From contig NZ_LN868535.1 of NCBI RefSeq assembly GCF_001261775.1, forward strand, positions 418,148 to 482,147: a DNA stretch of 64,000 bases, given 5' to 3'. Shown here piece after piece: positions 1 through 64,000 of this stretch. This stretch comes from Anaeromassilibacillus senegalensis (GTDB lineage: Bacteria > Bacillota > Clostridia > Oscillospirales > Acutalibacteraceae). Positions within the stretch are counted from its first letter, which is position 1. Every line of letters starts with the position of its first letter. Both the position numbers and the translations under genes were made by a program. Under the pieces are notes generated by a model, which saw only the letters and a program-made list of their open reading frames with translations, had not been told where the DNA came from and ran no database searches.

Positions 1-1
1 C

Positions 2-106
2 TTGGTGACGCTGGCAGCATTTTACCAGACCAGCACGGACGATCTGCTGGGCGTTTCTCCCGTGTCCTCCAGAAGAAAAAAACTGTTCGAGCAATTGCGG
101 AAATAG
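2..106 (+). CDS. XRE-family HTH regulator, 3' end only
   Basis: The second reading frame is open from the window edge to a TAG stop at 104-106 and encodes 34 residues beginning LVTLAAFYQTSTDDLLGVSP. This matches the end of the XRE/Cro-type helix-turn-helix domain, where the last helices read roughly LxxLAxxFxVSxDxLLG, followed by a short basic tail (SSRRKKLFEQLRK). The DNA-binding helices lie outside the window, so its target cannot be judged. It points towards the glycosidase-like gene at 244, 137 bases downstream, but nothing shows that it regulates it. Confidence 0.6.
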   Translation: MVTLAAFYQTSTDDLLGVSPVSSRRKKLFEQLRK

Positions 107-243
107 GGTATGCCCGGCATCTTCATTATACCCATCTGGAAAATTTTAGCAATTTGTTTTTATGGTTTCATACCGCCCCGCAGGAATGGTAAGGTATAAG
201 GGAACGAATCCCACAACAATACAAACAGACAGGAAGATGCTTT

Positions 244-3165
244 ATGAAACACAACCGTTCCCGCTTGCAAGCCTTTTTAAGCCTGGTTCTTTCCCTGTCC
301 CTGCTGCTGCCCGCGGCGGCAGGCCCGCTGGCGATGGCGGAGACCGCACCGGAGATTGAACCGGCGCCCGTTGCATCTGTCAAAATCGCGCTCACCCCGG
401 ACCAGATCACCGACGAATCCATCGCGTTTATCGCGGACTCGTACATCACCCCGGCACAGGTTTTGCTGGACGAGCAGGACAAGCTGCCGGACACGCCGGA
501 CGAAAAGTTGCCGGAAGCGCCCACGTCGCGCAACTGGAGCCCGCTGAAAAAGAACGACTACTGCCCGATCTCCTGTTACATCGATCTGGGCGCGTACTAC
601 TTCATCACGGACATTGGCCTGTTCGACAACAATGGTTCGTGCGACGTGACGTTCCGCACGGGCGAACCGTTCCAGTGGGAGGACGCATTCACCGTGACAA
701 CCAACATGTATCGGGCGTGGCGCGTGTTCCCGGTTGAGGCGGAAAGCACCCGCTATGTGCAGATCGAGGCCAACTCCTGCGACGGCGGCATGAACGAACT
801 GGCGCTGTACGGCTACCGCGACGACTCCAAAGAGGTCACGGACGACGGCTATGTTTCGGAGGAAAAGCCCATCACAACGGCGGACGCGGCTTCGGGCGTG
901 AACGCCTTCATCGACGATCCGCTGGACATTTTGCAGACGCTCGGCAACGTGCGCGAGTACCACAATCTGACTTTTACCACCAAGGACGGCCTGAACTACT
1001 TCTCGCCCAGCGCCAACGGCTACTGGGATTTTGACGCGTACTACCGCGACCTGTATGAGCGCGGGGTGGAGGTCATCCCGTGCATTCAGGGAACGGCAGA
1101 CTGGATTCTCGGTGACGGCGGCAAATACGAGAGCAGCAACAACATCCCGATCCCCGCCGGGGCGGACGCGTCGGACCCGCTGTCCTACGAGGCGCACGCC
1201 TCCGTGATGTACCAGTACGCGGCGCGCTACGGCGCGGAGCAGGTGGACGAGAGCACCCTCATTTTGGGTGAAAACCAGGAGCCGAAGACCGGCCTTGGTT
1301 ATTTGCGCATCTATGAGGATTTCAACGAGCAGAACAAGGACTGGGAGGGCAAAGCCAGCTACATGACCCCCTACGAATACGCGGCGATGTGCTCCGCCGA
1401 CTACGACGGGCACGAAAGCGCGCTGGGGGACACCTACGGCATCGCCAACGCGGACCCGGCGGCAAAGCTCGCGATGGGCGGACTGGTCGGCAAAAGCGTG
1501 ATCCCCTATCTGAACGCCATGAAGTTCTGGTTTGAACACAACCGCAGCGACGGCAAATTTGTGCCGGACATCATCAACTTTCACAAATACGTGACGGAGG
1601 ACTGTCCGGAGGAATCGGACTTCAAGCCGTATCTGGAAGAGCTGGCATCGTGGCGCGACGAAAACCTGCCGGACAAGGAGCTGTGGTGCTCCGAATTTAA
1701 CGTCGTCGCGTCGGACAAGGTCAAGGAGAGCGTTTCCAACCGCGAGAACGCGGACTATCTGGAAGCGCGCGGCAGCCGGTTGACCCGCGCCTATTTACTG
1801 GCACTTTCCGCGGGCATCGACAAGCTTTCCATGTTCATGAGCCGCGACACGAGCTGGGGCGTCTACGCCGACGATGGCCTGGTGACGGAGAAGGGCGCGT
1901 GGGTGAAAAAGCCCGCGTGGTACTACGTGTCCACCATGAAGGACGCGCTGACCAACATGGTCTTTGATGAAGTCGTCTGCGAGGACAACAATCTCTATAT
2001 TTACAAATTCCGCGATGCGGACGACTCCTCCAAGGAGGTTTACGCGCTCTGGAGCCCGACCATCGACGGCTCCGCGATCGACGGGTACACGCTCGACGTG
2101 GGCGGCGCGGAGAAAGCCACTTTGACGGAGCTGGAACCCGGCTTCTCCGACGGCGTCAAGCGTCATTTGGACATCACAGACGGCACGGTTTCCGTCGACG
2201 TGAGTGAGCGCCCCATTTTCGTGACGGTCAGCGGGAACGAAGTCCTGCGCCCCGACCCCACGATGCAGAAAATCCCGGTTTCCCCGGAAATGATCGCCAC
2301 CGACGACACATACATGCAGAGCTTCCAGAACCTGTTCGACCAGCAGGACGATGTGCCGCGCGGCCCGACCATGGCGCTGGACAAAAACGTGAAATTTGAA
2401 ACCTCGTTTGGCAACTACCATCATGTTCCTTTTCCGATCAGCGCGACCATCGACCTTGGGGAAGAATACGTGATCACGCACATCGGTTTTTACGACACCT
2501 ACGGCACCGGCAAGATCGAGCTGCTGGAGGGTGAACCGGGCAGCTGGAACGAGGACACGGCGGTTTCCTACGGATTAAGCACCTATATGAGCTGGAAAGT
2601 GCTTGAAACCGACCTACGCACGCGCTACCTTCAAATCAACAAATACGACAACGCGGAGCTGACGCAGATCGGCCTGTTTGGCTACCGTGTGTCCGAGCTG
2701 GACACGGAAACGCCCATCGATACCACGCCGCGGCTGCTGTCGCTCAGTCCGGCGGACATTGCGCCGAACAAGGAGAAATACGCGGACGACGTGCGGAAGT
2801 TCCTTGACGAGCAGGCCCTTGTTCCGGAATTCCCGGACGGAAAGCTGTTGTCCGCGCCCGTCACGCGCCACCAGTCCTACTGGGGCAAAAGCGCCGACTT
2901 CCCGATGACCGGGATCATCGATCTGGGCGGGGAATACGTCATTACGCACATCGCGTTCTACGACACGTTCGACGTGGGGCGGATTGATTTTACCGCCGGA
3001 GACGGTGAGAACTGGGACACGGACCACACGCTGACCAATGGGTTGGGGTATTACCAGCACTGGACGGTGCTGGAAACGAACATGCGCGGCACGCATTTGA
3101 AGGTCGATAAATTTGACAATGCCGTGGTGAATGAAATCGCGGTCTATGGCTACCGCGTAAAATAG
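244..3165 (+). CDS. Secreted glycoside-hydrolase-like protein with three discoidin-like modules
   Basis: A 973-residue protein with a Sec signal peptide (basic MKHNRSR, hydrophobic core, cleavage near AMA at residues 30-32). The start is supported by AGGAAG just upstream. Residues about 45-192, 685-825 and 830-973 are three related modules sharing the pattern IDLG.YxITxIGxxDxxG and ending in GYR, like the F5/8 (discoidin) carbohydrate-binding fold. Between them, residues about 225-680 resemble a TIM-barrel glycosidase of clan GH-A: NEQN at 361-364 gives a candidate acid/base Glu362, and WCSEFN at 481-486 gives a candidate nucleophile Glu484. The modules and the two glutamates are seen; the fold and catalytic roles are inferred, and I cannot assign a GH family or substrate. 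It is probably a secreted or surface enzyme acting on a polysaccharide or glycoprotein. It is a lone gene, followed directly by a strong terminator. Confidence 0.7.
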   Translation: MKHNRSRLQAFLSLVLSLSLLLPAAAGPLAMAETAPEIEPAPVASVKIALTPDQITDESIAFIADSYITPAQVLLDEQDKLPDTPDEKLPEAPTSRNWSPLKKNDYCPISCYIDLGAYYFITDIGLFDNNGSCDVTFRTGEPFQWEDAFTVTTNMYRAWRVFPVEAESTRYVQIEANSCDGGMNELALYGYRDDSKEVTDDGYVSEEKPITTADAASGVNAFIDDPLDILQTLGNVREYHNLTFTTKDGLNYFSPSANGYWDFDAYYRDLYERGVEVIPCIQGTADWILGDGGKYESSNNIPIPAGADASDPLSYEAHASVMYQYAARYGAEQVDESTLILGENQEPKTGLGYLRIYEDFNEQNKDWEGKASYMTPYEYAAMCSADYDGHESALGDTYGIANADPAAKLAMGGLVGKSVIPYLNAMKFWFEHNRSDGKFVPDIINFHKYVTEDCPEESDFKPYLEELASWRDENLPDKELWCSEFNVVASDKVKESVSNRENADYLEARGSRLTRAYLLALSAGIDKLSMFMSRDTSWGVYADDGLVTEKGAWVKKPAWYYVSTMKDALTNMVFDEVVCEDNNLYIYKFRDADDSSKEVYALWSPTIDGSAIDGYTLDVGGAEKATLTELEPGFSDGVKRHLDITDGTVSVDVSERPIFVTVSGNEVLRPDPTMQKIPVSPEMIATDDTYMQSFQNLFDQQDDVPRGPTMALDKNVKFETSFGNYHHVPFPISATIDLGEEYVITHIGFYDTYGTGKIELLEGEPGSWNEDTAVSYGLSTYMSWKVLETDLRTRYLQINKYDNAELTQIGLFGYRVSELDTETPIDTTPRLLSLSPADIAPNKEKYADDVRKFLDEQALVPEFPDGKLLSAPVTRHQSYWGKSADFPMTGIIDLGGEYVITHIAFYDTFDVGRIDFTAGDGENWDTDHTLTNGLGYYQHWTVLETNMRGTHLKVDKFDNAVVNEIAVYGYRVK

Positions 3166-3171
3166 TGGAAA

Positions 3172-3202
3172 GAGGGGCGTGTTGCAGAACCGCCCCTCTT
3201 TT
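3172..3202 (+). terminator. Rho-independent terminator of the glycosidase-like gene
   Basis: GAGGGGCG at 3172-3179 pairs with CGCCCCTC at 3191-3198 around an 11-base loop and is followed by TTTT. It starts 7 bases after the stop codon. Confidence 0.8.
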
Positions 3203-3203
3203 C

Positions 3204-3800
3204 ATTTACCTCACAGGTAATAGTTAAAACCTGTTTCCCCACCTTTTAGAAAGGTGGGACCTGCGGTCAGCTCGCGCCTACGGCGAGGATCATTTTTTAC
3301 CTGACAGGTAATGATTAAAATGCGTTTTTCCGCTTTTCTAAAAAGCGGCGGGATCAAAGGGCAGAGCCCTTTGCCGTTCTCCGCAGAGAACGGAACTCTC
3401 TTCCTGAGAAGAGCGAGTGGGAACGAGTGATATGGTTCTTTGAGAGACATTAAGCTGCCTCTGGGGCTTTTCTGTGGTTCCCCGGCTTCCGCCGGGGATG
3501 TACGTCGCTTTGAAAAGCGACGGCAAAGACTTTTTACTTTCAAAAAGTAAAACAAATTTTTATCTAATAATTTTCACATTATAGGAACAATGTGGTTCTT
3601 TGCTTTAGAACGCAAAAGCAACTTTGTTGCGAGCAATGTTTCTGTCAAAGCTTTTATTCTGTTTCATGTACAGCTCGTTTCATAAGAAGTTTATATTTAC
3701 GTGTTTAAACTGGGCAAAACGATTAATTGCGCGTGCAATCATATACCCTTTTCCGCTTTTGAAAAAGCGGGAGAAAACCGCTGGTTGCCCTCATGCAGGG
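3204..3800 (+). repeat. Dispersed hairpin-chain repeat, copy 1, 5' part
   Basis: Noncoding. At least eight short inverted repeats follow each other: 3238-3258 (CCCACCTTT arms), 3330-3348 (CCGCTTTT), 3356-3372 (AAAGGGC), 3376-3391 (GTTCTC), 3398-3413 (CTCTTC), 3480-3497 (CCCCGGC), 3504-3521 (GTCGCTTT) and about 3530-3552 (TTTTACTTT). The same units recur in the same order near 38.3-39.2, 45.8-46.2, 50.8-51.1, 56.4-56.8 and partly 59.2-59.5 kb. An IS3-family element has inserted at 3801; the repeat continues at 5079. Short ORFs inside it are not conserved as frames between copies. Confidence 0.8.
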
Positions 3801-3818
3801 TGATGTGAACCCAAAAGA

Positions 3819-4760
3819 TTAGACAGCAAAGTACGCAGAAATTATATCGGAAAAACGAGAACGAAACGAACAAGGACTAAGCCCCCGAAGCCGAAGTTTT
3901 ATGCGGTCATGGTTATAATAATCGATATAGCATTCCAATTCAGAAACAAACTGTGAAACACTTTGAAAGGTATTTGTGGACCAGAGTTCTGACTTCAAAA
4001 CACTAAAGAAGTTTTCAGCCATTGCATTGTCCAAACAGTTTCCCTTGCGTGACATGCTCCGCCGAATCCCCTTGTCCCGCAGCATCTGATCATATGACCG
4101 CATCTGGTACTGCCATCCCTGGTCCGAATGAAGAATTAAATTCGTGTTGTCTGGAGTTTTAGAAAAAGCTTTCTCCAGATTCCGGGTAACTAATTTGAAA
4201 TCTGGATTGGCACCAATGTTATAGGCAACCACTTCATCATTAAAAAGATCCAGGATTACAGAAAGGAATATTTTTTCTGAACCCAACCGGAATTCTGTTA
4301 CATCCGTTACCCATTTCTGGTTTGGACGGAATGCAACGAAGTTCCTTTGCAACAGGTTGGGTGAGAACGACCCCACGCATCCATGAAACGCCTTGTAACG
4401 CTTTGTTCGGACTTTACAGGTTAAATCCATCTCTTTCATCAGCTTGCGGACCGTTTTGTGGTTTAGACGCCAACCTTGACTGCGCAATTCCACTGTTGTC
4501 CTGCGGTATCCGTAACGGCCCTTGTGCTTTTGACATATGAAACCGATGGCTTCCCGGGCATCTGCATATTTATCTGCTCTTTTCATCGCTTTTGTTTGAT
4601 AGTAGAATGTGCTGCGGGCAATCCCTGCGATGCTCAGCAAATCTGACAGCTTGTATGTTTGCCTCAGTTCATGGATTATTCTGATTTTTTCGTTCGCTTT
4701 TGCCTCTCCTGAACCAAGGCCTGCAATTTTTTTAAATATGCATTCTCCATTTCCAGCCAT
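3819..4760 (-). CDS. IS3-family transposase OrfB (DDE integrase core)
   Basis: 313 residues. The N-terminal half carries the HTH_21-type segment (KHKGRYGYRR...LNHKTVRKLMKEMDL) found in IS3 OrfB proteins. The rve/DDE core follows: first Asp in WVTDVTEF, second Asp in LHSDQGWQY, Glu in NFFSVLKSE, so the catalytic triad is present. It overlaps OrfA by about 85 bases in the -1 frame. Expression is probably as an OrfAB fusion by -1 slippage on the A7 run at complement 4727-4733; the ATG at 4760 may also give free OrfB. Acts on the IS ends to catalyse copy-paste transposition (family knowledge). Confidence 0.93.
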   Translation of the reverse strand: MAGNGECIFKKIAGLGSGEAKANEKIRIIHELRQTYKLSDLLSIAGIARSTFYYQTKAMKRADKYADAREAIGFICQKHKGRYGYRRTTVELRSQGWRLNHKTVRKLMKEMDLTCKVRTKRYKAFHGCVGSFSPNLLQRNFVAFRPNQKWVTDVTEFRLGSEKIFLSVILDLFNDEVVAYNIGANPDFKLVTRNLEKAFSKTPDNTNLILHSDQGWQYQMRSYDQMLRDKGIRRSMSRKGNCLDNAMAENFFSVLKSELWSTNTFQSVSQFVSELECYIDYYNHDRIKLRLRGLSPCSFRSRFSDIISAYFAV

Positions 4761-5032
4761 TCTACCCGTTTTTCCAGATCTTCCTTTTCTTTTTCTGTCA
4801 GCTGCCTCCTCCGTCCTTCCGGATTTCCTCCCCGACGGTCCTTATACAGACCTTCATATCCTTCTTTTTCATAAATCTTTTCCCATTTTCTCACGACTGA
4901 ACTGCACTTTATTCCATATCTTTTCGCTGCTTCCCGCTGACTCATGTGCTCTTTATGCATGCTTTCCAATACTTCCTGTTTGAATGCCCCACTGTACTTT
5001 CGATATGTCTTTTTTTCTTCCATATCGTTCAC
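4676..5032 (-). CDS. IS3-family transposase OrfA (HTH, coiled coil)
   Basis: 118 residues. A helix-turn-helix segment (residues about 12-55, EVLESMHKEHMSQREAAKRYGIKCSSVVRKW) should recognise the terminal inverted repeats. A Leu/Glu/Lys-rich helix (KEDLEKRVEWLEMENAYLKKLQAL) follows and is likely the dimerisation zipper known in IS3 OrfA proteins. The slippery A AAA AAA lies near the end of the ORF at the codons for LKK, so a -1 shift there would fuse it to the DDE domain. The start lies about 45 bases inside the right end of the element. Confidence 0.92.
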   Translation of the reverse strand: MNDMEEKKTYRKYSGAFKQEVLESMHKEHMSQREAAKRYGIKCSSVVRKWEKIYEKEGYEGLYKDRRGGNPEGRRRQLTEKEKEDLEKRVEWLEMENAYLKKLQALVQERQKRTKKSE

Positions 5033-5078
5033 CCCTTCTTATTTTACCACTTTTGTCCAACTTTTGGGGTGCATTGCA

Positions 5079-5560
5079 GGGCGGCACTTACTTTTCGTCT
5101 TGCCACAAAAGTAAGCAAAAGCACGCGTAGGGGGGCGCGAGAGCTGGGCTCCGGATGAGTTCGACTCACGCCCCCCTACACCCCCGGTATCCTCATATAC
5201 CTGAATAGCTCAGGGAGAGCCGTGTGCTTTTCATTGCCGGGGGAGCTTTGGCTTTCTGCTTTTGCTTTAGCCTTACTGTGGTTGTCGGCTGAGATGTCAC
5301 ACGGGAGCTGGTACTTTCCGTCGCGGGCATCCGTGGATCTGTGCTTGAATAGGCGTCCGCCCGCGCCGTCCCGACCGGAGGTCAGCCCCCCTACACCCCC
5401 GGTATCCTCATATACCTGAATCACTCAGGGAGGGCGGCGTGCTTTTCATTGCCGGGGGAGCTTTGGCTTTCTGCTTTTGCTTTAGCCTTACTGTGGTTGT
5501 CGGTCAGGTTTGCTTTTTACGGTTTCCTGCGTTTGCCAGCTAAAACTTATTATTTATAAG
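5079..5560 (+). repeat. Dispersed repeat copy 1, 3' GC-rich tail with internal tandem duplication
   Basis: Continuation of copy 1 after the IS. It holds a long inverted pair (GTAGGGGGGCGCGAG about 5127-5141 and CTCACGCCCCCCTAC about 5164-5178), then CACCCCCGGTATCCTCATATACCTGAAT and a CATTGCCGGGGGAGC segment. About 215 bases later the CCCCCCTACACCCCC-to-TGTGGTTGTCGG block is repeated (first copy from 5171, second from 5386). The same tail is found in copies 2, 5, 6 and 7. No gene. Confidence 0.75.
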
Positions 5561-5663
5561 GACGTTGTCAGGTAAAATCCTTTATACTCTTTATATCATC
5601 CGGCTTTGGAGAAACCCGCCGTCAGGCGGCAACACTTTTGCATCAGGAAGGCAGGGAAATACC

Positions 5664-6077
5664 ATGTATGAAAGAATGCTGGACAAGCAGACCGTTCCAA
5701 CCGTCGAGGAGATGACGGCCTTTTGCGGGGAGACCGCGCCGCTGTTCGCGCAGCTCAACGAGTGGCTGTCGCAAACCTGCGGCACTGAGACAAGCGTCGT
5801 ATTTCCCTACGGCAACCAGTACGGGTGGGGCATTGCGCACCGGAAAAAGAAAAAACTGTGCTGCAACATCTTTGCGGAAAACAACGCGTTTACCGTGATG
5901 CTGCGCTTGTCGGACGCGCAGTTTGCGTCCGTCTACGGGCAGGTGCGGGACGGCACGCGGGAACTCATCGACGGGCGGTATCCCTGCGGCGACGGCGGGT
6001 GGATTCATTACCGCGTGACCGGCAGGGAAGAGCTGGACGACGTTCAAACTCTGCTGGCGGTCAAGTACGCCATCTGA
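5664..6077 (+). CDS. DUF3788-family protein
   Basis: 137 residues starting MYERMLDK, with an AGGCAGGGA ribosome-binding sequence ahead of the ATG at 5664. The frame stays open further upstream but that part falls in promoter-like, repeat-adjacent DNA. The length and the pattern (PTVEEMTAFCGE...LFxQLNEWL..., YGWGIAHRKKKKLCCNIFAENNAFTVMLRLSDAQF, and a DGGWIHYRV...LDDVQTLLAVKYAI end) match the cytosolic DUF3788 family, whose biochemical function is unknown. It is a single gene, convergent with the TIGR04076 gene. Confidence 0.75.
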   Translation: MYERMLDKQTVPTVEEMTAFCGETAPLFAQLNEWLSQTCGTETSVVFPYGNQYGWGIAHRKKKKLCCNIFAENNAFTVMLRLSDAQFASVYGQVRDGTRELIDGRYPCGDGGWIHYRVTGREELDDVQTLLAVKYAI

Positions 6078-6109
6078 GCCGCCGTTTCTTCCGATTGAAA
6101 CCGGGCTGG

Positions 6110-6361
6110 TTATTCCTCCGTTACTTCCCCGTGGATACAGACACGCCCGCCGTCCGGGCACTTTGCGTCAAATTGCTTTGCGCGTTCCGTCCCGTAGTCG
6201 AGGTCCGCGCCGTTTTGCAGGGCGTACATCAGCGGATAAATGGTATTCCACAGCTCATGGCACAGGGGCGGACAGAGTTCCTTTACGAAAAACACGTCCC
6301 CTTTTTGATGGTATCCGCACCTGCATGCGCTGTCCGTTATGGTCAATTTCACGGTCGCCAT
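6110..6361 (-). CDS. TIGR04076-family small protein
   Basis: 83 residues, soluble and cysteine-rich. The start MATVKLTITDS is followed by CRCGYHQKGDVF, a central LCHELWNTIYPLMYALQNGADLDYG, and an end CPDGGRVCIHGEV. This is the layout of the TIGR04076 family (function unknown; the cysteines may bind metal). The ATG directly abuts the TGA of the acetyltransferase gene (TGAATG), so the two form an operon with probable translational coupling. A longer paralogue lies at 43953-44297. Confidence 0.7.
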   Translation of the reverse strand: MATVKLTITDSACRCGYHQKGDVFFVKELCPPLCHELWNTIYPLMYALQNGADLDYGTERAKQFDAKCPDGGRVCIHGEVTEE

Positions 6362-7024
6362 TCAGGATTCCTCCATCTGCGGCAATTTGATAACGCCGGT
6401 CAGCTCCCTGATCTGCTGACGCAACGCGTTGTAAAATTGCGAAATATGGGCTCCGTCCACCAACGCGTGGTTGCACAGCACGGATACGGGAAGCAGCCGT
6501 TTGGAATCCTGTTCAAAAAATGCGCCCCATGTGATCCTCGGGTTGCTGTCCGCCGGCATGGGGACCGGCTGTACCAGCGAGGTATAGGAGAGCCAGGGCA
6601 GAGTGGATATAAAGATCAGCTCGTTTCCGTCGTCCTGATCCTGTACGCTCCTATCCCGTTTGGCTTCCTCCTGCGACCGGACGGCATCGGGCAGATACGC
6701 GCGGAATGGCAGGTCGCAGTTAAGCGTACAGTAACAATAGGTTCCATCGTCCAGCGCAACGGTGTGCGACGTTTTACAATGATCATATTCTACGATCCCG
6801 TCGCCTGAAATCCGCTGCCGAAACTCCGGAACCTGATTCGCCGCACGCGCAACACAGTAAAGAAAGGTCAGGAAAAAGGGAAGCTTTTGCGCCTTGACCA
6901 CGGCATACAGTTCTGTGATTTCCACATTGACACTTACCCCCACATACGGGTAGGCCAGGTTTTTAAAATATTGAAAATGGTCTTTTCTTTTGTACGCATC
7001 CATGTCGATATTGTGATAACACAT
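6362..7024 (-). CDS. Chloramphenicol acetyltransferase (CatA)-like protein
   Basis: 220 residues from the ATG at 7024, which has AGGAGG 9 bases upstream; the frame extends further but into the promoter. Length and pattern fit the trimeric CatA superfamily: an N-terminal W/F-x-R-K..HF-like region (YKRKDHFQYF), then SVNVEITELYAVVKAQKLPFFLTFLYCVARAANQVPEFRQRI, and near the C-terminus the catalytic NHALVDGAH with His186 and Asp190 (HxxxDG). Family members transfer acetyl from acetyl-CoA to chloramphenicol or another acceptor. Divergent chromosomal members often have no proven drug activity, so resistance is a possibility, not a conclusion. It is the first gene of an operon with the TIGR04076 gene and is driven by a clear sigma-A promoter. 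Confidence 0.8.
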   Translation of the reverse strand: MCYHNIDMDAYKRKDHFQYFKNLAYPYVGVSVNVEITELYAVVKAQKLPFFLTFLYCVARAANQVPEFRQRISGDGIVEYDHCKTSHTVALDDGTYCYCTLNCDLPFRAYLPDAVRSQEEAKRDRSVQDQDDGNELIFISTLPWLSYTSLVQPVPMPADSNPRITWGAFFEQDSKRLLPVSVLCNHALVDGAHISQFYNALRQQIRELTGVIKLPQMEES

Positions 7025-7094
7025 ATGCAAATTCCTCCTGCTCTGCGGTTGGACGCCGTATATTGTCCTGACGCGGACACGTCCTGTTTCTGAC

Positions 7095-7123
7095 AGTGTA
7101 GAGGATTCCACACGGCTTGTCAA
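7095..7123 (-). promoter_or_regulatory. Sigma-A promoter of the catA-like operon
   Basis: On the minus strand, TTGACA (7123-7118), a 17-bp spacer and TACACT (7100-7095), about 70 bases ahead of the start codon. Confidence 0.7.
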
Positions 7124-7175
7124 TGCGTCGTTTTTCTATGTATCAACGCTGGATTTCAGCCCGGAATCCAGCGCG

Positions 7176-7233
7176 CGTATCCTTTAAAAACAAAGAATAA
7201 CGGCTTGCCTCTTACCCAGGCAAGCCGTTATTC
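7176..7233 (-). terminator. Terminator overlapping the XRE stop codon
   Basis: A perfect 16-bp stem, 7195-7210 with 7218-7233, around a 7-base loop. On the minus strand it is followed by CTTTGTTTTTAAAGG. The stem includes the stop codon (7228-7230) of the HTH gene. Confidence 0.75.
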
Positions 7234-7515
7234 TTCCCGCAACATGGAGATGTGGTTTTTGATCAATTCGACCTTCCGTTCCGATAAGCCGCTGACGTCC
7301 ACCGTCTTTTCACTCACGTCATAGAACCTGGAAACAGGTACGTGAAAAAAACCCGCCAGCCTCACTAAATTTTGCGGCGAGATATTTGTTCTTTGGCTTT
7401 CGTAATTTGCAATGGTCGACTGCGGTATCCCCACCGCTTCGGCTAAGTCTTTCTGGGAAAGCTGCCGCGCTGTCCTTAATTCATATAAGGCTTGGCTGAA
7501 TGTTGGATAGATCAT
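7228..7515 (-). CDS. XRE-family HTH transcriptional regulator
   Basis: 95 residues with a full Cro/C1-type HTH at residues about 8-62: LYELRTARQLSQKDLAEAVGIPQSTIANYESQRTNISPQNLVRLAGFFHVPVSRFYDV. The last 30 residues (SGLSERKVELIKNHISMLREE) may be a small dimerisation helix. GGAGAAGAG precedes the ATG. It lies upstream of the catA-like operon on the same strand but is separated from it by its own terminator and the operon's promoter, so it could regulate the operon only in trans. Confidence 0.85.
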   Translation of the reverse strand: MIYPTFSQALYELRTARQLSQKDLAEAVGIPQSTIANYESQRTNISPQNLVRLAGFFHVPVSRFYDVSEKTVDVSGLSERKVELIKNHISMLREE

Positions 7516-7699
7516 TGACGCTCACTCTTCTCCAACATCAATTCTACAGAAAATCTTAACCGAAGTGCGGATAATTTTATGCTTAGATTGGAGTATTTTG
7601 GCATTTTTCTTGAATTTTAAATATTTTTAGAATAAGATAAGTCTGCTTCTCATTGAAATTGCCTTTATTTAAGTATCGCCAATGTGAGAGGGGGCCGCT

Positions 7700-7954
7700 T
7701 TGTTGAAGCTTCTCATGCAGATCGAAAATATCAAAGAAGAGATGGACCGGCTGACAACCTGCATCCTGAAACAGCAGAAACCCCTGTACACCAGCAGGCA
7801 CTATCAAAAGCTCCTGCGGCTCAGCCGGCGGCTGGACATGTACTATAAGGAGCTTTCCCTGATCAATCCGGAGCTGTATTTTCGGATCATGGAAGCCAAC
7901 GTGACAAGGAGCGACATCGTCCAGCAGGTCGCAAAGGAGAGACAGTCCAAATAA
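7700..7954 (+). CDS. Spo0E-like small protein (possible aspartyl-phosphate phosphatase)
   Basis: 84 residues from TTG at 7700 with GAGAGGGGG upstream; a second TTG at 7703 is possible. The pattern IENIKEEMDRL...KLLRLSRRLDMYYKEL resembles the short helical-hairpin Spo0E family, whose signature SQELD appears here as SRRLD. Spo0E proteins dephosphorylate Spo0A~P and so delay sporulation. The glutamate of the signature is missing and the protein is about 25 residues longer than usual, so function is uncertain. It lies just upstream of the collagen-like spore-surface genes but ends in its own terminator. Confidence 0.5.
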   Translation: MLKLLMQIENIKEEMDRLTTCILKQQKPLYTSRHYQKLLRLSRRLDMYYKELSLINPELYFRIMEANVTRSDIVQQVAKERQSK

Positions 7955-7968
7955 CACACTGAACGCCA

Positions 7969-8009
7969 GCGCGCGGCCCACGGAGCAACCGGGGCCGCGC
8001 GCGCTTTTT
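7969..8009 (+). terminator. Terminator of the Spo0E-like gene
   Basis: GCGCGCGGCCC at 7969-7979 pairs with GGGCCGCGCGC at 7992-8002, followed after two bases by TTTTT. Confidence 0.8.
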
Positions 8010-8047
8010 CGCGCCGGACAGAGATGAAACCCGGGTGGCGGGTTCCT

Positions 8048-8106
8048 CCCTTTTGCATATTTTGATAGCAAGGACATTCATGTCCTCAGATAGGGAGGCT
8101 TTTGCC
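8048..8106 (+). promoter_or_regulatory. Conserved upstream element of collagen-like gene 1
   Basis: The 60 bases ahead of the two collagen-like genes (8048-8106 and 9330-9389) align closely: CTCCCTTT, GCATATTnTGATA, AAGGACA, and AGGGAGG then TTTTGC before the start. The CATATTnT hexamer region resembles the -10 element of mother-cell sigma factors (sigma E/K). A matching -35 was not obvious. This suggests shared control, probably during sporulation. Confidence 0.45.
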
Positions 8107-9232
8107 GTGAATATATATCCCAACGAAATCAGACAGCCGAACGGCTGCTGCTGCCCCTGCCCCTGTCCTGTTCCCTGTCCCGGGCCGACGGGACCTACCG
8201 GCCCAACTGGGCCAACCGGACCGACCGGGCCGACGGGTACAGGAGCAACGGGGCCGACCGGACCGACCGGGCCAACGGGGGCAACCGGCAGTACCGGCGC
8301 AACCGGGCCGACCGGTACAACAGGCCTGACCGGCGCGACCGGACCGACGGGGCCAACCGGCGCAACCGGCTTTACAGGCTGTCTCTTCTACCCCTCTCGA
8401 TGGGTATAAGAGACCGGGTCTAGGACACCAATTCATCTTTTATCCACATCTGGACGTGAATAAGGCACGGGGCCCAACCGGTTGGGGGGGGGGAGCGGCC
8501 GGGCCAGCGGGAGCTACCGGCGCGACGGGTGCGACCGGTTCCACGGGGCCAACCGGCACAACGGGCGCAACTGGATCCACGGGGCCGACTGGCGCAACGG
8601 GCATAACCGGAGCCACGGGGCCGACCGGCACAACGGGCATGACCGGTTCCACGGGGCCAACCGGTGCAACAGGCATGACCGGAGCCACGGGGCCGACCGG
8701 CGCAACCGGCGCGACCGGCGCGACCGGACCGTCAGATAATACGAATTCTGGCTGTTGCGCCTGCAAAGAGCAAATGAGAAATATCATCCAACAAATTATC
8801 ACGCTATATCCAAATAACAACCTGTTTGTGACTTTGGACAGCGGCGATGCGGTTGTTGGACTCCCCGGCTCTTTGATATTGGGGCCAGACGGCCGCACCG
8901 GTGTATTTCAAGTGACAAATCCGCAGGATTTCCCGCAGTATTTGTCTATATGCAGTATCGACACGATTAGAATAGACAACGCAACGTATAATGACGCCAT
9001 TGTTTATCTGCCAGAACCGACTCCCGTTCCAACAGACTGCTGCGCTGATTGCGAAGCAACCATTCGTTCTCTTTTGCCTGTCGGAACCAACGCGAATATC
9101 ATAACAAGTACGCAGCCCCCAACAGTGGGAACGGTCATAAGAAATGAATACGGCATGATCGTACTTGCCAATGAAACGGCTGCCACTATAACCTTTATAT
9201 CATCCTGTAGTATCGATCTGTTTTACACTTAA
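8107..9232 (+). CDS. Collagen-like (BclA-type) spore-surface protein, frame interrupted
   Basis: It starts at GTG 8107 ([13 protein letters not shown]) with AGGGAGG upstream; the paralogue at 9390 begins MNIYPNE, fixing the start. A Cys/Pro segment ([14 protein letters not shown]) leads into Gly-Pro-Thr/Gly-Ala-Thr triplets. The frame hits a stop at 8407-8409 in an odd stretch (about 8379-8472), then the triplets resume in another frame from about 8473 to 8734. The C-terminal domain (about 8735-9232) begins [21 protein letters not shown], a motif I associate with clostridial exosporium collagen-like proteins, and ends [10 protein letters not shown]. It is probably one protein, a glycosylated trimeric filament on the spore surface. 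The interruption looks like an assembly artefact because it resembles sequencing-adapter ends; see findings. Confidence 0.72.
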
Positions 9233-9240
9233 AACGATCA

Positions 9241-9285
9241 GCGGGCGGCTTCTGGAACACGTTGCAGGAGCCGCCCGCCCTTTTT
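9241..9285 (+). terminator. Terminator of collagen-like gene 1
   Basis: GCGGGCGGCT at 9241-9250 pairs with AGCCGCCCGC at 9269-9278, followed by TTTTT at 9281-9285. Confidence 0.8.
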
Positions 9286-9329
9286 GTCCGGGCCGCATGC
9301 CGGTGCGGCATTTTTCCTGTGACCATATC

Positions 9330-9389
9330 TCCCTTTCCGCATATTCTGATAATAAGGACAGTTATCTTGTTTGACAGGGAGGTTTTGCA
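9330..9389 (+). promoter_or_regulatory. Conserved upstream element of collagen-like gene 2
   Basis: Matches the element at 8048-8106: TCCCTTT, GCATATTCTGATA, AAGGACA, then AGGGAGG and TTTTGCA directly before ATG. A sigma E/K-like -10 is inferred. Confidence 0.45.
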
Positions 9390-9864
9390 ATGAATATCTA
9401 TCCAAATGAAAGCTTGCAGAAGAACTGCTGCTCGCCCTGCTATGTCCCCTGCCCGTACCCCGGGCCGGAGGGGCCAACCGGCCCAACCGGGCCGACGGGG
9501 CCAACGGGACCTGCCGGAGGGCCAACCGGGCCGACCGGATCGACGGGAGCCACCGGCGCGACCCCCCGACGTGGTGATCAACCAGCCCGGCGTTTACCAG
9601 GCGACGTTCCAGGCGACCGCCACACCGGCCCCCGGCGCCACGATTCCGGCGACGGCGACGGTCCGCCTGTACCAGGACGGCGTCCCCGTGCCCGGCGGAA
9701 CGGCGACGCATACGTTTACCTCATCCAACGAGATTGCCACGTTGTCCTTCAGCATCCCGTTCCGGGCAACGGCTACGCCTTCCAATATCACGGCGGTCGT
9801 GGAAACGGACGACATCACCTTTGAGAACACGGCAATGACCGTGGTCCGCTTGGGCGACGCATAA
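9390..9864 (+). CDS. Collagen-like spore-surface protein 2, frameshifted in a C6 run
   Basis: It starts MNIYPNESLQKNCCSPCYVPCPYPGPEG, then a short run of Gly-Pro-Thr triplets (about 9465-9560). The frame then changes at the CCCCCC run 9562-9567. One C fewer would continue into PPDVVINQPGVYQATFQATATPAPGATIPATATVRLYQDG...ITFENTAMTVVRLGDA, ending at TAA 9862-9864. That C-terminus looks like a compact beta-rich domain of the TNF/C1q-like kind that caps BclA-type filaments. As given, the frame is broken. A homopolymer sequencing or assembly error, or slippage-based switching, could both explain it. It shares its promoter region with collagen-like gene 1. Confidence 0.68.
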
Positions 9865-9902
9865 CCGCTTCACCAGACATGCAGCCAAACACACAACCGA
9901 TG

Positions 9903-9937
9903 AAAAAAGCCGCTCCAGAAAATGGAGTGGCTTTTTT
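9903..9937 (+). terminator. Terminator of collagen-like gene 2
   Basis: A perfect 15-bp stem, 9903-9917 with 9923-9937, A-rich on the left and ending in TTTTTT. It probably works in both directions. Confidence 0.8.
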
Positions 9938-9991
9938 CGCGCGTTCGCGCTATACTGAAAGAACAAATATGCCTGTAAAGGGAGTGGTGAG

Positions 9992-10039
9992 GTGAAACGC
10001 TGCATAGCAGTTGCTGGAATAGCCGTCAAAGCCAAATAA
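9992..10039 (+). CDS. Possible short leader ORF ahead of the Vat-like gene
   Basis: GTG at 9992 with AAGGGAG upstream opens a 15-codon frame (MKRCIAVAGIAVKAK) ending 18 bases before the vat-like ATG and before its AGGAGGA. Short translated leaders are known ahead of some ribosome-drug resistance genes. No attenuator stem was identified, so this is tentative. Confidence 0.3.
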   Translation: MKRCIAVAGIAVKAK

Positions 10040-10057
10040 AAAACAGGAGGAATTCCC

Positions 10058-10687
10058 ATGGCTGTTCCAGAAAAAATTTATCCGCGCACCAACGACCCGG
10101 CGACGGTCTATTTAAAACCGGTGATTACCAACCCCAACATCCTTGTGGGGGAGTACACCTTTTACAACGACTTTGTTTCCGACCCCACGCAGTTTGAGAA
10201 GAACAACGTCCTGTACCACTATCCCGTCAACGGCGACCGCCTGGTGATCGGCAAGTTCTGCTCGATCGCCTGCGGCGCAAAATTCCTGTTTACCAGCGCC
10301 AACCACGCGCGCAAATCGCTGTCCACCTTCCCGTTTCCCATCTTTTTTGAGGAATGGGGGCTGGATCAAATGGACGTCGCGTCCGCGTGGGACAACAAGG
10401 GCGACATCGTGATTGGAAACGACGTGTGGATTGGGTACGAGTCCGTGATTCTGTCCGGCGTCCACATCGGCGACGGCGCGATTATCGGCACGCGGGCCGT
10501 GGTCACAAAAGACGTGCCGCCGTACACCATTGTCGGCGGCGTCCCGGCCAAACCGATCAAAAAGCGGTTTGACGAACCGACCATCCGGCGCTTACAGCAG
10601 CTCAACTGGTGGGACTGGCCCCCGGAACGGATTCAGCGCTTCCTGCCCCAGATCATGAACGGGGAAGTGGAGCAGCTGCTTCCCTGA
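10058..10687 (+). CDS. Vat-like streptogramin A / xenobiotic O-acetyltransferase
   Basis: 209 residues, ATG preceded by AGGAGGA at 6-7 bases. The left-handed beta-helix hexapeptide pattern is clear ([14 protein letters not shown], then [57 protein letters not shown]). The loop [10 protein letters not shown] carries His83, the catalytic base position in Vat enzymes (VatD His82). The N-terminus ([26 protein letters not shown]) and C-terminus ([11 protein letters not shown]) also fit Vat/CatB-type XATs. These acetylate streptogramin A or chloramphenicol; many chromosomal relatives have unknown substrates. It acts as a cytosolic trimer (family knowledge) and is transcribed alone. Confidence 0.82.
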
Positions 10688-10724
10688 GGGGCGCGTTTCC
10701 GTATCAACCCTGCAAAAAGATGGA

Positions 10725-10761
10725 GCAGGTACGCCAATGCGCGTGCCTGCTTCGCTTTTTT
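10725..10761 (+). terminator. Terminator of the Vat-like gene
   Basis: GCAGGTACGC at 10725-10734 pairs, with one wobble, with GCGTGCCTGC at 10741-10750, followed by TTCGCTTTTTT. The rest of the gap to 11055 contains only the promoter below. Confidence 0.7.
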
Positions 10762-10897
10762 GTTCCCGCGCCCAGCGGCCCATTCCCGGGCGGCAGAACG
10801 CGGGGCATTCCATCTGCAAGGCAGTAACCGCAGCTTTTTCAAATTGGCGAATTTATACCAAATAGGGGAAAGAACGGCACAATCCGTCACATTTGAA

Positions 10898-10926
10898 TTG
10901 CATTCGGCAGGTGGGAACGGTATAAT
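10898..10926 (+). promoter_or_regulatory. Sigma-A promoter of the GGDEF/EAL gene
   Basis: TTGCAT at 10898-10903, a 17-bp spacer and a perfect TATAAT at 10921-10926, leaving a leader of about 120 bases before the ATG at 11056. Confidence 0.7.
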
Positions 10927-11055
10927 GGTTGCAATACTGCCGTTATGATTCGGCAACGCAACCATATTCAGCAGGACCCCGTAAGGCGCGGAAAGGAAAA
11001 CGGAACTCCTGTCCCCCTGCTTTTCTCAAAAAGATGATAGGAATGATCGTACATT

Positions 11056-13767
11056 ATGAAAAAGAAAATGATCCCCGTGACCTTATTGGCCGTATTGCTT
11101 TTATCGGGAATATGGTTACTGTTGTCTGTACGCAATATCCATGGCAGCGCCCGGGCCGCCAACTGCACCGGCATGGTGCGCGAGGCATCCCAGCTGCTGG
11201 TCAAGGAAGAACTGTACGGAGAGCCAAACGACGCGCTGATCGACCGTCTGGACCGGATGATCGACGAGCTGGTGACCGGAGAAGGGGAAAACAACCTTGT
11301 CAAACTGGCCGATCCGGGCTATCAAGCCGCGCTGGGGACGCTGAGCGGGAACTGGCAGGCGCTCAAAAATGAGATTTTGCAGGCGCGGCAGAGCGGCAGC
11401 CAGGAGGCGCTCTACCGCCTGAGCGAAACGTTCTTCCAGGACGCCGACCGGGCGGCGTCTCTGGCGGCGGCATATACAGAGAAGCAGGCGCGCCAGGCGG
11501 CGATGCTGTTTTATGTCCTTCTCGGCCTGATCGCCGTGGGAACCTGCGTCTTCGCCGCTTATGCATATCAAAACCGCCGGACGCGCAGGCAGGCGGAGGC
11601 CGCCGCCGCGGACAAACAGAAGGAAAAAGAGACGCTGGAAAAAATGGCCGCCGCGCTCCACTCGCCGCTGGACGATCTTTCGGAACTGATGTACATAGCG
11701 GATCTGGAAACCTACGACCTGCTGTTTTTCAACAAAGCGGGCCTGCGGAACTTTGAACTGGATTCGTATGAGGGCAAAAAGTGCTATCAGGTGTTAAGAG
11801 GGCGGGACACGCCCTGTGAAGCCTGCAGCTCGCATGTATCCCCCGACGGCGACACCTACACCTGGGAGGACACCAACCCCGTCACAGGCCGCCATTATGT
11901 GTTGAAGGACCGGGAAATCCTGTGGGAGGGCCGCCCCGCGCGGCTCGAAATTGCCTTTGATATCACAGAGGCGGAAACCGAAAAGCAAAGCCTGCGGTAT
12001 ACCCTGAAAATGGAAGCCCTGATCATGGACTGTGTGCGCACGCTGTACCAGGGGCACAAGCCGGCGGAAACGGTCCCCAAAATTCTGGAGAGCCTGGGGC
12101 AATTCCTGGACGCGGAGCGAAGCTATATTTTCCTCGTCCACGACGGCCTCGCCTACAATGATTTTGAGTGGTGCAAACCGGGCATCACGCCGCAGCGGGA
12201 CAACCTCCAGTCACTGCCGCTCTCCTTCTTCGACAGCTGGATGCCCCGGTTCAACCGGCGGGAATGCGTCCTGATTCCGGATCTGGAGCTGTTGAAAGAG
12301 TCTTCCCCGGAGGAATACGAGATTCTGCACAGCCAAAATATCCACAGCCTGGTGGCGGCCCCCATGGAATGCGACGGCGTCTTCTGCGGCTGTCTCGGCG
12401 TTGACAATCCGCCGCGGGAACGGCTGACCTATATCAGCACCATGCTGCAAACCCTGTGTTATTTCCTGATGCTCTCTATTAAACGCGCGGAGGATGAGGA
12501 GCAGCTCTCCCGCCTCAGCTTCCACGATACGCTGACCTCCTTCTTTAACCGCAACCGCTTTATCAAGGATTCGGATGCGCTGGAAAACTCCCATATCCCG
12601 GTGGGCGTCGTCTATCTCGACGTCAACGGCCTCAAGGATATGAATGATAAACGAGGGCACGCATACGGCGACAAGCTGCTGATGGAAGCGGCCAGGCGGC
12701 TCAAAGAGGTATTTTATAACGCGGACCTTTACCGGATCGGCGGCGACGAATTTGTTGCGGTCTGCCGGTATATTGAGGAACAACGATTCAACGAGCAGGT
12801 GCAGGAGCTGAAAAACCGGTTCCAGCAGGGCAGCGACTGCTGCGCGGCAATCGGCAGCCAATGGTGCGCGGCGCTTCAGGACATGAACGAAATCACCTCG
12901 CAGGCCGACGCGCGCATGTATGAGGATAAAAAGCTGTTTTATCGAAAAAATCCAACGTCCAAGCGCTACCGGCACCAAAGCGACGACCTGCTGGAGCTTT
13001 CCAACCCCAATATTTTGGAATCGGAGATCAATAAAAACCGTTTTGCCGTCTACATGCAGCCCAAAGTCTCTTCTGTCGACCGCACGGCAATCGGGGCCGA
13101 AGCGCTGATCCGCTATTACTCCGAAGCGGGCGTTCCGGTCCTGCCCGGCAGTTTTTTGCCTCTGCTGGAGGAGGCGGAGACGATCAGCCAGATCGACTTC
13201 TTCGTTTTTGAATCGGTCTGTTCCCGGATCAAACGATGGCTGGACACGGGGAAAGAGGTCTATCCCGTCTCCATCAACTTTTCCCAGCACTCGCTGGCCC
13301 AGCCGTCCTTTGTCAAACAAATCAGCGCCATCTGCGAAAAATACGAGGTCGCGCCCAGGTTTTTGGAAGTGGAAATCACAGAGATGGTTCTGGAATCCGG
13401 CGAATACGACCTGCTGGATTTGATCCATCAGCTGCGGCGGGCCGGTTTTATCGTCGCCCTGGCTAACTTTGAAACAAGCGCCGACGGGGTCCATTTCCTG
13501 AGCTCCGCGGAATTTGACGTTTTAAAGCTGAACAAAGCGATGATTGTAGACGTACTGCAAAACCTCGACACCATCTCATCCATTGTGGATATCTGCCATG
13601 AAAAAGGCATACGGCTGGTCGCGGAGGGGATTGAAACAGAAGAACAGATGTGTGAACTTTGCAAATGCGGCGTGGAGCTGCTGCAGGGCTTCCTGTTCAG
13701 CAAACCGATCTCCATGGAAGAATACGAGGAAAAGTATCTGTCCAAGCCGCTATTAAAAGAGTCTTAA
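11056..13767 (+). CDS. Membrane GGDEF-EAL cyclic-di-GMP protein with degenerate EAL site
   Basis: 903 residues. TM1 about 5-24, extracytoplasmic helical region about 28-163, TM2 about 166-190, a PAS-like part about 205-310 (CYQVLRGRDTPCEACSS), a GAF-like part about 335-475, GGDEF domain about 485-635 and EAL domain about 650-890. The GGDEF motif (562-566) is intact, so diguanylate cyclase activity is expected; the upstream RxxD inhibitory site is absent (YNAD). In the EAL domain, EAL (682-684), INFSQ, EITE, KLNK and EGIE are kept, but the two aspartates of DDFG are Ala803-Asn804 (ALANFET). These aspartates bind the catalytic metals, so phosphodiesterase activity is probably lost and the domain may only bind c-di-GMP. 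It is a lone gene with its own promoter and terminator; a c-di-GMP riboswitch lies at 24.4 kb. Confidence 0.93.
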   Translation: MKKKMIPVTLLAVLLLSGIWLLLSVRNIHGSARAANCTGMVREASQLLVKEELYGEPNDALIDRLDRMIDELVTGEGENNLVKLADPGYQAALGTLSGNWQALKNEILQARQSGSQEALYRLSETFFQDADRAASLAAAYTEKQARQAAMLFYVLLGLIAVGTCVFAAYAYQNRRTRRQAEAAAADKQKEKETLEKMAAALHSPLDDLSELMYIADLETYDLLFFNKAGLRNFELDSYEGKKCYQVLRGRDTPCEACSSHVSPDGDTYTWEDTNPVTGRHYVLKDREILWEGRPARLEIAFDITEAETEKQSLRYTLKMEALIMDCVRTLYQGHKPAETVPKILESLGQFLDAERSYIFLVHDGLAYNDFEWCKPGITPQRDNLQSLPLSFFDSWMPRFNRRECVLIPDLELLKESSPEEYEILHSQNIHSLVAAPMECDGVFCGCLGVDNPPRERLTYISTMLQTLCYFLMLSIKRAEDEEQLSRLSFHDTLTSFFNRNRFIKDSDALENSHIPVGVVYLDVNGLKDMNDKRGHAYGDKLLMEAARRLKEVFYNADLYRIGGDEFVAVCRYIEEQRFNEQVQELKNRFQQGSDCCAAIGSQWCAALQDMNEITSQADARMYEDKKLFYRKNPTSKRYRHQSDDLLELSNPNILESEINKNRFAVYMQPKVSSVDRTAIGAEALIRYYSEAGVPVLPGSFLPLLEEAETISQIDFFVFESVCSRIKRWLDTGKEVYPVSINFSQHSLAQPSFVKQISAICEKYEVAPRFLEVEITEMVLESGEYDLLDLIHQLRRAGFIVALANFETSADGVHFLSSAEFDVLKLNKAMIVDVLQNLDTISSIVDICHEKGIRLVAEGIETEEQMCELCKCGVELLQGFLFSKPISMEEYEEKYLSKPLLKES

Positions 13768-13770
13768 CGC

Positions 13771-13805
13771 AAAAAGGGCTGCCCGCATCGCGGGCGGCCC
13801 TTTTT
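13771..13805 (+). terminator. Terminator of the GGDEF/EAL gene
   Basis: GGGCTGCCCG and CGGGCGGCCC (one wobble) flank CATCG, with A5 before and T5 after, 3 bases past the stop. Confidence 0.8.
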
Positions 13806-13936
13806 CATGGACTCAAAAAACGCAGGCTGGTTGTACCGCGGCGTACCCGCTAAAACCGGCGGGGCAGGACGGTTTGCGCCGCAGCCCTTGTCCAGCCTTC
13901 CATTCCCGCCCCGCATCAGCGGGTGCGTGGCCGCAC

Positions 13937-14503
13937 TTACTCTTCCTGATAAACAAAACAGTCTTTTACATGGTCATTTACCATGCCTGTGGCCTGCATG
14001 AACGCATAGACAATCGTCGAACCAACAAATTTAAAGCCCCTCTTTTTCAGATCTCTGCTGATTTGGTCCGAAAGCGGCGTTGTAGCCGGGATGTCCTCCA
14101 TCCTTTCCCAATGATTTTTTACCGGCGTATGGTCCACGTATGCCCATAGGAACGCATCAAAGCTCCCGCATGTTTTCTGCACTTCCAAAAATGCTTTGGC
14201 ATTCGTCACGGCGGCGTTCACTTTCAGGCGGTTTCGGATGATCCCCTTGTTTGCCAGCAGCGACTGTATTTTTTCTTCCTTGTAAAGCGCAACCTTACCC
14301 GGATCAAATCCATCAAAGGCTTCCCGGAACGCCTCCCGCTTTTTGAGGACGGTAATCCAGTTAAGCCCGGCCTGCATCCCTTCCAAAACCAGCATTTCAA
14401 ATAACTTGTGATCGTCGTGTACGGGCCGTCCCCACTCATTATCATGGTAATCTATGTATATGGGGAGATTTCCCGCCCACGCGCATCTTATTTTTTCACA
14501 CAT
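13937..14503 (-). CDS. tag: DNA-3-methyladenine glycosylase I
   Basis: 188 residues from the ATG at 14503 (AAAGGGA upstream), the usual Tag length. MCEKIRCAWAGNLPIYIDYHDNEWGRPVHDDHKLFEMLVLEGMQAGLNWITVLKKREAFREAFDGFDP is the family signature. Cys7 and His20 at the N-terminus and the His and Cys of NDHVKDC near the C-terminus are placed as the zinc ligands of E. coli Tag. The enzyme removes 3-methyladenine from alkylated DNA to start base-excision repair. It is a single gene between the two signalling loci, convergent with the GGDEF gene and downstream of the sensor kinase on the same strand. Confidence 0.93.
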   Translation of the reverse strand: MCEKIRCAWAGNLPIYIDYHDNEWGRPVHDDHKLFEMLVLEGMQAGLNWITVLKKREAFREAFDGFDPGKVALYKEEKIQSLLANKGIIRNRLKVNAAVTNAKAFLEVQKTCGSFDAFLWAYVDHTPVKNHWERMEDIPATTPLSDQISRDLKKRGFKFVGSTIVYAFMQATGMVNDHVKDCFVYQEE

Positions 14504-14670
14504 AGCGCCGTCCCTTTCCCATCCATTTTTTGATATCGTACCATATTGATTGTGACATGTACAGGTCAAGTTTATCGATTTTTTCTGGATATGTCCCACG
14601 CACCCGGTTTTTGTGGAATCTGGTATCGCAAGCTCATCGCAGAAAATCACCGGATTTTGACAGACGGGAA

Positions 14671-14702
14671 AGGGCCGCCCGCAATGCGGGCGGCCCTTTT
14701 TT
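14671..14702. terminator. Hairpin downstream of the hybrid sensor kinase
   Basis: An 11-bp perfect stem, GGGCCGCCCGC 14672-14682 with GCGGGCGGCCC 14686-14696. It has six T on the plus strand but only TTT on the minus strand. It sits 27 bases beyond the kinase stop codon, so it may serve the kinase despite the weak tract, or work in both directions. Confidence 0.55.
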
Positions 14703-14728
14703 GCTGCTGGCACCGCTCAAATGCTGTT

Positions 14729-17242
14729 TTAAGCAAGGGGCGCCATTTTTTCGTTCAGCACCTGATATAAGCGCGCCAGGTCAATCGGTTTGGCAACATG
14801 GGCGTCCATGCCCGCGTTTTTGGCCGCCAGGACATCCTCCGCAAACACGTTGGCTGTCATGGCGACGATCAAAATACGCTTTGCCTGCGGATGGCCGCAG
14901 GCTCGTATTTCTCTGGCGGCCTCATACCCGTTCATGACCGGCATTTGGATATCCATCAGGATCGCATCATAACAGCCGGGCGCGGAAGCGGCAAATTGCT
15001 CCAGCGCCTGCTTCCCGTCATGGGCGGTATCCACCTTCGCGCCATATGCGGAAAGAAGCTCCACGGCGATTTCCCGATTGAGCTCATTGTCCTCCGCCAG
15101 CAGGAGCCGCCTGCCCGCAAAGGAATTTTCATCCAGAGACACCGCCTCCGGGGCAGCGGCTTCCTGCGCCTCTCCTTCCTGCATGGGCAGGTCCAAATCC
15201 ACCATAAAGGCAGCGCCTTGCCCGGGCGCGCTTTTCAGTGTGATCTGGCCGCTCATGGCGGAAATCAGATTTTTGGCGATGGCCAACCCCAGGCCGGTCC
15301 CCTCGATCTGGCGGACCACCTCTCCGGGCGCCCGCTCAAAGGGGGTAAAAATATGTTTCTGCGTTTCCAACGGGATCCCGATGCCGTTGTCCGCAACCGT
15401 AAACCGGAAGGTCACGGAACCCGCACGCTGCTCCTGTTCCTGTGCGGTAAAGGAAACCGTTCCGCCCTCCGGCGTAAATTTCACCGCGTTCGATAGCAGA
15501 TTCATAAAGATTTGATTCAGGCGCAGCGTGTCGCCCACCAGCTTTGTATGACGGACGTCAACGGTAAACGTCAAAGTCTGTTCTTTCGATTCGCACTGCG
15601 GCCGCAGAAGCGCCTCCAGCCCCTGAAGCAATTCGGAAAGGTCGAATGGTTCGCTGACCAGCGCCAGCTTGCCGCTTTCAATTTTGCTCATGTCCAGCAC
15701 ATCATTGATGAGGCCCAGCAGATGTCTGGAGGAAAGGTCGATTTTATTCAGGCAGTCCAGCACCCGCGCCCGGTCGTCCAGGCTCCGTTTTGCAATGGCG
15801 GTCATCCCCACGATGCCGTTCATGGGCGTGCGCATATCGTGGGACACACTGGAAAAGAAACTGCTTTTTGCGGCGTTGGCCTGCTCAGCCGCTACGACGG
15901 CAGCCGCGATCTTCTCCCGGTCCTGATGCTCCTGCGTCACATCCGTGACGGCATAGAGGCATTTCGGTTCCCCGCCCAGGAGGAACGGGCAGATCAATAC
16001 TTTCAGCCACATATCCCGATGAAGCCGGTCGTTATAAGTGTGCATCTCCCGCTGGCATCCCTCCGCCGGCCACGGCTCCCACAAAAGCGCCTGCAGCTTA
16101 TCCCTGAATGCGCTGGCCCGCTCCTGCTGCGCTTCCTTCTTCAGGAACTCTTCGGCGGAAACGCCCAGAATCCGTCCGCTGTTTTCAAACACATAATCCG
16201 GCGCGGCGGCCTTGTTGTTGAGGATGAAGATAACCGTATCCGTATTCTCCGAAATCGCCTGATAGATGTTCAAAAGAAAGCGGTCGTTTTCCTTCTGTTT
16301 GCGCTGCATGGACCAGTAGAAAAGCGAACCGGCTGCCAACGCCGCAATCACAACGGCGATGATAATGGAAGCCATGACCATCGCTGTCCGGATAATCTGG
16401 GCCCCGTCCTTTTCTACCGCGTCCAGAGAGACCACCGTAACAAGCTGCCAGTGCCGCTCCTCCTGTACCGGCTCAAAGCAAAAGAGCTGTTCCTTCCCAT
16501 CAACACAGAAGACCACGGACCCGGTCGCCCCTGCGTCCAGCGCCTCAATAAAACGCTCAATTTTCTCATCGGAATTATCGGTATGTGCCAGAACATTGCG
16601 GATATTTTCATAGACCTGCTCATAGCTGTAGCGGACCGGCGGGATGACGATTTTACCGTTCCGCCCCAGAATATAACTGTACCCCTCTCCCAGATAGGTG
16701 GTTTCGCCGCAGGCCTTCTGCATGGAATCCGTGGGAAGGCTGGCATAGAGGATCTGACCGTTGAAAAGGACCATCCCAAACAGAACGATGCGGTCCCCGT
16801 CCACACTGATCAGGGTATTCGACATGGCAAAGCCGTCCGCCGCCGTCTGCCGTGCAAAGTCGGCTGGGATTCCTTTTAACAAATACGCGTCGGCTGACCC
16901 ATATATTGTATTGCCCTGCCGGTCAATGATCGTCAAACCGGTGAGCGTGTAGTCTTTGTCAAACCGTTCCAGCAGGGAAGCCGCCGTCTGCCGGTCCAAC
17001 GTTTCAAGAGAGGCCGCCAGGCTGCGCAGGTCCTTCTCCGCCTCTTCCAGAATGGCGGCAAGCATCTGGCTTTTGCTGTTTGTAATCTCCTGAATCACCT
17101 GGACCGTGGTGCTGCGTACGTTGGAACGGATCCCCTGGATGGCTATGATGCCGACCAGAAAAGAGCCTATAAATGAAGCGGCTATCACAACAGCGAGTAC
17201 GATCCGCCAGCACGGATTCCCTTTCCGCTTTTCCCTCTTCAA
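14729..17242 (-). CDS. Hybrid sensor histidine kinase / response regulator
   Basis: 837 residues. TM1 about 12-34, an extracytoplasmic sensor domain about 35-283 of dCache-like layout (coiled start, LTGLTIIDRQGNTIYGS, YSYILGRNGKIVIP), TM2 about 285-309, a PAS-like part about 325-440, HisKA with the phospho-acceptor His468 in SHDMRTPMNG, HATPase_c (NGIGIP, GTGLGLAIAKNL) and a C-terminal receiver domain with Asp764 in ILMDIQMPVMNG and a late AKP lysine. All catalytic motifs look intact. There is no separate DNA-binding output, so the phosphate probably passes to a partner encoded elsewhere. It starts 21 bases after the solute-binding lipoprotein gene, in the same operon, which suggests that the lipoprotein delivers or monitors its ligand. 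Confidence 0.93.
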   Translation of the reverse strand: MKREKRKGNPCWRIVLAVVIAASFIGSFLVGIIAIQGIRSNVRSTTVQVIQEITNSKSQMLAAILEEAEKDLRSLAASLETLDRQTAASLLERFDKDYTLTGLTIIDRQGNTIYGSADAYLLKGIPADFARQTAADGFAMSNTLISVDGDRIVLFGMVLFNGQILYASLPTDSMQKACGETTYLGEGYSYILGRNGKIVIPPVRYSYEQVYENIRNVLAHTDNSDEKIERFIEALDAGATGSVVFCVDGKEQLFCFEPVQEERHWQLVTVVSLDAVEKDGAQIIRTAMVMASIIIAVVIAALAAGSLFYWSMQRKQKENDRFLLNIYQAISENTDTVIFILNNKAAAPDYVFENSGRILGVSAEEFLKKEAQQERASAFRDKLQALLWEPWPAEGCQREMHTYNDRLHRDMWLKVLICPFLLGGEPKCLYAVTDVTQEHQDREKIAAAVVAAEQANAAKSSFFSSVSHDMRTPMNGIVGMTAIAKRSLDDRARVLDCLNKIDLSSRHLLGLINDVLDMSKIESGKLALVSEPFDLSELLQGLEALLRPQCESKEQTLTFTVDVRHTKLVGDTLRLNQIFMNLLSNAVKFTPEGGTVSFTAQEQEQRAGSVTFRFTVADNGIGIPLETQKHIFTPFERAPGEVVRQIEGTGLGLAIAKNLISAMSGQITLKSAPGQGAAFMVDLDLPMQEGEAQEAAAPEAVSLDENSFAGRRLLLAEDNELNREIAVELLSAYGAKVDTAHDGKQALEQFAASAPGCYDAILMDIQMPVMNGYEAAREIRACGHPQAKRILIVAMTANVFAEDVLAAKNAGMDAHVAKPIDLARLYQVLNEKMAPLA

Positions 17243-17263
17243 CTTGCAGCACCCCCATTTCCA

Positions 17264-18571
17264 TTACGGCGTATTGGCCGCAACGGCTTCAAGCTGTATG
17301 CGGTCGTATTCCGCCGCCGCTTCCTCCGGCGTCGCCCCGCCGATGATATCCAGGCACAGCTGCCGGGTCGTTCCCCAATAATCGAAGCAGAGCGTCATAT
17401 CCTCAATGGGGATCTGCCCCGGGGAACAGGTGTCGTCATAAAGTTCCTGAAGCCTGGGATTCCGGTCATATTCCTCATTCTGGAAGACCGGCATGATCCC
17501 GCCTGCGTCTTTGTTCAGCTCGTCCTTTTTATGTGTGGTCAAATACGCCAATACCTTCAGGGCCTCCGCCACATGCTGCCCCTTGGCGTTGACACAGATG
17601 CGGGTACTGATGGAAGGCAGGCTCACCGTGCCGTCCGGCAGGGCGGGAATCCCCTGCATGAGATACTCCATGTTTGGGGCCTCCCGCTCTATGTCGATTT
17701 CCTTTCCGGCTGGAAATACGATGAAAGCCGTTTTCTCGTCCCTGAAAGCCTCCCAGTCGCTGGTATTGGCCCTGATAGCATCCACACCCTCCACCGTCAG
17801 GCCGTCTCCGTAGTATCCCTTGTCCACCAGTTCTTTAAAGAAACGAAACCCTTCCAGCATATATTTGCTGATCCGGATGCTGCCGTCGTTGAGCCCTGCG
17901 AGAATTTCCTCGTGATTCTCCGCCTGATAAACGGGGTAGAGGCCCCGGGCCATCGCAAATACCGTCATGGCATACCAACGGTTGATGCTGATGGGCGTCA
18001 CGCCGTTTTTCTTGAGGACCTCGCAGCAGTGTAAAAACGCCTCCGCATTTTTGGGAGGCTCCAGCCCATACCGGTGCAAAAGCCCTGCGTTGACATAAAG
18101 GCCGTAAGCCGTCATTTTAGTGGGGAGACAGTAGGCCGTTCCATTTACCATGGCCTGCCGCCTGGCGGACTCATTCAACTCCTGAAAGACCGCCTGTTCC
18201 GAAAGGTCATAAAAATATCCCTTGGCCTGGAGCTCTTTCACCGTATCCGCGTTGACCACAAACAGGTCCACTTCTTTTCCATTGTCCAGCCGGTTTTTCA
18301 GCGCCTCGTTATAGCCTTCCGCGGTGGAAAGCCCGCTGACCCGGACCTCAACGGCCTCGCTCTGGGCGTTATAGTCGGCAATCAAATCCCGGTAAAGGCT
18401 GGCGCTGGAGGACTCAAAGCCCTCGATCGTAGTAAACAGATTGATCAATATCTTGTCCGGCCTCTGAGAGACCAGCTGCATGTCATTGGAATGTCCGCCA
18501 ATACCGCAGCTGGTCAAAAGCACCCCTGCCAGGGAAAACAGCAGCAACAGGCAAACAAAAGGTTTTTTCAT
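17264..18571 (-). CDS. Lipoprotein extracellular solute-binding protein (sensor partner)
   Basis: 435 residues. A lipoprotein signal peptide with lipobox LLTSC (Cys22). The rest matches family-1 extracellular (sugar-type) solute-binding proteins: KILINLFTTIEGFESSSASLYRDLIADYNAQSEAVEVRVSGL, ...KNRLDNGKEVDLFVVNADTVKELQAKGYFYDLSE, ...GTAYCLPTKMTAYGLYVNAGLLHRYGLEPPKNAEAFLHCCEVLKKNGVTPI. Such proteins normally feed an ABC permease, but none is present here; the only partner is the hybrid kinase 21 bases downstream. I infer a sensing role, binding an oligosaccharide-like ligand outside the membrane and signalling through the kinase. Confidence 0.88.
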   Translation of the reverse strand: MKKPFVCLLLLFSLAGVLLTSCGIGGHSNDMQLVSQRPDKILINLFTTIEGFESSSASLYRDLIADYNAQSEAVEVRVSGLSTAEGYNEALKNRLDNGKEVDLFVVNADTVKELQAKGYFYDLSEQAVFQELNESARRQAMVNGTAYCLPTKMTAYGLYVNAGLLHRYGLEPPKNAEAFLHCCEVLKKNGVTPISINRWYAMTVFAMARGLYPVYQAENHEEILAGLNDGSIRISKYMLEGFRFFKELVDKGYYGDGLTVEGVDAIRANTSDWEAFRDEKTAFIVFPAGKEIDIEREAPNMEYLMQGIPALPDGTVSLPSISTRICVNAKGQHVAEALKVLAYLTTHKKDELNKDAGGIMPVFQNEEYDRNPRLQELYDDTCSPGQIPIEDMTLCFDYWGTTRQLCLDIIGGATPEEAAAEYDRIQLEAVAANTP

Positions 18572-18608
18572 CGTTTCTCCCTCTCAGCAAAAGGCTTTTA
18601 CGGAAAAC

Positions 18609-18628
18609 GAAGGCGCCTTGGCGCCTTC
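18609..18628 (-). promoter_or_regulatory. Leader hairpin ahead of the solute-binding protein gene
   Basis: GAAGGCGCC and GGCGCCTTC form a tight stem between promoter and gene, followed on the minus strand by GTTTTCC. It could be a weak attenuator. Confidence 0.4.
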
Positions 18629-18693
18629 GCACCGGGTTGCTTCTTTATAAAGCGACGGCAAACTGAAATTTTGATCACATACCAATGAATTAA

Positions 18694-18722
18694 ATTATAA
18701 CAAATCCGAAGAGAGAGCGCAA
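18694..18722 (-). promoter_or_regulatory. Sigma-A promoter of the SBP-sensor kinase operon
   Basis: Minus strand: TTGCGC (18722-18717), a 17-bp spacer and TATAAT (18699-18694), about 120 bases upstream of the ATG. From here to 18998 I see no gene: open frames on either strand lack a ribosome-binding site and resemble nothing I know. Confidence 0.65.
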
Positions 18723-18998
18723 CAAACGAAGGGAATTTGTCGAAGAAGCAGCGTGCCGCATGGCGGTATAAGCCCGTACCCTTTTAAAAAGGGACGCTAT
18801 CATGAAAGATGGCCCGGAGTTGCACCGGCGCTGCGGATGCACCCTGCGGGCCGGGCGGTATCCAGAGAGGCCAAACACGGGCCGGACGTATTTCCAGCGG
18901 CACGCACCAAAACAAAGCTGCTGGAGCCTACACTGCACGGACAGCGAAATGATCCGCCGGTATTTACAGCCGCTTGGGCGGCGGAACGGATTCCCACA

Positions 18999-19032
18999 CA
19001 AAAACGGCCTCCAAGGAAGCTCCTCGGAGGCC
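18999..19032 (-). terminator. Terminator of the NhaC-family antiporter gene
   Basis: GGAGGCC at 19026-19032 and GGCCTCC at 19006-19012 pair on the transcript, followed on the minus strand by GTTTTTG (A run at 19000-19004). Confidence 0.7.
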
Positions 19033-19068
19033 GCCGCTTATATATCGCAGATTTTCAAATTTGCAGCA

Positions 19069-20622
19069 TCAGGAAGCGTCCGCCGCCTTTGACGCTTTCG
19101 CCTTCTTCATGCTCAGGCGATGGAGAACCACCAATGCGCCCACCAGGAGCAAAATGCCGCTGCCAAGCGTCAGCCAGACGTTCGCACCGCTCAAACCGGC
19201 TACCAGATAGCCGACAAAGCAGCAGCACGCCACAACAATACAATACGGGAGCTGCGTGGACACATGCTGGATGTGGTTGCAGCCCGCGCCCGTGGAGGAC
19301 AGGATGGTCGTGTCCGAAATCGGGGAGCAGTGGTCGCCGAAGACGCTGCCCGCCAGCGTCGCGGAGAGCGCCACCACCAGAAGCTCCGGCGCGATTGCCA
19401 CGCAGGTGGGGACGACAATCGGGATCAGGATGCCGAAGGTGCCCCACGCGGTACCCATGGAGAAGCTCAGGAACGCCGCCACAGCAAAGATGATCGCCGG
19501 AAGCAGGGCCGCCGGCAAGGCGCTGCCCGCCACCATGTCCTTGACGAACTCGCCGGTCATGAGCAGGTCGCGGCACACGCCGCTGATGGTCCACGCCAAG
19601 GTCAGGATGATAAACGCCGGAACCATGGATTTTACGCCCATGGTGATGCCCGCCATAAAGTCGCGGAACTTCACCACACGGCGCGGGACAAACAGCAGGA
19701 ACGCCACAACCAGCGCCGCAAAGCCGCCCAGCACCAGGGCCTCCGCCGCGACGCAGTTGCCGAACGCCGCGCCGATGGAATGATACGCCGGGTCGTCGCC
19801 CCAGAATCCGCCGTTGTACAGCATCGCCAGAATAGAAAAGACGATCAGCGCGAAGATCGGGATCAGCATGTCGAACACACGGCCCTTCTCGTTGACGGGC
19901 ATGGCGTCCGCTTCCTCTTTATCGATCGCACCCAGATCGCCCGCCTCCGCGGCTTCCTCCACACGCTCCATCGGGCCGAAGTCCAGATTGACAAAGCAGA
20001 GCAGGAAAACCATCAGGATGCTCAGAATCGCATACAGGTTGTACGGGATCGTAGCGACAAACGCCGCAATATCGCTCTCAAATTCCCCGGTGATCGCCAG
20101 GTTGGAGCCGACCGCCGCCGCCCAGCTGGAAATCGGGGCAATGATGCAGATCGGCGCGGCCGTGGCATCGATGATGTATGCCAGCTTTGCCCTGGAAATA
20201 TGGTACTTGTCGGTGACCGGCTTCATCACCGTGCCGACGGTCAGGCAGTTAAAATAGTCGTCGATGAAGATCAGGGAACCCAGAACGCCCGTCGCCACCA
20301 TGGCGCTGCGCTTGGATTTGAGCTTGTTGCCGGCCCAGCGCCCATACGCCTGGGAGCCGCCGGCCATATTGACCACCGCGACCAGCGCGCCCAGCAGGGC
20401 GAGGAACAGAATGATGTTGATGTCCACACGGTTCGCCATGAGTTTGAACGCATAATCGACGGTTCCCACCACCGGGTTTCCGCCGCTCATGCAGGCATAG
20501 ATCAGCGTTCCGGACAGAATGCCGATCATCAGCGAGGAAATGACCTCCTTGGTCATCAGGGCCAATGCGATTGCAATGATGGGCGGCACAATCGAAAGCC
20601 AGCCCGCGTAAATTGGATCCAT
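19069..20622 (-). CDS. NhaC-family Na+/H+ antiporter
   Basis: 517 residues with about 11-12 hydrophobic segments. GGAGG lies 9 bases before the ATG. MDPIYAGWLSIVPPIIAIALALMTKEVISSLMIGILSGTLIYA, GSLIFIDDYFNCLTVGTVMKPVTDKYHISRAKLAYIIDATAAPICIIAPISSWAA and SFSMGTAWGTFGILIPIVVPTCVAI...GSVFGDHCSPISDTTILSSTGAGCNH are classic NhaC-superfamily signatures. Members exchange cytoplasmic Na+ (or amino-acid-type substrates such as malate/lactate in MleN) for protons. The substrate cannot be told from sequence alone. Transcribed alone; the HTH regulator gene upstream on the same strand is a candidate controller. Confidence 0.9.
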   Translation of the reverse strand: MDPIYAGWLSIVPPIIAIALALMTKEVISSLMIGILSGTLIYACMSGGNPVVGTVDYAFKLMANRVDINIILFLALLGALVAVVNMAGGSQAYGRWAGNKLKSKRSAMVATGVLGSLIFIDDYFNCLTVGTVMKPVTDKYHISRAKLAYIIDATAAPICIIAPISSWAAAVGSNLAITGEFESDIAAFVATIPYNLYAILSILMVFLLCFVNLDFGPMERVEEAAEAGDLGAIDKEEADAMPVNEKGRVFDMLIPIFALIVFSILAMLYNGGFWGDDPAYHSIGAAFGNCVAAEALVLGGFAALVVAFLLFVPRRVVKFRDFMAGITMGVKSMVPAFIILTLAWTISGVCRDLLMTGEFVKDMVAGSALPAALLPAIIFAVAAFLSFSMGTAWGTFGILIPIVVPTCVAIAPELLVVALSATLAGSVFGDHCSPISDTTILSSTGAGCNHIQHVSTQLPYCIVVACCCFVGYLVAGLSGANVWLTLGSGILLLVGALVVLHRLSMKKAKASKAADAS

Positions 20623-20643
20623 GGACTCTTCCCCTCCAAATTC

Positions 20644-20674
20644 AGGCCCGCGGCGGTCCGCGCGGCCCTTTTTT
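20644..20674 (+). terminator. Terminator-like hairpin pointing away from nhaC
   Basis: GGCCCGCGGCGG and the matching CCGCGCGGCC segment (imperfect) followed by CTTTTTTCC on the plus strand. It lies between the antiporter promoter and start codon, so on the minus strand it would be a leader structure. Its role is unclear. Confidence 0.35.
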
Positions 20675-20677
20675 CCT

Positions 20678-20707
20678 ATTTTACCGGACTAAAGCGGGGA
20701 AAGTCAA
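20678..20707 (-). promoter_or_regulatory. Sigma-A promoter of the NhaC-family gene
   Basis: Minus strand: TTGACT (20707-20702), an 18-bp spacer and TAAAAT (20683-20678). Confidence 0.6.
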
Positions 20708-20767
20708 TAAATTTTGACAATTTTTTCATAATTTATTCATATTTTTGGGAAATGTTGCGAAATTAAA

Positions 20768-22219
20768 TCAAAATTGAGATTTTAAAACCTCCATTTTCCG
20801 CTGGAGGATCGCGCGCGTCTCCTCTTGGGTGTATGTGCCGCCGCTCTTTTCCAGGAAGGCCAGCAGGTCCTTAAAGCAATAGGAGAGGGATTTTTCGCGC
20901 AGGGTAAACGATGCGTACGCATTGGGATGGTGCTCCTGTATGAGATGCACCGCGCCGTCGCGGTAGACCACCGCCTCCAACCCGATGGAAAGCCGCGGCA
21001 TACCGGGGCGGTACATCAGGTGGACGCGGGAATCGTTCCACATCGTGTCATACCGGCGCAGAAGCTCGTAACGGTCGCGGACCTGCAGCGGCGCGCAGTC
21101 AAACTCCGGAATCTGCCAGAAACGGCCGGTGTTGCAGAAATAGTCCAGGCCCTCCAACGTGAAATAGTCAATCTGGATACTGCGCTTGCTCCATTCCTCG
21201 TTCTGTCCGCAAATATACTCCATGAGCTGGTCCATCAGTGCGCCGATGCCGGGCAGGTTCCAATTGACGTTTCGCTCCAATATGTCCCGCGTCAGATAGG
21301 GAACCAGGCACGGCTCCGCGGAAATACTGTACCGCGGCGGCTCCCTGCTTGGAGCAATCTGCCCGTCAAACGCCAAATTTTCCGCCGCCGTATGGATTTT
21401 ACCGCACAGCGGCTGCGTTTTTGTCACGGCCTCCGCAAACAGCTTTTGAAAAAACGCGACCTGTTCCTTCCCCCGGTGGCAGAGCGCGTACTCCAGCCGG
21501 CTGGAAATCTGGATGGCACTGCCCCCGGCGACCACCAGATAGGGCAGCAGGTTGTTGTTGGAAAAATGGGCGTGCACGTTGTCGTAATAGTAGTACGGCA
21601 CATAGGCGCAGCCGGCACCGGCCGCCTGCATGGCCGCGCGCAGGCAGCGCAGGTTGTACCGGTTGTCTCCGTTTTTTTCCGTCCCCTCCAGGCAGAGGAT
21701 GTGCCGGATCGTACAGGTTCCCTTTTTGGGTGCCAGCTCCGGCAGCGCCTGGAACAGGGAATCGTATTCCGGCTGTACCATCAGCAGGATTTCGCCGTTC
21801 TTCTGTTCCATCTCCGTCCGGATGGCGGACAGTACCGCGTGGTTGACCCCCAGGCTTCCATACAGCGGCCCTTCCGGAACCGAACCCCATTGCGCCAGCT
21901 CCGGAAGAACGGCGGAATCGGATTCTTCCGCGGACGCGACCCGAAAGGAACTGAGGAATTCCGACGTGCAGCTTCTGCGCAGGTATTCCTCCTCGCCCAT
22001 ATCGGCGATGTTGAAGCAAGCCGTCAGTTCCGCCTGTTCCTCGGGACTGAGCCGCAGCCCCTCCGCCAGCTGGCGGAATGCTTCCACGGGAATCTTCCGG
22101 TCTCCGCTGACGTATTTGTAGAGCGTTGCACGGTCGATCCTACAGAGGGTTGCCAGTGCATACATCTTGATCTGCTTTTTCTGGATGATCTCTTTTAATT
22201 TCTCCGACAGCATAGACAT
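20768..22219 (-). CDS. HTH transcriptional regulator with large uncharacterised C-terminal region
   Basis: 483 residues from the ATG at 22219, which has AAGGAGG 8 bases upstream; the frame is open further up but lacks a site. An XRE-type HTH lies at residues about 3-60 (LSEKLKEIIQKKQIKMYALATLCRIDRATLYKYVSGDRKIPVEAFRQLAEGLRLSPEEQAEL). The remaining 420 residues have no membrane segment or motif that I recognise; they may sense a ligand. Clostridial proteins of this architecture exist but I cannot name a family. Divergent from the membrane protein gene at 22386, sharing a 166-base intergenic region, and upstream of nhaC on the same strand. Confidence 0.75.
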   Translation of the reverse strand: MSMLSEKLKEIIQKKQIKMYALATLCRIDRATLYKYVSGDRKIPVEAFRQLAEGLRLSPEEQAELTACFNIADMGEEEYLRRSCTSEFLSSFRVASAEESDSAVLPELAQWGSVPEGPLYGSLGVNHAVLSAIRTEMEQKNGEILLMVQPEYDSLFQALPELAPKKGTCTIRHILCLEGTEKNGDNRYNLRCLRAAMQAAGAGCAYVPYYYYDNVHAHFSNNNLLPYLVVAGGSAIQISSRLEYALCHRGKEQVAFFQKLFAEAVTKTQPLCGKIHTAAENLAFDGQIAPSREPPRYSISAEPCLVPYLTRDILERNVNWNLPGIGALMDQLMEYICGQNEEWSKRSIQIDYFTLEGLDYFCNTGRFWQIPEFDCAPLQVRDRYELLRRYDTMWNDSRVHLMYRPGMPRLSIGLEAVVYRDGAVHLIQEHHPNAYASFTLREKSLSYCFKDLLAFLEKSGGTYTQEETRAILQRKMEVLKSQF

Positions 22220-22385
22220 TGTGAACGCCTCCTTCCTCACCCTCATTTTAACATTCTTCAATCCTATTTTAACAGCTTTTATTTCTTTTGGGCCGACGGG
22301 TGCATTTTTTTCGCAAACGTGCTATGATTTGGGAGTATCCGACGCAGACTTTCCCCATACTATTCCCAGAGAAGGAGCGAAAACA

Positions 22386-24047
22386 TTGAGTAAGAAAAAA
22401 AGAGTGATCTGGAATATCCTGCTCGCCGTGCTGTTTGCCGGCTGGGTCTTTGCTACAAACCCGAATCTGAACCCGCTCTATCCGGACGGCGCATTCATCT
22501 GGCTGGCACTGTTCAGCTGCTATCTGGCGCTGAACTTCATCATCGGCCTCGGCGGCCTGCATATGGAGCAAAACGCAAACGGCGTGCCCGTGGTCCGCAT
22601 CGGCCACGACGCGCACGGAACCAAACGCACGCTCAAGGTGCTGGCGGTGCTGTGGGGCCTGTTTGTCCTGCTGAACCTGGCCTCCACGGTGATCGTCAAT
22701 TACGGCGCGTACCGCGACCAGCTCGGCACGCCGGAGAAGGCGCAGTTTACCGACACGGTGCAGCCCATCTCGCAGGACCAGCTGCCCATCGTAGACAAAG
22801 CGCTGGCGCGGGAGCTGGCGGATAAGAAGCTGGGAGAGAACCCGGGCCTGGGCAGTCAGGTGGTGCTGGGCGAACCGGTGATCCAGCAGGTGCAGGGCAA
22901 GCTGCTCTGGGCCGTGCCGCTGGAGCATTCCGGCTTTTTCAAATGGCTGAACAACATGGACGGTTCCGCGGGCTACATTGTCGTATCCGCGACGGACGTC
23001 AACGACGTCACGCTGGTGGACGACTACAAGATCAAATACCAGGCGGGCGCGTACCTGCTGGACAATCTGGACCGCCATGTGCGTCTCGCGGGCGGCGGGA
23101 TGTTCCGCGGCGTGACGGACTACTCCTTTGAACTGGACGACAGCGGCCGCCCGTTCTGGGTTGTCACCACCTATAAAAACAACTGGCTGTTCGCCCTGCC
23201 GGAGGCCAACGGCATCATCACGGTGGACGCGCAGACCGGCGCGGCATCCTCCTACGGCATGGACGAAATCCCGGAGTGGGTGGACCGCGTCCAGCCGGAA
23301 AGCTTCATCACCACGCAGATTGCCAACCAGGGCGAATACGTCCACGGCTTCCTCAACTTTTCCAATCAGGATAAATTCAAGCCCAGCGCGGGCCATATCA
23401 TCGTCTACAACGACGGCGACTGCTACCTCTTCACCGGTCTGACGAGCGTCGGCTCCGACGAATCCGCCATTGGGTTCATGATGGTCAACATGGTGACCAA
23501 GGAGACAAAGCTTTACCAGATGAGCGGCGCGACGGAGTCCGCCGCGATGAGCTCCGCGCAGGGCAAGGTACAGCAGTACGGCTACCAGGCGGCGTTTCCA
23601 ATGATCATTAACCTGGACGGCCAGCCGACGTATTTCATGACGCTCAAGGACAACGCGGGCCTGATCAAGCAGTACGCGTTCGTCTCCGTCGCCACGTACA
23701 CCAACGTCGGCACGGGCGAGTCCATCAGCGCGGCCCTGCGCAACTACCGCCAGACCCTGCGGGAAAACAACAGCGGCAAGGTGGACACCAGCGTGGGGGA
23801 CGAAGCCGTCACCGGCACGGTGCTCCGCATCGCGGGCGAAGCGCTGGGGGATACCATCACCTATCGCGTCATTTTGGAGAATGAACCGCATCTGATCTTC
23901 ACTGTCCCATACGACATGAGCGCGGAGCTGTCCCTCACACAGCCCGGCGACCGCGTAAAGCTGCGGTATCTGCCGAGCGGGAACGGCGTCTGCACCGCGA
24001 CGGAGTTCGACAATCTGGAGTTTACCCAGGAGGGGACAGGAGAATAA
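22386..24047 (+). CDS. Conserved membrane protein of unknown function, three N-terminal TM segments
   Basis: 553 residues from TTG at 22386, preceded by AGAAGGAG. Hydrophobic segments lie at about 7-23, 37-58 and 81-106, then about 445 residues of mixed alpha/beta sequence without further obvious membrane spans. Notable stretches are SGFFKWLNNMDGSAGYIVVSATDVNDVTLVDDYKIKYQ, NWLFALPEANGIITVDAQTGAASSYGMDEIPEWVDRV and a C-terminal part that resembles an OB-like fold (VTGTVLRIAGEALGDTITYRVILENEPHLIFTVPYD). I do not recognise the family. It is a single gene with a strong terminator; an extended -10 (TGCTATGAT, 22320-22328) may be its promoter. Confidence 0.8.
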   Translation: MSKKKRVIWNILLAVLFAGWVFATNPNLNPLYPDGAFIWLALFSCYLALNFIIGLGGLHMEQNANGVPVVRIGHDAHGTKRTLKVLAVLWGLFVLLNLASTVIVNYGAYRDQLGTPEKAQFTDTVQPISQDQLPIVDKALARELADKKLGENPGLGSQVVLGEPVIQQVQGKLLWAVPLEHSGFFKWLNNMDGSAGYIVVSATDVNDVTLVDDYKIKYQAGAYLLDNLDRHVRLAGGGMFRGVTDYSFELDDSGRPFWVVTTYKNNWLFALPEANGIITVDAQTGAASSYGMDEIPEWVDRVQPESFITTQIANQGEYVHGFLNFSNQDKFKPSAGHIIVYNDGDCYLFTGLTSVGSDESAIGFMMVNMVTKETKLYQMSGATESAAMSSAQGKVQQYGYQAAFPMIINLDGQPTYFMTLKDNAGLIKQYAFVSVATYTNVGTGESISAALRNYRQTLRENNSGKVDTSVGDEAVTGTVLRIAGEALGDTITYRVILENEPHLIFTVPYDMSAELSLTQPGDRVKLRYLPSGNGVCTATEFDNLEFTQEGTGE

Positions 24048-24127
24048 CCAAACGCAACGGAGCGGTCGCGTAATCCATTCGTAAAACAGGGCCGGCGCGT
24101 CACTCTCAGCAAATCCAAAACAATAAA

Positions 24128-24170
24128 ACACCCGCGCAATCCATGCAGGTTGGATTGCGCGGGTGTTTTT
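24128..24170 (+). terminator. Terminator of the three-TM membrane protein gene
   Basis: A perfect 16-bp stem, 24128-24143 with 24151-24166, a 7-base loop, and TTTTT at 24166-24170. Confidence 0.85.
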
Positions 24171-24325
24171 GTGGTTCCTGCAGCGTTTTTTTTACGCAAC
24201 CGCCTGATAATGATTTTAAAACAGGGGCTCCCGGTTAAAAAAATAACAAAAACAGTAATTATTCCCAACAAATACGACAAAAGTTTATGGGACCTTACAA
24301 AGTTCAATAAAAACGATAATACCTC

Positions 24326-24354
24326 TTGCTCTTGGTGGAAATCTCTGGTATACT
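24326..24354 (+). promoter_or_regulatory. Sigma-A promoter ahead of the c-di-GMP riboswitch
   Basis: TTGCTC at 24326-24331, a 17-bp spacer and TATACT at 24349-24354, about 55 bases before the aptamer. Confidence 0.65.
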
Positions 24355-24407
24355 GAGGCCAATCGATAACCTAGTGGATCACTCGAGTATCCAAACCGAA
24401 ACAATTT

Positions 24408-24490
24408 CATGTTTTGGCAAACCTGTCGAAAGGCAGGGACGCAAAGCCACGGGTCTAAGCCGATGAAGGTATGACAGCCGGTTGCAGCTT
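24408..24490 (+). promoter_or_regulatory. Cyclic-di-GMP-I (GEMM-I) riboswitch aptamer
   Basis: The aptamer hallmarks appear in order: GGCAAACC (24416-24423), a GAAA tetraloop, GGGACGCAAAGCC (24436-24448), then CACGGGTCTAAGCC, and a second arm closing near 24486. These are the conserved core and tetraloop-receptor elements of the GEMM-I class that binds cyclic di-GMP. It lies between a promoter and a terminator in the leader of the M60-type protease gene. Whether binding turns expression on or off cannot be decided without a fold. Confidence 0.9.
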
Positions 24491-24525
24491 TGAACGGGAT
24501 TTTTCCGTTCTGAGTTTTTAACTGA

Positions 24526-24571
24526 CGCTCTCAGACTGTCCATTTGCGGACCGGTATGAGGGTGTTTTTTT
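24526..24571 (+). terminator. Expression-platform terminator of the riboswitch
   Basis: CGCTCTCAGACTGTCC (24526-24541) pairs imperfectly with GGACCGGTATGAGGGTG (24548-24564), followed by seven T. A smaller hairpin (GAACGG/CCGTTC, 24492-24510) sits between aptamer and terminator and may be part of the switch. Confidence 0.65.
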
Positions 24572-24647
24572 ATTCCCAAAATCGCACGAATGGGGCAGAT
24601 CGCCGCCCCTTCCGCGTGCAAACTGAAGAGAAATGGAGAGAAAAGAG

Positions 24648-27600
24648 ATGAAACGTCATCAATTATCCAAGGCATTATCCCTGATCCTAACGTTCGCACT
24701 GGCAATCCAGGCGGCCGGCCCGGCCTTCGCCGCCGAACAGCCGCTCACCGGGGAAAAGGACAGCGCATCCTTCACCGAAGGCTACGAGGCGCCGGAGGAG
24801 GAAGCCGCCCCGCTCATCATGGACTATGACACCACAGCGGAAACCGAGCCCGTACAAAACGACGTGGTGGACCTGGCCGCAGAACCGCTGGAGGAAGCGG
24901 AAGTGGCGCCCACCGGCACGGTGGGAAGTTTCTCCGTCCCCGACGCGTATACCGACGCCTATGACGCGGCGTTTGCCGTGCAGGCCGCTTCCGTAGCCAC
25001 AAACGGCGGAAAATACGGATCCAGCGTGGTCACAAACGTGATTGACGGAAATACAAACACCCATTGGGAGACCGGCAAGGCCAACGGCGGCAATTTTGTC
25101 AATCATCTGACCTTTACCTTCGCCGAGCCGGAGACGCTGGGCAGCGTGGTATACTATCCGCGCGTGCAGGGCGCGGCCAACAAGGGCTTCCCGACCGCGT
25201 TTTCCATCTACGCCTCCCAGAGCGACAGCGGGGAGGACTTTTCCCTGGTGTTCCAGGGGACGGCTAAGGCCGCCGCCGGCGGTACACAGATCGCCTTCCC
25301 GGAAACCTCTTTCAAGCGCCTGCGCTTTGTATTTGATACCTGCCAGGCCAACTGGGCCGCCTGCGCGGAAATGAAATTTTACCGCGCCGACCTCCTTCCC
25401 GCACAGGTGGACAAGCTGTTTGCCGACGGGACCTGGAGCGCACTGGCGGACGGCATGACGAACGAGGACGTCGATGCGCTGGTAAACGGCATGGCGGAGC
25501 ATCCCCTGCGCGACCTGTATGCAGACGCGCTGAATCTGGCCGCACAGCTGGCCGACGGCCAGACCGCGCCGGGCGTCACCGTATATGATGTGCCTGCCCG
25601 CGGCCCCTACGGCGACGACATCGGCCGCGCCGCCACCTGGAATCAGCTGTTCCCCTACCAGCCCACCGGCTACTACGCCGTACCGGGCACCACGCTGGAT
25701 GTCTATGTGGAACCCGGCTTTGCGGATGGCCAGTCCGGCTCGCTGCCGCAGATCGTCTTCGGCCAGATCGCCAAGGACAAGAACGGCTGGGGCCGCCGCT
25801 TTAACCTCAAAGAGGGACACAATGTCATCAAAGTGCCGGGCGTCGAGAATATGAACCCGGGCGCGATCTACTTTGTCAACCACAACTACGGCTACACCGG
25901 CATTGCTCCGGACATCCGCTTTGTGGACGCCTCCGGCGGGGACGGCGTGCGCCGCTTCCCGCTCTTCTACCAGGATGACTCCACCGCCAACACCGGCTAT
26001 CTGCCGGACCGCCGCGATGAGGCCGCTTTCCTGGAGGAACTGGAAGCCTATATTCCCACCCTGTCCGAAACCGACGCACAGGCCGCGGCAGGTGAAGGCA
26101 ACTACAACATCTGTGAGCTGGGCTCCGAAAACGTGCTGGTTTCCACCAGCGCCACCGGCGCGCGGAACGGCCTCAAACAGAACGGACTGGACCGCCGCAC
26201 CGGCGAAACCCTGAGCGGCCCCTCCGATATGATGACCCTGCACGAAGAAAACTACAACCACATGATGACCTACGCCGGATACGAGCCGGAGCGCTTGGGC
26301 GAAACCGCCGCTCCCAACCAGTCCGACCCGCTGTACCGCCAGTACCGTCCGATCGGCCGGTTTATGATCCGCGTCTTCTGCCAGGGGCCGTTCGGCTGGG
26401 GCGACGCCGGTTACATCGGCTTTAACGGCGGCTTCTCCGAGAACAACAAGCGCGGCAACGATATGTTCTCCGCCGTGGCCTCCTGCGCACAGATCACCGG
26501 CGCGGGCTGGGGCCTTGAGCATGAGCTGGGCCACCTGCTGGAAGGCAGCCGTGTGGGCCGTGCGGAATACACCAATAACCTGTTCTCCCTGCAGTTCCAG
26601 AACGAATTCCAGGTAGCCAACCGCGTTTCCGCCAGATTCCGCGAGGATATCCTGAAATATAATAACAACGATTATAAACTGGACGCACGTCCCGGATACA
26701 TCGGCGGCAACTTCGTACTGCTCGCCATTCTGTATCAGCTGGAGGCCGTTTACGGCGACCACGGCAACGCCTTCTCCGCCGATTCGGTCTACGCCAAAAC
26801 CCTGCGCTGGTCCCGCGACCACAGCGGACGCCTCGGCGGATTGGAAAACGGCAACACGCTGCACATGAACCGCTTTGCGGTAGCCGCCTCCAACGCACTG
26901 GGAATCGACGTCACCAACCACTTTGAGTACTACGGCATCGAAATCACCGACGCGGCGCGCAAGCAGCTCGACCCCGGCCTGGCGCCGAATACAAAGAAGA
27001 CCTGGCTGGCCACCAGTGCCGCGGACGCCAGGGAGGTACAGACGCTGCCCGAAAACGCGGCCGCTTCTGTGGAACTCTCCCGCAAGGATGGCAAAGCCGT
27101 TTTGACCATGGACGTTCCCGGCGCTGCCGACGGCGCCGTGCAGACCTATGAAATCCTGCGCGACGGCGAATTCGCCGCCTATGCGCTGGCGGGCAACGCC
27201 TCCAACGTCCCTGTCGCCGTCCCGTCCAACCTTTTGACCTGGACCGACGAGAACGGAACCGACGGCGCGGACCATGTTTACACTGTGCGCGCTTACGACG
27301 CGCGTCTCAATGTCTCCGCGGACAGCGAGCCCGTCACCTTCCATGCCAACGAGCCTTACCTTGTGCTGGACGGCTCGACACTGCTCTCCATCCACCAGGA
27401 ATTTGATCCTCTCTCCGTGGTCAAGGCCCACGCCGCCGACGGCCAGGATCTGACCGGTTCCATCGCCATCGCGGAAAGCGATCTGGACGTGGACGCGCGC
27501 GGCAGCTACACCGTCACCTATACAGTTGCCGACGAGGCGGGCAACGCGACATCCCTGACTGTTCCGTTCACTGTCATCAGCGGCTTCGTTTATGCCTCCG

Positions 27601-29159
27601 ACGTGGAAGAGCAGAGCGCCAAGGTCGGCTGGGGCCAGTTCCGGAAGGATAAAAACATCCAGGGCGGCGCGATCAAGCTGCTGAAGGACGGCGCACAGGT
27701 GCCCTTCGACAAGGGATTGGGCGCGCACGCCTCCTCCGAAATCGTCTATGACCTCACCGATACCGGTTACAGCTGGTTTGAATCCTATGTGGGCATCGAC
27801 CAGTCCATGAAGAATACCGCCGCCAAGGCCAAATTCCAAGTCTATGTGGACGGCAAGCTGCGCTATGACAGCGGCGCGATGCTGGCGAATACCCCCATGG
27901 ATTACGTGGCAATTGACCTAACCGGGGCGCAGGAGCTGCGTCTGGTGACCGACAGCATGGGCGCAACTGCCAACGACCACACTGTGTGGGCAGGGGCCCG
28001 CTTCTCCGTGACCAGTTCTGCTCCCGTCATCCATGTACAGGATGTCGCGTTCACGGATCCGGCGGACGTCGATCTGGATGAAATTGCTGCCGCTGTCACC
28101 GCCACGGACGTGGAGGACGGCGACCTGACGGACAGCCTCACCTACGACACCGACTACGTGCCCGGCAAAACCGGCGCGTTTACCATCACTTACTCCGTCA
28201 CTGATTCCGACGGCAACACCACCGAGGCCGAGCAAAGCCTGGTTGTGGTCAACAGCTTTGTTTATGTCAGCGACCAGGACTGGAAGAGCGCCAAGGTCGG
28301 CTGGGGCAGCATCAAGCGTGACAAATCCCTGAACGGCAACGCGATCAAGCTGGCCACCAATGACGGCGTGCAGACCTATGAAAAGGGTCTCGGCATCCAT
28401 GCCACTTCCGAGGTGGTCTACGACCTGACCGGCAAGGATTTCTATTACTTTACCTCTCAGGTGGGCGTGGACAACACCGCCGGCAACAACCTTTCTTCCG
28501 TCGTGTTCCGCGTGTTTGTGGACGGCGAACTGATGGCGGAAACCCCCGTCATGCGCAAGGGAACGCCCGCTGAAACGCTGACCGTCTCTCTGGCCGGCGC
28601 AAAAACTCTGAAGCTGGTCGTCACCGACGGCGGCAACGGAAACGCAAACGATCACGCCAACTGGGCCGACGCGAAATTCCTCACCGCTGTAGCGGAAGCC
28701 GACAAGGCCTCCCTGTCCGAATTGGTTGAGCGCGCCAATGCGATGGACGAATACCGCTATACCGCTGAGAGCTGGGAGGCGTTGACCGACGCCCTGGCGG
28801 CGGCGGAAGACGTGCTCTCCCGCCCCGACGCTTCACAGGAAGAAACCGACGAGGCCCTTGCGGGCCTGACCGAAGCCATGGACGCCTTGGAGACGCTTCT
28901 GGACACCGAAGTATTGGAGGATATCGTGGAGCTGGCCCGCAGTGTGGCGACGCTGGAGAATGTCTCCCCGATCAACACCAAGCACCAGCAGGCCATCGTC
29001 GATAACGTGCTTGCCGCCGTCGCGGGCGCGGAAGAAGCGCTTGCCGACCCGGACCTTACACAGGAAGAAATCGACCGCCAGTATGCCATTGTCCGTTATT
29101 ATCTCTGGGATATGAACCCCGAATTCACCCCTGGCTGGGAGCCCTTCCCGTCCCGGTAA
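24648..29159 (+). CDS. Secreted multidomain M60-type (enhancin-like) metalloprotease
   Basis: 1503 residues. I choose the ATG at 24648 (GGAGA 8 bases upstream; an in-frame ATG at 24633 is possible). A signal peptide ends near AGPAFA. Domains in order: an F5/8-type discoidin module about 98-248; the peptidase region about 310-760 with HELGH at 625-629 followed by E, the gluzincin zinc signature of M60 proteases; an Ig/FN3-like stretch about 800-890; a DUF5011-type Ig repeat; an NPCBM-like carbohydrate-binding module about 978-1124; another Ig repeat; a second NPCBM-like module about 1203-1348; and FIVAR-like helical repeats to the end. No LPxTG anchor. M60 enzymes cut O-glycosylated mucin-type proteins, consistent with the glycan-binding modules. 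Expression is under a c-di-GMP riboswitch. Confidence 0.9.
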   Translation: MKRHQLSKALSLILTFALAIQAAGPAFAAEQPLTGEKDSASFTEGYEAPEEEAAPLIMDYDTTAETEPVQNDVVDLAAEPLEEAEVAPTGTVGSFSVPDAYTDAYDAAFAVQAASVATNGGKYGSSVVTNVIDGNTNTHWETGKANGGNFVNHLTFTFAEPETLGSVVYYPRVQGAANKGFPTAFSIYASQSDSGEDFSLVFQGTAKAAAGGTQIAFPETSFKRLRFVFDTCQANWAACAEMKFYRADLLPAQVDKLFADGTWSALADGMTNEDVDALVNGMAEHPLRDLYADALNLAAQLADGQTAPGVTVYDVPARGPYGDDIGRAATWNQLFPYQPTGYYAVPGTTLDVYVEPGFADGQSGSLPQIVFGQIAKDKNGWGRRFNLKEGHNVIKVPGVENMNPGAIYFVNHNYGYTGIAPDIRFVDASGGDGVRRFPLFYQDDSTANTGYLPDRRDEAAFLEELEAYIPTLSETDAQAAAGEGNYNICELGSENVLVSTSATGARNGLKQNGLDRRTGETLSGPSDMMTLHEENYNHMMTYAGYEPERLGETAAPNQSDPLYRQYRPIGRFMIRVFCQGPFGWGDAGYIGFNGGFSENNKRGNDMFSAVASCAQITGAGWGLEHELGHLLEGSRVGRAEYTNNLFSLQFQNEFQVANRVSARFREDILKYNNNDYKLDARPGYIGGNFVLLAILYQLEAVYGDHGNAFSADSVYAKTLRWSRDHSGRLGGLENGNTLHMNRFAVAASNALGIDVTNHFEYYGIEITDAARKQLDPGLAPNTKKTWLATSAADAREVQTLPENAAASVELSRKDGKAVLTMDVPGAADGAVQTYEILRDGEFAAYALAGNASNVPVAVPSNLLTWTDENGTDGADHVYTVRAYDARLNVSADSEPVTFHANEPYLVLDGSTLLSIHQEFDPLSVVKAHAADGQDLTGSIAIAESDLDVDARGSYTVTYTVADEAGNATSLTVPFTVISGFVYASDVEEQSAKVGWGQFRKDKNIQGGAIKLLKDGAQVPFDKGLGAHASSEIVYDLTDTGYSWFESYVGIDQSMKNTAAKAKFQVYVDGKLRYDSGAMLANTPMDYVAIDLTGAQELRLVTDSMGATANDHTVWAGARFSVTSSAPVIHVQDVAFTDPADVDLDEIAAAVTATDVEDGDLTDSLTYDTDYVPGKTGAFTITYSVTDSDGNTTEAEQSLVVVNSFVYVSDQDWKSAKVGWGSIKRDKSLNGNAIKLATNDGVQTYEKGLGIHATSEVVYDLTGKDFYYFTSQVGVDNTAGNNLSSVVFRVFVDGELMAETPVMRKGTPAETLTVSLAGAKTLKLVVTDGGNGNANDHANWADAKFLTAVAEADKASLSELVERANAMDEYRYTAESWEALTDALAAAEDVLSRPDASQEETDEALAGLTEAMDALETLLDTEVLEDIVELARSVATLENVSPINTKHQQAIVDNVLAAVAGAEEALADPDLTQEEIDRQYAIVRYYLWDMNPEFTPGWEPFPSR

Positions 29160-29194
29160 TCTGATAAAATGTCCTTTCATCCTGGTCCTTACAG

Positions 29195-29240
29195 AGAGGC
29201 CGCGCCAAACCGTATGGTTTGGCGCGGCCTCTCTTCCTAT
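29195..29240 (+). terminator. Terminator of the M60-type protease gene
   Basis: A perfect 17-bp stem, 29195-29211 with 29216-29232, GTAT loop, followed by CTTCCTATTTT. Confidence 0.8.
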
Positions 29241-29290
29241 TTTGTATGGTTCTTTAAAAAACAGGCGTTCCGCCATTTTGGAAGGGATTT

Positions 29291-29362
29291 CGCAAAGAAT
29301 GTCAAAAACTCTTGACATTCTTTGCGCGATATACTATGATAATGTCAAATTCATTTGACATT
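29291..29362 (+). promoter_or_regulatory. Promoter with two TGTCAA palindromes (likely autoregulatory operators)
   Basis: TTGACA (29312-29317), 17-bp spacer, TATGAT (29335-29340). A perfect 15-bp inverted repeat (29291-29305 and 29312-29326) covers the -35. A second one (AATGTCAAA 29341-29349 and TTTGACATT 29354-29362) covers the start of transcription. Both share the core AATGTCAA/TTGACATT. The arrangement fits repression by the XRE protein encoded in the operon. Confidence 0.7.
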
Positions 29363-29396
29363 ATCAACGACCGTTATCTACGAAAGGAGAATTTCT

Positions 29397-29687
29397 ATGT
29401 CTGTATCCGCAATGGTATTTCTCGGAATCGTCCTGTTTGTCTTCGCTGTTCTGGACATCGCCATGATTGTGTCGCTGATCAAACCGGGGGATGAGCGAAA
29501 CCAAATGATCGTTTGGAAAGCCGGCACATACACACTGCTCGTAACCGTCGGCGCAATCATCCTCGATATGGTTGCAGACAGTATCAACGGTCAGGCAAGC
29601 TCAATCCATTCCCTGATTCATCTGGAACTGACGGTTATCATTTATTTTATTGCACTGCTGTACTTTAAAAGAAAACATGGTGGCTGA
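29397..29687 (+). CDS. Small membrane protein paired with an XRE regulator
   Basis: 96 residues from ATG 29397, preceded by AAAGGAGA. Three hydrophobic segments at about 4-25, 37-59 and 70-88, with a charged KPGDERNQ loop and a basic end (FKRKHGG). It resembles the small DUF2178-type membrane proteins often encoded directly ahead of an XRE regulator; function unknown. The stop codon is one base before the ATG of the regulator, so they are co-translated. Confidence 0.7.
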   Translation: MSVSAMVFLGIVLFVFAVLDIAMIVSLIKPGDERNQMIVWKAGTYTLLVTVGAIILDMVADSINGQASSIHSLIHLELTVIIYFIALLYFKRKHGG

Positions 29688-29688
29688 C

Positions 29689-29904
29689 ATGGAAAACACA
29701 ATACGAATCAGGCGAAAAGAAATCGGGCTGTCACAGGAAGAACTGGCCAAAAAATGCGGGGTTTCCCGGCAGACGATCAACTCCATAGAGAACAATAAAT
29801 ACGACCCCACTTTATTGTTGGCTTTTAACCTTGCAAAAGAATTAAATACAACCGTTGATTGCCTCTTTTCTCCTTTTTCCTCAAAAGAGAAGCGTCCATC
29901 CTGA
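29689..29904 (+). CDS. XRE-family HTH regulator (autoregulator candidate)
   Basis: 71 residues, almost entirely one HTH domain: MENTIRIRRKEIGLSQEELAKKCGVSRQTINSIENNKYDPTLLLAFNLAKELNTTVDCLFSPF. This is the YozG-like class of tiny regulators that accompany a small membrane protein gene. Start at ATG 29689, just after the TGA of the upstream gene; the in-frame ATG at 29677 is inside that gene. Likely binds the two palindromes at the operon promoter. Confidence 0.88.
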   Translation: MENTIRIRRKEIGLSQEELAKKCGVSRQTINSIENNKYDPTLLLAFNLAKELNTTVDCLFSPFSSKEKRPS

Positions 29905-29952
29905 AAAGAAGCCTTACAGCGGCTGGAATATACAAAGAAAGAAGGGGAGCGG

Positions 29953-30444
29953 ATGGAACTTAAAATCAAAGCTTATACAGAAGCCGACGCCGCGGCCGCG
30001 GTCAAAATCTGGAATCAGGTCGTGGAGGAGGGGAACTCCTTTCCGCAAACGGACCTGCTGACGGAACAGGAGGGGAATGCGTTCTTCTCCGGGCAGTCCT
30101 TCACGGGGCTTGCCTGTGACGCGGAGAGCGGGGAGGTTGTGGGGCTGTACATCCTCCATCCAAATAATATTGGGCGGTGCGGGCACCTTTGCAACGCCAG
30201 CTACGCCGTCCGGTCCGACCTGCGCGGGCGCCGGACCGGCGAGGCGCTGGTGCGGCACTGCCTTGAAAAAGGGAAAGAGCTGGGCTTCCGCATCCTGCAA
30301 TTCAACGCGGTGGTACAGAGCAACACCGCCGCCCTGCACCTGTATCAGAAGCTGGGATTTACGCGTCTGGGGACCATCCCCGGCGGGTTTTTGATGAAAG
30401 ACGGCCATTACGAGGACATTGTCCTGCATTACATCGCGCTATAA
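29953..30444 (+). CDS. GNAT-family N-acetyltransferase
   Basis: 163 residues, ATG after GAAGGGGAG. The GNAT fold is clear: N-terminal IKAYTEADAAAAVKIWNQV, the acetyl-CoA pyrophosphate loop as VRSDLRGRRTGEALVRHCLEKGKELGFRILQFNAVVQSNTAALHLYQKLGFTRLGTIPGGF, and a C-terminal strand DIVLHYIAL. The substrate is unknown. It follows the XRE pair by 48 bases on the same strand and may be read through from that promoter, since no terminator is visible between them. Confidence 0.85.
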   Translation: MELKIKAYTEADAAAAVKIWNQVVEEGNSFPQTDLLTEQEGNAFFSGQSFTGLACDAESGEVVGLYILHPNNIGRCGHLCNASYAVRSDLRGRRTGEALVRHCLEKGKELGFRILQFNAVVQSNTAALHLYQKLGFTRLGTIPGGFLMKDGHYEDIVLHYIAL

Positions 30445-30864
30445 AAAACAACTGATTCCGAAGAAACTTTCGCGCGAAACGATGGGAAAGCCACAGCCGT
30501 CCATTTTTTGTTGCGCGTGGATGTCTCGGGATTTTCTATAAATCATGGGCGCAATAAAAAATAGCGTCGGTTTTAGATTGGATTATTGGGGTCACGTAAA
30601 GACAACGAGGCTGGAAAGGCTGATGAATAGGGCAATTATCAACTCTTTTCAGCTTGTAATGTAAAATGTTTACAGGTTATGATTTGAGCAAAATTCCGCC
30701 CGATTCCCGCCTTGATTATATAAAGACTTGGGGCACAATATAAGAATAGATAAAGGAACTTGACAGATTTGACATTAAAATTTAGAGTATAAGAAACAAG
30801 AATATTAGCCTTAGGCGGATTAGGCGTAAAATTGAAAATTTGAAATTTGCATGGAGACAGGTAC
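30445..30864. other. AT-rich intergenic region
   Basis: 420 bases, clearly more AT-rich than the rest of the window. No frame with a start and ribosome-binding site was found. TTGACA occurs at about 30758 but has no convincing -10. The change in composition and the small membrane gene that follows suggest acquired DNA. Confidence 0.4.
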
Positions 30865-31089
30865 ATGAAAAAAGTAATTTTAGGTTCAATAATATTTTTA
30901 GCAGGAGTAATTTCTGTTGCTATGGTTTTGGCTGGTTCAATGGCGAATGAATGGACGGTAAATGGACGGTTTTCAGCATTATGGAATATTCAGCAATACG
31001 GTCTTATGCCAGTTGTTTATATTTTTGGCGGCATAGCCGTTATTGGTCTTGTTCTCGCTATTTGGGGGTTGCTTGATAAGAAAAATTAA
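30865..31089 (+). CDS. Small membrane protein, two TM segments
   Basis: 74 residues from ATG 30865 (GGAGACAGG upstream). Hydrophobic segments at about 4-24 and 48-68 flank a short polar region (NEWTVNGRFSALWNIQQYG), ending LLDKKN. Codon use is AT-rich (AAA, ATA, TTA), unlike most of the window. I do not recognise it. Confidence 0.55.
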   Translation: MKKVILGSIIFLAGVISVAMVLAGSMANEWTVNGRFSALWNIQQYGLMPVVYIFGGIAVIGLVLAIWGLLDKKN

Positions 31090-32270
31090 AACATAAACCC
31101 CATTTTGTCTGACTGGTTTAATGCGCCTTATTGGTATAATACGTACTTCCATTTTAACCGTTCTTAATAGTGGCAAGCAGTGCAAAGTGGTACACACTTT
31201 GCGATTTTGCCCCGGCGAATAAATGGAAAATCTGCTTGTTGGGGGCCTCCCCCAATCCCCCGGCAAGGGCCGCTTGCGTTGCCTTGCCAAACGCTCCACC
31301 TGTGGAGCGGCTACGCGCCTTTTCGGGCGCTGAATACGAGCGACTTGACCGGCTGAAAAGAAGTATGCTTACAGCGTCCGGCAGGACGCGCAGCCGCCCC
31401 GTTAAGGGCGATGAAAAAGGCCGCCGATGGCGGCTCTTTTTCGGGGTTTGGGTTCCAGCACCCAACAAGCGTTATGCAGGAGTGTATATACTCTTGCCCT
31501 GTTTGCCACGATTGTTTTCAGTGGAATTGGGATTTCCGCCGCACATGAAAACAGCCCCGGCATGAGATGAGGGCAGTCTCATGCCGGGGCTGTCTTGCGG
31601 AACGATAGAAATCCGTTTTCGGGGATTCAGGTGAAAGGATACAGGCCCCTCGGTTCCGCGCCCGCAGAGGCCCATTTTGCAGGTAAGAAAATCCCGCCCA
31701 ACTTTACAAAAGTATGTTGCAAGAACTTTTTACACAGTACGGGGCTGATATGCGCAAACCCGCATAAAATCAGGGGCTTCTGCATGACGGTATAAAATCC
31801 TATATGGCCTTTTTAGCTTTTTTGCTATTTGGGTAATAAAAAATAGTTGAGATTTCTAGGATTCCGGGTTCTCCCTGATTAGGTCGGCATAAACGGATTT
31901 TTTTGTTACGTTTAAAAGTGGAAAATCCAAGGATTTTCTGAATGTAAAAAACAGTAAATATTCGGCGGCGATAACATCCCTTTTCCAGCCGGAAATGCTC
32001 TTAAACTCAGCATTTCTGCTGTGTGCAATACAATTCTGGAAAGGGTAAAATGGTGCCCACGCGAACAACCAGGGGTATGAACAGCAGCATGAAGTAATGA
32101 AACGAACTGAGCTGTTTGACAATTCCATCCTCTAATATTGCAATGAGAAAAACGAGTTATATGTTTATCCGCCTTTGGCAAAAAAAGCGCAGAATGATAA
32201 ATGTTAATCTGCGTTGCTTGCCGCAATGGGCTTTCCTCCGTATAATGGCGGTGAAAGGAGGTCATCCCTG
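31090..32270. other. Region without a supported gene; possible mobile-element scar
   Basis: About 1.2 kb. Both strands have frames near 31154-31565, but they mirror each other and lack good starts. The base composition switches abruptly from AT-rich to GC-rich at about 31190. A strong 17-bp hairpin (31551-31567 with 31577-31593) follows. From about 31800 to 32200 the DNA is again AT-rich. I suspect a remnant of inserted DNA but cannot name it. Confidence 0.35.
31551..31593. terminator. Strong hairpin, probable terminator
   Basis: A perfect 17-bp stem (ACAGCCCCGGCATGAGA and its complement) with a 9-base loop. TTTTC follows on the minus strand. Confidence 0.5.
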
Positions 32271-32780
32271 ATGCTAAATGAAAACATCAAAATAATCAGA
32301 AAATCCAAAGGGTTTTCGCAAGAGGAACTTGCAATCAAGTTGAACGTGGTGAGACAAACGATCTCTAAATGGGAACAAGGTTTGTCGGTTCCAGATGCCG
32401 ACATGTTGATTTCCATATCAGAGGTATTTGAAACACCTGTAAGCACACTGCTTGGAGAAACCGTTGTCGAGACAAAGGCTGATGACTTAAAAGCAATTTC
32501 TGAGAAACTTGAGATCATAAACCTGCAACTTGCGCATCGGAAAGTAACGAGGCGAAAAACAATTCATTGGCTTTTCATCTCATTGTGTGCGGTTATAGTG
32601 GCTATTTTTGCAGTCCTAATCATATTAAATAGTCCTTACCTGGGTTGGGATTATAGCCACCCCGAAACGGCAGTTTCTGGTGTAATGTTTCACGCATTTG
32701 AGTGGCTGTTTGTTAGAGTAGCACCGCCTGCCTTGATTGGATCAATCGTTGGGGTTTGCCTGACACGGAAGAAAGTGTGA
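32271..32780 (+). CDS. XRE-family HTH regulator with C-terminal membrane segments
   Basis: 169 residues from ATG 32271, preceded by AAAGGAGG. HTH at residues about 3-60 (LNENIKIIRKSKGFSQEELAIKLNVVRQTISKWEQGLSVPDADMLISISEVFETPVSTLLGE), then a linker helix and two hydrophobic segments at about 99-120 and 140-163, ending in TRKKV. It is probably a membrane-tethered regulator that responds to envelope conditions. No neighbouring target on the same strand; it ends 70 bases before a shared terminator. Confidence 0.85.
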   Translation: MLNENIKIIRKSKGFSQEELAIKLNVVRQTISKWEQGLSVPDADMLISISEVFETPVSTLLGETVVETKADDLKAISEKLEIINLQLAHRKVTRRKTIHWLFISLCAVIVAIFAVLIILNSPYLGWDYSHPETAVSGVMFHAFEWLFVRVAPPALIGSIVGVCLTRKKV

Positions 32781-32849
32781 AATTGCCCAACTGTTTGTGG
32801 AATCGTTCAGATAAACGGGACAACCTTTGTAAAAACGCATATGCATCCA

Positions 32850-32895
32850 AAAAACAGGCTGCTTTCCCCAAAGCCGGGGAAGCAGCCTGTTTTTA
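32850..32895. terminator. Bidirectional terminator between the XRE-TM gene and the Gld-type ABC operon
   Basis: AAAAACAGGCTGCTTTCCCC and GGGGAAGCAGCCTGTTTTT form a long stem with one bulged T. The A and T ends give U tracts on both strands; the two genes converge here. Confidence 0.75.
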
Positions 32896-32965
32896 CGTTC
32901 TTTTCTGCAATTGATAATTGGGATGCCTTTTTAACCGTCAGCAGCTTTTACAGATCATCGCCTGT

Positions 32966-34435
32966 TTACGCCATGCCCTGGACGGCGGCGGCGAGGGCAT
33001 CCACATCCGTGCGCGGGACACTGCCCCGCACGGAGCCGTTCAGCACGGCGACGCAGGCGCGCTCGCCGGAGGAATAGAATACCAGCTCCTGCGCGGCGGA
33101 ACCGTCCTGTGTCTCCACCTTCACGGTCAGGACCGGATCGGTTTCCGGCTGGCCGTCCGCTTCTTCCAAAACGGTTTCCGCGGCAAACTGGCGGTACAGC
33201 GTCTGGAAGCGGTCGTAATCGACCGGCGCGCCGGTCGCGTCCGTTGCCGCGTAATTGTAATAGGGGGTGTCCTCCGTGGATTTTTCCTCATCTTTTGTGC
33301 GTGCCACATCCCAGCGGAAAACCATGCCGCCTTCCATTGTGACGCTTAGGCTCTTCACATTCTCCACGCCGCCGGTCAGCAGGGCCTTGTCCTGCACGTC
33401 AAACGGCTTGAGGATATTGACCCACGGGGCAATGACGTCCTCCGCCACGCGGTAGACAATGTCCACGCCGTCCAGCATCAGGAACCGGTCGCCCTCCCGG
33501 CCCGCGCCGGCCTTCAGCAGGTAGGTGTTGCCGTCAGTGCAGTACAGCTCCACGGTGTTAATCGGGTTCTCAAGCCCGTATTCCCGCAGCTGTGTGGTGT
33601 CGGGATGGAGGGCCGCCACCTCGCTGGCGGTCAGTGTGGAAAGCATGTCGGTCAGGCCGGAAATTTCCGCCTCGTCGGTCTCCATCCGGTTGGGCTCGGT
33701 CATAACGTACAAGCCGTCCTGCCCCTGCTCCAGCGTGATGGGCTGCGTCAGGGCCTTGCCGTCCAGCACCAGCCTGCGGAAGGGGGCGGCGGTCCCGTCG
33801 CCCAGCGCGGAAAAGTCCAGCACCTGGCGGGAAAGGAACGTCCGCTTGTCATCGAGGTAGGTTTCCGGGAGTTTTACCACGTAAACCTCCTCGGAATCGA
33901 CTCCGCGCAGATAATAAGCGGCGCTGTCCTCCGCGGAGGTATTGCCGATCACATAGCCGTAGGTGCTGCCATCCTGAAAACGGATATGTACCGTGGCGCG
34001 CGGCGTGGAAAGGCCGAACTCGCTGGGGTTGCTGACCGTGCCGATCTTCTTTGTCGCAAAGAGCTTCCAGCCGCCCTCCGCCGCCGAGTTGACGGTATAA
34101 GTATCCTGCGGCAGGCCCTCCAGTTCCGCAATAGTGAATGTGACGCTCTCCTCCCCGGAGGAAGCATCCTGTGAGGAAACGCCCGCCGCACTGGTCTCCG
34201 GCTGTTTTTCCGCCGGGACAATGGTGAACAAACCGTTGGTATTGCTGATCTCAATGGAGGAAATATCCGACTCCTCCTTGTTGAGCAGCGCGATGTCCTC
34301 GGAGGGCTGTTCCAGAACGCCGGAGGATACAACGTCCCCCTCGCTGCCGCCGGTCATCAGCAGACCGGCCAGCACACCGCCCAACACGACGATGCAAGCG
34401 CCGAGAACGGCAAAATTTCGGGTCGCCGGTTTCAT
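32966..34435 (-). CDS. DUF4340-domain protein of the Gld-type ABC module
   Basis: 489 residues. One N-terminal membrane anchor (about 7-30, NFAVLGACIVVLGGVLAGLLM), then a long extracytoplasmic region with repeated patterns such as ISSIEISNTNGLFTIVPAE, TIAELEGLPQDTYTVNSAAEGGWKLFATKKIGTVSNPSEFGLSTPRATVHIRFQDGSTYGYVIGN and YGLENPINTVELYCTDGNTYLLKAG, which match DUF4340 repeats. Function unknown, but it is consistently encoded with GldA/F/G-like ABC components. Last gene of the operon; its ATG directly follows the stop of the GldG-like gene. Confidence 0.85.
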   Translation of the reverse strand: MKPATRNFAVLGACIVVLGGVLAGLLMTGGSEGDVVSSGVLEQPSEDIALLNKEESDISSIEISNTNGLFTIVPAEKQPETSAAGVSSQDASSGEESVTFTIAELEGLPQDTYTVNSAAEGGWKLFATKKIGTVSNPSEFGLSTPRATVHIRFQDGSTYGYVIGNTSAEDSAAYYLRGVDSEEVYVVKLPETYLDDKRTFLSRQVLDFSALGDGTAAPFRRLVLDGKALTQPITLEQGQDGLYVMTEPNRMETDEAEISGLTDMLSTLTASEVAALHPDTTQLREYGLENPINTVELYCTDGNTYLLKAGAGREGDRFLMLDGVDIVYRVAEDVIAPWVNILKPFDVQDKALLTGGVENVKSLSVTMEGGMVFRWDVARTKDEEKSTEDTPYYNYAATDATGAPVDYDRFQTLYRQFAAETVLEEADGQPETDPVLTVKVETQDGSAAQELVFYSSGERACVAVLNGSVRGSVPRTDVDALAAAVQGMA

Positions 34436-36088
34436 TTATAATCGCCTCCTCCGGATGTAAATCACCAGACCGATCACCGCCACACAGAGCGGCAGCAGGA
34501 TCGTAAAGACGCCGAGTCCCAGCAGGGTGACGTTCAGCAGGCTCATGGAGATATCCAGTTCCGCCGTGCGCACCTGCGCGTTTTCCATGGAAACCGCTTC
34601 GCTGCCGGTCACGCCGGTCACGTACCGGGACAGGTCGGTAACAAAGGAACCGTTTCCATAGGTGTTGACGTTCAGGATCCCGTCGTCAAACATAAAGGTA
34701 CTGCCGATGGCCACCACGTTGGCGGTATTCTGACCCACCTGCTTCTGTGCCATGGCCGCGACGTTGTAGGAGCCCATCTGTGGATTGTCAAAGCTCTCCT
34801 GCGTACCGTCGAACAGGTAGGAAGTACTGTTGCTGGTGGCAAGGGAATGCGTTGTGATCCCGTTGCGCTCATCAAACAGCAGGTTGATGGGGCTGCTCTG
34901 CGGCATGACCACAAGATTGTAGCCCTGCGCATTGCTGTTCAGCACCACGTCCGACCCGATATTGACCAGAATATTGCCCGGGCCGGAGGGAATATAGCTG
35001 TTGGCGTCACTCTCGACAACCTCCGTCGCCTGCTGCACGTCGAGGCCCCATTCTTTCAAAAAGGCCGTCAGGTTCGGCAGCGCCGCCTGATTGGGATGGA
35101 AGGTCACCAGCAGAGAGCGGTCCGTGCCGCGCGTCTCGTCGTTGAGGAAAGCTTCCAGTTTTTCGATCTCGTCCGGCGTACAGTCCGTGGTGGGGGTGCC
35201 CAGGACCAAAAGCTGCGCGTTTTCCGGAATTTCTTCGGTCAGGAGCTGGAAGTCCTGCGTCTCAAAATTGTTACCCTCCAACAGGGTGCGGTAGACGGCG
35301 AGGTCCACCGCTTCGCTGTGGCTGCCGTCAAAGACCGCGAGCGGCAGGGTGTCCGCATTGACGGAGCTGACCGCGGATGCCAGCGCGCTGTCCACTTTGG
35401 AATACGTCACCATGCTGCCGTCCATGGAATACTGCGTGCTGAACAGGTCTCCATAGTTGAGGACGCGGTGACGCTTCTCCGTCTCCACCAGCACGCTGCC
35501 CGTCGTGATGTTTTCGTCCTGGTACTGCGACGCAAACGCCGGGTTTTTATCGAGTTCCAGATAGGCGACGGTGATGTTGGAATTGCGCTCCGCCATCTTA
35601 TCGGCCAGAATGCTGACCTGCTGATAATTCGTATCGGACCGGGCGATGTCCTCGCCCGCCATGATCGTGATGGTGGTCGGGGTCTGCACGTTGGAAGCAA
35701 CCTGCGCGGCGCTTTCGGAAAGGGTGTTTACTTTACCCGTCGTCAGGTCCAGGTTCATGGAGGGGTAGCGCTCGCCCAAAATGCTGACCACCACGTTCAG
35801 CAAAACGATCAGTACAATCAATCCCGCGGTAAACGCGAAGGAGATTCCCCGGAACTTACCTTTGCGGGAGTCTTTCTTCGGTTTTTTGGGCTTCTTTTTC
35901 TGAATCGGCTCCACGGGGGCCGCCTGTTCCTCTACCGCTGTTTCTTCCACTATTTCCTCGGTCAAAACCGGGGCTTCCTCCCCCTGTTCCGGGGCGGAGG
36001 CCGCGGCCGGCTCCTCCGTTACCGCCTCATTCATTGCAGCCGGGGTTTCTTCTTCCGGCTGGACGCCGTTTTTCTTCTCGTGATCCAT
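34436..36088 (-). CDS. GldG-family ABC-associated protein
   Basis: 550 residues. A cytoplasmic Glu/Pro/Ala-rich N-terminus (about 1-70) with a KKKPKKPKKDSRKGK basic patch, TM1 about 78-102, a large extracytoplasmic ABC_transp_aux (DUF7088-type) domain (AAQVASNVQTPTTITIMAGEDIARSDTNYQQVSILADKMAERNSNITVAYLELDKNPAFASQY), then a C-terminal TM at about 520-545 and a basic end IRRRRL. This is the GldG-like subunit of ABC-2 exporters; gliding-type functions are known only in Bacteroidetes, and in Firmicutes the cargo is unknown. Confidence 0.85.
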   Translation of the reverse strand: MDHEKKNGVQPEEETPAAMNEAVTEEPAAASAPEQGEEAPVLTEEIVEETAVEEQAAPVEPIQKKKPKKPKKDSRKGKFRGISFAFTAGLIVLIVLLNVVVSILGERYPSMNLDLTTGKVNTLSESAAQVASNVQTPTTITIMAGEDIARSDTNYQQVSILADKMAERNSNITVAYLELDKNPAFASQYQDENITTGSVLVETEKRHRVLNYGDLFSTQYSMDGSMVTYSKVDSALASAVSSVNADTLPLAVFDGSHSEAVDLAVYRTLLEGNNFETQDFQLLTEEIPENAQLLVLGTPTTDCTPDEIEKLEAFLNDETRGTDRSLLVTFHPNQAALPNLTAFLKEWGLDVQQATEVVESDANSYIPSGPGNILVNIGSDVVLNSNAQGYNLVVMPQSSPINLLFDERNGITTHSLATSNSTSYLFDGTQESFDNPQMGSYNVAAMAQKQVGQNTANVVAIGSTFMFDDGILNVNTYGNGSFVTDLSRYVTGVTGSEAVSMENAQVRTAELDISMSLLNVTLLGLGVFTILLPLCVAVIGLVIYIRRRRL

Positions 36089-36100
36089 CTGCCTGCCTCC

Positions 36101-36808
36101 TTAGTTCCAGCGCCGGCTCTCCAGCTTGCGGGCCGTCAAAAACAGGAAGACCGCCGCAACGCTGAGGAAGAACACGATGCTTGCAAAGTTGAAGATGCCG
36201 TTGGTAAACGGGGTGTAGCGGCTGTTAAAGGACAGCCAGTTCAGGATTTTCGCAGCCGTTTCGTTGCCTGCCATACCGGAAAACTGGTCCACGATCACCA
36301 GCAGGATCGACACGCCGAACGTACCGATGGCCGCGACGATCTGGCTCTGTGTCAGGGACGAGATAAAGATGCCGATGGCGAGCATTGCCGCGCCGTACAG
36401 GAACGAACCGAACACCGTGCCGGCGATCAGCGCCCAGTTCGGGGCGGAAAAGAACGAGAGGACCACCGCCGGGACCAGACTTCCCAGCATGATGATGCCA
36501 TACACGGCGGCGGAAGCCAGAAATTTGCCCAGTACGATTGAACCGGTCCCGACGGGGGCAGTCAAAAGCGCTTGGTCGGTCTTGTTTTTCTGCTCTTCAC
36601 TGAAGCTGCGCATCGTCAGGATGGGGAGGATCATCATGCTCCAGATGAACATGGAACTGTATACGCCCGCCGCGATGTAATAGGTGGACCCGACGAGCAT
36701 CACGGAATAATAGTAGAAGCCGTACAGTGCGAACAGCACCGCCGCGCAGACATATCCCACGGGGGAGGTAAAGTAGGAACGCAGTTCCTTTTTGAAAATT
36801 GCCGTCAT
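36101..36808 (-). CDS. ABC-2 type permease (GldF-like)
   Basis: 235 residues, six hydrophobic segments. MTAIFKKELRSYFTSPVGYVCAAVLFALYGFYYYSVML, MRSFSEEQKNKTDQALLTAPVGTGSIVLGKFLASAAVYGIIM and a last segment near the C-terminus match ABC-2 permeases of the GldF/NosY group. The ATG overlaps the TGA of the ATPase gene by four bases (ATGA, 36805-36808). It forms the membrane part of the exporter with the upstream ATPase. Confidence 0.9.
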   Translation of the reverse strand: MTAIFKKELRSYFTSPVGYVCAAVLFALYGFYYYSVMLVGSTYYIAAGVYSSMFIWSMMILPILTMRSFSEEQKNKTDQALLTAPVGTGSIVLGKFLASAAVYGIIMLGSLVPAVVLSFFSAPNWALIAGTVFGSFLYGAAMLAIGIFISSLTQSQIVAAIGTFGVSILLVIVDQFSGMAGNETAAKILNWLSFNSRYTPFTNGIFNFASIVFFLSVAAVFLFLTARKLESRRWN

Positions 36809-37779
36809 ACCGCCGCCTCCTTTTCCTCCGGTTCCGCTTCTTCGGATGTTTCCCCGCCGATCAGGCGCAGGAAGACTTCTTCCAGCGTCAGGTCGCTGCT
36901 CTTCATGCCCAGGATAGGCCAGTGATGCTGTGCGGCGGCGTCAAAGACCGGACGGCGCAGGTCGGTGTGCTCCGCGCCCTCTACGGAAAACTCATAGACG
37001 CCCGGTTCTTTTTCGCCCAGGTTTGTGACGTGTTCCACGCCGGGAATCGCTTGCAGCGCCGTATGCAGATCGGATTCCGCGCCTTCCATGCGGACCAGCA
37101 GGCGGTTTTCCCGGGAAAGATCGTGCGCCAGGCTGTCCGGTGTGCCGTCCGCGACAATCGCGCCCCGGTTAACGACAATGATGCGGTCGCACACCGCCTG
37201 CACTTCCGGCAGGATGTGGGAACTCAGAATGACCGTGTGCTTCTGGCCCAGGCTTTTGATCAGATTGCGGATTTCAATGATCTGTTTGGGGTCGAGCCCG
37301 ACAGTCGGTTCGTCGAGAATCAGGACCGGCGGATTTCCCAGCAGGGCCTGTGCGATGCCGACACGCTGTTTGTAGCCTTTGGACAGGTTGGCAATCAGCC
37401 GGTTCATCATGTCGTCGATCTTGACCAGCGCGCAGATTTCCGCGATATGTTCCTTTTTGGGGAGCTTGACTTTTTTCAACTCATACATAAAGCTGAGGTA
37501 TTCCCGCACGGTCATGTCGTTGTAGAGCGGGGGAATTTCCGGCAGGTAGCCGATGCGCTTTTTGGCTTCCATCGGGTTTTCCAGCGTATCGAATCCGCCC
37601 ACTGTGACGCTGCCTTCCGTGGGGGAAAGGTAGCCGGTGATGATATTCATGGTGGTGGATTTTCCCGCGCCGTTCGGGCCAAGAAACCCCAAAATAGTGC
37701 CCTCCTCCAACGTAAAGCTGATATGGTTCAGCGCCAGGTTGGACCCGTACCGCTTGGTGAGGTTTTTCACCTCGATCAT
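36805..37779 (-). CDS. ABC transporter ATP-binding protein (GldA-like)
   Basis: 324 residues; GGAGGG precedes the ATG. Walker A GPNGAGKSTT (about 37-46), Q-loop YLPEIPPLYNDMTVREYLSFM, signature LSKGYKQRVG, Walker B PVLILDEPTVGLDP, and the H-loop as ILSSHILPEVQAVC. A C-terminal extension (about 220-324) is typical of ABC-2 exporters of the GldA/NatA type. First gene of the four-gene operon ATPase-permease-GldG-DUF4340. The energy-coupling subunit of an exporter of unknown substrate. Confidence 0.93.
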   Translation of the reverse strand: MIEVKNLTKRYGSNLALNHISFTLEEGTILGFLGPNGAGKSTTMNIITGYLSPTEGSVTVGGFDTLENPMEAKKRIGYLPEIPPLYNDMTVREYLSFMYELKKVKLPKKEHIAEICALVKIDDMMNRLIANLSKGYKQRVGIAQALLGNPPVLILDEPTVGLDPKQIIEIRNLIKSLGQKHTVILSSHILPEVQAVCDRIIVVNRGAIVADGTPDSLAHDLSRENRLLVRMEGAESDLHTALQAIPGVEHVTNLGEKEPGVYEFSVEGAEHTDLRRPVFDAAAQHHWPILGMKSSDLTLEEVFLRLIGGETSEEAEPEEKEAAV

Positions 37780-37869
37780 ATGCGTCCCTCCATTTTCTGG
37801 AATGTAAATACTGCAAAGTTATCTAATTTTTATAGTGTAGCAAGTGAATGTGATGATTGCGTGAAAATC

Positions 37870-39205
37870 CCTTGAAGGCAGGCTGACCTCCGGTTGGGAC
37901 GGCGCGGGCGGACGTTGAGCAAAACAAAATACCACGGATACCCGCGACGGGACGTGCAACGTCTTCCGCACCTCCGGTGGTTATCCCATAAGGTTGAATG
38001 CTATAAAAAAACGCAGAGGTTCCACCCAACAACGTCCTCATGTAAAATGATAAAGCCCAGCTGATAATTTGCATAAAACCCATAAAAAGCAAACGCAATC
38101 CAAGCTTCGCCGGCAATGAAAAGCACGCCGTCTGCCCTGAGCATCCCAGGTATATGAGGATACCGGGGGTGTAGGGGGGCGGACCTCCGGTCGGGACGGC
38201 GCGGGCGGAAGCTTATATAAGCACAGATCCACGGATGCCCGCGACAGAAAGAACCAACTCCCGTGTGACATCTTAGCCGGTAACTTGATTAAATTTTCTT
38301 ATTGAAAGTTAAAAACACCCAGCTGACCCTGGGCAAAGAATCCCCATAAAGCATAGAAAAACCGGAGCTCCGCCGTCAATGAAAAGCACATTGCTCTCCC
38401 TGAGCATTTAAGGTATATGGGGATACCGGGGGTGTAGGGGGGCGTGAGTCGAACTAATACGGAGCCCAGCTCTCGCGCCCCCCTACGCGTGCCTTTGTCC
38501 AACTTTCGTGGCAAGACCGAAAGTTGGTGCCGCCCGGCATGAGGGCAACCAGCGGTTTTCTCCCGCTTTATCAAAAGCGCATAAGAGAAAAATTGCGCAT
38601 GCAATCAAATTATTTGTTTCCTGTAAAGCGTTTTTTAGTTTTGTTTATTAACACAAGATTGTCTATGCAACAATCTCCATTATAATCGTGTTATGAATTA
38701 AAATAGAGGTTATAAAAGAAATGTTGCTTGTACAACAAATCTTCTTTTGTTTTCTTAAAGTGAAGGAACCCGTTGTTTTCGCAATGTGAAAATTTACTTT
38801 TGCTTGTTTAAAACAAAGAATCCCATTGTTTTTGAAAGATAAAAATTTGTTTTACTTTTTGAAAGTAAAAAGTCTTTGCTGTCGCTTTTAAAAGCGACGT
38901 AACCCCCGACGTAACCCCCGGCGAAAGCCGGGGAACCAAAGAAAAGCCCCAGAGGCAGCACCCTGCCTCATAAAGGACCCTATCACTCGTTCCCACTCGC
39001 TCTTCTCAGGAAGAGAGTTCCGCTCCTTGCGAGGAGCGGCAAAGGGCGCCGCCCTTTGATCCCGCCGCTTTTCAAAAAAGCGGAAAAACACATTTTAGTC
39101 ATTACCTGTCAGGTAAAAAATGATCCTCGCCGCAGGCGCGAGCCGACCGCAGGTCCCACCTTTTAAAAAGGTGGAAAAACACGTTTTGTCTGCTCCCTGT
39201 AAGGG
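37870..39205 (-). repeat. Dispersed hairpin-chain repeat, copy 2
   Basis: In reverse orientation: the head near 38800-39205 (the CCGCTTTT..., AAAGGGC..., CTCTTC..., CCCCGGC..., GTCGCTTTT hairpins and the TTTTACTTT unit), the AT-rich middle 38590-38800 and the GC-rich tail 37870-38560, which is present twice in tandem as in copy 1 (ACACCCCCGGTATCC at about 38425 and about 38163). No supported gene in 37780-39273. Confidence 0.75.
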
Positions 39206-39209
39206 TAAC

Positions 39210-39236
39210 AAAAAGGGGCTGTTCTCCAACAGCCCC
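39210..39236 (-). terminator. Terminator of the aldo/keto reductase gene
   Basis: GGGGCTGTT (39215-39223) and AACAGCCCC (39228-39236) pair; on the minus strand TTTTT follows (A run 39210-39214). Confidence 0.8.
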
Positions 39237-39273
39237 AAACCCCTGTCATTTTAAGTTCTTTCAAAAAAGGCCC

Positions 39274-40272
39274 TCACCCCGCTAGGCTGATCGCATCAAT
39301 CGCCCGCAGCTCTTCCTCCGTAAACGCGGTCTTTTCCACAATCCCGATGTTCTCCAGAATCTGCGCCGGTTTCGATGCGCCGATCAACACGCTGGTCACT
39401 TCGCCGTCGCGCAGAACCCAGCTCAGCGCCATCTGCGCCAGCGTCTGCCCGCGGTTTGCCGCAATCTTGTTCAGCGCGGCAATCTGGCCCAGTTTTTCCG
39501 GCGTCAGCTGGTCGGCGTGCAGGAAACGTCCGTCGCGCTTGATGCGACTGTCCTCCGGAACCCCTTTCAAATATTTGTCTGTCAGAAGGCCCTGCGCCAG
39601 CGGGCTGAACGCGATAATCCCGCAGCCGTTCTGCGCCGCAAACGATTTCAGGCCGTCCGTCTCAATGTGCCGGTCAAAAATGGAATAGCGGCTCTGGTTG
39701 ATAATGAACGGACATTTCAGCTCCTGTAAAATTTCCATCGCCTTCCGAGTGGTCTCCCGGTTGTAATTGGAGATCCCCGCATATAGCGCCTTGCCGCTCT
39801 TAACGGCGGTATCCAGCGCCATCATACTCTCCTCCAGCGGTGTATTCGGGTCCATGCGGTGATGATAGAAGATATCCACGTAATCCAGGCCCAGGCGCTG
39901 TAAACTCTGGTCCAGGCTGGCGAGCAAATATTTGCGGCTGCCCCAGTCGCCATAGGGGCCGTCCCACATCGTATACCCGGCCTTGGTGCTGATCACCAGT
40001 TCGTCGCGGTACCCGTGCAGCTCCTCCCGGACGATTTTCCCAAAGTTGGACTCCGCGCTGCCCGGCTCCGGACCGTAGTTATTCGCAAGGTCAAAGTGCG
40101 TAATCCCGTTGTCAAATGCGGTGAAGCACATGGCTTTCATGTTCGCATAGTCGTCGTTCGTGCCGAAATTGTGCCATAATCCCAAAGACAGCATCGGCAG
40201 CTTTAATCCGCTTGCCCCGCAGCGGTTGTATGGGATTTGCCCATACCGTTCTTTACTGGCCGTATAAGACAT
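39274..40272 (-). CDS. Aldo/keto reductase, YghZ/Gpr-like
   Basis: 332 residues; GGGAGGA precedes the ATG. The catalytic tetrad is visible: Asp and Tyr in HFDLANNYG, Lys in VISTKAGYTMWDGPYGDWGSRKYL, His in DIFYHHRMDPNTPLEE. The insertion MWDGPYGDWGSRK and start YNRCGASGLKLPMLSLGLWHNFG are characteristic of the YghZ (L-glyceraldehyde 3-phosphate reductase, AKR14) group, which reduces aldehydes such as L-glyceraldehyde 3-phosphate and methylglyoxal with NADPH. It is expressed from a MerR-type promoter, implying induction by a reactive small molecule or metal. No regulator gene lies nearby. Confidence 0.92.
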   Translation of the reverse strand: MSYTASKERYGQIPYNRCGASGLKLPMLSLGLWHNFGTNDDYANMKAMCFTAFDNGITHFDLANNYGPEPGSAESNFGKIVREELHGYRDELVISTKAGYTMWDGPYGDWGSRKYLLASLDQSLQRLGLDYVDIFYHHRMDPNTPLEESMMALDTAVKSGKALYAGISNYNRETTRKAMEILQELKCPFIINQSRYSIFDRHIETDGLKSFAAQNGCGIIAFSPLAQGLLTDKYLKGVPEDSRIKRDGRFLHADQLTPEKLGQIAALNKIAANRGQTLAQMALSWVLRDGEVTSVLIGASKPAQILENIGIVEKTAFTEEELRAIDAISLAG

Positions 40273-40324
40273 ACCAATTCCTCCCTATTGTAAATCAAAC
40301 GAGTCCATTTTCATCTGTAAAACC

Positions 40325-40355
40325 AGTTTACATCTTCAAGCACACTTGAAGTCAA
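40325..40355 (-). promoter_or_regulatory. MerR-type promoter/operator of the aldo/keto reductase gene
   Basis: Minus strand: TTGACT (40355-40350) and TAAACT (40330-40325) are 19 bp apart instead of 17, and the spacer holds the inverted repeat CTTCAAG-TGTG-CTTGAAG (40334-40351). An overlong spacer with a centred palindrome is the hallmark of MerR-family control. Confidence 0.7.
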
Positions 40356-40365
40356 GGGGAATTTT

Positions 40366-41637
40366 TTAATCCGTCAATGGATTGATCAGGAATCCCGTGA
40401 TCAGCTTGGGATAGAACCAGGTGGACTTCTGCGGCATCTTTTCGCCCGCGTCTGCGATCCGGCGGATTTCCTGTATGCGCGCGGGATTGACGAAAAACGC
40501 GCACTGGCTTTCTCCGTCGCGAACAGAAGAAAGCGCCTCCTGAAAATCGCGGGTATAGGTCAGGGTTTCCTGCTTCGCCATATTATCCGCGTCGATGCCG
40601 AGCATGTCCTCCAGGATGACCTTGTGCAGCAGTGACACATTCAGGTTCCGTGTTGCCTCACTCTGCTCTGGGCAGAGGCGGTCCATCAGGGTTTCGTCCT
40701 TCAGAATCAGCAGCAGCCACTTGTTCCCGCCGGAATAATACGCAAACGCTTTCTTTGCCTGCCGGTGCAGAGCATCCATATTGGTCTCAATGTTTTCCGG
40801 CGTGTCCATCTCATAGACGTGAAAACAGGTACGGCAGCGCTCCAAAAGAGCATCTTCGTCAAAATGGGGAAGACCGTGCAGCAGCCGGTGAATCGGCAGC
40901 ACTGCCAGTCCCGGCCCGTCGATGTCCGCCAGTCCCATCATGATCGTTTCCGCGCCGGGGCAGTCCTTTCCCTGCTCTTTACACCAGCGCCGGAATTCCA
41001 ACGCCGTCGCATATCGGTGATGCCCGTCGGCAATGTAAATCTTGCGATCCTGGAAGTCGTCGCGGAACGCCCGCAGTACCACGAGGTCGTTGACCACCCA
41101 CAGGCGGTGCGTCACACCGTCCAGCGTGCAGGTGTAGCGCGGCTTGCAGTCGGATAGACGGTCGATCCGCTCCTTTGTCTCGCGTTTTGGGTCCTCATAC
41201 AGGCCGTATACGGGGCTGATATTACAGAAGGTGGACTGCATCAAACGCAGGCGGTCCCGCTTGGCCTCGTCCAACGTTTTCTCATGCGGCAGAATCATTC
41301 CCTCCTGCGGCTCGGAGAGCTTGACTCGGCAATACAGGACCTTGTTGCGCAGCGTTTCCCCATGCAGACGGAACTCCTGTTCATAAAGAAACATCGCCGG
41401 CAGCAGGTCGCGCTTCAACACAGCTTCTTCCGTCCACTGCCGCAATTGCTCCGCGGCGGCCCGGTAAGGATCGTCTCCATCGGGAACCTCCAGATGCATA
41501 CAATTGTACGGATTCCGGGCGGCAAAACGCTCCCGGTCGCCGGGAGCGAGGACGTCGTACGGCGGGCAGAGCAGCGTCTCCATTTCTCCCGCCTTTGCGG
41601 TATAGCGCAGCGCGCGCAGGGGTGCGATTTCCGGCAT
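40366..41637 (-). CDS. DUF1015-family protein (SerK-like)
   Basis: 423 residues from the ATG at 41637 (AAGGCGG upstream); the longer frame lacks a ribosome site. IAPLRALRYTAKAGEMETLLCPPYDVLAPGDRERFAARNPYNCMHLEVP and KIYIADGHHRYATALEFRR are the DUF1015 signatures (the latter resembles a ParB/Srx-like HHR motif). One archaeal member is an ADP-dependent free-serine kinase; the activity of bacterial members is not established, and phosphoserine formation would be a guess. It is a single gene 90 bases upstream of the reductase on the same strand, with no clear promoter between them except the MerR-type site. Confidence 0.85.
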   Translation of the reverse strand: MPEIAPLRALRYTAKAGEMETLLCPPYDVLAPGDRERFAARNPYNCMHLEVPDGDDPYRAAAEQLRQWTEEAVLKRDLLPAMFLYEQEFRLHGETLRNKVLYCRVKLSEPQEGMILPHEKTLDEAKRDRLRLMQSTFCNISPVYGLYEDPKRETKERIDRLSDCKPRYTCTLDGVTHRLWVVNDLVVLRAFRDDFQDRKIYIADGHHRYATALEFRRWCKEQGKDCPGAETIMMGLADIDGPGLAVLPIHRLLHGLPHFDEDALLERCRTCFHVYEMDTPENIETNMDALHRQAKKAFAYYSGGNKWLLLILKDETLMDRLCPEQSEATRNLNVSLLHKVILEDMLGIDADNMAKQETLTYTRDFQEALSSVRDGESQCAFFVNPARIQEIRRIADAGEKMPQKSTWFYPKLITGFLINPLTD

Positions 41638-41776
41638 AAGGTCCGCCTTTCCGGCCTCATTTGGCCAATGAATATAAGTATTTCCATAGTACCCCATTTG
41701 CCAACACAAAAGATTCTTTAAAAACAAAAAGCGCATGCGGGAATCCCCACATGCGCGGCTGCTCAATCTATGTAAT

Positions 41777-41959
41777 TTATGCGCCCTTCATGGCGTTCAA
41801 TTCCTGACGTTGCATCTTAGCGATGTTTTCGAGCGTACTGACGCGTTCTTCCAAATCGCGGACTTTATCGACGTCGGGGAGCTTTTCCAAAATATCCTGA
41901 TGGCCTTCCGCCAGCAGTTGAATCTGTTTTTCCACGCGGGATTCTATGATAACATTCAT
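41777..41959 (-). CDS. Small coiled-coil protein, 5' end uncertain or frameshifted
   Basis: 60 residues from ATG 41959, highly helical: IIESRVEKQIQLLAEGHQDILEKLPDVDKVRDLEERVSTLENIAKMQRQELNAMKGA, a likely coiled coil. The ATG has no ribosome-binding site, and the frame stays open back to 42013 (KTGQDQKIADFKTEIIEQM). One extra A in the A6 run at about 42011-42016 would join it to ATG 42021 (MDKK). I recognise the general type as a small DUF-like helical protein seen in many clostridia but cannot name it. Confidence 0.5.
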   Translation of the reverse strand: MNVIIESRVEKQIQLLAEGHQDILEKLPDVDKVRDLEERVSTLENIAKMQRQELNAMKGA

Positions 41960-42019
41960 CTGTTCGATGATTTCGGTTTTAAAATCCGCAATCTTTTGAT
42001 CCTGACCCGTTTTTTATCC

Positions 42020-42048
42020 ATTATAGCACAGCCCCCATGCCGGGACAA
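42020..42048 (-). promoter_or_regulatory. Sigma-A promoter of the small coiled-coil gene
   Basis: Minus strand: TTGTCC (42048-42043), a 17-bp spacer and TATAAT (42025-42020). Confidence 0.55.
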
Positions 42049-42079
42049 GGCGAAACACGGATTGCCCACGTGAAAGATA

Positions 42080-43411
42080 TTAACTTGCCTCCGGAATGGA
42101 ACGAGCAATCCATTTGCCGCTGTGGAAGCGCCACGCAAACAGCGCGGCCCGGAACGCCCAATCGATAAACATGGCGATCCAGACGCCCATCACGCCCCAA
42201 CCGCATACCAAAACCAGCACGTAACTCATGCCGATGCGGAACGCCCACATCGAGAAGATCGAGGTCAGCATGGTGAATTTGACATCTGTTGCCGCGCGAA
42301 GCGTATTGGGAAGCGCGAAGGAGATCGGCCAGACCAACATAGCCACGCTGTGTACAAGGATAAGCTGTTCCGCAATGGACGCCGCCTCCGGAGACAGATT
42401 ATAAATGCTGACAAGCGGCCCGGCGAGCAGGGAGAGCAGAACGGCCAGCGCCGCCAGGATGAGATAGTTAAATTTGATCAGGCTTTTTGTGTATTGCCTT
42501 GCCTGTTCATATTCGCCCGCGCCGACACATTGTCCGATCACCGTAACCATTCCCAGTCCGATGGCAGTCCCCGGCAGATACTCAAAGTTGACCAGGTTGC
42601 CCGCGACGGCAAAACCCGCGATAGACGCGGTTCCAAGCGTGGCGACAAGACTCTGCACCAGGATTTTCCCCAGCTGAAACATGCTGTTTTCCATCCCGGC
42701 GGGAACACCGATCCTGAGAATGTTTCGAATCATGGTAGGATGAACGCCCAGACGCAGTTTCCGGTCGATATGGATCACATTGTTTTCATTCCGGACGATC
42801 ACCAACATGATGATCGCGGCAGTTGCCCGGGAAATCACCGTTGGGATTCCCACGCCTTCGACGCCCATGTGCAGACCGAACACACAGATGGCGTTGCCCG
42901 CAATATTGATGCCGTTCATGCAGAGGGAGGTTTTCATGGATACCTTGGAATTGCCCATGGAACGGTATAGCGCTGCACAGGAATTATAGACTGCAAGAAA
43001 GGGATACGACAGCGCCGACAGGAAAAAGTAAATCTCCGCGTTCTGCATGACGTCCGGCGCGATATTGCCAAAGATCAGGCGGAGCAGCGGTTTACTTCCG
43101 ATCAGCGCAACCGCCATGATGACAACGGAGAGCAAAACCGTGGACAGCAGGAGCTGGTTGGCGGCAACACATGCCTGTTTGGGTTCTTTCCGTCCCAGAT
43201 ACTGCGAACAGACCACTGCACCGCCCGTCGCCAGCGCAGCGAGCAGCTGAATGATCAGCAAACTGATGGAATCCACCAGAGAGACGCCGGAAACCGCCGC
43301 TTCTCCCACTGCCGCGACCATCACAACGTCGGCCATACCGACCAGTACCGCCAGAACCTGCTCGATGATCAATGGGACCAGAAGCCGGGATAAATCTCTT
43401 CTTGAGAACAT
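42080..43411 (-). CDS. MATE-family efflux transporter
   Basis: 443 residues with 12 predicted membrane spans in two homologous halves, the usual MATE length. Family motifs include VLVGMADVVMVAAVGEAAVSGVSLVDSI, LATGGAVVCSQYLGRKEPKQA and, in the second half, FAVAGNLVNFEYLPGTAIGLGMVTVIGQCVGAGEYEQARQYTKS. MATE proteins export cationic drugs or metabolites with Na+ or H+. There is no adjacent regulator; the next gene downstream on this strand is the small coiled-coil protein. Confidence 0.92.
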   Translation of the reverse strand: MFSRRDLSRLLVPLIIEQVLAVLVGMADVVMVAAVGEAAVSGVSLVDSISLLIIQLLAALATGGAVVCSQYLGRKEPKQACVAANQLLLSTVLLSVVIMAVALIGSKPLLRLIFGNIAPDVMQNAEIYFFLSALSYPFLAVYNSCAALYRSMGNSKVSMKTSLCMNGINIAGNAICVFGLHMGVEGVGIPTVISRATAAIIMLVIVRNENNVIHIDRKLRLGVHPTMIRNILRIGVPAGMENSMFQLGKILVQSLVATLGTASIAGFAVAGNLVNFEYLPGTAIGLGMVTVIGQCVGAGEYEQARQYTKSLIKFNYLILAALAVLLSLLAGPLVSIYNLSPEAASIAEQLILVHSVAMLVWPISFALPNTLRAATDVKFTMLTSIFSMWAFRIGMSYVLVLVCGWGVMGVWIAMFIDWAFRAALFAWRFHSGKWIARSIPEAS

Positions 43412-43504
43412 CGTTTCACCCGCATTTCAAAATAGGCAGGTTCCCTTTGTCGGAATCTGTCGTTGTTTTTCAGGAGACTATTATAGAACAAGCGGCAGAT
43501 AAAT

Positions 43505-43745
43505 GCAATTCTAAGGCCTTCGGTCGGTACGTGCCTACGGCGAGGATCATTTTTACCTCACGGGCAATTCTTAAAATATGTCTTTCTCTGTTTCCGAAAA
43601 GCAGGGATGGTCGTTTGGAACATTGAGTGAAGCTTTAGACTTAATCGAGCATTCTGACCAGAGATCCTCTTCCTGAGAAGAACAAGTGGAAACGAGTGAT
43701 AACGATCTTTACGGATATTTTGTACTATCGGGTGATTTCCGGGGC
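43505..43745 (+). repeat. Degenerate fragment of the dispersed repeat, copy 3
   Basis: GTGCCTACGGCGAGGATCATTTTTACCTCACGGGCAA, then the CTTCCTGAGAAGAACAAGTGGAAACGAGTGAT unit, diverged from the other copies (AATCGAGCATTCTGACC instead of AAGCGAGCGTCC). The rest of 43412-43952 shows no gene. Confidence 0.6.
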
Positions 43746-43952
43746 CGTTGCAGAATACAAGCTGTAACGCGCCCGTCACACAAAGTGTTATTTTAGCTTA
43801 CAAAAATATAGGGGAACGAGCGGGACATATCCCCGGGACTATCTATCTGACAGGTAACGGATGAAATATGTTTGTCTACATGAATCCATAACAAAACGGC
43901 GGTCTGAATAAATCCAGCCGCCGTTTACTGTCTGTTTATTTTTACATGTATT

Positions 43953-44297
43953 TTATCGAACCGGTATGTAGTCAACCTGGGAATCTTCGTCCGTCGCTTC
44001 CAGTTTGAAAATGACAGGACGAAGGCCGTCGTTGCAGCTGCAAATCGCAACGCCTGGCTTCCGGATCCAATCGCCGTAATAGAACAGTTCCTTGTCGGCG
44101 CCGTGCGACAGGGCAAATACATACTGATAGATCGCCTTCCACGCCTCGTCGCAGAAACCGTCCGGCTTGGCATATTCGGCATAAAACACTTGACCCTTCA
44201 TCAACATAGGGCAGGCAGTCAAGCCTTCCGCGCCGTATTCTTTCGCCAGCTCCCGGTCCAGCGTCGTTTTCAATACGGTGATTTTTACTTTTTTCAC
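43953..44297 (-). CDS. TIGR04076-family protein, longer paralogue
   Basis: 114 residues from GTG 44297 with GGAAGTG 8 bases upstream; the longer frame enters a non-conserved segment. VKKVKITVLKTTLDRELAKEYGAEGLTACPMLMKGQVFYAEYAKPDGFCDEAWKAIYQYVFALSHGADKELFYYGDWIRKPGVAICSCNDGLRPVIFKLE is the typical TIGR04076 pattern: KKVKITVL start, a CP motif, GFC.EAW..IY..V..L..G, and a C-terminal CxCNDGLRPVIF. Function unknown. Lone gene. Confidence 0.8.
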   Translation of the reverse strand: MKKVKITVLKTTLDRELAKEYGAEGLTACPMLMKGQVFYAEYAKPDGFCDEAWKAIYQYVFALSHGADKELFYYGDWIRKPGVAICSCNDGLRPVIFKLEATDEDSQVDYIPVR

Positions 44298-44701
44298 CAA
44301 GCCCACTTCCTTTTTGATTAAAACACCATTGCCATTCGCATATCCTAACGAAGAAATAAAAATCCGGGCTACACTGATTATCACTGTACAAATAAAGCAA
44401 AGGCAGGTTATCACCCTCACACTCCGTAATAACTAACCTGTTTTATACAAATAGTTTTTATAATTCGAGGTTTTATAGCGCTGAGAAGAAAGTAAACTAT
44501 CCTTTCTCACTCCGCTTGATATGAAATATAAGACCATTGGATTCCGTCCATATTTACCGATTCTACAGAATATCTGTCCAATTTAGCAATTGGCATTTAT
44601 ATCTGCTAGCTGCTTTAAAAATAACAACACACCAAATATACCGTCGATTATGCGCGAAACAGGGGGATTTTTGTTATAAACACCGCTGATTATACAGACC
44701 G
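44298..44701. other. Intergenic region with no feature found
   Basis: 404 bases, AT-rich. No start with a ribosome site and no strong hairpin. Confidence 0.4.
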
Positions 44702-45247
44702 TTAAAGCTTTCCCTCCGCCACAAGGCGGGCAGTCTTTAAAATCAGCACCTGGGTCTTGGCGTCGGCAATCTCGTTGTTCATAACCATTTCCACCGCCTT
44801 GTCAAGCGGAATACGCTCGACTTCCAGAAACTCATCCTCGTCAAAGTGCGTTTCGCCGAAGCCGGTCACGCGGCAGGCATACAGATGAATAATCTCGTCA
44901 CAATAACCGGGCGTGGGGTAGAGCTTTCCCAAACTGAGGTATTGCTCCGCTGTCGTTCCGGTTTCTTCTTTTTGCTCGCGCTTACCCGCCTCCAGCGGGT
45001 CTTCGCCGCGTTCCAGCTTGCCCGCGGGCGTTTCCAACACGACCTGTGCATAGGGATACCGGTACTGGCGGACAAACAGCAGTTCATTTTGATCGGTCAG
45101 CGCCGCAATGCTCACGCCGCCCGGGTGGGACACAACCTCGCGCTTTGCTTTCGCGCCGTTTTCCAGCTCCACGTCATCCACAAACATGTCGATGATGCGG
45201 CCCCGGTAAATCTCCGTACGGCCCAGCTTTTTTTCCGTCAGTTTCAT
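44702..45247 (-). CDS. Nudix hydrolase, ADP-ribose pyrophosphatase-like
   Basis: 181 residues from ATG 45247 (GAGAGGAAGG upstream). The Nudix box is complete: G-x5-E-x7-RE-xx-EE-x-G in GKLERGEDPLEAGKREQKEETGTT. The N-terminus KKLGRTEIYRGRIIDMFVDDVELENGAKAKREVVSHPGGVSIAAL and later SLGKLYPTPGYCDEIIHLYACRV place it with the NudF/ADP-ribose pyrophosphatase group, which splits ADP-ribose into AMP and ribose 5-phosphate. Upstream frames are part of the dispersed repeat. Lone gene. Confidence 0.9.
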   Translation of the reverse strand: MKLTEKKLGRTEIYRGRIIDMFVDDVELENGAKAKREVVSHPGGVSIAALTDQNELLFVRQYRYPYAQVVLETPAGKLERGEDPLEAGKREQKEETGTTAEQYLSLGKLYPTPGYCDEIIHLYACRVTGFGETHFDEDEFLEVERIPLDKAVEMVMNNEIADAKTQVLILKTARLVAEGKL

Positions 45248-45349
45248 AAAATCGGCCTTCCTCTCTCTACGATTCGTATAAAAATCACCCGGATTTTCCG
45301 GTTGTAAATTGACATATTCAGCATTCGGTTGAAAACTCTGTGGATAATA

Positions 45350-46225
45350 CTGAAAGTTGACCTGCGGTCGGCACGCGCCTACGGCGATGGTCGTTTGGAG
45401 CATCGAGCGAGGCTTTAGCCTCAAGCGAGCGTCCCCACCGGAGGTGCCGCCCGGCATGAGGGCAACCAGCGGTTTTCTCCCGCTTTTGTAAAAGCGCAAA
45501 AAGGTATAAGATTGCACATGCAATTAATTTGCTTGTTTCATGTAAAGTGTTTTTAATTCTTCTTTTTTAATACAAGGTTGCTACGCAACAACATTTACTG
45601 TAATTGTGTTATGGAATAAAAGCTTTAAAAGTAAAATTTTTAAAAGAAATGTTGCTTGTCCAATAAATTCTCTTTTGTTTTCTTAAAGTGAAGGAACCCG
45701 TTGTTTTCGCAATGTGAAAATTTACTTTTGCTTGTTTAAAACAAAGAATCTCATTGTTTTTAAAGATAAAAATTTGTTTTATTTTTTTAAAGTAAACAAT
45801 CTTTGCTGTCGCTTTTCAAAGCGACGTACACCCCCGGCGAAAGCCGGAGAACCAAAGAAAAGCCGGGGAACCAAAGAAAAGCCCCAGAGGCAGCACCCTG
45901 CCTCATAAAGGACCCTATCACTCGTTCCCACTCGCTCTTCTCAGAAAGAGAGTTCCGCTCCTTGCGAGGAGCGGCAAAGGGCGCCGCCCTTTGATCCCGC
46001 CGCTTTTTAGAAAAGCGGAAAAACATGTTTGGGCCATTACCTATAAGGTAAAAAATGATCCTCGCCGTAGGCGCGAGCCGACCGCAGGTCCCACCTTTTA
46101 GAAAGGTGGGGAAACAGGTTTTAATCATTACCTGTCAGGTAAAAAATGATCCTCGCCGCAGGCGCGTGCCGACCGCAGGTCCCACCTTTCAGAAAAGTGG
46201 GAAAACACAGTTTATTCGTAAGCAC
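45350..46225 (-). repeat. Dispersed hairpin-chain repeat, copy 4
   Basis: Reverse orientation. The head is at about 45800-46225, with a duplicated ACCTGCGGTC/ATTACCTGTCAGGTAA unit at 46040-46110 and 46130-46190; the AT-rich middle is 45490-45790; then AAACCGCTGGTTGCC, GCCGGGCGGCACCTCCGG, GCTCGCTTGAGG... The long GC-rich tail is missing, so this copy is truncated. No gene in 45248-46240. Confidence 0.75.
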
Positions 46226-46240
46226 AAACTGTTTGTAAAC

Positions 46241-46891
46241 TCAACCTGCAAAATCATACGAATACCCAGGTTCCACCTGATACAATTCCTCATAAAGCTT
46301 CGCGGCACGGCTGCGGTAATAATCCATCACGCGGCTGGACGCGTCCACCTGCGCCATGGTGCCGCCAACGGCGGCGGCCTCCTCCTCGATCTCTTGAAGC
46401 GCTGCTTCCGTGCCGTCGCTCCATGCCTTCTGCTCCGCTTTCAGCGTCTCGCGGCGGTCAGCGGAGACCTTCTCCAGCAGCTTTTCATAGGCAGAGGACA
46501 CCTCTTTTTTCCAGATTTCCGCGTATTTGTCGGAAACCTCCACCATGTCGCGGTTGGAAATCGCGTTGTTGTTGTCCTTGATATAGGCCTTGTCAATGGG
46601 ATTATTGGCAAATTTCGTATCAAAATCCTTATTCTCCGTCTCCACCGGCAAAACCTGGCCCGGACTGCTTTCCGCCGGCTGGGAGGCGGGGGGAGTGGAG
46701 GAAACCGGCGCTCCCTCAGAGGATTCCCCTTCAACCGTTCCCTCGACACTGCTCGAGGGCGCGTCGCTGGAGGAAACCGGCAGCGCGGAGCTGTCCGGCG
46801 CCGGTTCCGGTTTCTGCTGATTGGTACAGCCCGCAAACAGGGACGCAGCGATACAAACCGCCAATAAAGAAACAAATAGACGTTTTTTCAT
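46241..46891 (-). CDS. Lipoprotein with LprI-like (DUF1311) domain
   Basis: 216 residues from ATG 46891 (AGGGGGC upstream; an in-frame TTG lies two codons earlier). Lipobox LFAGC with Cys near residue 22, then a Ser/Pro/Glu-rich linker (about 25-85) and a helical domain about 110-200: AYEKLLEKVSADRRETLKAEQKAWSDGTEAALQEIEEEAAAVGGTMAQVDASSRVMDYYRSRAAKLYEELY. This spacing of Leu, Gln-x-Trp and Arg resembles the LprI/DUF1311 fold (some members inhibit lysozyme). It probably sits on the outer face of the membrane. Last gene of the leftward replication arm, just beyond gyrA. Confidence 0.72.
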   Translation of the reverse strand: MKKRLFVSLLAVCIAASLFAGCTNQQKPEPAPDSSALPVSSSDAPSSSVEGTVEGESSEGAPVSSTPPASQPAESSPGQVLPVETENKDFDTKFANNPIDKAYIKDNNNAISNRDMVEVSDKYAEIWKKEVSSAYEKLLEKVSADRRETLKAEQKAWSDGTEAALQEIEEEAAAVGGTMAQVDASSRVMDYYRSRAAKLYEELYQVEPGYSYDFAG

Positions 46892-46904
46892 ACGCAAGCC
46901 CCCT

Positions 46905-49456
46905 TTATTCTTCTACAGGCGCGTCGGAAACGGCGGCTTCCTGTTCCATCTCTTCGGGCGTCAGCGCGCCGTCGGTGGCGTCGCCATCGTCTTCTGGAAG
47001 CTCATCCGCCTCGTCTTCGTCCTCCTCATGCGCGGTGCGGGCCAGCGTCACAACACGGCTGCTCTCGGTCAACCGCATGACGCGCACACCCTTGCTGGGC
47101 CTTGCGCATTCGCGGATCGAATTGGCGCGGATGCGGATAATCACGCCGTCGCTTGCAATCAGGATGATGTCGTCATCCAGGTCGACCACCTTGATGGCGG
47201 CGACATCCCCGTATTTTTCCACATGATAGTTGGTCAGTCCCTTGCCTCCGCGCGACTGGATGCGGTAATCGTCGATGGAAGACAGGCGGCCATAACCGGT
47301 CTCACTGACAGTCAGCACCAGCCCGCCCTCGCGCAGGATACTCATGCCGACGACGCAGTCGCCCTCCCGGAGCGTCAGCGCCTTCACGCCGCGCGCGGTG
47401 CGGCCCATGGCGCGCACATCCGTCTCACGGAAGCGGATTGCCATGCCCTTCTTTGTCGCGACCATCAGCTCGTCGCTGCCGTTGGTCAGGCGCACCCAGC
47501 AGAGCTCGTCGCCCTCGTCCAGATCGATGCCGATCACGCCGCCCTTGCGGGTGGTGTTGTACGCGGCAAGCGGCGTGCGCTTGATGATGCCGTTGCGCGT
47601 GACCATAACCAGATAGCTGTCCGCGTCGAACTGCGGCACGCGGATCATCGACGTGACGCGCTCGTCCGGCGAGATGGGCAGCAGGTTTGCGATGTTCATG
47701 CCCTTGCTGGTGCGGGAGCCCTCTGGCACCTCGTAGCACTTCAGGCGATAGACGCGGCCCAGGTCGCTGAAGAACATGACATAGTCGTGGCTGTTGATGA
47801 CGAACATCTCCGTCGCCACATCCTCCTCCCGGCGGGTCATGCCGGACACACCGCGCCCGCCGCGCCGCTGGGTGCGGTACGTGTCGGTCTTCTGGCGCTT
47901 GACGTAGCCGAAGTTCGTCAGCGTGAGAACGCACTCCTCCTCGGGAATCAGGTCTTCTATATCGACCTCGCCGCTGATGGCGGCGATTTCCGTACGGCGC
48001 TCGTCGTTGAACTTCTTTTTGACCTCCAGCGCTTCATCCTTGACGATTGCCAGCAGGCGGTCGCCGTTGCTCAAAATATCCTTCAAGTCCGCGATCTTTG
48101 CCAGCAGGGCGGTCAGCTCGTCCTCCAGCTTCTGGCGGTCCAAACCGGTCAGAGCGCCCAGCTGCATCTGTACGATGGCCTGCGTCTGTATGTCGTCCAG
48201 GCCGAAGCGCTCGGTCAGCCGCTGTCTGGCGTTGGAGCGGTCCTTGGACGACCGGATGATATTGATTACCTCGTCGATATTATCGACGGCAATTTTCAAG
48301 CCCTCCAGGATATGCGCGCGGTCCTCCGCCTTTTTCAGCTCAAACTGGGTGCGGCGGGTCACAACGCTCACCTGGAAGGTGATGTATTCGTCCAGAATCT
48401 GCTTGAGCGTCAGCGTCTTCGGCTCGCCGTTGACGATCGCCAGCATGATCACGCCGAACGTCGTCTGCATCTGCGTGAACGAATACAGCTTATTCAATAC
48501 GATCTGCGGGGACGCGTCGCGCTTGACAGTGATCACGATGCGCATGCCCTCGCGGTCGGAATGGTCTTCGATGTTGGAGATGCCGTCGAGGCGCTTCTCC
48601 TTGATCAGCGTGGCGATATTTTCAATCAGCCGCGCCTTGTTGACCTGGTACGGCAGTTCGGTCACAATGATGTGATAGCGGCCGTTCTTTTCCTCTTCAA
48701 TTTCCGCGCGGGCGCGCACGGTGATGCGGCCGCGGCCCGTCGGCCCGTCGCGTAGGCGGCGCGGATCCCCGCACGGCCCATGATGATCGCGCCGGTGGGG
48801 AAGTCCGGACCCTTGATATGCTGCATCAGGTCGTCCAGAGTCGCGTCGGGGTTGTCGATCAGACAGCACATGCCGTCGATGACTTCGCCCATGTTGTGCG
48901 GCGGGATATTCGTCGCCATGCCGACCGCGATCCCTGTGGAACCGTTGACCAGCAGGTTCGGGAAATGGCTGGGCAGGACGGCGGGCTCCTTCAGACGGTC
49001 GTCGTAGTTCGGCATGAAATCGACGGTATCCTTGTCGATATCCTGTAACATCTCCACGGCAATGTGACTCATGCGGCTCTCCGTATAACGATAGGCCGCA
49101 GGGGGGTCACCGTCGATGGAACCGAAGTTTCCATGCCCGTCCACCAGCATATAGCGCATGGAGAAATCCTGCGCCAGACGGACCAATGCGTCATATACGG
49201 ACGCGTCGCCGTGCGGGTGGTAACGTCCCAGAACGGAACCGACGGTATCCGCGCATTTGCGGTACGCCTTGTCCGGGGATAAGTTGTTCTCATACATCGT
49301 ATAGAGGATTCTTCTGTGTACCGGCTTCAGACCGTCGCGCACGTCCGGCAGGGCGCGGGACACGATGACGGACATGGAGTAGTCCAGAAAAGATTTTTTC
49401 ATTTCCTTTTCCAGGTCCACGTTGATAATCCGGTTATTTTCCTGCATTTCTTCCAT
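46905..49456 (-). CDS. gyrA: DNA gyrase subunit A, frame broken by an 8-bp duplication
   Basis: The breakage-reunion part ([54 protein letters not shown], active-site Tyr in [12 protein letters not shown]) is in one frame to about codon 240. The C-terminal part with the GyrA box TQRRGGRG and beta-pinwheel repeats is in another. The break is GCCCGTCG repeated twice at 48735-48742 and 48743-48750. With one copy removed the protein reads [28 protein letters not shown] and would be 847 residues, the normal length. The GyrA box marks it as gyrase rather than topoisomerase IV. Gyrase introduces negative supercoils and is essential, so the duplication is either an assembly error or needs explaining. 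Last gene of the dnaA-gyrA arm. Confidence 0.93.
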
Positions 49457-49509
49457 TTAGAAACCAACCCTTTCCTGCGGGGAACAACCCTCCGCTTTGA
49501 TGGATGCTT

Positions 49510-50055
49510 TTATCGTACGAATTTTTCCTGTAAGCTTTCCTGTAGCAACCGGTGCAGCGTCTCGCAGTCTTCACCGGACAACGCGCGTTTGGGAATATAC
49601 CGGGACTCCCACGGCCCCAAACGCAGTAAAAAGAGGTTTTTGTCCTCATACGCGCCATACAGCAGCGCATAGGGGAGCGCGGCCTCATACCGGTCCGACC
49701 GGATTTCCGCACGGTCCTCATAGAACAGCAGCGTTTGCGCGGTCATTCGTTCCTGCGCGCGGTCGAAAAACGACTGCGCCCTGCTTCGCACAAACAACGG
49801 CTGGATTGCATCGTGATAAAACCCCACGGCAAGCCCCGCCAGCACCAGCAGGGAACACAACAGGGTATTGTAGGGGTCTCCCAACCCGAAAAACAGGCAA
49901 AGGACGAATCCGGTAACAACCATCAGGAACCCGACGGCGCGCAGCGCAAGCCGCTCTTTGGGACTTGCCGCCGCTTCGACCGCGGCAAGCTGATAATCTG
50001 CGTAATCCTGCTTTGTCGGCAGAAAGCTGACGGTCAATTGTGCATGTTCCTCCAA
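49510..50055 (-). CDS. YcxB-like membrane protein
   Basis: 181 residues; TTG start with AAGGAGG at a 7-base spacing. Two TM segments (about 38-58, 63-82) are followed by a YcxB-type cytosolic beta domain: AQTLLFYEDRAEIRSDRYEAALPYALLYGAYEDKNLFLLRLGPWESRYIPKRALSGEDCETLHRLLQESL. Function unknown. Related in layout to the proteins at 50069 and 51553. It is the gene just upstream of gyrA (53 bases) on the same strand. Confidence 0.75.
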   Translation of the reverse strand: MEEHAQLTVSFLPTKQDYADYQLAAVEAAASPKERLALRAVGFLMVVTGFVLCLFFGLGDPYNTLLCSLLVLAGLAVGFYHDAIQPLFVRSRAQSFFDRAQERMTAQTLLFYEDRAEIRSDRYEAALPYALLYGAYEDKNLFLLRLGPWESRYIPKRALSGEDCETLHRLLQESLQEKFVR

Positions 50056-50068
50056 CCGAATCCCTCCT

Positions 50069-50641
50069 TTACCGTTTTGATGTGACGCGGCGATACTTGG
50101 ACGCGAAGGTATTCTGCATATGCGCGGACACGGCCTCGCGCCGCTCCTCCGGAATATTTTTCTTTGCCAGAATCAGCAGATTGCGGTCCCATCCGCCCGC
50201 ACAGACAATATACTCCCGGTTTTCATAACAGGCGCAATAGTCGGTCCAATAAGCGCGGAGCTGTTCGACCTGCGATTCCGCCGCAACGCTGTCGCGGTAA
50301 ACGGAGATGGTCACCGACTCCGCCAACACATGGGTTTCACGAAAGACGGCGGCTTCATGCGCTTTTTTGCGTTTCGGCTGTGTAAAGAAAAAATACGCCG
50401 CCAACAGAAGCGCCAGCCCCGCAAAAACAAAAGGAATCCACGCGGTGGCATACTGGTTCAGATACGCGGGGACGGAAGACAGCGCCAGCGCCGCCGCCGT
50501 CAGACAGATCGCCGCACGGACGCCTTTTCGATTGATGACCGCGCGCATGGAATCGGCAAAGAGCGCCGCCTGCGCATATTCTTCTTCTGTCAGAGTTTGC
50601 TGAACAACGGCGATCGGTTCGCCTTCGTAGAAGGTTGGCAA
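50069..50641 (-). CDS. YcxB-related membrane protein
   Basis: 190 residues; TTG start with AAAGGAG about 11 bases upstream. Two TM segments (about 42-60, 66-87) then a basic loop (TQPKRKKAHEAAVF) and a YcxB-like domain with DRNLLILAKKNIPEERREAVSAHMQNTF. It is 13 bases upstream of the next YcxB-like gene, so co-transcribed. Upstream is dispersed repeat copy 5. Confidence 0.65.
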   Translation of the reverse strand: MPTFYEGEPIAVVQQTLTEEEYAQAALFADSMRAVINRKGVRAAICLTAAALALSSVPAYLNQYATAWIPFVFAGLALLLAAYFFFTQPKRKKAHEAAVFRETHVLAESVTISVYRDSVAAESQVEQLRAYWTDYCACYENREYIVCAGGWDRNLLILAKKNIPEERREAVSAHMQNTFASKYRRVTSKR

Positions 50642-50659
50642 AATGGCAGGACTCCTTTC

Positions 50660-51480
50660 CCTTTTGTAAAAAGTGGACCTCCGGTCGGGACGGTCCGGAC
50701 GTGTAACGTCTTTCGCGCCTCCGGCGGTTTTCCCAGCAAGTCTTTATAAAAAGATGATCTTTTATATCCCACTATACGGGGTATCCACACCTGAGATGGA
50801 ATCGCAGTGGCGGGACGGACGGGACAAGCTCCCGGGGTGTGTTTTACCTTACAGGTTATTTTTAAAATGTGTTTTTCCGCTTTTCTAAAAAGCGGCGGGA
50901 TCAAAGGGCAGCGCCCTTTGTCGTTCTCCGCAGAGAACGAAATTCTTGTTTCTGAGAAGAGCGAGTGGAAACGAGTGATATTGTTGTTTATGAGGCATGG
51001 TGCTGCCTCTGGGGCTTTTCTTTTTAGCCCCGGCTTTCGCCGGGGCTGTACGTCGCTTTGAAAAGCGACAGCAAAAACTTTTTATTTTTAAAAGTAAAAC
51101 AATTTTTATTTAGTAATTTTTAGAAAACTTGATTGCAGATGCAATCTTTAAATCTTATTTGCTTTTGCAAAAGCGGGAGAAAACCGCTGGTTTGCCCTCA
51201 TGTCGGGCGGGCACTTCCTTTCCGTCTTGTCGAAAAGGAAGCAAAGACCGCGAAAGGGGGGCGCGAGAGTGGGCTCCGGATGACTTCGACTCACGCCCCC
51301 CTTACAACCCCCGGTATCCCCATTGGGACGCTTTGCCCAGGGAGGGCGGCGTGCTCTTCATTGCCGTCGGCACTGGAGTTTTCTCCGCTTTATTGGGATG
51401 CTTTGCCAAGGGTCGGCTGGGTTGTTATTCTTTGACAGCAGGCTTCTATTGGGTAGAACCTATATGTTTTTATATTATTG
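50660..51480 (+). repeat. Dispersed hairpin-chain repeat, copy 5
   Basis: GGACCTCCGGTCGGGACGG and CGTGTAACGTCTTTCGC at about 50675, the head hairpins from about 50848 (TTTTACCTTACAGG) to 51110, then AT-rich DNA shorter than in copies 2 and 6, AAACCGCTGG and the GC-rich tail with AAAGGGGGGCGCGAGAG...CTCACGCCCCCCTTAC at about 51255-51305. The tail is diverged. No gene in 50642-51552. Confidence 0.75.
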
Positions 51481-51552
51481 GGCTTTATGAGAAAACCGCC
51501 GCAGATGCGAATGACCTTGTTATATCCCGCGCTGTGCGGAGGGGGTTTTTAT

Positions 51553-52236
51553 TTACTCTTTACTCCGGGATGTTCCCGCCTGAATAATCGCTTCGATTTC
51601 CGGCAGGATATCGGGTTCCACACAGCGCATGGGGAGGATCACCATATCGTCGCCCTTAAAATAGACAACGAGATTTTGCTGGATTACCGCGCTGCGGCAG
51701 GAGCCGTCCAGCGGGATTTTCCATTTGCGTTCGCCGCGGCCCATTACAATTTCGTCGGGGTAGACCTCCATGCAAACCTCTTTGTCATCGGCATTGCGTT
51801 TGGCATCCTGTTTGATGCGGATTCCCGGCAGGAAAATCATGATAAAGATAAACGCCGCGCAGACCGTGGCAAAAAACAGGTTATCCGGCTGGCGGTACAG
51901 GAAGAAGGATACCAGAAAAAACAGCAGCAGGGCAGAAAAGATGCAAAGTTCGACCGCTGTGCGGCGCTTCCGCTTTTGGTCGTATTGCGTCTCCTTCATG
52001 CAGGCGTAAATTTCTTCCTCGCGGAGTATGTACGAAAATTTAAAGCCGGTCACCGTGTCTTTATATTCCTGGTCGGCGCCATCCGCCACCAGCTCGGCTT
52101 CGCTTCCGTCCCACTCCACAGGTTCTTCCTGTTCTTCTTCCGGCTCCGCGGGGTACCCTTCGGACGCGGGGGACGGGTCCCCCTGCCGTTCCGGAGGCTG
52201 CCCGGCCTCCTCGTTTTCCTTTTCAAATGGTTTCAT
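51553..52236 (-). CDS. YcxB-like membrane protein with acidic N-terminus
   Basis: 227 residues from ATG 52236 (GAAGGAG upstream). Residues about 1-60 are rich in Glu, Pro and Gln; two TM segments (about 91-113, 117-138) follow, then a YcxB-type beta domain (VCMEVYPDEIVMGRGERKWKIPLDGSCRSAVIQQNLVVYFKGDDMVILPMRCVEPDILPEIEAII). The third such protein in the gyrase neighbourhood. It starts 47 bases after gyrB and is probably co-transcribed with it. Confidence 0.72.
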   Translation of the reverse strand: MKPFEKENEEAGQPPERQGDPSPASEGYPAEPEEEQEEPVEWDGSEAELVADGADQEYKDTVTGFKFSYILREEEIYACMKETQYDQKRKRRTAVELCIFSALLLFFLVSFFLYRQPDNLFFATVCAAFIFIMIFLPGIRIKQDAKRNADDKEVCMEVYPDEIVMGRGERKWKIPLDGSCRSAVIQQNLVVYFKGDDMVILPMRCVEPDILPEIEAIIQAGTSRSKE

Positions 52237-52283
52237 TTGGCTGTTTCGCTCCTTCAATCTTGTAAAAGGTATTTCCACAATCG

Positions 52284-54242
<1,959 letters not shown>

Positions 54243-54299
54243 TCAAATGTTACTCCATTCATCGGCGGAAACAGGTGGTTTTCGCCGTCCTTCCATTCG

Positions 54300-54746
54300 C
54301 TAAAGCGGTCTCCGGGTTCCGCCGTTCCGCGGCGGCGGGGTCCTTCGCACCGGCGCGTTTTGCCGCGGCGCCTGTTTCCGTATGGGCGCGCGCTCCGGAT
54401 TCGCCGGATGCCGCCGGAGTTCCGACGGTTGCCTCTTTGGCACCGGAGGCCGCAGCTGCACAAAGAACGGACTGGCCAGAAAGAAAAGCAAAAACGGCAG
54501 CACGATCCAGAGCAGCGCGAGAAAATCAAATTCCCGCACAAACGCCACCAGTACCAGAAACAACACCGCGCTGACGCCCGCCGCGACGATTGCCAGAATA
54601 TACAGCAGCCGGTTCAGCACCACGTTGGAACAGGTCCCGCACCTGCCGCAGCGAAACTCTCCATGCGTTTTTACCGCCCACGCGCGGAACCAATTCAATC
54701 TTCTGCCGCAGCACGGGCATTTCGGCAACCCGAATTTCACCATCAT
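54300..54746 (-). CDS. Zinc-ribbon membrane protein
   Basis: 148 residues; GGGAGAAGGA precedes ATGATG. Two CxxC pairs near the N-terminus (CPCC at about 10-13, CGRC at about 33-36, plus a nearby Cys) form a zinc ribbon; two TM segments at about 47-68 and 74-97; then a Pro/Arg-rich tail (KRQPSELRRHPANPERAPIRKQAPRQNAPVRRTPPPRNGGTRRPL), probably flexible and basic. Inserted between remB and gyrB, where B. subtilis has none. Unknown function; its position suggests co-expression with gyrB. Confidence 0.7.
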   Translation of the reverse strand: MMVKFGLPKCPCCGRRLNWFRAWAVKTHGEFRCGRCGTCSNVVLNRLLYILAIVAAGVSAVLFLVLVAFVREFDFLALLWIVLPFLLFFLASPFFVQLRPPVPKRQPSELRRHPANPERAPIRKQAPRQNAPVRRTPPPRNGGTRRPL

Positions 54747-54758
54747 TTCCTTCTCCCT

Positions 54759-55031
54759 TTACACGTTTGCGATCTCGTCCATGTAGCCGGTGCGCTTGAG
54801 CAGCGTCGCCGAAGAGATCTGCGAAATATAAACGGTTTCTTTCCCATGTTTGTCACAGCACAGCACAAAGGATTTCGGCAGTTCCATGCTCACATTGAAC
54901 ACCTTGCCGCTCTTTTGCACGTCCGCCAGATAGTTGCGCGTCGTTTTAGAAATGGTGGACGTCTCCATATTGAAGATGCCGACGATCTCGTCAACCCGGA
55001 CCACTGTGTCCTGTCCCAGGTGTAGATACAT
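54759..55031 (-). CDS. remB: Extracellular matrix regulator RemB / YaaB (DUF370)
   Basis: 90 residues from ATG 55031, GGGGAAA upstream. [80 protein letters not shown] is the DUF370 family; in B. subtilis the recF-gyrB gap holds yaaB (remB), which affects biofilm matrix expression. The start overlaps the recF 3' end by 41 bases, in a different frame. A DNA-binding role is known for the related RemA only. Confidence 0.88.
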   Translation of the reverse strand: MYLHLGQDTVVRVDEIVGIFNMETSTISKTTRNYLADVQKSGKVFNVSMELPKSFVLCCDKHGKETVYISQISSATLLKRTGYMDEIANV

Positions 55032-56112
55032 AAATTTCCCCTTTCCGCACTTCAAACCGCGCGCCCGCTTCCAGTCGGGCGATGGTCTCCGGCTCACAAC
55101 AGGTGATGAATACCTGCCTGCCATCCAGCCGGTTCAACAGGTAATTCTGCCGCCCGGCGTCCAGCTCGCTCATCACATCGTCCAACAGCACAACGGGCGG
55201 TTCCCCGCCCAGTTTTTCCAGTGTGCCGGCTTCCGCCAGCTTCAACGCCAGCACCAGCGACCGCTGCTGCCCCTGCGACCCGAAGGACCGGGCGGAAACG
55301 CCGTTGAGCGTCACGTCCAGATCGTCCCTATGCGGACCGACGGTGGTATGCCCGTACTGGATTTCTTCCCGGCGGGCGGCGCGCAGCGCCTCACTGAGAT
55401 TTTCGGCGCTTTTGCGGTACTGTATACCAAATCTTTCCTGATTTTCAGAAATGCCCGCGTAAATCTCCGCCGCGGACGGTTCAATCTTTTCTATGTACGA
55501 CGCACGCTCCTTTGTAACGGCCTCCCCATACCGCGCCAGCCGGTCGTCCCAGATTTCCAGGGTATCCAGCAGCTCGGCATGGCGGGGAATGTCCTTTAAA
55601 AGCGCGTTTCGCTGATTCAGCGTGTGGTTATAATGCGAAAGCAGGGATGCGTACGCGGGCTTGATTTGGCACATCGCCGCGTCGATAAACGCGCGCCGCA
55701 GCGCCGGGCCACCCTTGATCAGAGACAGATGTTCCGGGGAAAACAGCACCGCGCGGAAGGTTCCCACCAGCTGTGCGGGCGACTTTTTCGGCACGCCGTT
55801 CAGCACGGCGCTCCTCTTCCCGTTCACAACGGCAAGTTCCGCTTCCTGTTCGCGCCCTTCACTGTAAAACCGGAGGGACAACGACGCCTTTTCCTGTTCA
55901 AAACCAACCAGTTCCGCGTCTTTTGCGCCGCGGAAGGACCGGCCACCGGTAAACAGCCACATCGCCTCCAGCAGGTTTGTTTTTCCCTGCGCGTTTTTCC
56001 CGTAGATCACATTCATCCCATCACAGGGTTCCATCGACCCTGTACACAGGTTGCGAAACCCGTCAAACGCCAGACTGCATATCTTCAGAACCACACACCT
56101 CGTAACATACAT
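54991..56112 (-). CDS. recF: DNA replication/repair protein RecF
   Basis: 373 residues from ATG 56112. The alternative GTG at 56094 ([15 protein letters not shown]) aligns better with typical RecF starts but neither has a strong ribosome site. Walker [10 protein letters not shown], signature [19 protein letters not shown] and Walker [19 protein letters not shown] are all intact. RecF loads RecA onto gapped DNA with RecOR. The start overlaps the 3' end of yaaA by up to about 50 bases and the end overlaps remB, a compact cluster. Confidence 0.95.
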
Positions 56113-56302
56113 CGTTATAGACGGCGCGGTCACCCGGCCGCATCTTTTTGCCGCGCATTTCGCACGGCTCGCCGTTGACCAGCACATCCCCGGCCTGGAT
56201 CACCCATTTGGCGCGGCCGCCGGTATCCACGGCGCCGCCGAGTTTCAATAACGCATCCAGACGAATGAATTCGGTATCGATTTGGATTTTTTCTGTCTTC
56301 AT
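56063..56302 (-). CDS. yaaA: S4-domain RNA-binding protein YaaA/YlmH-like
   Basis: 79 residues from ATG 56302. [49 protein letters not shown] is a complete S4 domain, placed between dnaN and recF as yaaA is in B. subtilis (there implicated in ribosome assembly). It is here separated from dnaN by a 1.25-kb repeat instead of a few bases. Confidence 0.93.
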
Positions 56303-56309
56303 TGTTGTT

Positions 56310-57556
56310 TGACCTGCGGTCAGCACGGCCCGCCCTTTTATGTTACCTGAATCGCACCCGCGCTGTGGCGGGACGGACGGGACAAGCTCCCGGAGCTTTT
56401 CCTTTATAGATTTTTTAACCTCACAGGTTATTGTTCAAATGTGTTTTTCCACTTTTCTAAAAAGTGGCGGGATCAAAGGGCAGAGGACGTGCAACGTCGT
56501 TCGCGCCTCCGGCGATGGTCGTTTAAAACTTCGAGCGAGGCTTTAGCCTCAAGCGAGCGTCCTGACCGGAGGTCCTCTTCCTGAGAAGAGCGAGTGGGAA
56601 CGAGTGATAGAGTTTTTTACGAGGCACTAAGCTGCCTCTGGGGCTTCTTTGGTTCCCCGGCTTTCGCCGGGGGTTACGTCGCTTTGAAAAGCGACAGCAA
56701 AGATTGTTTACTTTAAAAAAGTAAAACAAATTTTTATCTTTCAAAAACAATGGGATTCTTTGTTTTAAACAAGCAAAAGTAAATTTTCACATTGCAAAAA
56801 CAACGGGGTTCTTCGCTATAAGAAAATAAAAGAAGATTTGTTGTACAAGCAACATTTCTTTTAAAAGTTTTACTTTTAAAGCTTTTATTCCATAACGAAA
56901 TTACAGTGAATGTTGTTGCGTAGGCAACCTTGTATTAAAAAGAAGAATTAGAAACACTTTACATGAAACAGGCAAATTAATTGCATGTGCAATCTTATAT
57001 CTTTTTGCGCTTTTACAAAAGCAGGAGAAAACCGCCGGTTGCCCTTATGCCGGGCGGCACCTCCGGTGGGGACGCTCGCTTGAGGCTAAAGCCTCGCTCG
57101 ATGCTCCAAACGACCGTCGCCGTAGGCGTGTTAGACACTGCGTGTCCGGTCTTGCCACGAAAGTTGGACAAAGGCACGCGTAGGGGGGCGCGAGAGCTGG
57201 GCTCCGGATAAGTTCGACTCACGCCCCCCTACACCCCCGGTATCCTCATATGCCTAAGTCGCTCAGGAAAGGCCGTGTGCGTTTCATTGCCGGCGGAGCT
57301 TGGGCTTTCTGTTTTTGTTTTGGCATTACTGTGGTTGTCGGTCAGGTTTGCTTTTTATGGGTTTTATGCAAATTATCAGCTGGGCTTTATCATTTTACAT
57401 GAGGACGTTGTTGGGGGGAACCTCTGCGTTTTTTTATAGCATTCAACCTTATGGGAAAACCACCGTAGGTGCGGAAGACCTTGCACGTCCTGTCGCGGGC
57501 ATCTGTGGACCTGTGCTTGAATTAGCGTCCGCCCCTGCCGTCCCGACCGGAGGTCA
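56310..57556 (+). repeat. Dispersed hairpin-chain repeat, copy 6 (most complete)
   Basis: The most complete copy, about 1.25 kb: GACCTGCGGTCAGC at 56310, head hairpins 56440-56720 (interrupted by GGACGTGCAACGTC and CCTCAAGCGAGCG units), the AT-rich middle 56720-57000 (TTTTACTTTTAAAGC, ATTGCATGTGCAAT), AAACCGCCGG, GCCGGGCGGCACCTCC, CTCGCTTGAGGC, TAGGGGGGCGCGAG...CTCACGCCCCCCTACACCCCCGG, and a tail ending CCCGACCGGAGGTCAG that contains the TGA stop codon of dnaN (57554-57556). No gene in it. Confidence 0.8.
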
Positions 57557-58666
57557 GCCGACTTCGCTTTTGAGACGGACGGGGAGAACAAGGAACAGGA
57601 AGGAATTCCCCTCGCGGGGCAGGACTTTCATCGGGCTGAGTGGACCATTCAGCTGGACGCGGACTTCGTCGCCGTCGGCATTGCGCAGGGCGTCAAGCAA
57701 ATACCGGTTATTAAAGCCGATCTCCACATTTGGTCCGGTGATTTCCGCTTCCAACTGATCGTTGGCGCGTCCCATCGCGGTGGAACAGGAAATCTTGATT
57801 TCATGATCCTGAAACACACAGCGCACCGGGCTTTTCAACCGGTCCGTGATCAGCAGGGAGACGCGTTCCACACTGTCCATCAGGCCGCGCGTTTTTACCA
57901 GCACCTCTGTGCCGCTTGCCGTCGGAATCGCGGCTTTATAATCCAAAAACTCGCCTTCCAGCAACCTCGATATTACAGTATAACATCCAATCTTGAACAG
58001 AATATGGCGACGGCCCACCAAAATTGAAAGTGTTTCTTCATCGCTGTCGCTCAACAGCTTATTTACTTCGCTCAATGTCTTACCCGGTACCACAAAGCTA
58101 GTCGGCTCGGCACACTGTACCGGTTCCTCGCGGATCGCCAGCCGGTATCCATCCACAGAAACCAGCCGCAGCGCTGTTCCATCCAATTCAAACAATGTTC
58201 CGGTGTGAATTGGTTTTGCGTCCGTATCCGCAACGGCAAATATGGTCTGCCGGATCATGCTTTTCAACAGGTTGTGCGGCAGATCAATGCTCGTTTCACT
58301 GGTAATGGACGGAATTTCCGGATACTCCTCCGCCGGAATGCCGACGATAGAGAATTCGCTCGGCCCACAGGTGATTGCCGTGATGTGCTTTTCGTCGGAG
58401 GCGATGCAGACCTGCTCCGCGGGCAGACGGCGCACAATATCGCCGAACAAACGTGCGCTTAAAATCAAACTGCCCGGCTGTTCAACGGCCGCTTCAATGA
58501 CCGTCGTCATACCCAGTTCTAGGTCATATCCGCATAAAGTGACGCTGTTTCCTTCCGCGCGAAGCAGGATGCCTTCCAGCGCGGGGATGGACGATTTTGT
58601 AGAGACCGCGCGCTGTACGTTGGAGACGGCCTCCGTCAATTGTTGTTTGTTACAGATAATTTTCAT
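57554..58666 (-). CDS. dnaN: DNA polymerase III beta subunit (sliding clamp)
   Basis: 370 residues from the ATG of MKIICNKQQLTEAVSNVQRAVSTKSSIPALEGILLRAEGNSVTLCGYDLELGM (AAAAAGGGTG upstream). Family-typical length and three repeated clamp domains; motifs FSIVGIPAEEYPEIPS, FAVADTDAKPIHTGTLFELDGTALRLVSVDGYRLAIREEPV and FNNRYLLDALRNADGDEVRVQLNGPLSPMKVLP are all present. The stop codon lies in the end of repeat copy 6. The gap to dnaA is 1.46 kb, unusual for this pair, and contains a repeat copy and DnaA-box-like sites. Confidence 0.96.
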   Translation of the reverse strand: MKIICNKQQLTEAVSNVQRAVSTKSSIPALEGILLRAEGNSVTLCGYDLELGMTTVIEAAVEQPGSLILSARLFGDIVRRLPAEQVCIASDEKHITAITCGPSEFSIVGIPAEEYPEIPSITSETSIDLPHNLLKSMIRQTIFAVADTDAKPIHTGTLFELDGTALRLVSVDGYRLAIREEPVQCAEPTSFVVPGKTLSEVNKLLSDSDEETLSILVGRRHILFKIGCYTVISRLLEGEFLDYKAAIPTASGTEVLVKTRGLMDSVERVSLLITDRLKSPVRCVFQDHEIKISCSTAMGRANDQLEAEITGPNVEIGFNNRYLLDALRNADGDEVRVQLNGPLSPMKVLPREGNSFLFLVLPVRLKSEVG

Positions 58667-58723
58667 GATTTCACCCTTTTTTCTTCGCGCGGACGGGATT
58701 TGCCTGCCGATATGGTTATACAA

Positions 58724-59180
58724 ATAGTAGATATACCACGCGTATAACCGTCAGCTGCATAAATATGCAGAAGGGAGAAGTTCCGTTCTGTTCAGCAAAT
58801 TGCGGTCCGCTTTTTGTTTTCCACATGGTTTGCTGGGTATCCACGATGTCTGTTGGTTTATTTTAATATAGCATTGCTATGGAATAGCTATTGATTTAGT
58901 TTTAGCAGTAGGGAGGCCGGAAATGTTGATAACTGGACAAACTCCAGGCAGGGTGCGGAAATTCGACCCTGAATTTTCCAAATCGCAATGTGGACGGATT
59001 GTGAAAGGATTTTGGCGTTTCACCGAAAATCAACAGAGTGTTGAAAACTCTGTGGGGAAAGTTGAAAACCGGTGAAAAGATTTTTGTGTACAAAAAGACG
59101 TGCTTCCATGGGTGTCAAATAAAAAGATACATGAAAGTAGACGGTTTTACTATTTATAAAAAGTTGTTTTTGAAATTTGC
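58724..59180. other. dnaA-dnaN intergenic DnaA-box region, possible oriC part
   Basis: AT-rich with TTTTCCACA at 58817-58825 (exact to TTWTNCACA), GTATCCACG at 58838-58846 (two mismatches), TTATCAACA on the minus strand at 58924-58932 (one mismatch) and TTCCCCACA on the minus strand at 59051-59059. Firmicutes oriC is often bipartite around dnaA, so this may be the second half, but the boxes are weaker than those upstream of dnaA. Confidence 0.5.
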
Positions 59181-59184
59181 AGGG

Positions 59185-60130
59185 GTTTGAAAAAATCCTG
59201 CAAGAGGATCATTTTTTACGTTCAAAAAGTAAAACAAAGTTTCTATATGATTGCGGAAGCAATGAGATTCTTTGCTTTTAGAACGCAAATAAACCTTTCT
59301 TGCACTAAGAAACATTTCCTTTATAGCGTCTATTTAAATTCATAACACGATTATAATAGAAATTGTTGCATAGACAATCTTGTGGTAAAAAGTAAAAATA
59401 AAAACATTTTACATCAAGCAAACAAATTGATTGCATATCCAATCTTTCTCTTGTGCGCTTTTGAAAAAGCGGGAGAAAACCGCTGGTTGCCCTCATGCCG
59501 GGCGGCACCTCCGGTGGGGGCGCTCGCTTGAGGCTAAAGCCTCGCTCGACGCTCCAAACGACCATCGCCGGAGACGTGTTAGACACTGTGTGTCCGGTCT
59601 TATTTCAAAAGAAAGTAAAGATATGGACGTGCAACGTCGTTCGCGGACCTCCGGTCGGGACACGGACTTCCAGTCGGGACGCGCCTCCGGCGAGGAACAT
59701 TTTCACCTTGCAAATCATGCTTAAAATAGGTCTTTCTACGTTTCTAAAAGCGGCAGGAACCGTTTTTATCTTGCATACCATTCTTAAAATATATTTCTAC
59801 ATTTCCAAAAGCGGCGGGAAACAGTGGCCGCTTATCATTAGTTTGTCACTTGGTGCGTGCCAATTGTTTTTTGGGACGCGAGAGTTGGGCTCCGGATCAC
59901 TTCGACGCGCGCCCTCCTACACCCCCGGTATCCTCATATACCTGAATCACTCAGGGAGGGCGGCATGCTCTTCATTGCCGGTGGAATTTTGGCTTTCTAT
60001 ATTTTACTTTGGCCTTACTGTTGTTGTCGGCTAAGATGTCACACGGGAGTTGGTTCTTTCCGTCGCGGGCATCCGTGGTATTTTGTTTTGCTCAACGTCC
60101 GCCCGCGCCGTGCATGCAGGCTCAGCCTGC
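59185..60130 (+). repeat. Dispersed repeat, copy 7
   Basis: AT-rich middle from about 59200, AAACCGCTGGTTGCCCTCATGCCGGG at about 59480, CCTCCGGTGGGGGCGCTCGCTTGAGG, a divergent head (no CCCCGGC hairpin; AAAGCGGCAGGAAC and AAAGCGGCGGGAAAC), and the tail (CTGGGCTCCGGATCACTTCG..., CACACGGGAGTTGGTTCTTTCC). It ends at the dnaA stop codon at 60131, as copy 6 ends at the dnaN stop. No supported gene in 59181-60130. Confidence 0.7.
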
Positions 60131-61444
60131 TCAGCGGTCGCGGATGTTTTTGACGATGTCTTCGACGGTGGCTTTAATTTTAGGGTCGCGGGCCATGCTC
60201 TTCTCGACCTGCTGGATCGCATAGACCACAGTGGAATGATCGCGCCCGCCGAACTCCTCGCCGATGGCAGTCATCGGCATCTGGGTGATCTCGCGGACGA
60301 TGTACATCGCCACCTGCCGCGCGTTGGAGATGTTTGCGGACCGCTTGCTGGACCGGATGTCCTCCGGTGTGGAACCAAACGTGCGCGCAACCTCTTCAAT
60401 GATCTTCTCGACGGTCACCGGAACAGGCTGATCGTTGTTAATGATGTCGCTCACTGCCATCTGTGCGGTCGTCAGGCTCGGCGCGTCGCCGTTGAGCAGG
60501 TAATACGCCTTTAGCTTCTTGACGGTTCCCTCCAGCTGACGGATGTTGTTCTTCAGCCGGTTGGCGATGTATTCCACGACGGTGTTCGGCACGTCGATAC
60601 CCAGCAGCTCCGCCTTGCGCTTGATGATTGCAATGCGCGTTTCAAAATCCGGCGGCTGAATGTCCGCCGTCAAACCCCACTCAAAACGGGTCAGCAAACG
60701 CTCTTCCAGCGTGGCAATGTCCTTCGGCGGCCGGTCGGATGTCAGGACGATCTGCTTTTTCGCCTCATATAAGGTATTGAAGGTATGAAAAAATTCCTCC
60801 TGCGTGGATTCCTTGCCCGCGATAAACTGAATATCGTCGACCAGGAACACGTCCGCCTTGCGGTACCGCTGGTGGAACTCCGCCGTGGTGCCGCGCCGGA
60901 TCGCCTCGATCAGCTCGTTGGTGAACTCGTCGCCCTTGATATAAATGATGTTCATTTCCGGATGCGTCCGGGCAATCTCGTTGCAGATCGCGTACAACAG
61001 GTGCGTTTTACCCAACCCGGAATTTCCGTAGATGAATAGCGGGTTGTACAGCGTGGCGGGTTTGGTCGCCACCGCCATCGACGCCGCGTGCGCGAATTTG
61101 TTGGACGGGCCGACGATGTAGGTGTCAAAGGTATACTCGTAATCGTCGTTCTTGTCGGACGTGTCCTCCTGCTTTTCTGAGGAAGCCACCTCGTCCGGTA
61201 CACAGATCTGCACCTGGATACCCGCGCCAAAAATTTCGGAAAACGCGTCGTTGAGCAACGTGGTATAGCACCGGTTCAGCGTCTGCCGGTGAAATTCATT
61301 GGGCGCCTGCAGAAGCGCCACACCCTTTGCAAAGTCCAGGTTGACCGGCTCAATGCGGCTGATCCATGTGGTGTAGGCGACTTCTGTGATATGGCTTTTG
61401 CAGTAATCGCATATCAGGCTCCATGCCTCGGTGAAAGATTCCAT
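60131..61444 (-). CDS. dnaA: Chromosomal replication initiator DnaA
   Basis: 437 residues from ATG 61444, GGAGG 8 bases upstream; the longer frame crosses the promoter. Domain I about 1-80 (WSLICDYCKSHITEVAYTTWISRIEPV), linker about 81-105, AAA+ domain with Walker A GNSGLGKTH (140-148) and Walker B VFLVDDIQF (199-207), sensor motifs, and domain IV with the DnaA-box-binding signature GGRDHSTVVYAI. Opens oriC and is ATP-regulated. The promoter overlaps DnaA boxes, implying autoregulation. It is transcribed leftwards away from rpmH. Confidence 0.97.
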   Translation of the reverse strand: MESFTEAWSLICDYCKSHITEVAYTTWISRIEPVNLDFAKGVALLQAPNEFHRQTLNRCYTTLLNDAFSEIFGAGIQVQICVPDEVASSEKQEDTSDKNDDYEYTFDTYIVGPSNKFAHAASMAVATKPATLYNPLFIYGNSGLGKTHLLYAICNEIARTHPEMNIIYIKGDEFTNELIEAIRRGTTAEFHQRYRKADVFLVDDIQFIAGKESTQEEFFHTFNTLYEAKKQIVLTSDRPPKDIATLEERLLTRFEWGLTADIQPPDFETRIAIIKRKAELLGIDVPNTVVEYIANRLKNNIRQLEGTVKKLKAYYLLNGDAPSLTTAQMAVSDIINNDQPVPVTVEKIIEEVARTFGSTPEDIRSSKRSANISNARQVAMYIVREITQMPMTAIGEEFGGRDHSTVVYAIQQVEKSMARDPKIKATVEDIVKNIRDR

Positions 61445-61595
61445 TTGTTGAACCTCCGTGTTGTATAATCGTCCCGGCCTGCTGGTGCAGGCCTGTAAAA
61501 CCGCGCCGGACGGCGTCTCAGCGCCCCGCCTGATACGGGACCGCCCGGCGTTCCGCCGTTTTTTCACAGGGGTGCCATCAGACAGTATATATCTT

Positions 61596-61624
61596 ATAGT
61601 ATCACATTTTTGGTTCCATTACAA
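61596..61624 (-). promoter_or_regulatory. dnaA promoter
   Basis: Minus strand: TTGTAA (61624-61619), a 17-bp spacer and TACTAT (61601-61596), with DnaA boxes directly upstream. Confidence 0.65.
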
Positions 61625-61752
61625 CTTTTCCACGGGTTTTCCACAGAGATTTCCCACACGCTGTGGAATGTAAAAAAAATTTTTTCCGCGATTTTCCTTA
61701 CACTTGTACATGATATTGTGGTATGATAAAAGCGTATCCCTAAAAGCTGGGG

Positions 61753-61777
61753 AATCCGCGGCGCTTCGCGGATTTTT
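61753..61777 (+). terminator. Terminator-like hairpin upstream of rpmH
   Basis: ATCCGCG and CGCGGAT around GCGCTT, followed by TTTTG. It lies between a possible first -10 (TATGAT 61722-61727) and the main rpmH promoter, so it may be an attenuator. Confidence 0.4.
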
Positions 61778-61803
61778 GCGGCCTGAAAAATACAAAGAAA
61801 AGG

Positions 61804-61833
61804 TTGACAGGCCGCTGGTAAATCATATATAAT
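61804..61833 (+). promoter_or_regulatory. rpmH promoter
   Basis: Perfect TTGACA (61804-61809), an 18-bp spacer and perfect TATAAT (61828-61833), 41 bases before the start codon. Confidence 0.85.
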
Positions 61834-61874
61834 GCTAAATTGCAAGGTTTGTACCCTGAAAGGAGGGTTTTTTC

Positions 61875-62009
61875 ATGCTGAGAACGTATCAGCCTAAGAA
61901 GCTCCACAGAAAAAAGGAGCACGGCTTCCGCAAAAGAATGTCCACCAGCAATGGCCGTAAAGTCTTGGCCCGCCGCAGAGCAAAGGGCAGAGCGCGCCTG
62001 AGCTACTAA
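61875..62009 (+). CDS. rpmH: 50S ribosomal protein L34
   Basis: 44 residues, full L34 length: [51 protein letters not shown] precedes the ATG. Basic, part of the large ribosomal subunit near the exit region; encoded next to rnpA as in most bacteria. A strong promoter and a terminator just after it mean rpmH mRNA is made in excess over rnpA. Confidence 0.97.
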
Positions 62010-62013
62010 GACA

Positions 62014-62042
62014 AAAGGCCACCGGAGAGTGGCCTTTCTTTT
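62014..62042 (+). terminator. Terminator after rpmH
   Basis: AAAGGCCAC (62014-62022) pairs with GTGGCCTTT (62029-62037), followed by CTTTTT. It lies between rpmH and rnpA, so it probably attenuates rather than stops transcription into rnpA. Confidence 0.75.
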
Positions 62043-62112
62043 TACAACCAATCAAACGGCAGGGGAACCGCCCCGCCGGCACGGCGCCCGCTTTAGAAGG
62101 TGAGGAACGGAA

Positions 62113-62442
62113 TTGTTTATCGCGATCAAGGAGAACCGGGATTTCCGGCGCATATATACGAAAGGGAAATCGTATGTTTCCCCGATCGTTGTCACATACG
62201 TCCTGAAAAACCGCAGCCGCAATCTGCGCGCGGGAATCACCACGAGTAAAAAGACGGGCAATGCTGTCCTGCGCAACCGCTCCCGGCGGATCATGCGGGA
62301 AGCTTTCCGCCAGGCGTCCCCCCAGATAAAAGAGGGCTACGATTTTATCCTGGTGGCCAGGGGCCGCACGCCGTTTGTCAAAAGTACCGATATTTACCGC
62401 GTATTGATGCGGCAACTGAAGGACGCGGGTGTTTTGAAGTGA
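62113..62442 (+). CDS. rnpA: Ribonuclease P protein component
   Basis: 109 residues from TTG 62113 (GGTGAGGAA upstream). [65 protein letters not shown] contains the conserved RNR motif ([14 protein letters not shown]). Binds RNase P RNA and the 5' leader of pre-tRNA. The last four bases overlap the GTG start of yidD. Confidence 0.96.
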
Positions 62443-62681
62443 AACGCCTGCTTATTTTGCTTATCCGGTTTTATCAGCAGGCGATCTCCCCATACAAGAA
62501 GCCCTGCTGCAAGTATTATCCAACCTGTTCCAATTACGCCCTGGAGGCCGTGGAGCGCTTTGGCGCGTTTAAAGGCTTCTTTTTGGCGGCGTACCGTATC
62601 CTGCGATGCAATCCCTTCAGCCGCGGCGGGTATGACCCCGTCCCGGAACGGAAGAACAAGCGGAAGGCGAAGGAAGGCTGA
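62439..62681 (+). CDS. yidD: Membrane protein insertion efficiency factor YidD
   Basis: 80 residues, GTG start overlapping the rnpA stop (GTGA). [66 protein letters not shown] is the complete YidD (DUF37) pattern with the cysteines in [12 protein letters not shown] and CNPF. Assists YidC-mediated insertion at the inner membrane; genetic partner of the next gene. Confidence 0.96.
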
Positions 62682-62824
62682 ACACAGCCCCGCGCGTTCC
62701 GGTCACTGGGAGCGTTAAAACCTGTTTTTATGAGCGCTTTCCATGCAGTCTAGATGAAAGTTCCGGATACAATAGAGAAAAACCGGGCGTCTTGGCCCGG
62801 ATCACAGTCAGGAGCATTGGTTAC

Positions 62825-63886
62825 ATGACGAGTATTTTTAACTGGTTCGGCGGGATCCTCGGCTATCTGCTCTGGTTCTTTTACACCCTGATCCACAATT
62901 ACGGGATCGCGATTCTTCTGTTCACTATTGTGACAAAGATCATCCTGTTCCCGTTCTCGATCAAGCAGCAGAAATCCATGGCGGCCAACAGCAAGATGGC
63001 GGCGAAACAAAAGGAAATTCAAAAGCGCTACGCAAACGACAAAATGAAAATGCAGGAAGAGATGCAGAAGCTGTACGACCAGGAGGGGGTCAGCCCCGCC
63101 AGCGGCTGCCTGCCGATGCTCCTTCCGTTCCCGATTATGATCGGTATTTATTACACGGTGCTGTATCCGCTGCAGAACGCGCTGCACATCGGCATCGACT
63201 CCATCAACAAGGCGACGACGCTGCTCTCCCAAATCCCGGGCGTTGGCACGACGTTTAATTCCATGTATGGCCAGATGGAGATCATCAAACACTTCGATCA
63301 GCTCCGCCCCCACCTCACCATGTTTACCGGCGATGAGCTGGACAGAATCGCTTCCTTGAGCTCAGGTTTCAATTTCCTTGGATTGAACCTGCTGGATACC
63401 CCGCAAAGCAGCGGATTTTTCTCCTTTATGTGGTTGATCCCCGTACTGTGCCTGGCGACGTCCCTGATTTCTCAGGTGGCCATGACAAAGATGCAGCCGG
63501 GTATGGATCAGCAGCAGGGCTGCATGAAGGCGACGCTTTACATCATGCCCCTTTTCAGCGCATGGATCGCATATACCCTGCCGGGTGCCGTCGGCTTCTA
63601 TTGGATCATCCAGACGGTGGTCAGCTTTATTCAGACGCTGGTCCTGCGCAAGTTCTACAGCCCCGCGCTCATCGGCGCAAAGGCGGAGGCGCAGCGGATC
63701 GCGCTGCGTGAACAGGAGGAAGCCCGCATTCCGCGTTTGACCGTGCCGATGAAGCTTGCATCCGGTGCGCCGGCCAAACAGCAGGCAAACAAAAAAGAAA
63801 AGGCATTGCCCCAGCAGAGCCAGGGACAGAAACCCAAGGGAAAGAGCAAACAGAACAGCGACAATTATCGCGGAACCAAAAAATAA
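62825..63886 (+). CDS. yidC: YidC/Oxa1-family membrane protein insertase
   Basis: 353 residues from ATG 62825 (CAGGAG upstream; an earlier in-frame ATG lacks a site). Five TM segments; the conserved SIKQQKSMAANSKMAAKQKEIQKRYANDKMKMQEEMQKLYDQEGVSPASGCLPMLLPFPIMIGIYYTVL forms TM1 to the cytoplasmic helical hairpin; the C-terminus (about 300-353) is Lys/Gln/Pro-rich. Inserts membrane proteins co-translationally. No lipobox, unlike Bacillus SpoIIIJ. Fourth gene of the rpmH arm. Confidence 0.95.
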   Translation: MTSIFNWFGGILGYLLWFFYTLIHNYGIAILLFTIVTKIILFPFSIKQQKSMAANSKMAAKQKEIQKRYANDKMKMQEEMQKLYDQEGVSPASGCLPMLLPFPIMIGIYYTVLYPLQNALHIGIDSINKATTLLSQIPGVGTTFNSMYGQMEIIKHFDQLRPHLTMFTGDELDRIASLSSGFNFLGLNLLDTPQSSGFFSFMWLIPVLCLATSLISQVAMTKMQPGMDQQQGCMKATLYIMPLFSAWIAYTLPGAVGFYWIIQTVVSFIQTLVLRKFYSPALIGAKAEAQRIALREQEEARIPRLTVPMKLASGAPAKQQANKKEKALPQQSQGQKPKGKSKQNSDNYRGTKK

Positions 63887-63939
63887 GGACGCCGCACGGC
63901 ACGAAAACCATGCGGTGAAACGCCGGAAGGGGTTTTAAC

Positions 63940-64000
63940 GTGATTAAAGAAGTAATCGGCACGGGCGCGACAGTGGAAGAAGCCTTTGAGGCCGCATGCA
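63940..64000 (+). CDS. jag: Jag-N domain RNA-binding protein, 5' end only
   Basis: GTG at 63940 with GGAAGGGG upstream starts VIKEVIGTGATVEEAFEAAC before the window ends. This is the Jag-N start; family members carry KH and R3H RNA-binding domains and sit downstream of yidC (spoIIIJ-jag). The rest is outside the window. Confidence 0.8.
   Translation, partial: MIKEVIGTGATVEEAFEAAC

What the first reader, a model, noticed from the sequence alone, without database searches (positions are those of the whole stretch)
24326..24648. c-di-GMP riboswitch controls a secreted mucin-type metalloprotease
Promoter, GEMM-I aptamer, terminator with a U7 tract, and gene follow in order. Regulation of an M60 protease with glycan-binding modules by c-di-GMP would link surface attachment or mucin degradation to the second messenger, comparable to the c-di-GMP-controlled Zmp1/adhesin switch of Clostridioides difficile.
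Basis: partly seen in the sequence, partly recalled or inferred. Interest (0 to 1): 0.6.

Follow-up and report, generated by a model that had tools for sequence, protein, structure and literature searches.

The report
Signal-molecule RNA switch before secreted mucin-type protease
A gut-type bacterium carries a standard cyclic-di-GMP-sensing RNA switch in front of a gene for a secreted, mucin-cutting-type protease, and the same pairing recurs in Clostridium, Eubacterium, Paenibacillus and Clostridioides, so the link between this signal and such proteases looks like a real and largely unremarked regulatory theme.

Summary
Window 24406-24489 is a full-length c-di-GMP-I (GEMM-I) aptamer (71.5 bits; cut-off 35). 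It lies between a conserved promoter-like block and a strong U7 terminator, ahead of a secreted ZmpA/B/C-like M60 protease with CBM32, two CBM51/NPCBM and FIVAR domains and an intact HELGH...E site.

It is not a one-off. A related species has two tandem M60 genes, each with a copy of this leader. GEMM-I also sits directly before M60 genes in Clostridium, Eubacterium, Paenibacillus and Clostridioides. In 80 M60 loci, all 14 aptamers lie upstream on the gene's strand. On the M60 tree the pairing needs at least 8 gains or losses. C. difficile CD2797 (published as c-di-GMP-repressed through a class I riboswitch) is probably this kind of M60 gene; I did not match its sequence.

Switch direction is inferred. 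An antiterminator between the aptamer's 3' strand and the terminator's 5' arm forms before the terminator in three leaders, and no M60 leader shows the clear ON layout at its main terminator. Energy controls (aptamer swaps, shuffles) did not show specificity. Best reading: an OFF switch. Known RNA class, known protease family; the recurrent pairing is the new part.

The parts
24326..24354 (+). Promoter-like block: TTGCTC, 17 nt, TATACT with TGG extension; start of transcription near 24361 (inferred)
   Evidence: Read from sequence; below the scanner's threshold; both hexamers invariant in three related leaders
24376..24392 (+). Small conserved hairpin in the 5' leader (GGAT.AC UCGA GT.ATCC), role unknown
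   Evidence: Conserved apart from one position in three leaders; present in the MFE of the own leader
24406..24489 (+). c-di-GMP-I (GEMM-I) aptamer; G20-equivalent 24416 and A47-equivalent 24443 present (c-di-GMP type)
   Evidence: RF01051 71.5 bits, full length; 87.4 bits with the session's model, which was built partly from it; meaning of the Vc2 positions from own knowledge
24486..24516 (+). Hairpin 1 (AGCUU.GAACGGGA UUU UUCCGUUC.GAGUU), directly after the aptamer; apical stem of the proposed antiterminator
   Evidence: Folds; both arms change together between species (GAACGG/CCGTTC to GGG-GGG/CCGCCC)
24468..24484 (+). Antiterminator 5' strand, GGU-a-UGA-c-AGC-CGGUUG, part of the aptamer's 3' half (inferred)
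   Evidence: Constrained and length-by-length folding of three leaders
24519..24537 (+). Antiterminator 3' strand, UAACUG-ac-GCU-c-UCA-g-ACU, overlapping the terminator's 5' arm (inferred)
   Evidence: invariant in three leaders while the terminator's 3' arm differs
24524..24571 (+). Intrinsic terminator: hairpin 24524-24566, U tract 24565-24571
   Evidence: Hairpin about -21 kcal/mol; region z -6.5
24635..24638 (+). Shine-Dalgarno GGAG, 9 nt before ATG 24648
   Evidence: Sequence
24648..29159 (+). Secreted M60 (gluzincin) glycopeptidase: signal peptide, CBM32/F5_F8, M60-like_N, M60 with HELGH...E, Ig-like, two NPCBM/CBM51, FIVAR; no sortase motif seen at the C terminus
   Evidence: (closest solved chain 7js4, E 1.9e-123)

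Best explanation
A transcription-attenuating GEMM-I riboswitch that senses c-di-GMP and most likely turns OFF a secreted M60 O-glycopeptidase. Proposed mechanism: without ligand, the aptamer's 3' half (24468-24484) pairs, by zipping down from hairpin 1, with the 5' arm of the terminator (24519-24537) as soon as that arm is made, so polymerase reads through and the protease is produced. With c-di-GMP bound, that strand is held in the aptamer, the 24524-24571 terminator forms, and transcription stops. At low c-di-GMP (motile or dispersing state) the cell secretes the protease; at high c-di-GMP (sessile state) it does not. Shown by computation: aptamer, terminator, gene, and the recurrence of the pairing. 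Inferred: antiterminator, direction of switching, substrate.
For: Aptamer 71.5 bits. Terminator region z -6.5. Alternative structure with the aptamer 3' strand on the terminator 5' arm: its inner helices are the predominant state (mostly 0.7-0.98) from just after the 5' arm is made until shortly before the terminator's 3' arm is complete, in all three leaders. The main terminator of the M60 leaders lies downstream of the aptamer, whereas leaders with the opposite layout have the aptamer 3' strand as the terminator's 5' arm and shift the other way, +5 to +13 kcal/mol. Several Clostridium, Paenibacillus and Clostridioides M60 leaders carry a post-aptamer AAAGAG element complementary to CUCUU(U) in the terminator 5' arm. 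Class I switches in C. difficile are reported as OFF (PMC6366702, PMC6200980), including Cdi-1-2 before CD2797 (-7.15 fold), which is probably the M60 gene held here as L100/L177. Fourteen GGDEF domains in the genome.
Against: At full length the terminator wins at equilibrium even without ligand (0.68-0.99), so the model needs co-transcriptional kinetics. The ligand-like shift (-5 to -8 kcal/mol) is not specific: foreign aptamers give a mean of -4.5 with the own terminator, and 4 of 13 match or exceed the own one. Core-to-arm pairing is no better than with shuffled arms (46, 17 and 24 of 100). The three leaders are too similar for covariation in the antiterminator. Hairpin 1 could itself act as a weak terminator starting at the aptamer's end. 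PMC6366702 warns against carrying direction over between species.
Confidence: 0.68

Rival explanations
1. ON switch: without ligand the extended hairpin 1 (CGGUUG/UAACUG) unfolds the aptamer, and the downstream terminator, or hairpin 1 itself with its U5 run, stops transcription; c-di-GMP binding removes hairpin 1's lower stem and lets polymerase through.
For: Hairpin 1 starts right after the aptamer and has a U-rich 3' arm. The equilibrium fold without ligand contains hairpin 1 plus the terminator. Clear ON layouts exist in other genomes of the family or order (L012, L014, L019, L020, L026). Bc2 of Bacillus thuringiensis is a class I ON switch (PMC6366702).
Against: The upper part of hairpin 1 does not need the aptamer strand, so it can form with or without ligand. 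The main terminator does not overlap the aptamer. The shift for the main terminator is negative in the M60 leaders with a clear terminator, except L084 where it is zero. C. difficile Cdi-1-2 is OFF (PMC6200980).
Confidence: 0.2
2. The aptamer binds c-di-GMP but exerts little control in vivo; the leader is a mostly constitutive attenuator or mainly yields a short leader RNA.
For: Five of 12 class I elements in C. difficile 630 had no regulated downstream gene (PMC6200980). The terminator dominates both states at equilibrium.
Against: The leader is kept at about 89% DNA identity before two M60 genes in a second species, one of which has an exchanged catalytic domain. Repeated association on the M60 tree.
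Confidence: 0.1
3. The adjacency of aptamer and protease gene is chance or phylogenetic inertia with no functional meaning.
For: GEMM-I is common in the class (170 of 393 genomes), and most M60 genes lack it.
Against: All 14 aptamers found in 1.09 Mb around 80 M60 genes are on the gene's strand and upstream, about 70-330 nt before the first plausible start codon (the other D33t1 aptamer precedes the tandem copy). At roughly 0.5 aptamers per Mb (my estimate) far fewer than one would be expected there. At least 8 gains or losses on the tree.
Confidence: 0.02

Closest known systems
C. difficile Cdi-1-2 riboswitch and CD630_27970 (CD2797, 'calcium-binding adhesion protein')
   Same: Class I aptamer before a large secreted or surface protein; OFF with c-di-GMP (RNA-seq -7.15 fold, qRT-PCR 0.24; PMC6200980). 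The Clostridioides gene held here in the same setting encodes an M60 domain with HEIGH plus EF-hand/dockerin Ca-binding repeats.
   Different: Identity of CD2797 with that gene rests on size, Ca-binding annotation, riboswitch and cell-wall-protein neighbours, not on its own sequence. Catalytic domains only about 20% identical to the window's; other accessory domains and another leader platform.
C. difficile Cdi-1-12 riboswitch and zmpI/PPEP-1 (CD2830)
   Same: Class I OFF riboswitch before a secreted zinc metalloprotease (PMC6200980, PMC11477304).
   Different: PPEP-1 is a small Pro-Pro endopeptidase of another family that releases the cell's own adhesins; the protein here is a multi-domain M60 glycopeptidase of about 1500 residues with carbohydrate-binding modules.
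Clostridium perfringens ZmpA/ZmpB/ZmpC-type M60 glycopeptidases (7js4, 7jfs, 5kdj, 6xsz)
   Same: CBM32, M60-like N, M60, Ig-like and CBM51 parts; E 1.9e-123 to 7js4.
   Different: No c-di-GMP riboswitch was looked for there; the substrate of the window protein is untested.
Bacillus thuringiensis Bc2 riboswitch and cap (collagen adhesion protein)
   Same: Class I aptamer with terminator control of a surface-protein gene (PMC6366702).
   Different: ON switch; an adhesin, not a protease.

Membership tests
c-di-GMP-I (GEMM-I) riboswitch, RF01051 | Covariance-model score over the curated cut-off, full length | tested here: met
   71.5 bits against 35, positions 1-87 of 87
c-di-GMP-I (GEMM-I) riboswitch, RF01051 | Ligand-contact and tertiary nucleotides: G20 (c-di-GMP type, not A20), A47, GNRA tetraloop | tested here: met
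   G at 24416, A at 24443, CGAAAG loop, read; the meaning of these positions is from own knowledge of the Vc2 structure
c-di-GMP-I (GEMM-I) riboswitch, RF01051 | Expression platform that changes with ligand | tested here: inconclusive
   Terminator clear; antiterminator forms first in three leaders, but swap and shuffle controls are not specific
c-di-GMP-I (GEMM-I) riboswitch, RF01051 | Binds c-di-GMP and controls expression | not testable with these tools
   Needs in-line probing and reporter assays
Peptidase M60 (PF13402) O-glycopeptidase | Pfam score over the cut-off and HExxH with a downstream Glu | tested here: met
   30.9 bits against 25.8; HELGH...E...NN aligned with eight other M60 domains
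Peptidase M60 (PF13402) O-glycopeptidase | Cleaves O-glycoproteins or mucin | not testable with these tools
   Inferred from ZmpA/B/C homology and from papers on M60 O-glycopeptidases (e.g. PMC13355702)
Zmp1/PPEP-1-type protease | Same peptidase family as PPEP-1 | tested here: not met
   Pfam and PDB searches give M60 and ZmpA/B/C, nothing of the PPEP type

The most novel reading that the evidence does not exclude
Control of secreted M60 O-glycopeptidases by GEMM-I riboswitches is a widespread, repeatedly gained module of Firmicutes that shuts off mucin-type glycoprotein cleavage at high c-di-GMP, and C. difficile CD2797, so far called a calcium-binding adhesin, is one of these proteases.
Probability: 0.6. 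Interest if true: 0.65.

Novelty: new member of a known kind. Interest (0 to 1): 0.5.

Why it matters
GEMM-I riboswitches and M60 mucin-type proteases are each well known, but I found no paper in the held library that joins them (no paper holds c-di-GMP, riboswitch and M60 as whole words; none holds Clostridioides difficile with Peptidase M60). The recurrent pairing suggests that c-di-GMP level decides when gut and soil Firmicutes release enzymes against O-glycosylated proteins. It also suggests a testable biochemical role for C. difficile CD2797, a c-di-GMP-controlled surface protein described in the held papers only as an adhesion protein.

Tried and rejected
my first 'terminator forbidden' folding was wrong (the constraint stripped all pairing from the arm), and one search failed the same way; both were replaced with soft penalties. 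The ligand-like shift as proof of an OFF switch: rejected after the aptamer-swap control. Core-to-arm pairing energy against shuffles: not significant for the window leader. GCCGGUU pairing with the terminator's 3' arm: the strongest single helix, but poor when forced and formed too late. Protein P0001 in genome contigs: nothing; an alignment of five M60 domains worked. An RNA model on the automatic structure had only 8 pairs and was replaced by one on the Rfam pairs. Synteny of the Clostridioides M60 gene with zmpI: the stretch after the other aptamer in G314 is withheld (reads N), so it was left. One paper search ('enhancin') returned only unrelated 'enhancing' papers.

Full report
WHAT IS THERE. 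The window lies in a 3.51 Mb genome in 12 contigs. Reading 24300-24660 gives, in order: an extended -10 promoter-like block, a GEMM-I aptamer, a hairpin with a U-rich 3' arm, a strong terminator with U7, a ribosome-binding site and the start codon of a 1503-residue secreted protein. The aptamer scores 71.5 bits against a cut-off of 35 and is the only Rfam hit at the gathering cut-off in the window. The promoter falls below the simple scanner's threshold, but its hexamers are invariant in three related leaders. The 24478-24573 stretch folds far better than shuffles (z -6.5). The nucleotides that set c-di-GMP preference in the Vc2 structure (G20, A47; own knowledge) are present at 24416 and 24443.

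THE GENE. Pfam gives F5/8 type C (CBM32), M60-like N (below its cut-off), M60 (30.9 bits, cut-off 25.8), Ig-like, two NPCBM (CBM51) and FIVAR. The closest solved chains are ZmpA/B/C-type M60 enzymes, 7js4 at E 1.9e-123. The catalytic HELGH...E is intact. The genome has 14 GGDEF domains, one of them in this window with EAL (11056-13767), and two more GEMM-I aptamers.

CONSERVATION IN THE GENUS. A same-genus genome (G002; its contig length equals that of NZ_JADPEG010000003.1, Clostridium sp. D33t1_170424_F3) has two tandem M60 genes, each with its own copy of promoter, aptamer, hairpin 1 and terminator at about 89% DNA identity. Hairpin 1 changes on both arms between the species. The terminator's 5' arm is invariant while its 3' arm varies, as expected if the 5' arm has a second partner, although the sequences are too close for a strong test. 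In the second tandem copy the catalytic part is mostly 22-37% identical to the window protein, while most of the C-terminal third is 66-96%: the catalytic module was exchanged and the regulated frame kept.

RECURRENCE. Among 393 Clostridia genomes 32 have M60 matches and 170 have GEMM-I. Scanning about 4-7 kb upstream of the 29 other over-cut-off M60 matches found GEMM-I directly before six, in three further family codes. A scan of named genomes gave 80 M60 loci; a session model found 14 aptamers in 13 of them, all on the gene's strand and upstream: Clostridium saudiense, C. tertium, C. paraputrificum, Clostridium sp. D53t1 and D33t1 (two), six Paenibacillus, Eubacterium aggregans and Clostridioides difficile HC132. 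Some of these are the same organisms as the numbered genomes. On a tree of 71 M60 domains the aptamer label needs at least 8 changes; it is clustered (0 of 500 shuffles as low) but not one clade. So the pairing has been gained, or lost, many times. The window's own branch is long and its place in the tree is unsure.

LINK TO C. DIFFICILE. The C. difficile HC132 protein (L177) and the one in a single-contig Clostridioides-like genome (L100) are 91% identical. Both have M60, F5/8, fn3 and EF-hand/dockerin repeats and a GEMM-I about 120 nt before the start codon; CWB2 cell-wall proteins lie downstream in the single-contig genome (L184). Published work places class I riboswitch Cdi-1-2 before CD630_27970, a 'calcium-binding adhesion protein' with a 5964 bp gene next to the genes for Cwp10 and Cwp11, repressed 7.15-fold by c-di-GMP (PMC6200980; PMC8428550). 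I infer that CD2797 is this M60 gene; I did not align its sequence. If so, the direction of one GEMM-M60 switch is already measured, as OFF.

MECHANISM. At equilibrium and full length the terminator dominates with or without ligand, so equilibrium alone does not show a switch. With the terminator forbidden, all three leaders adopt one long hairpin in which aptamer GGU-a-UGA-c-AGC-CGGUUG (24468-24484) pairs with UAACUG-ac-GCU-c-UCA-g-ACU (24519-24537), hairpin 1 being its tip. Folding length by length, this pairing is the predominant state once the 5' arm is made and until the terminator's 3' arm is nearly complete, which suits an OFF switch decided during transcription. In contrast, five leaders from relatives use the aptamer's 3' strand as the terminator's 5' arm (ON layout), with shifts of +5 to +13 kcal/mol. 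The controls are sobering: foreign aptamers give similar negative shifts, and shuffled arms pair as well. Several Clostridium, Paenibacillus and Clostridioides leaders share an AAAGAG element after the aptamer that complements CUCUU(U) in the terminator 5' arm, again consistent with OFF. Overall I put OFF at about 0.7.

NOVELTY. The RNA class and the enzyme family are known; class I control of a secreted protease is known (zmpI). The repeated GEMM-I/M60 pairing, and the likely identity of CD2797, were not found in the held papers, which do not include most subscription journals.

Noticed in passing
L053/L118 (Clostridium sp. D33t1) against window 24648-29159: Tandem M60 paralogue with near-identical riboswitch leader and flanking modules but a replaced catalytic domain (mostly 22-37% identity in the middle, 66-96% over most of the C-terminal third).
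   Followed up: partly
L002 1501-1588 (own genome C9:210337-210424, - strand): Second GEMM-I of the genome lies before a secreted protein that looks transglutaminase-like by eye; the leader is conserved in G002 (L031).
   Followed up: partly
L003 1501-1583 (own genome C12:790358-790440): Third GEMM-I precedes a roughly 60-residue helix-turn-helix-like ORF, with a phosphoadenosine-phosphosulfate-reductase-like gene further down (by eye).
   Followed up: no
L072 3839-3925 (G443), also L008, L009, L022, L029: Aptamers with A instead of G at the position equivalent to G20, the change associated with cGAMP-preferring GEMM-Ib; the one in L072 precedes an M60 gene.
   Followed up: no
L084, L104, L108, L117, L111-L116: Clostridium and Paenibacillus M60 leaders share an almost identical post-aptamer element (CAAAGAGURY...CUUUUU) and terminator 5' arm, suggesting common descent or transfer of the whole cassette.
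   Followed up: partly
window 24376-24392: Short hairpin between promoter and aptamer, almost invariant in three leaders, of unknown role.
   Followed up: no
window 48662-61567: gyrA, gyrB, recF-like, dnaN and dnaA: the replication-origin region lies about 20-35 kb from the M60 gene.
   Followed up: no
window 11056-13767 and 14729-17242: GAF-GGDEF-EAL protein and a hybrid histidine kinase with Cache domain within 15 kb of the riboswitch; possible local c-di-GMP enzymes or inputs.
   Followed up: no
G024 contigs C22, C28, C29 (L008, L029): Closely spaced tandem GEMM-I aptamers, roughly 215-250 nt apart, several pairs in one genome of the same family.
   Followed up: no
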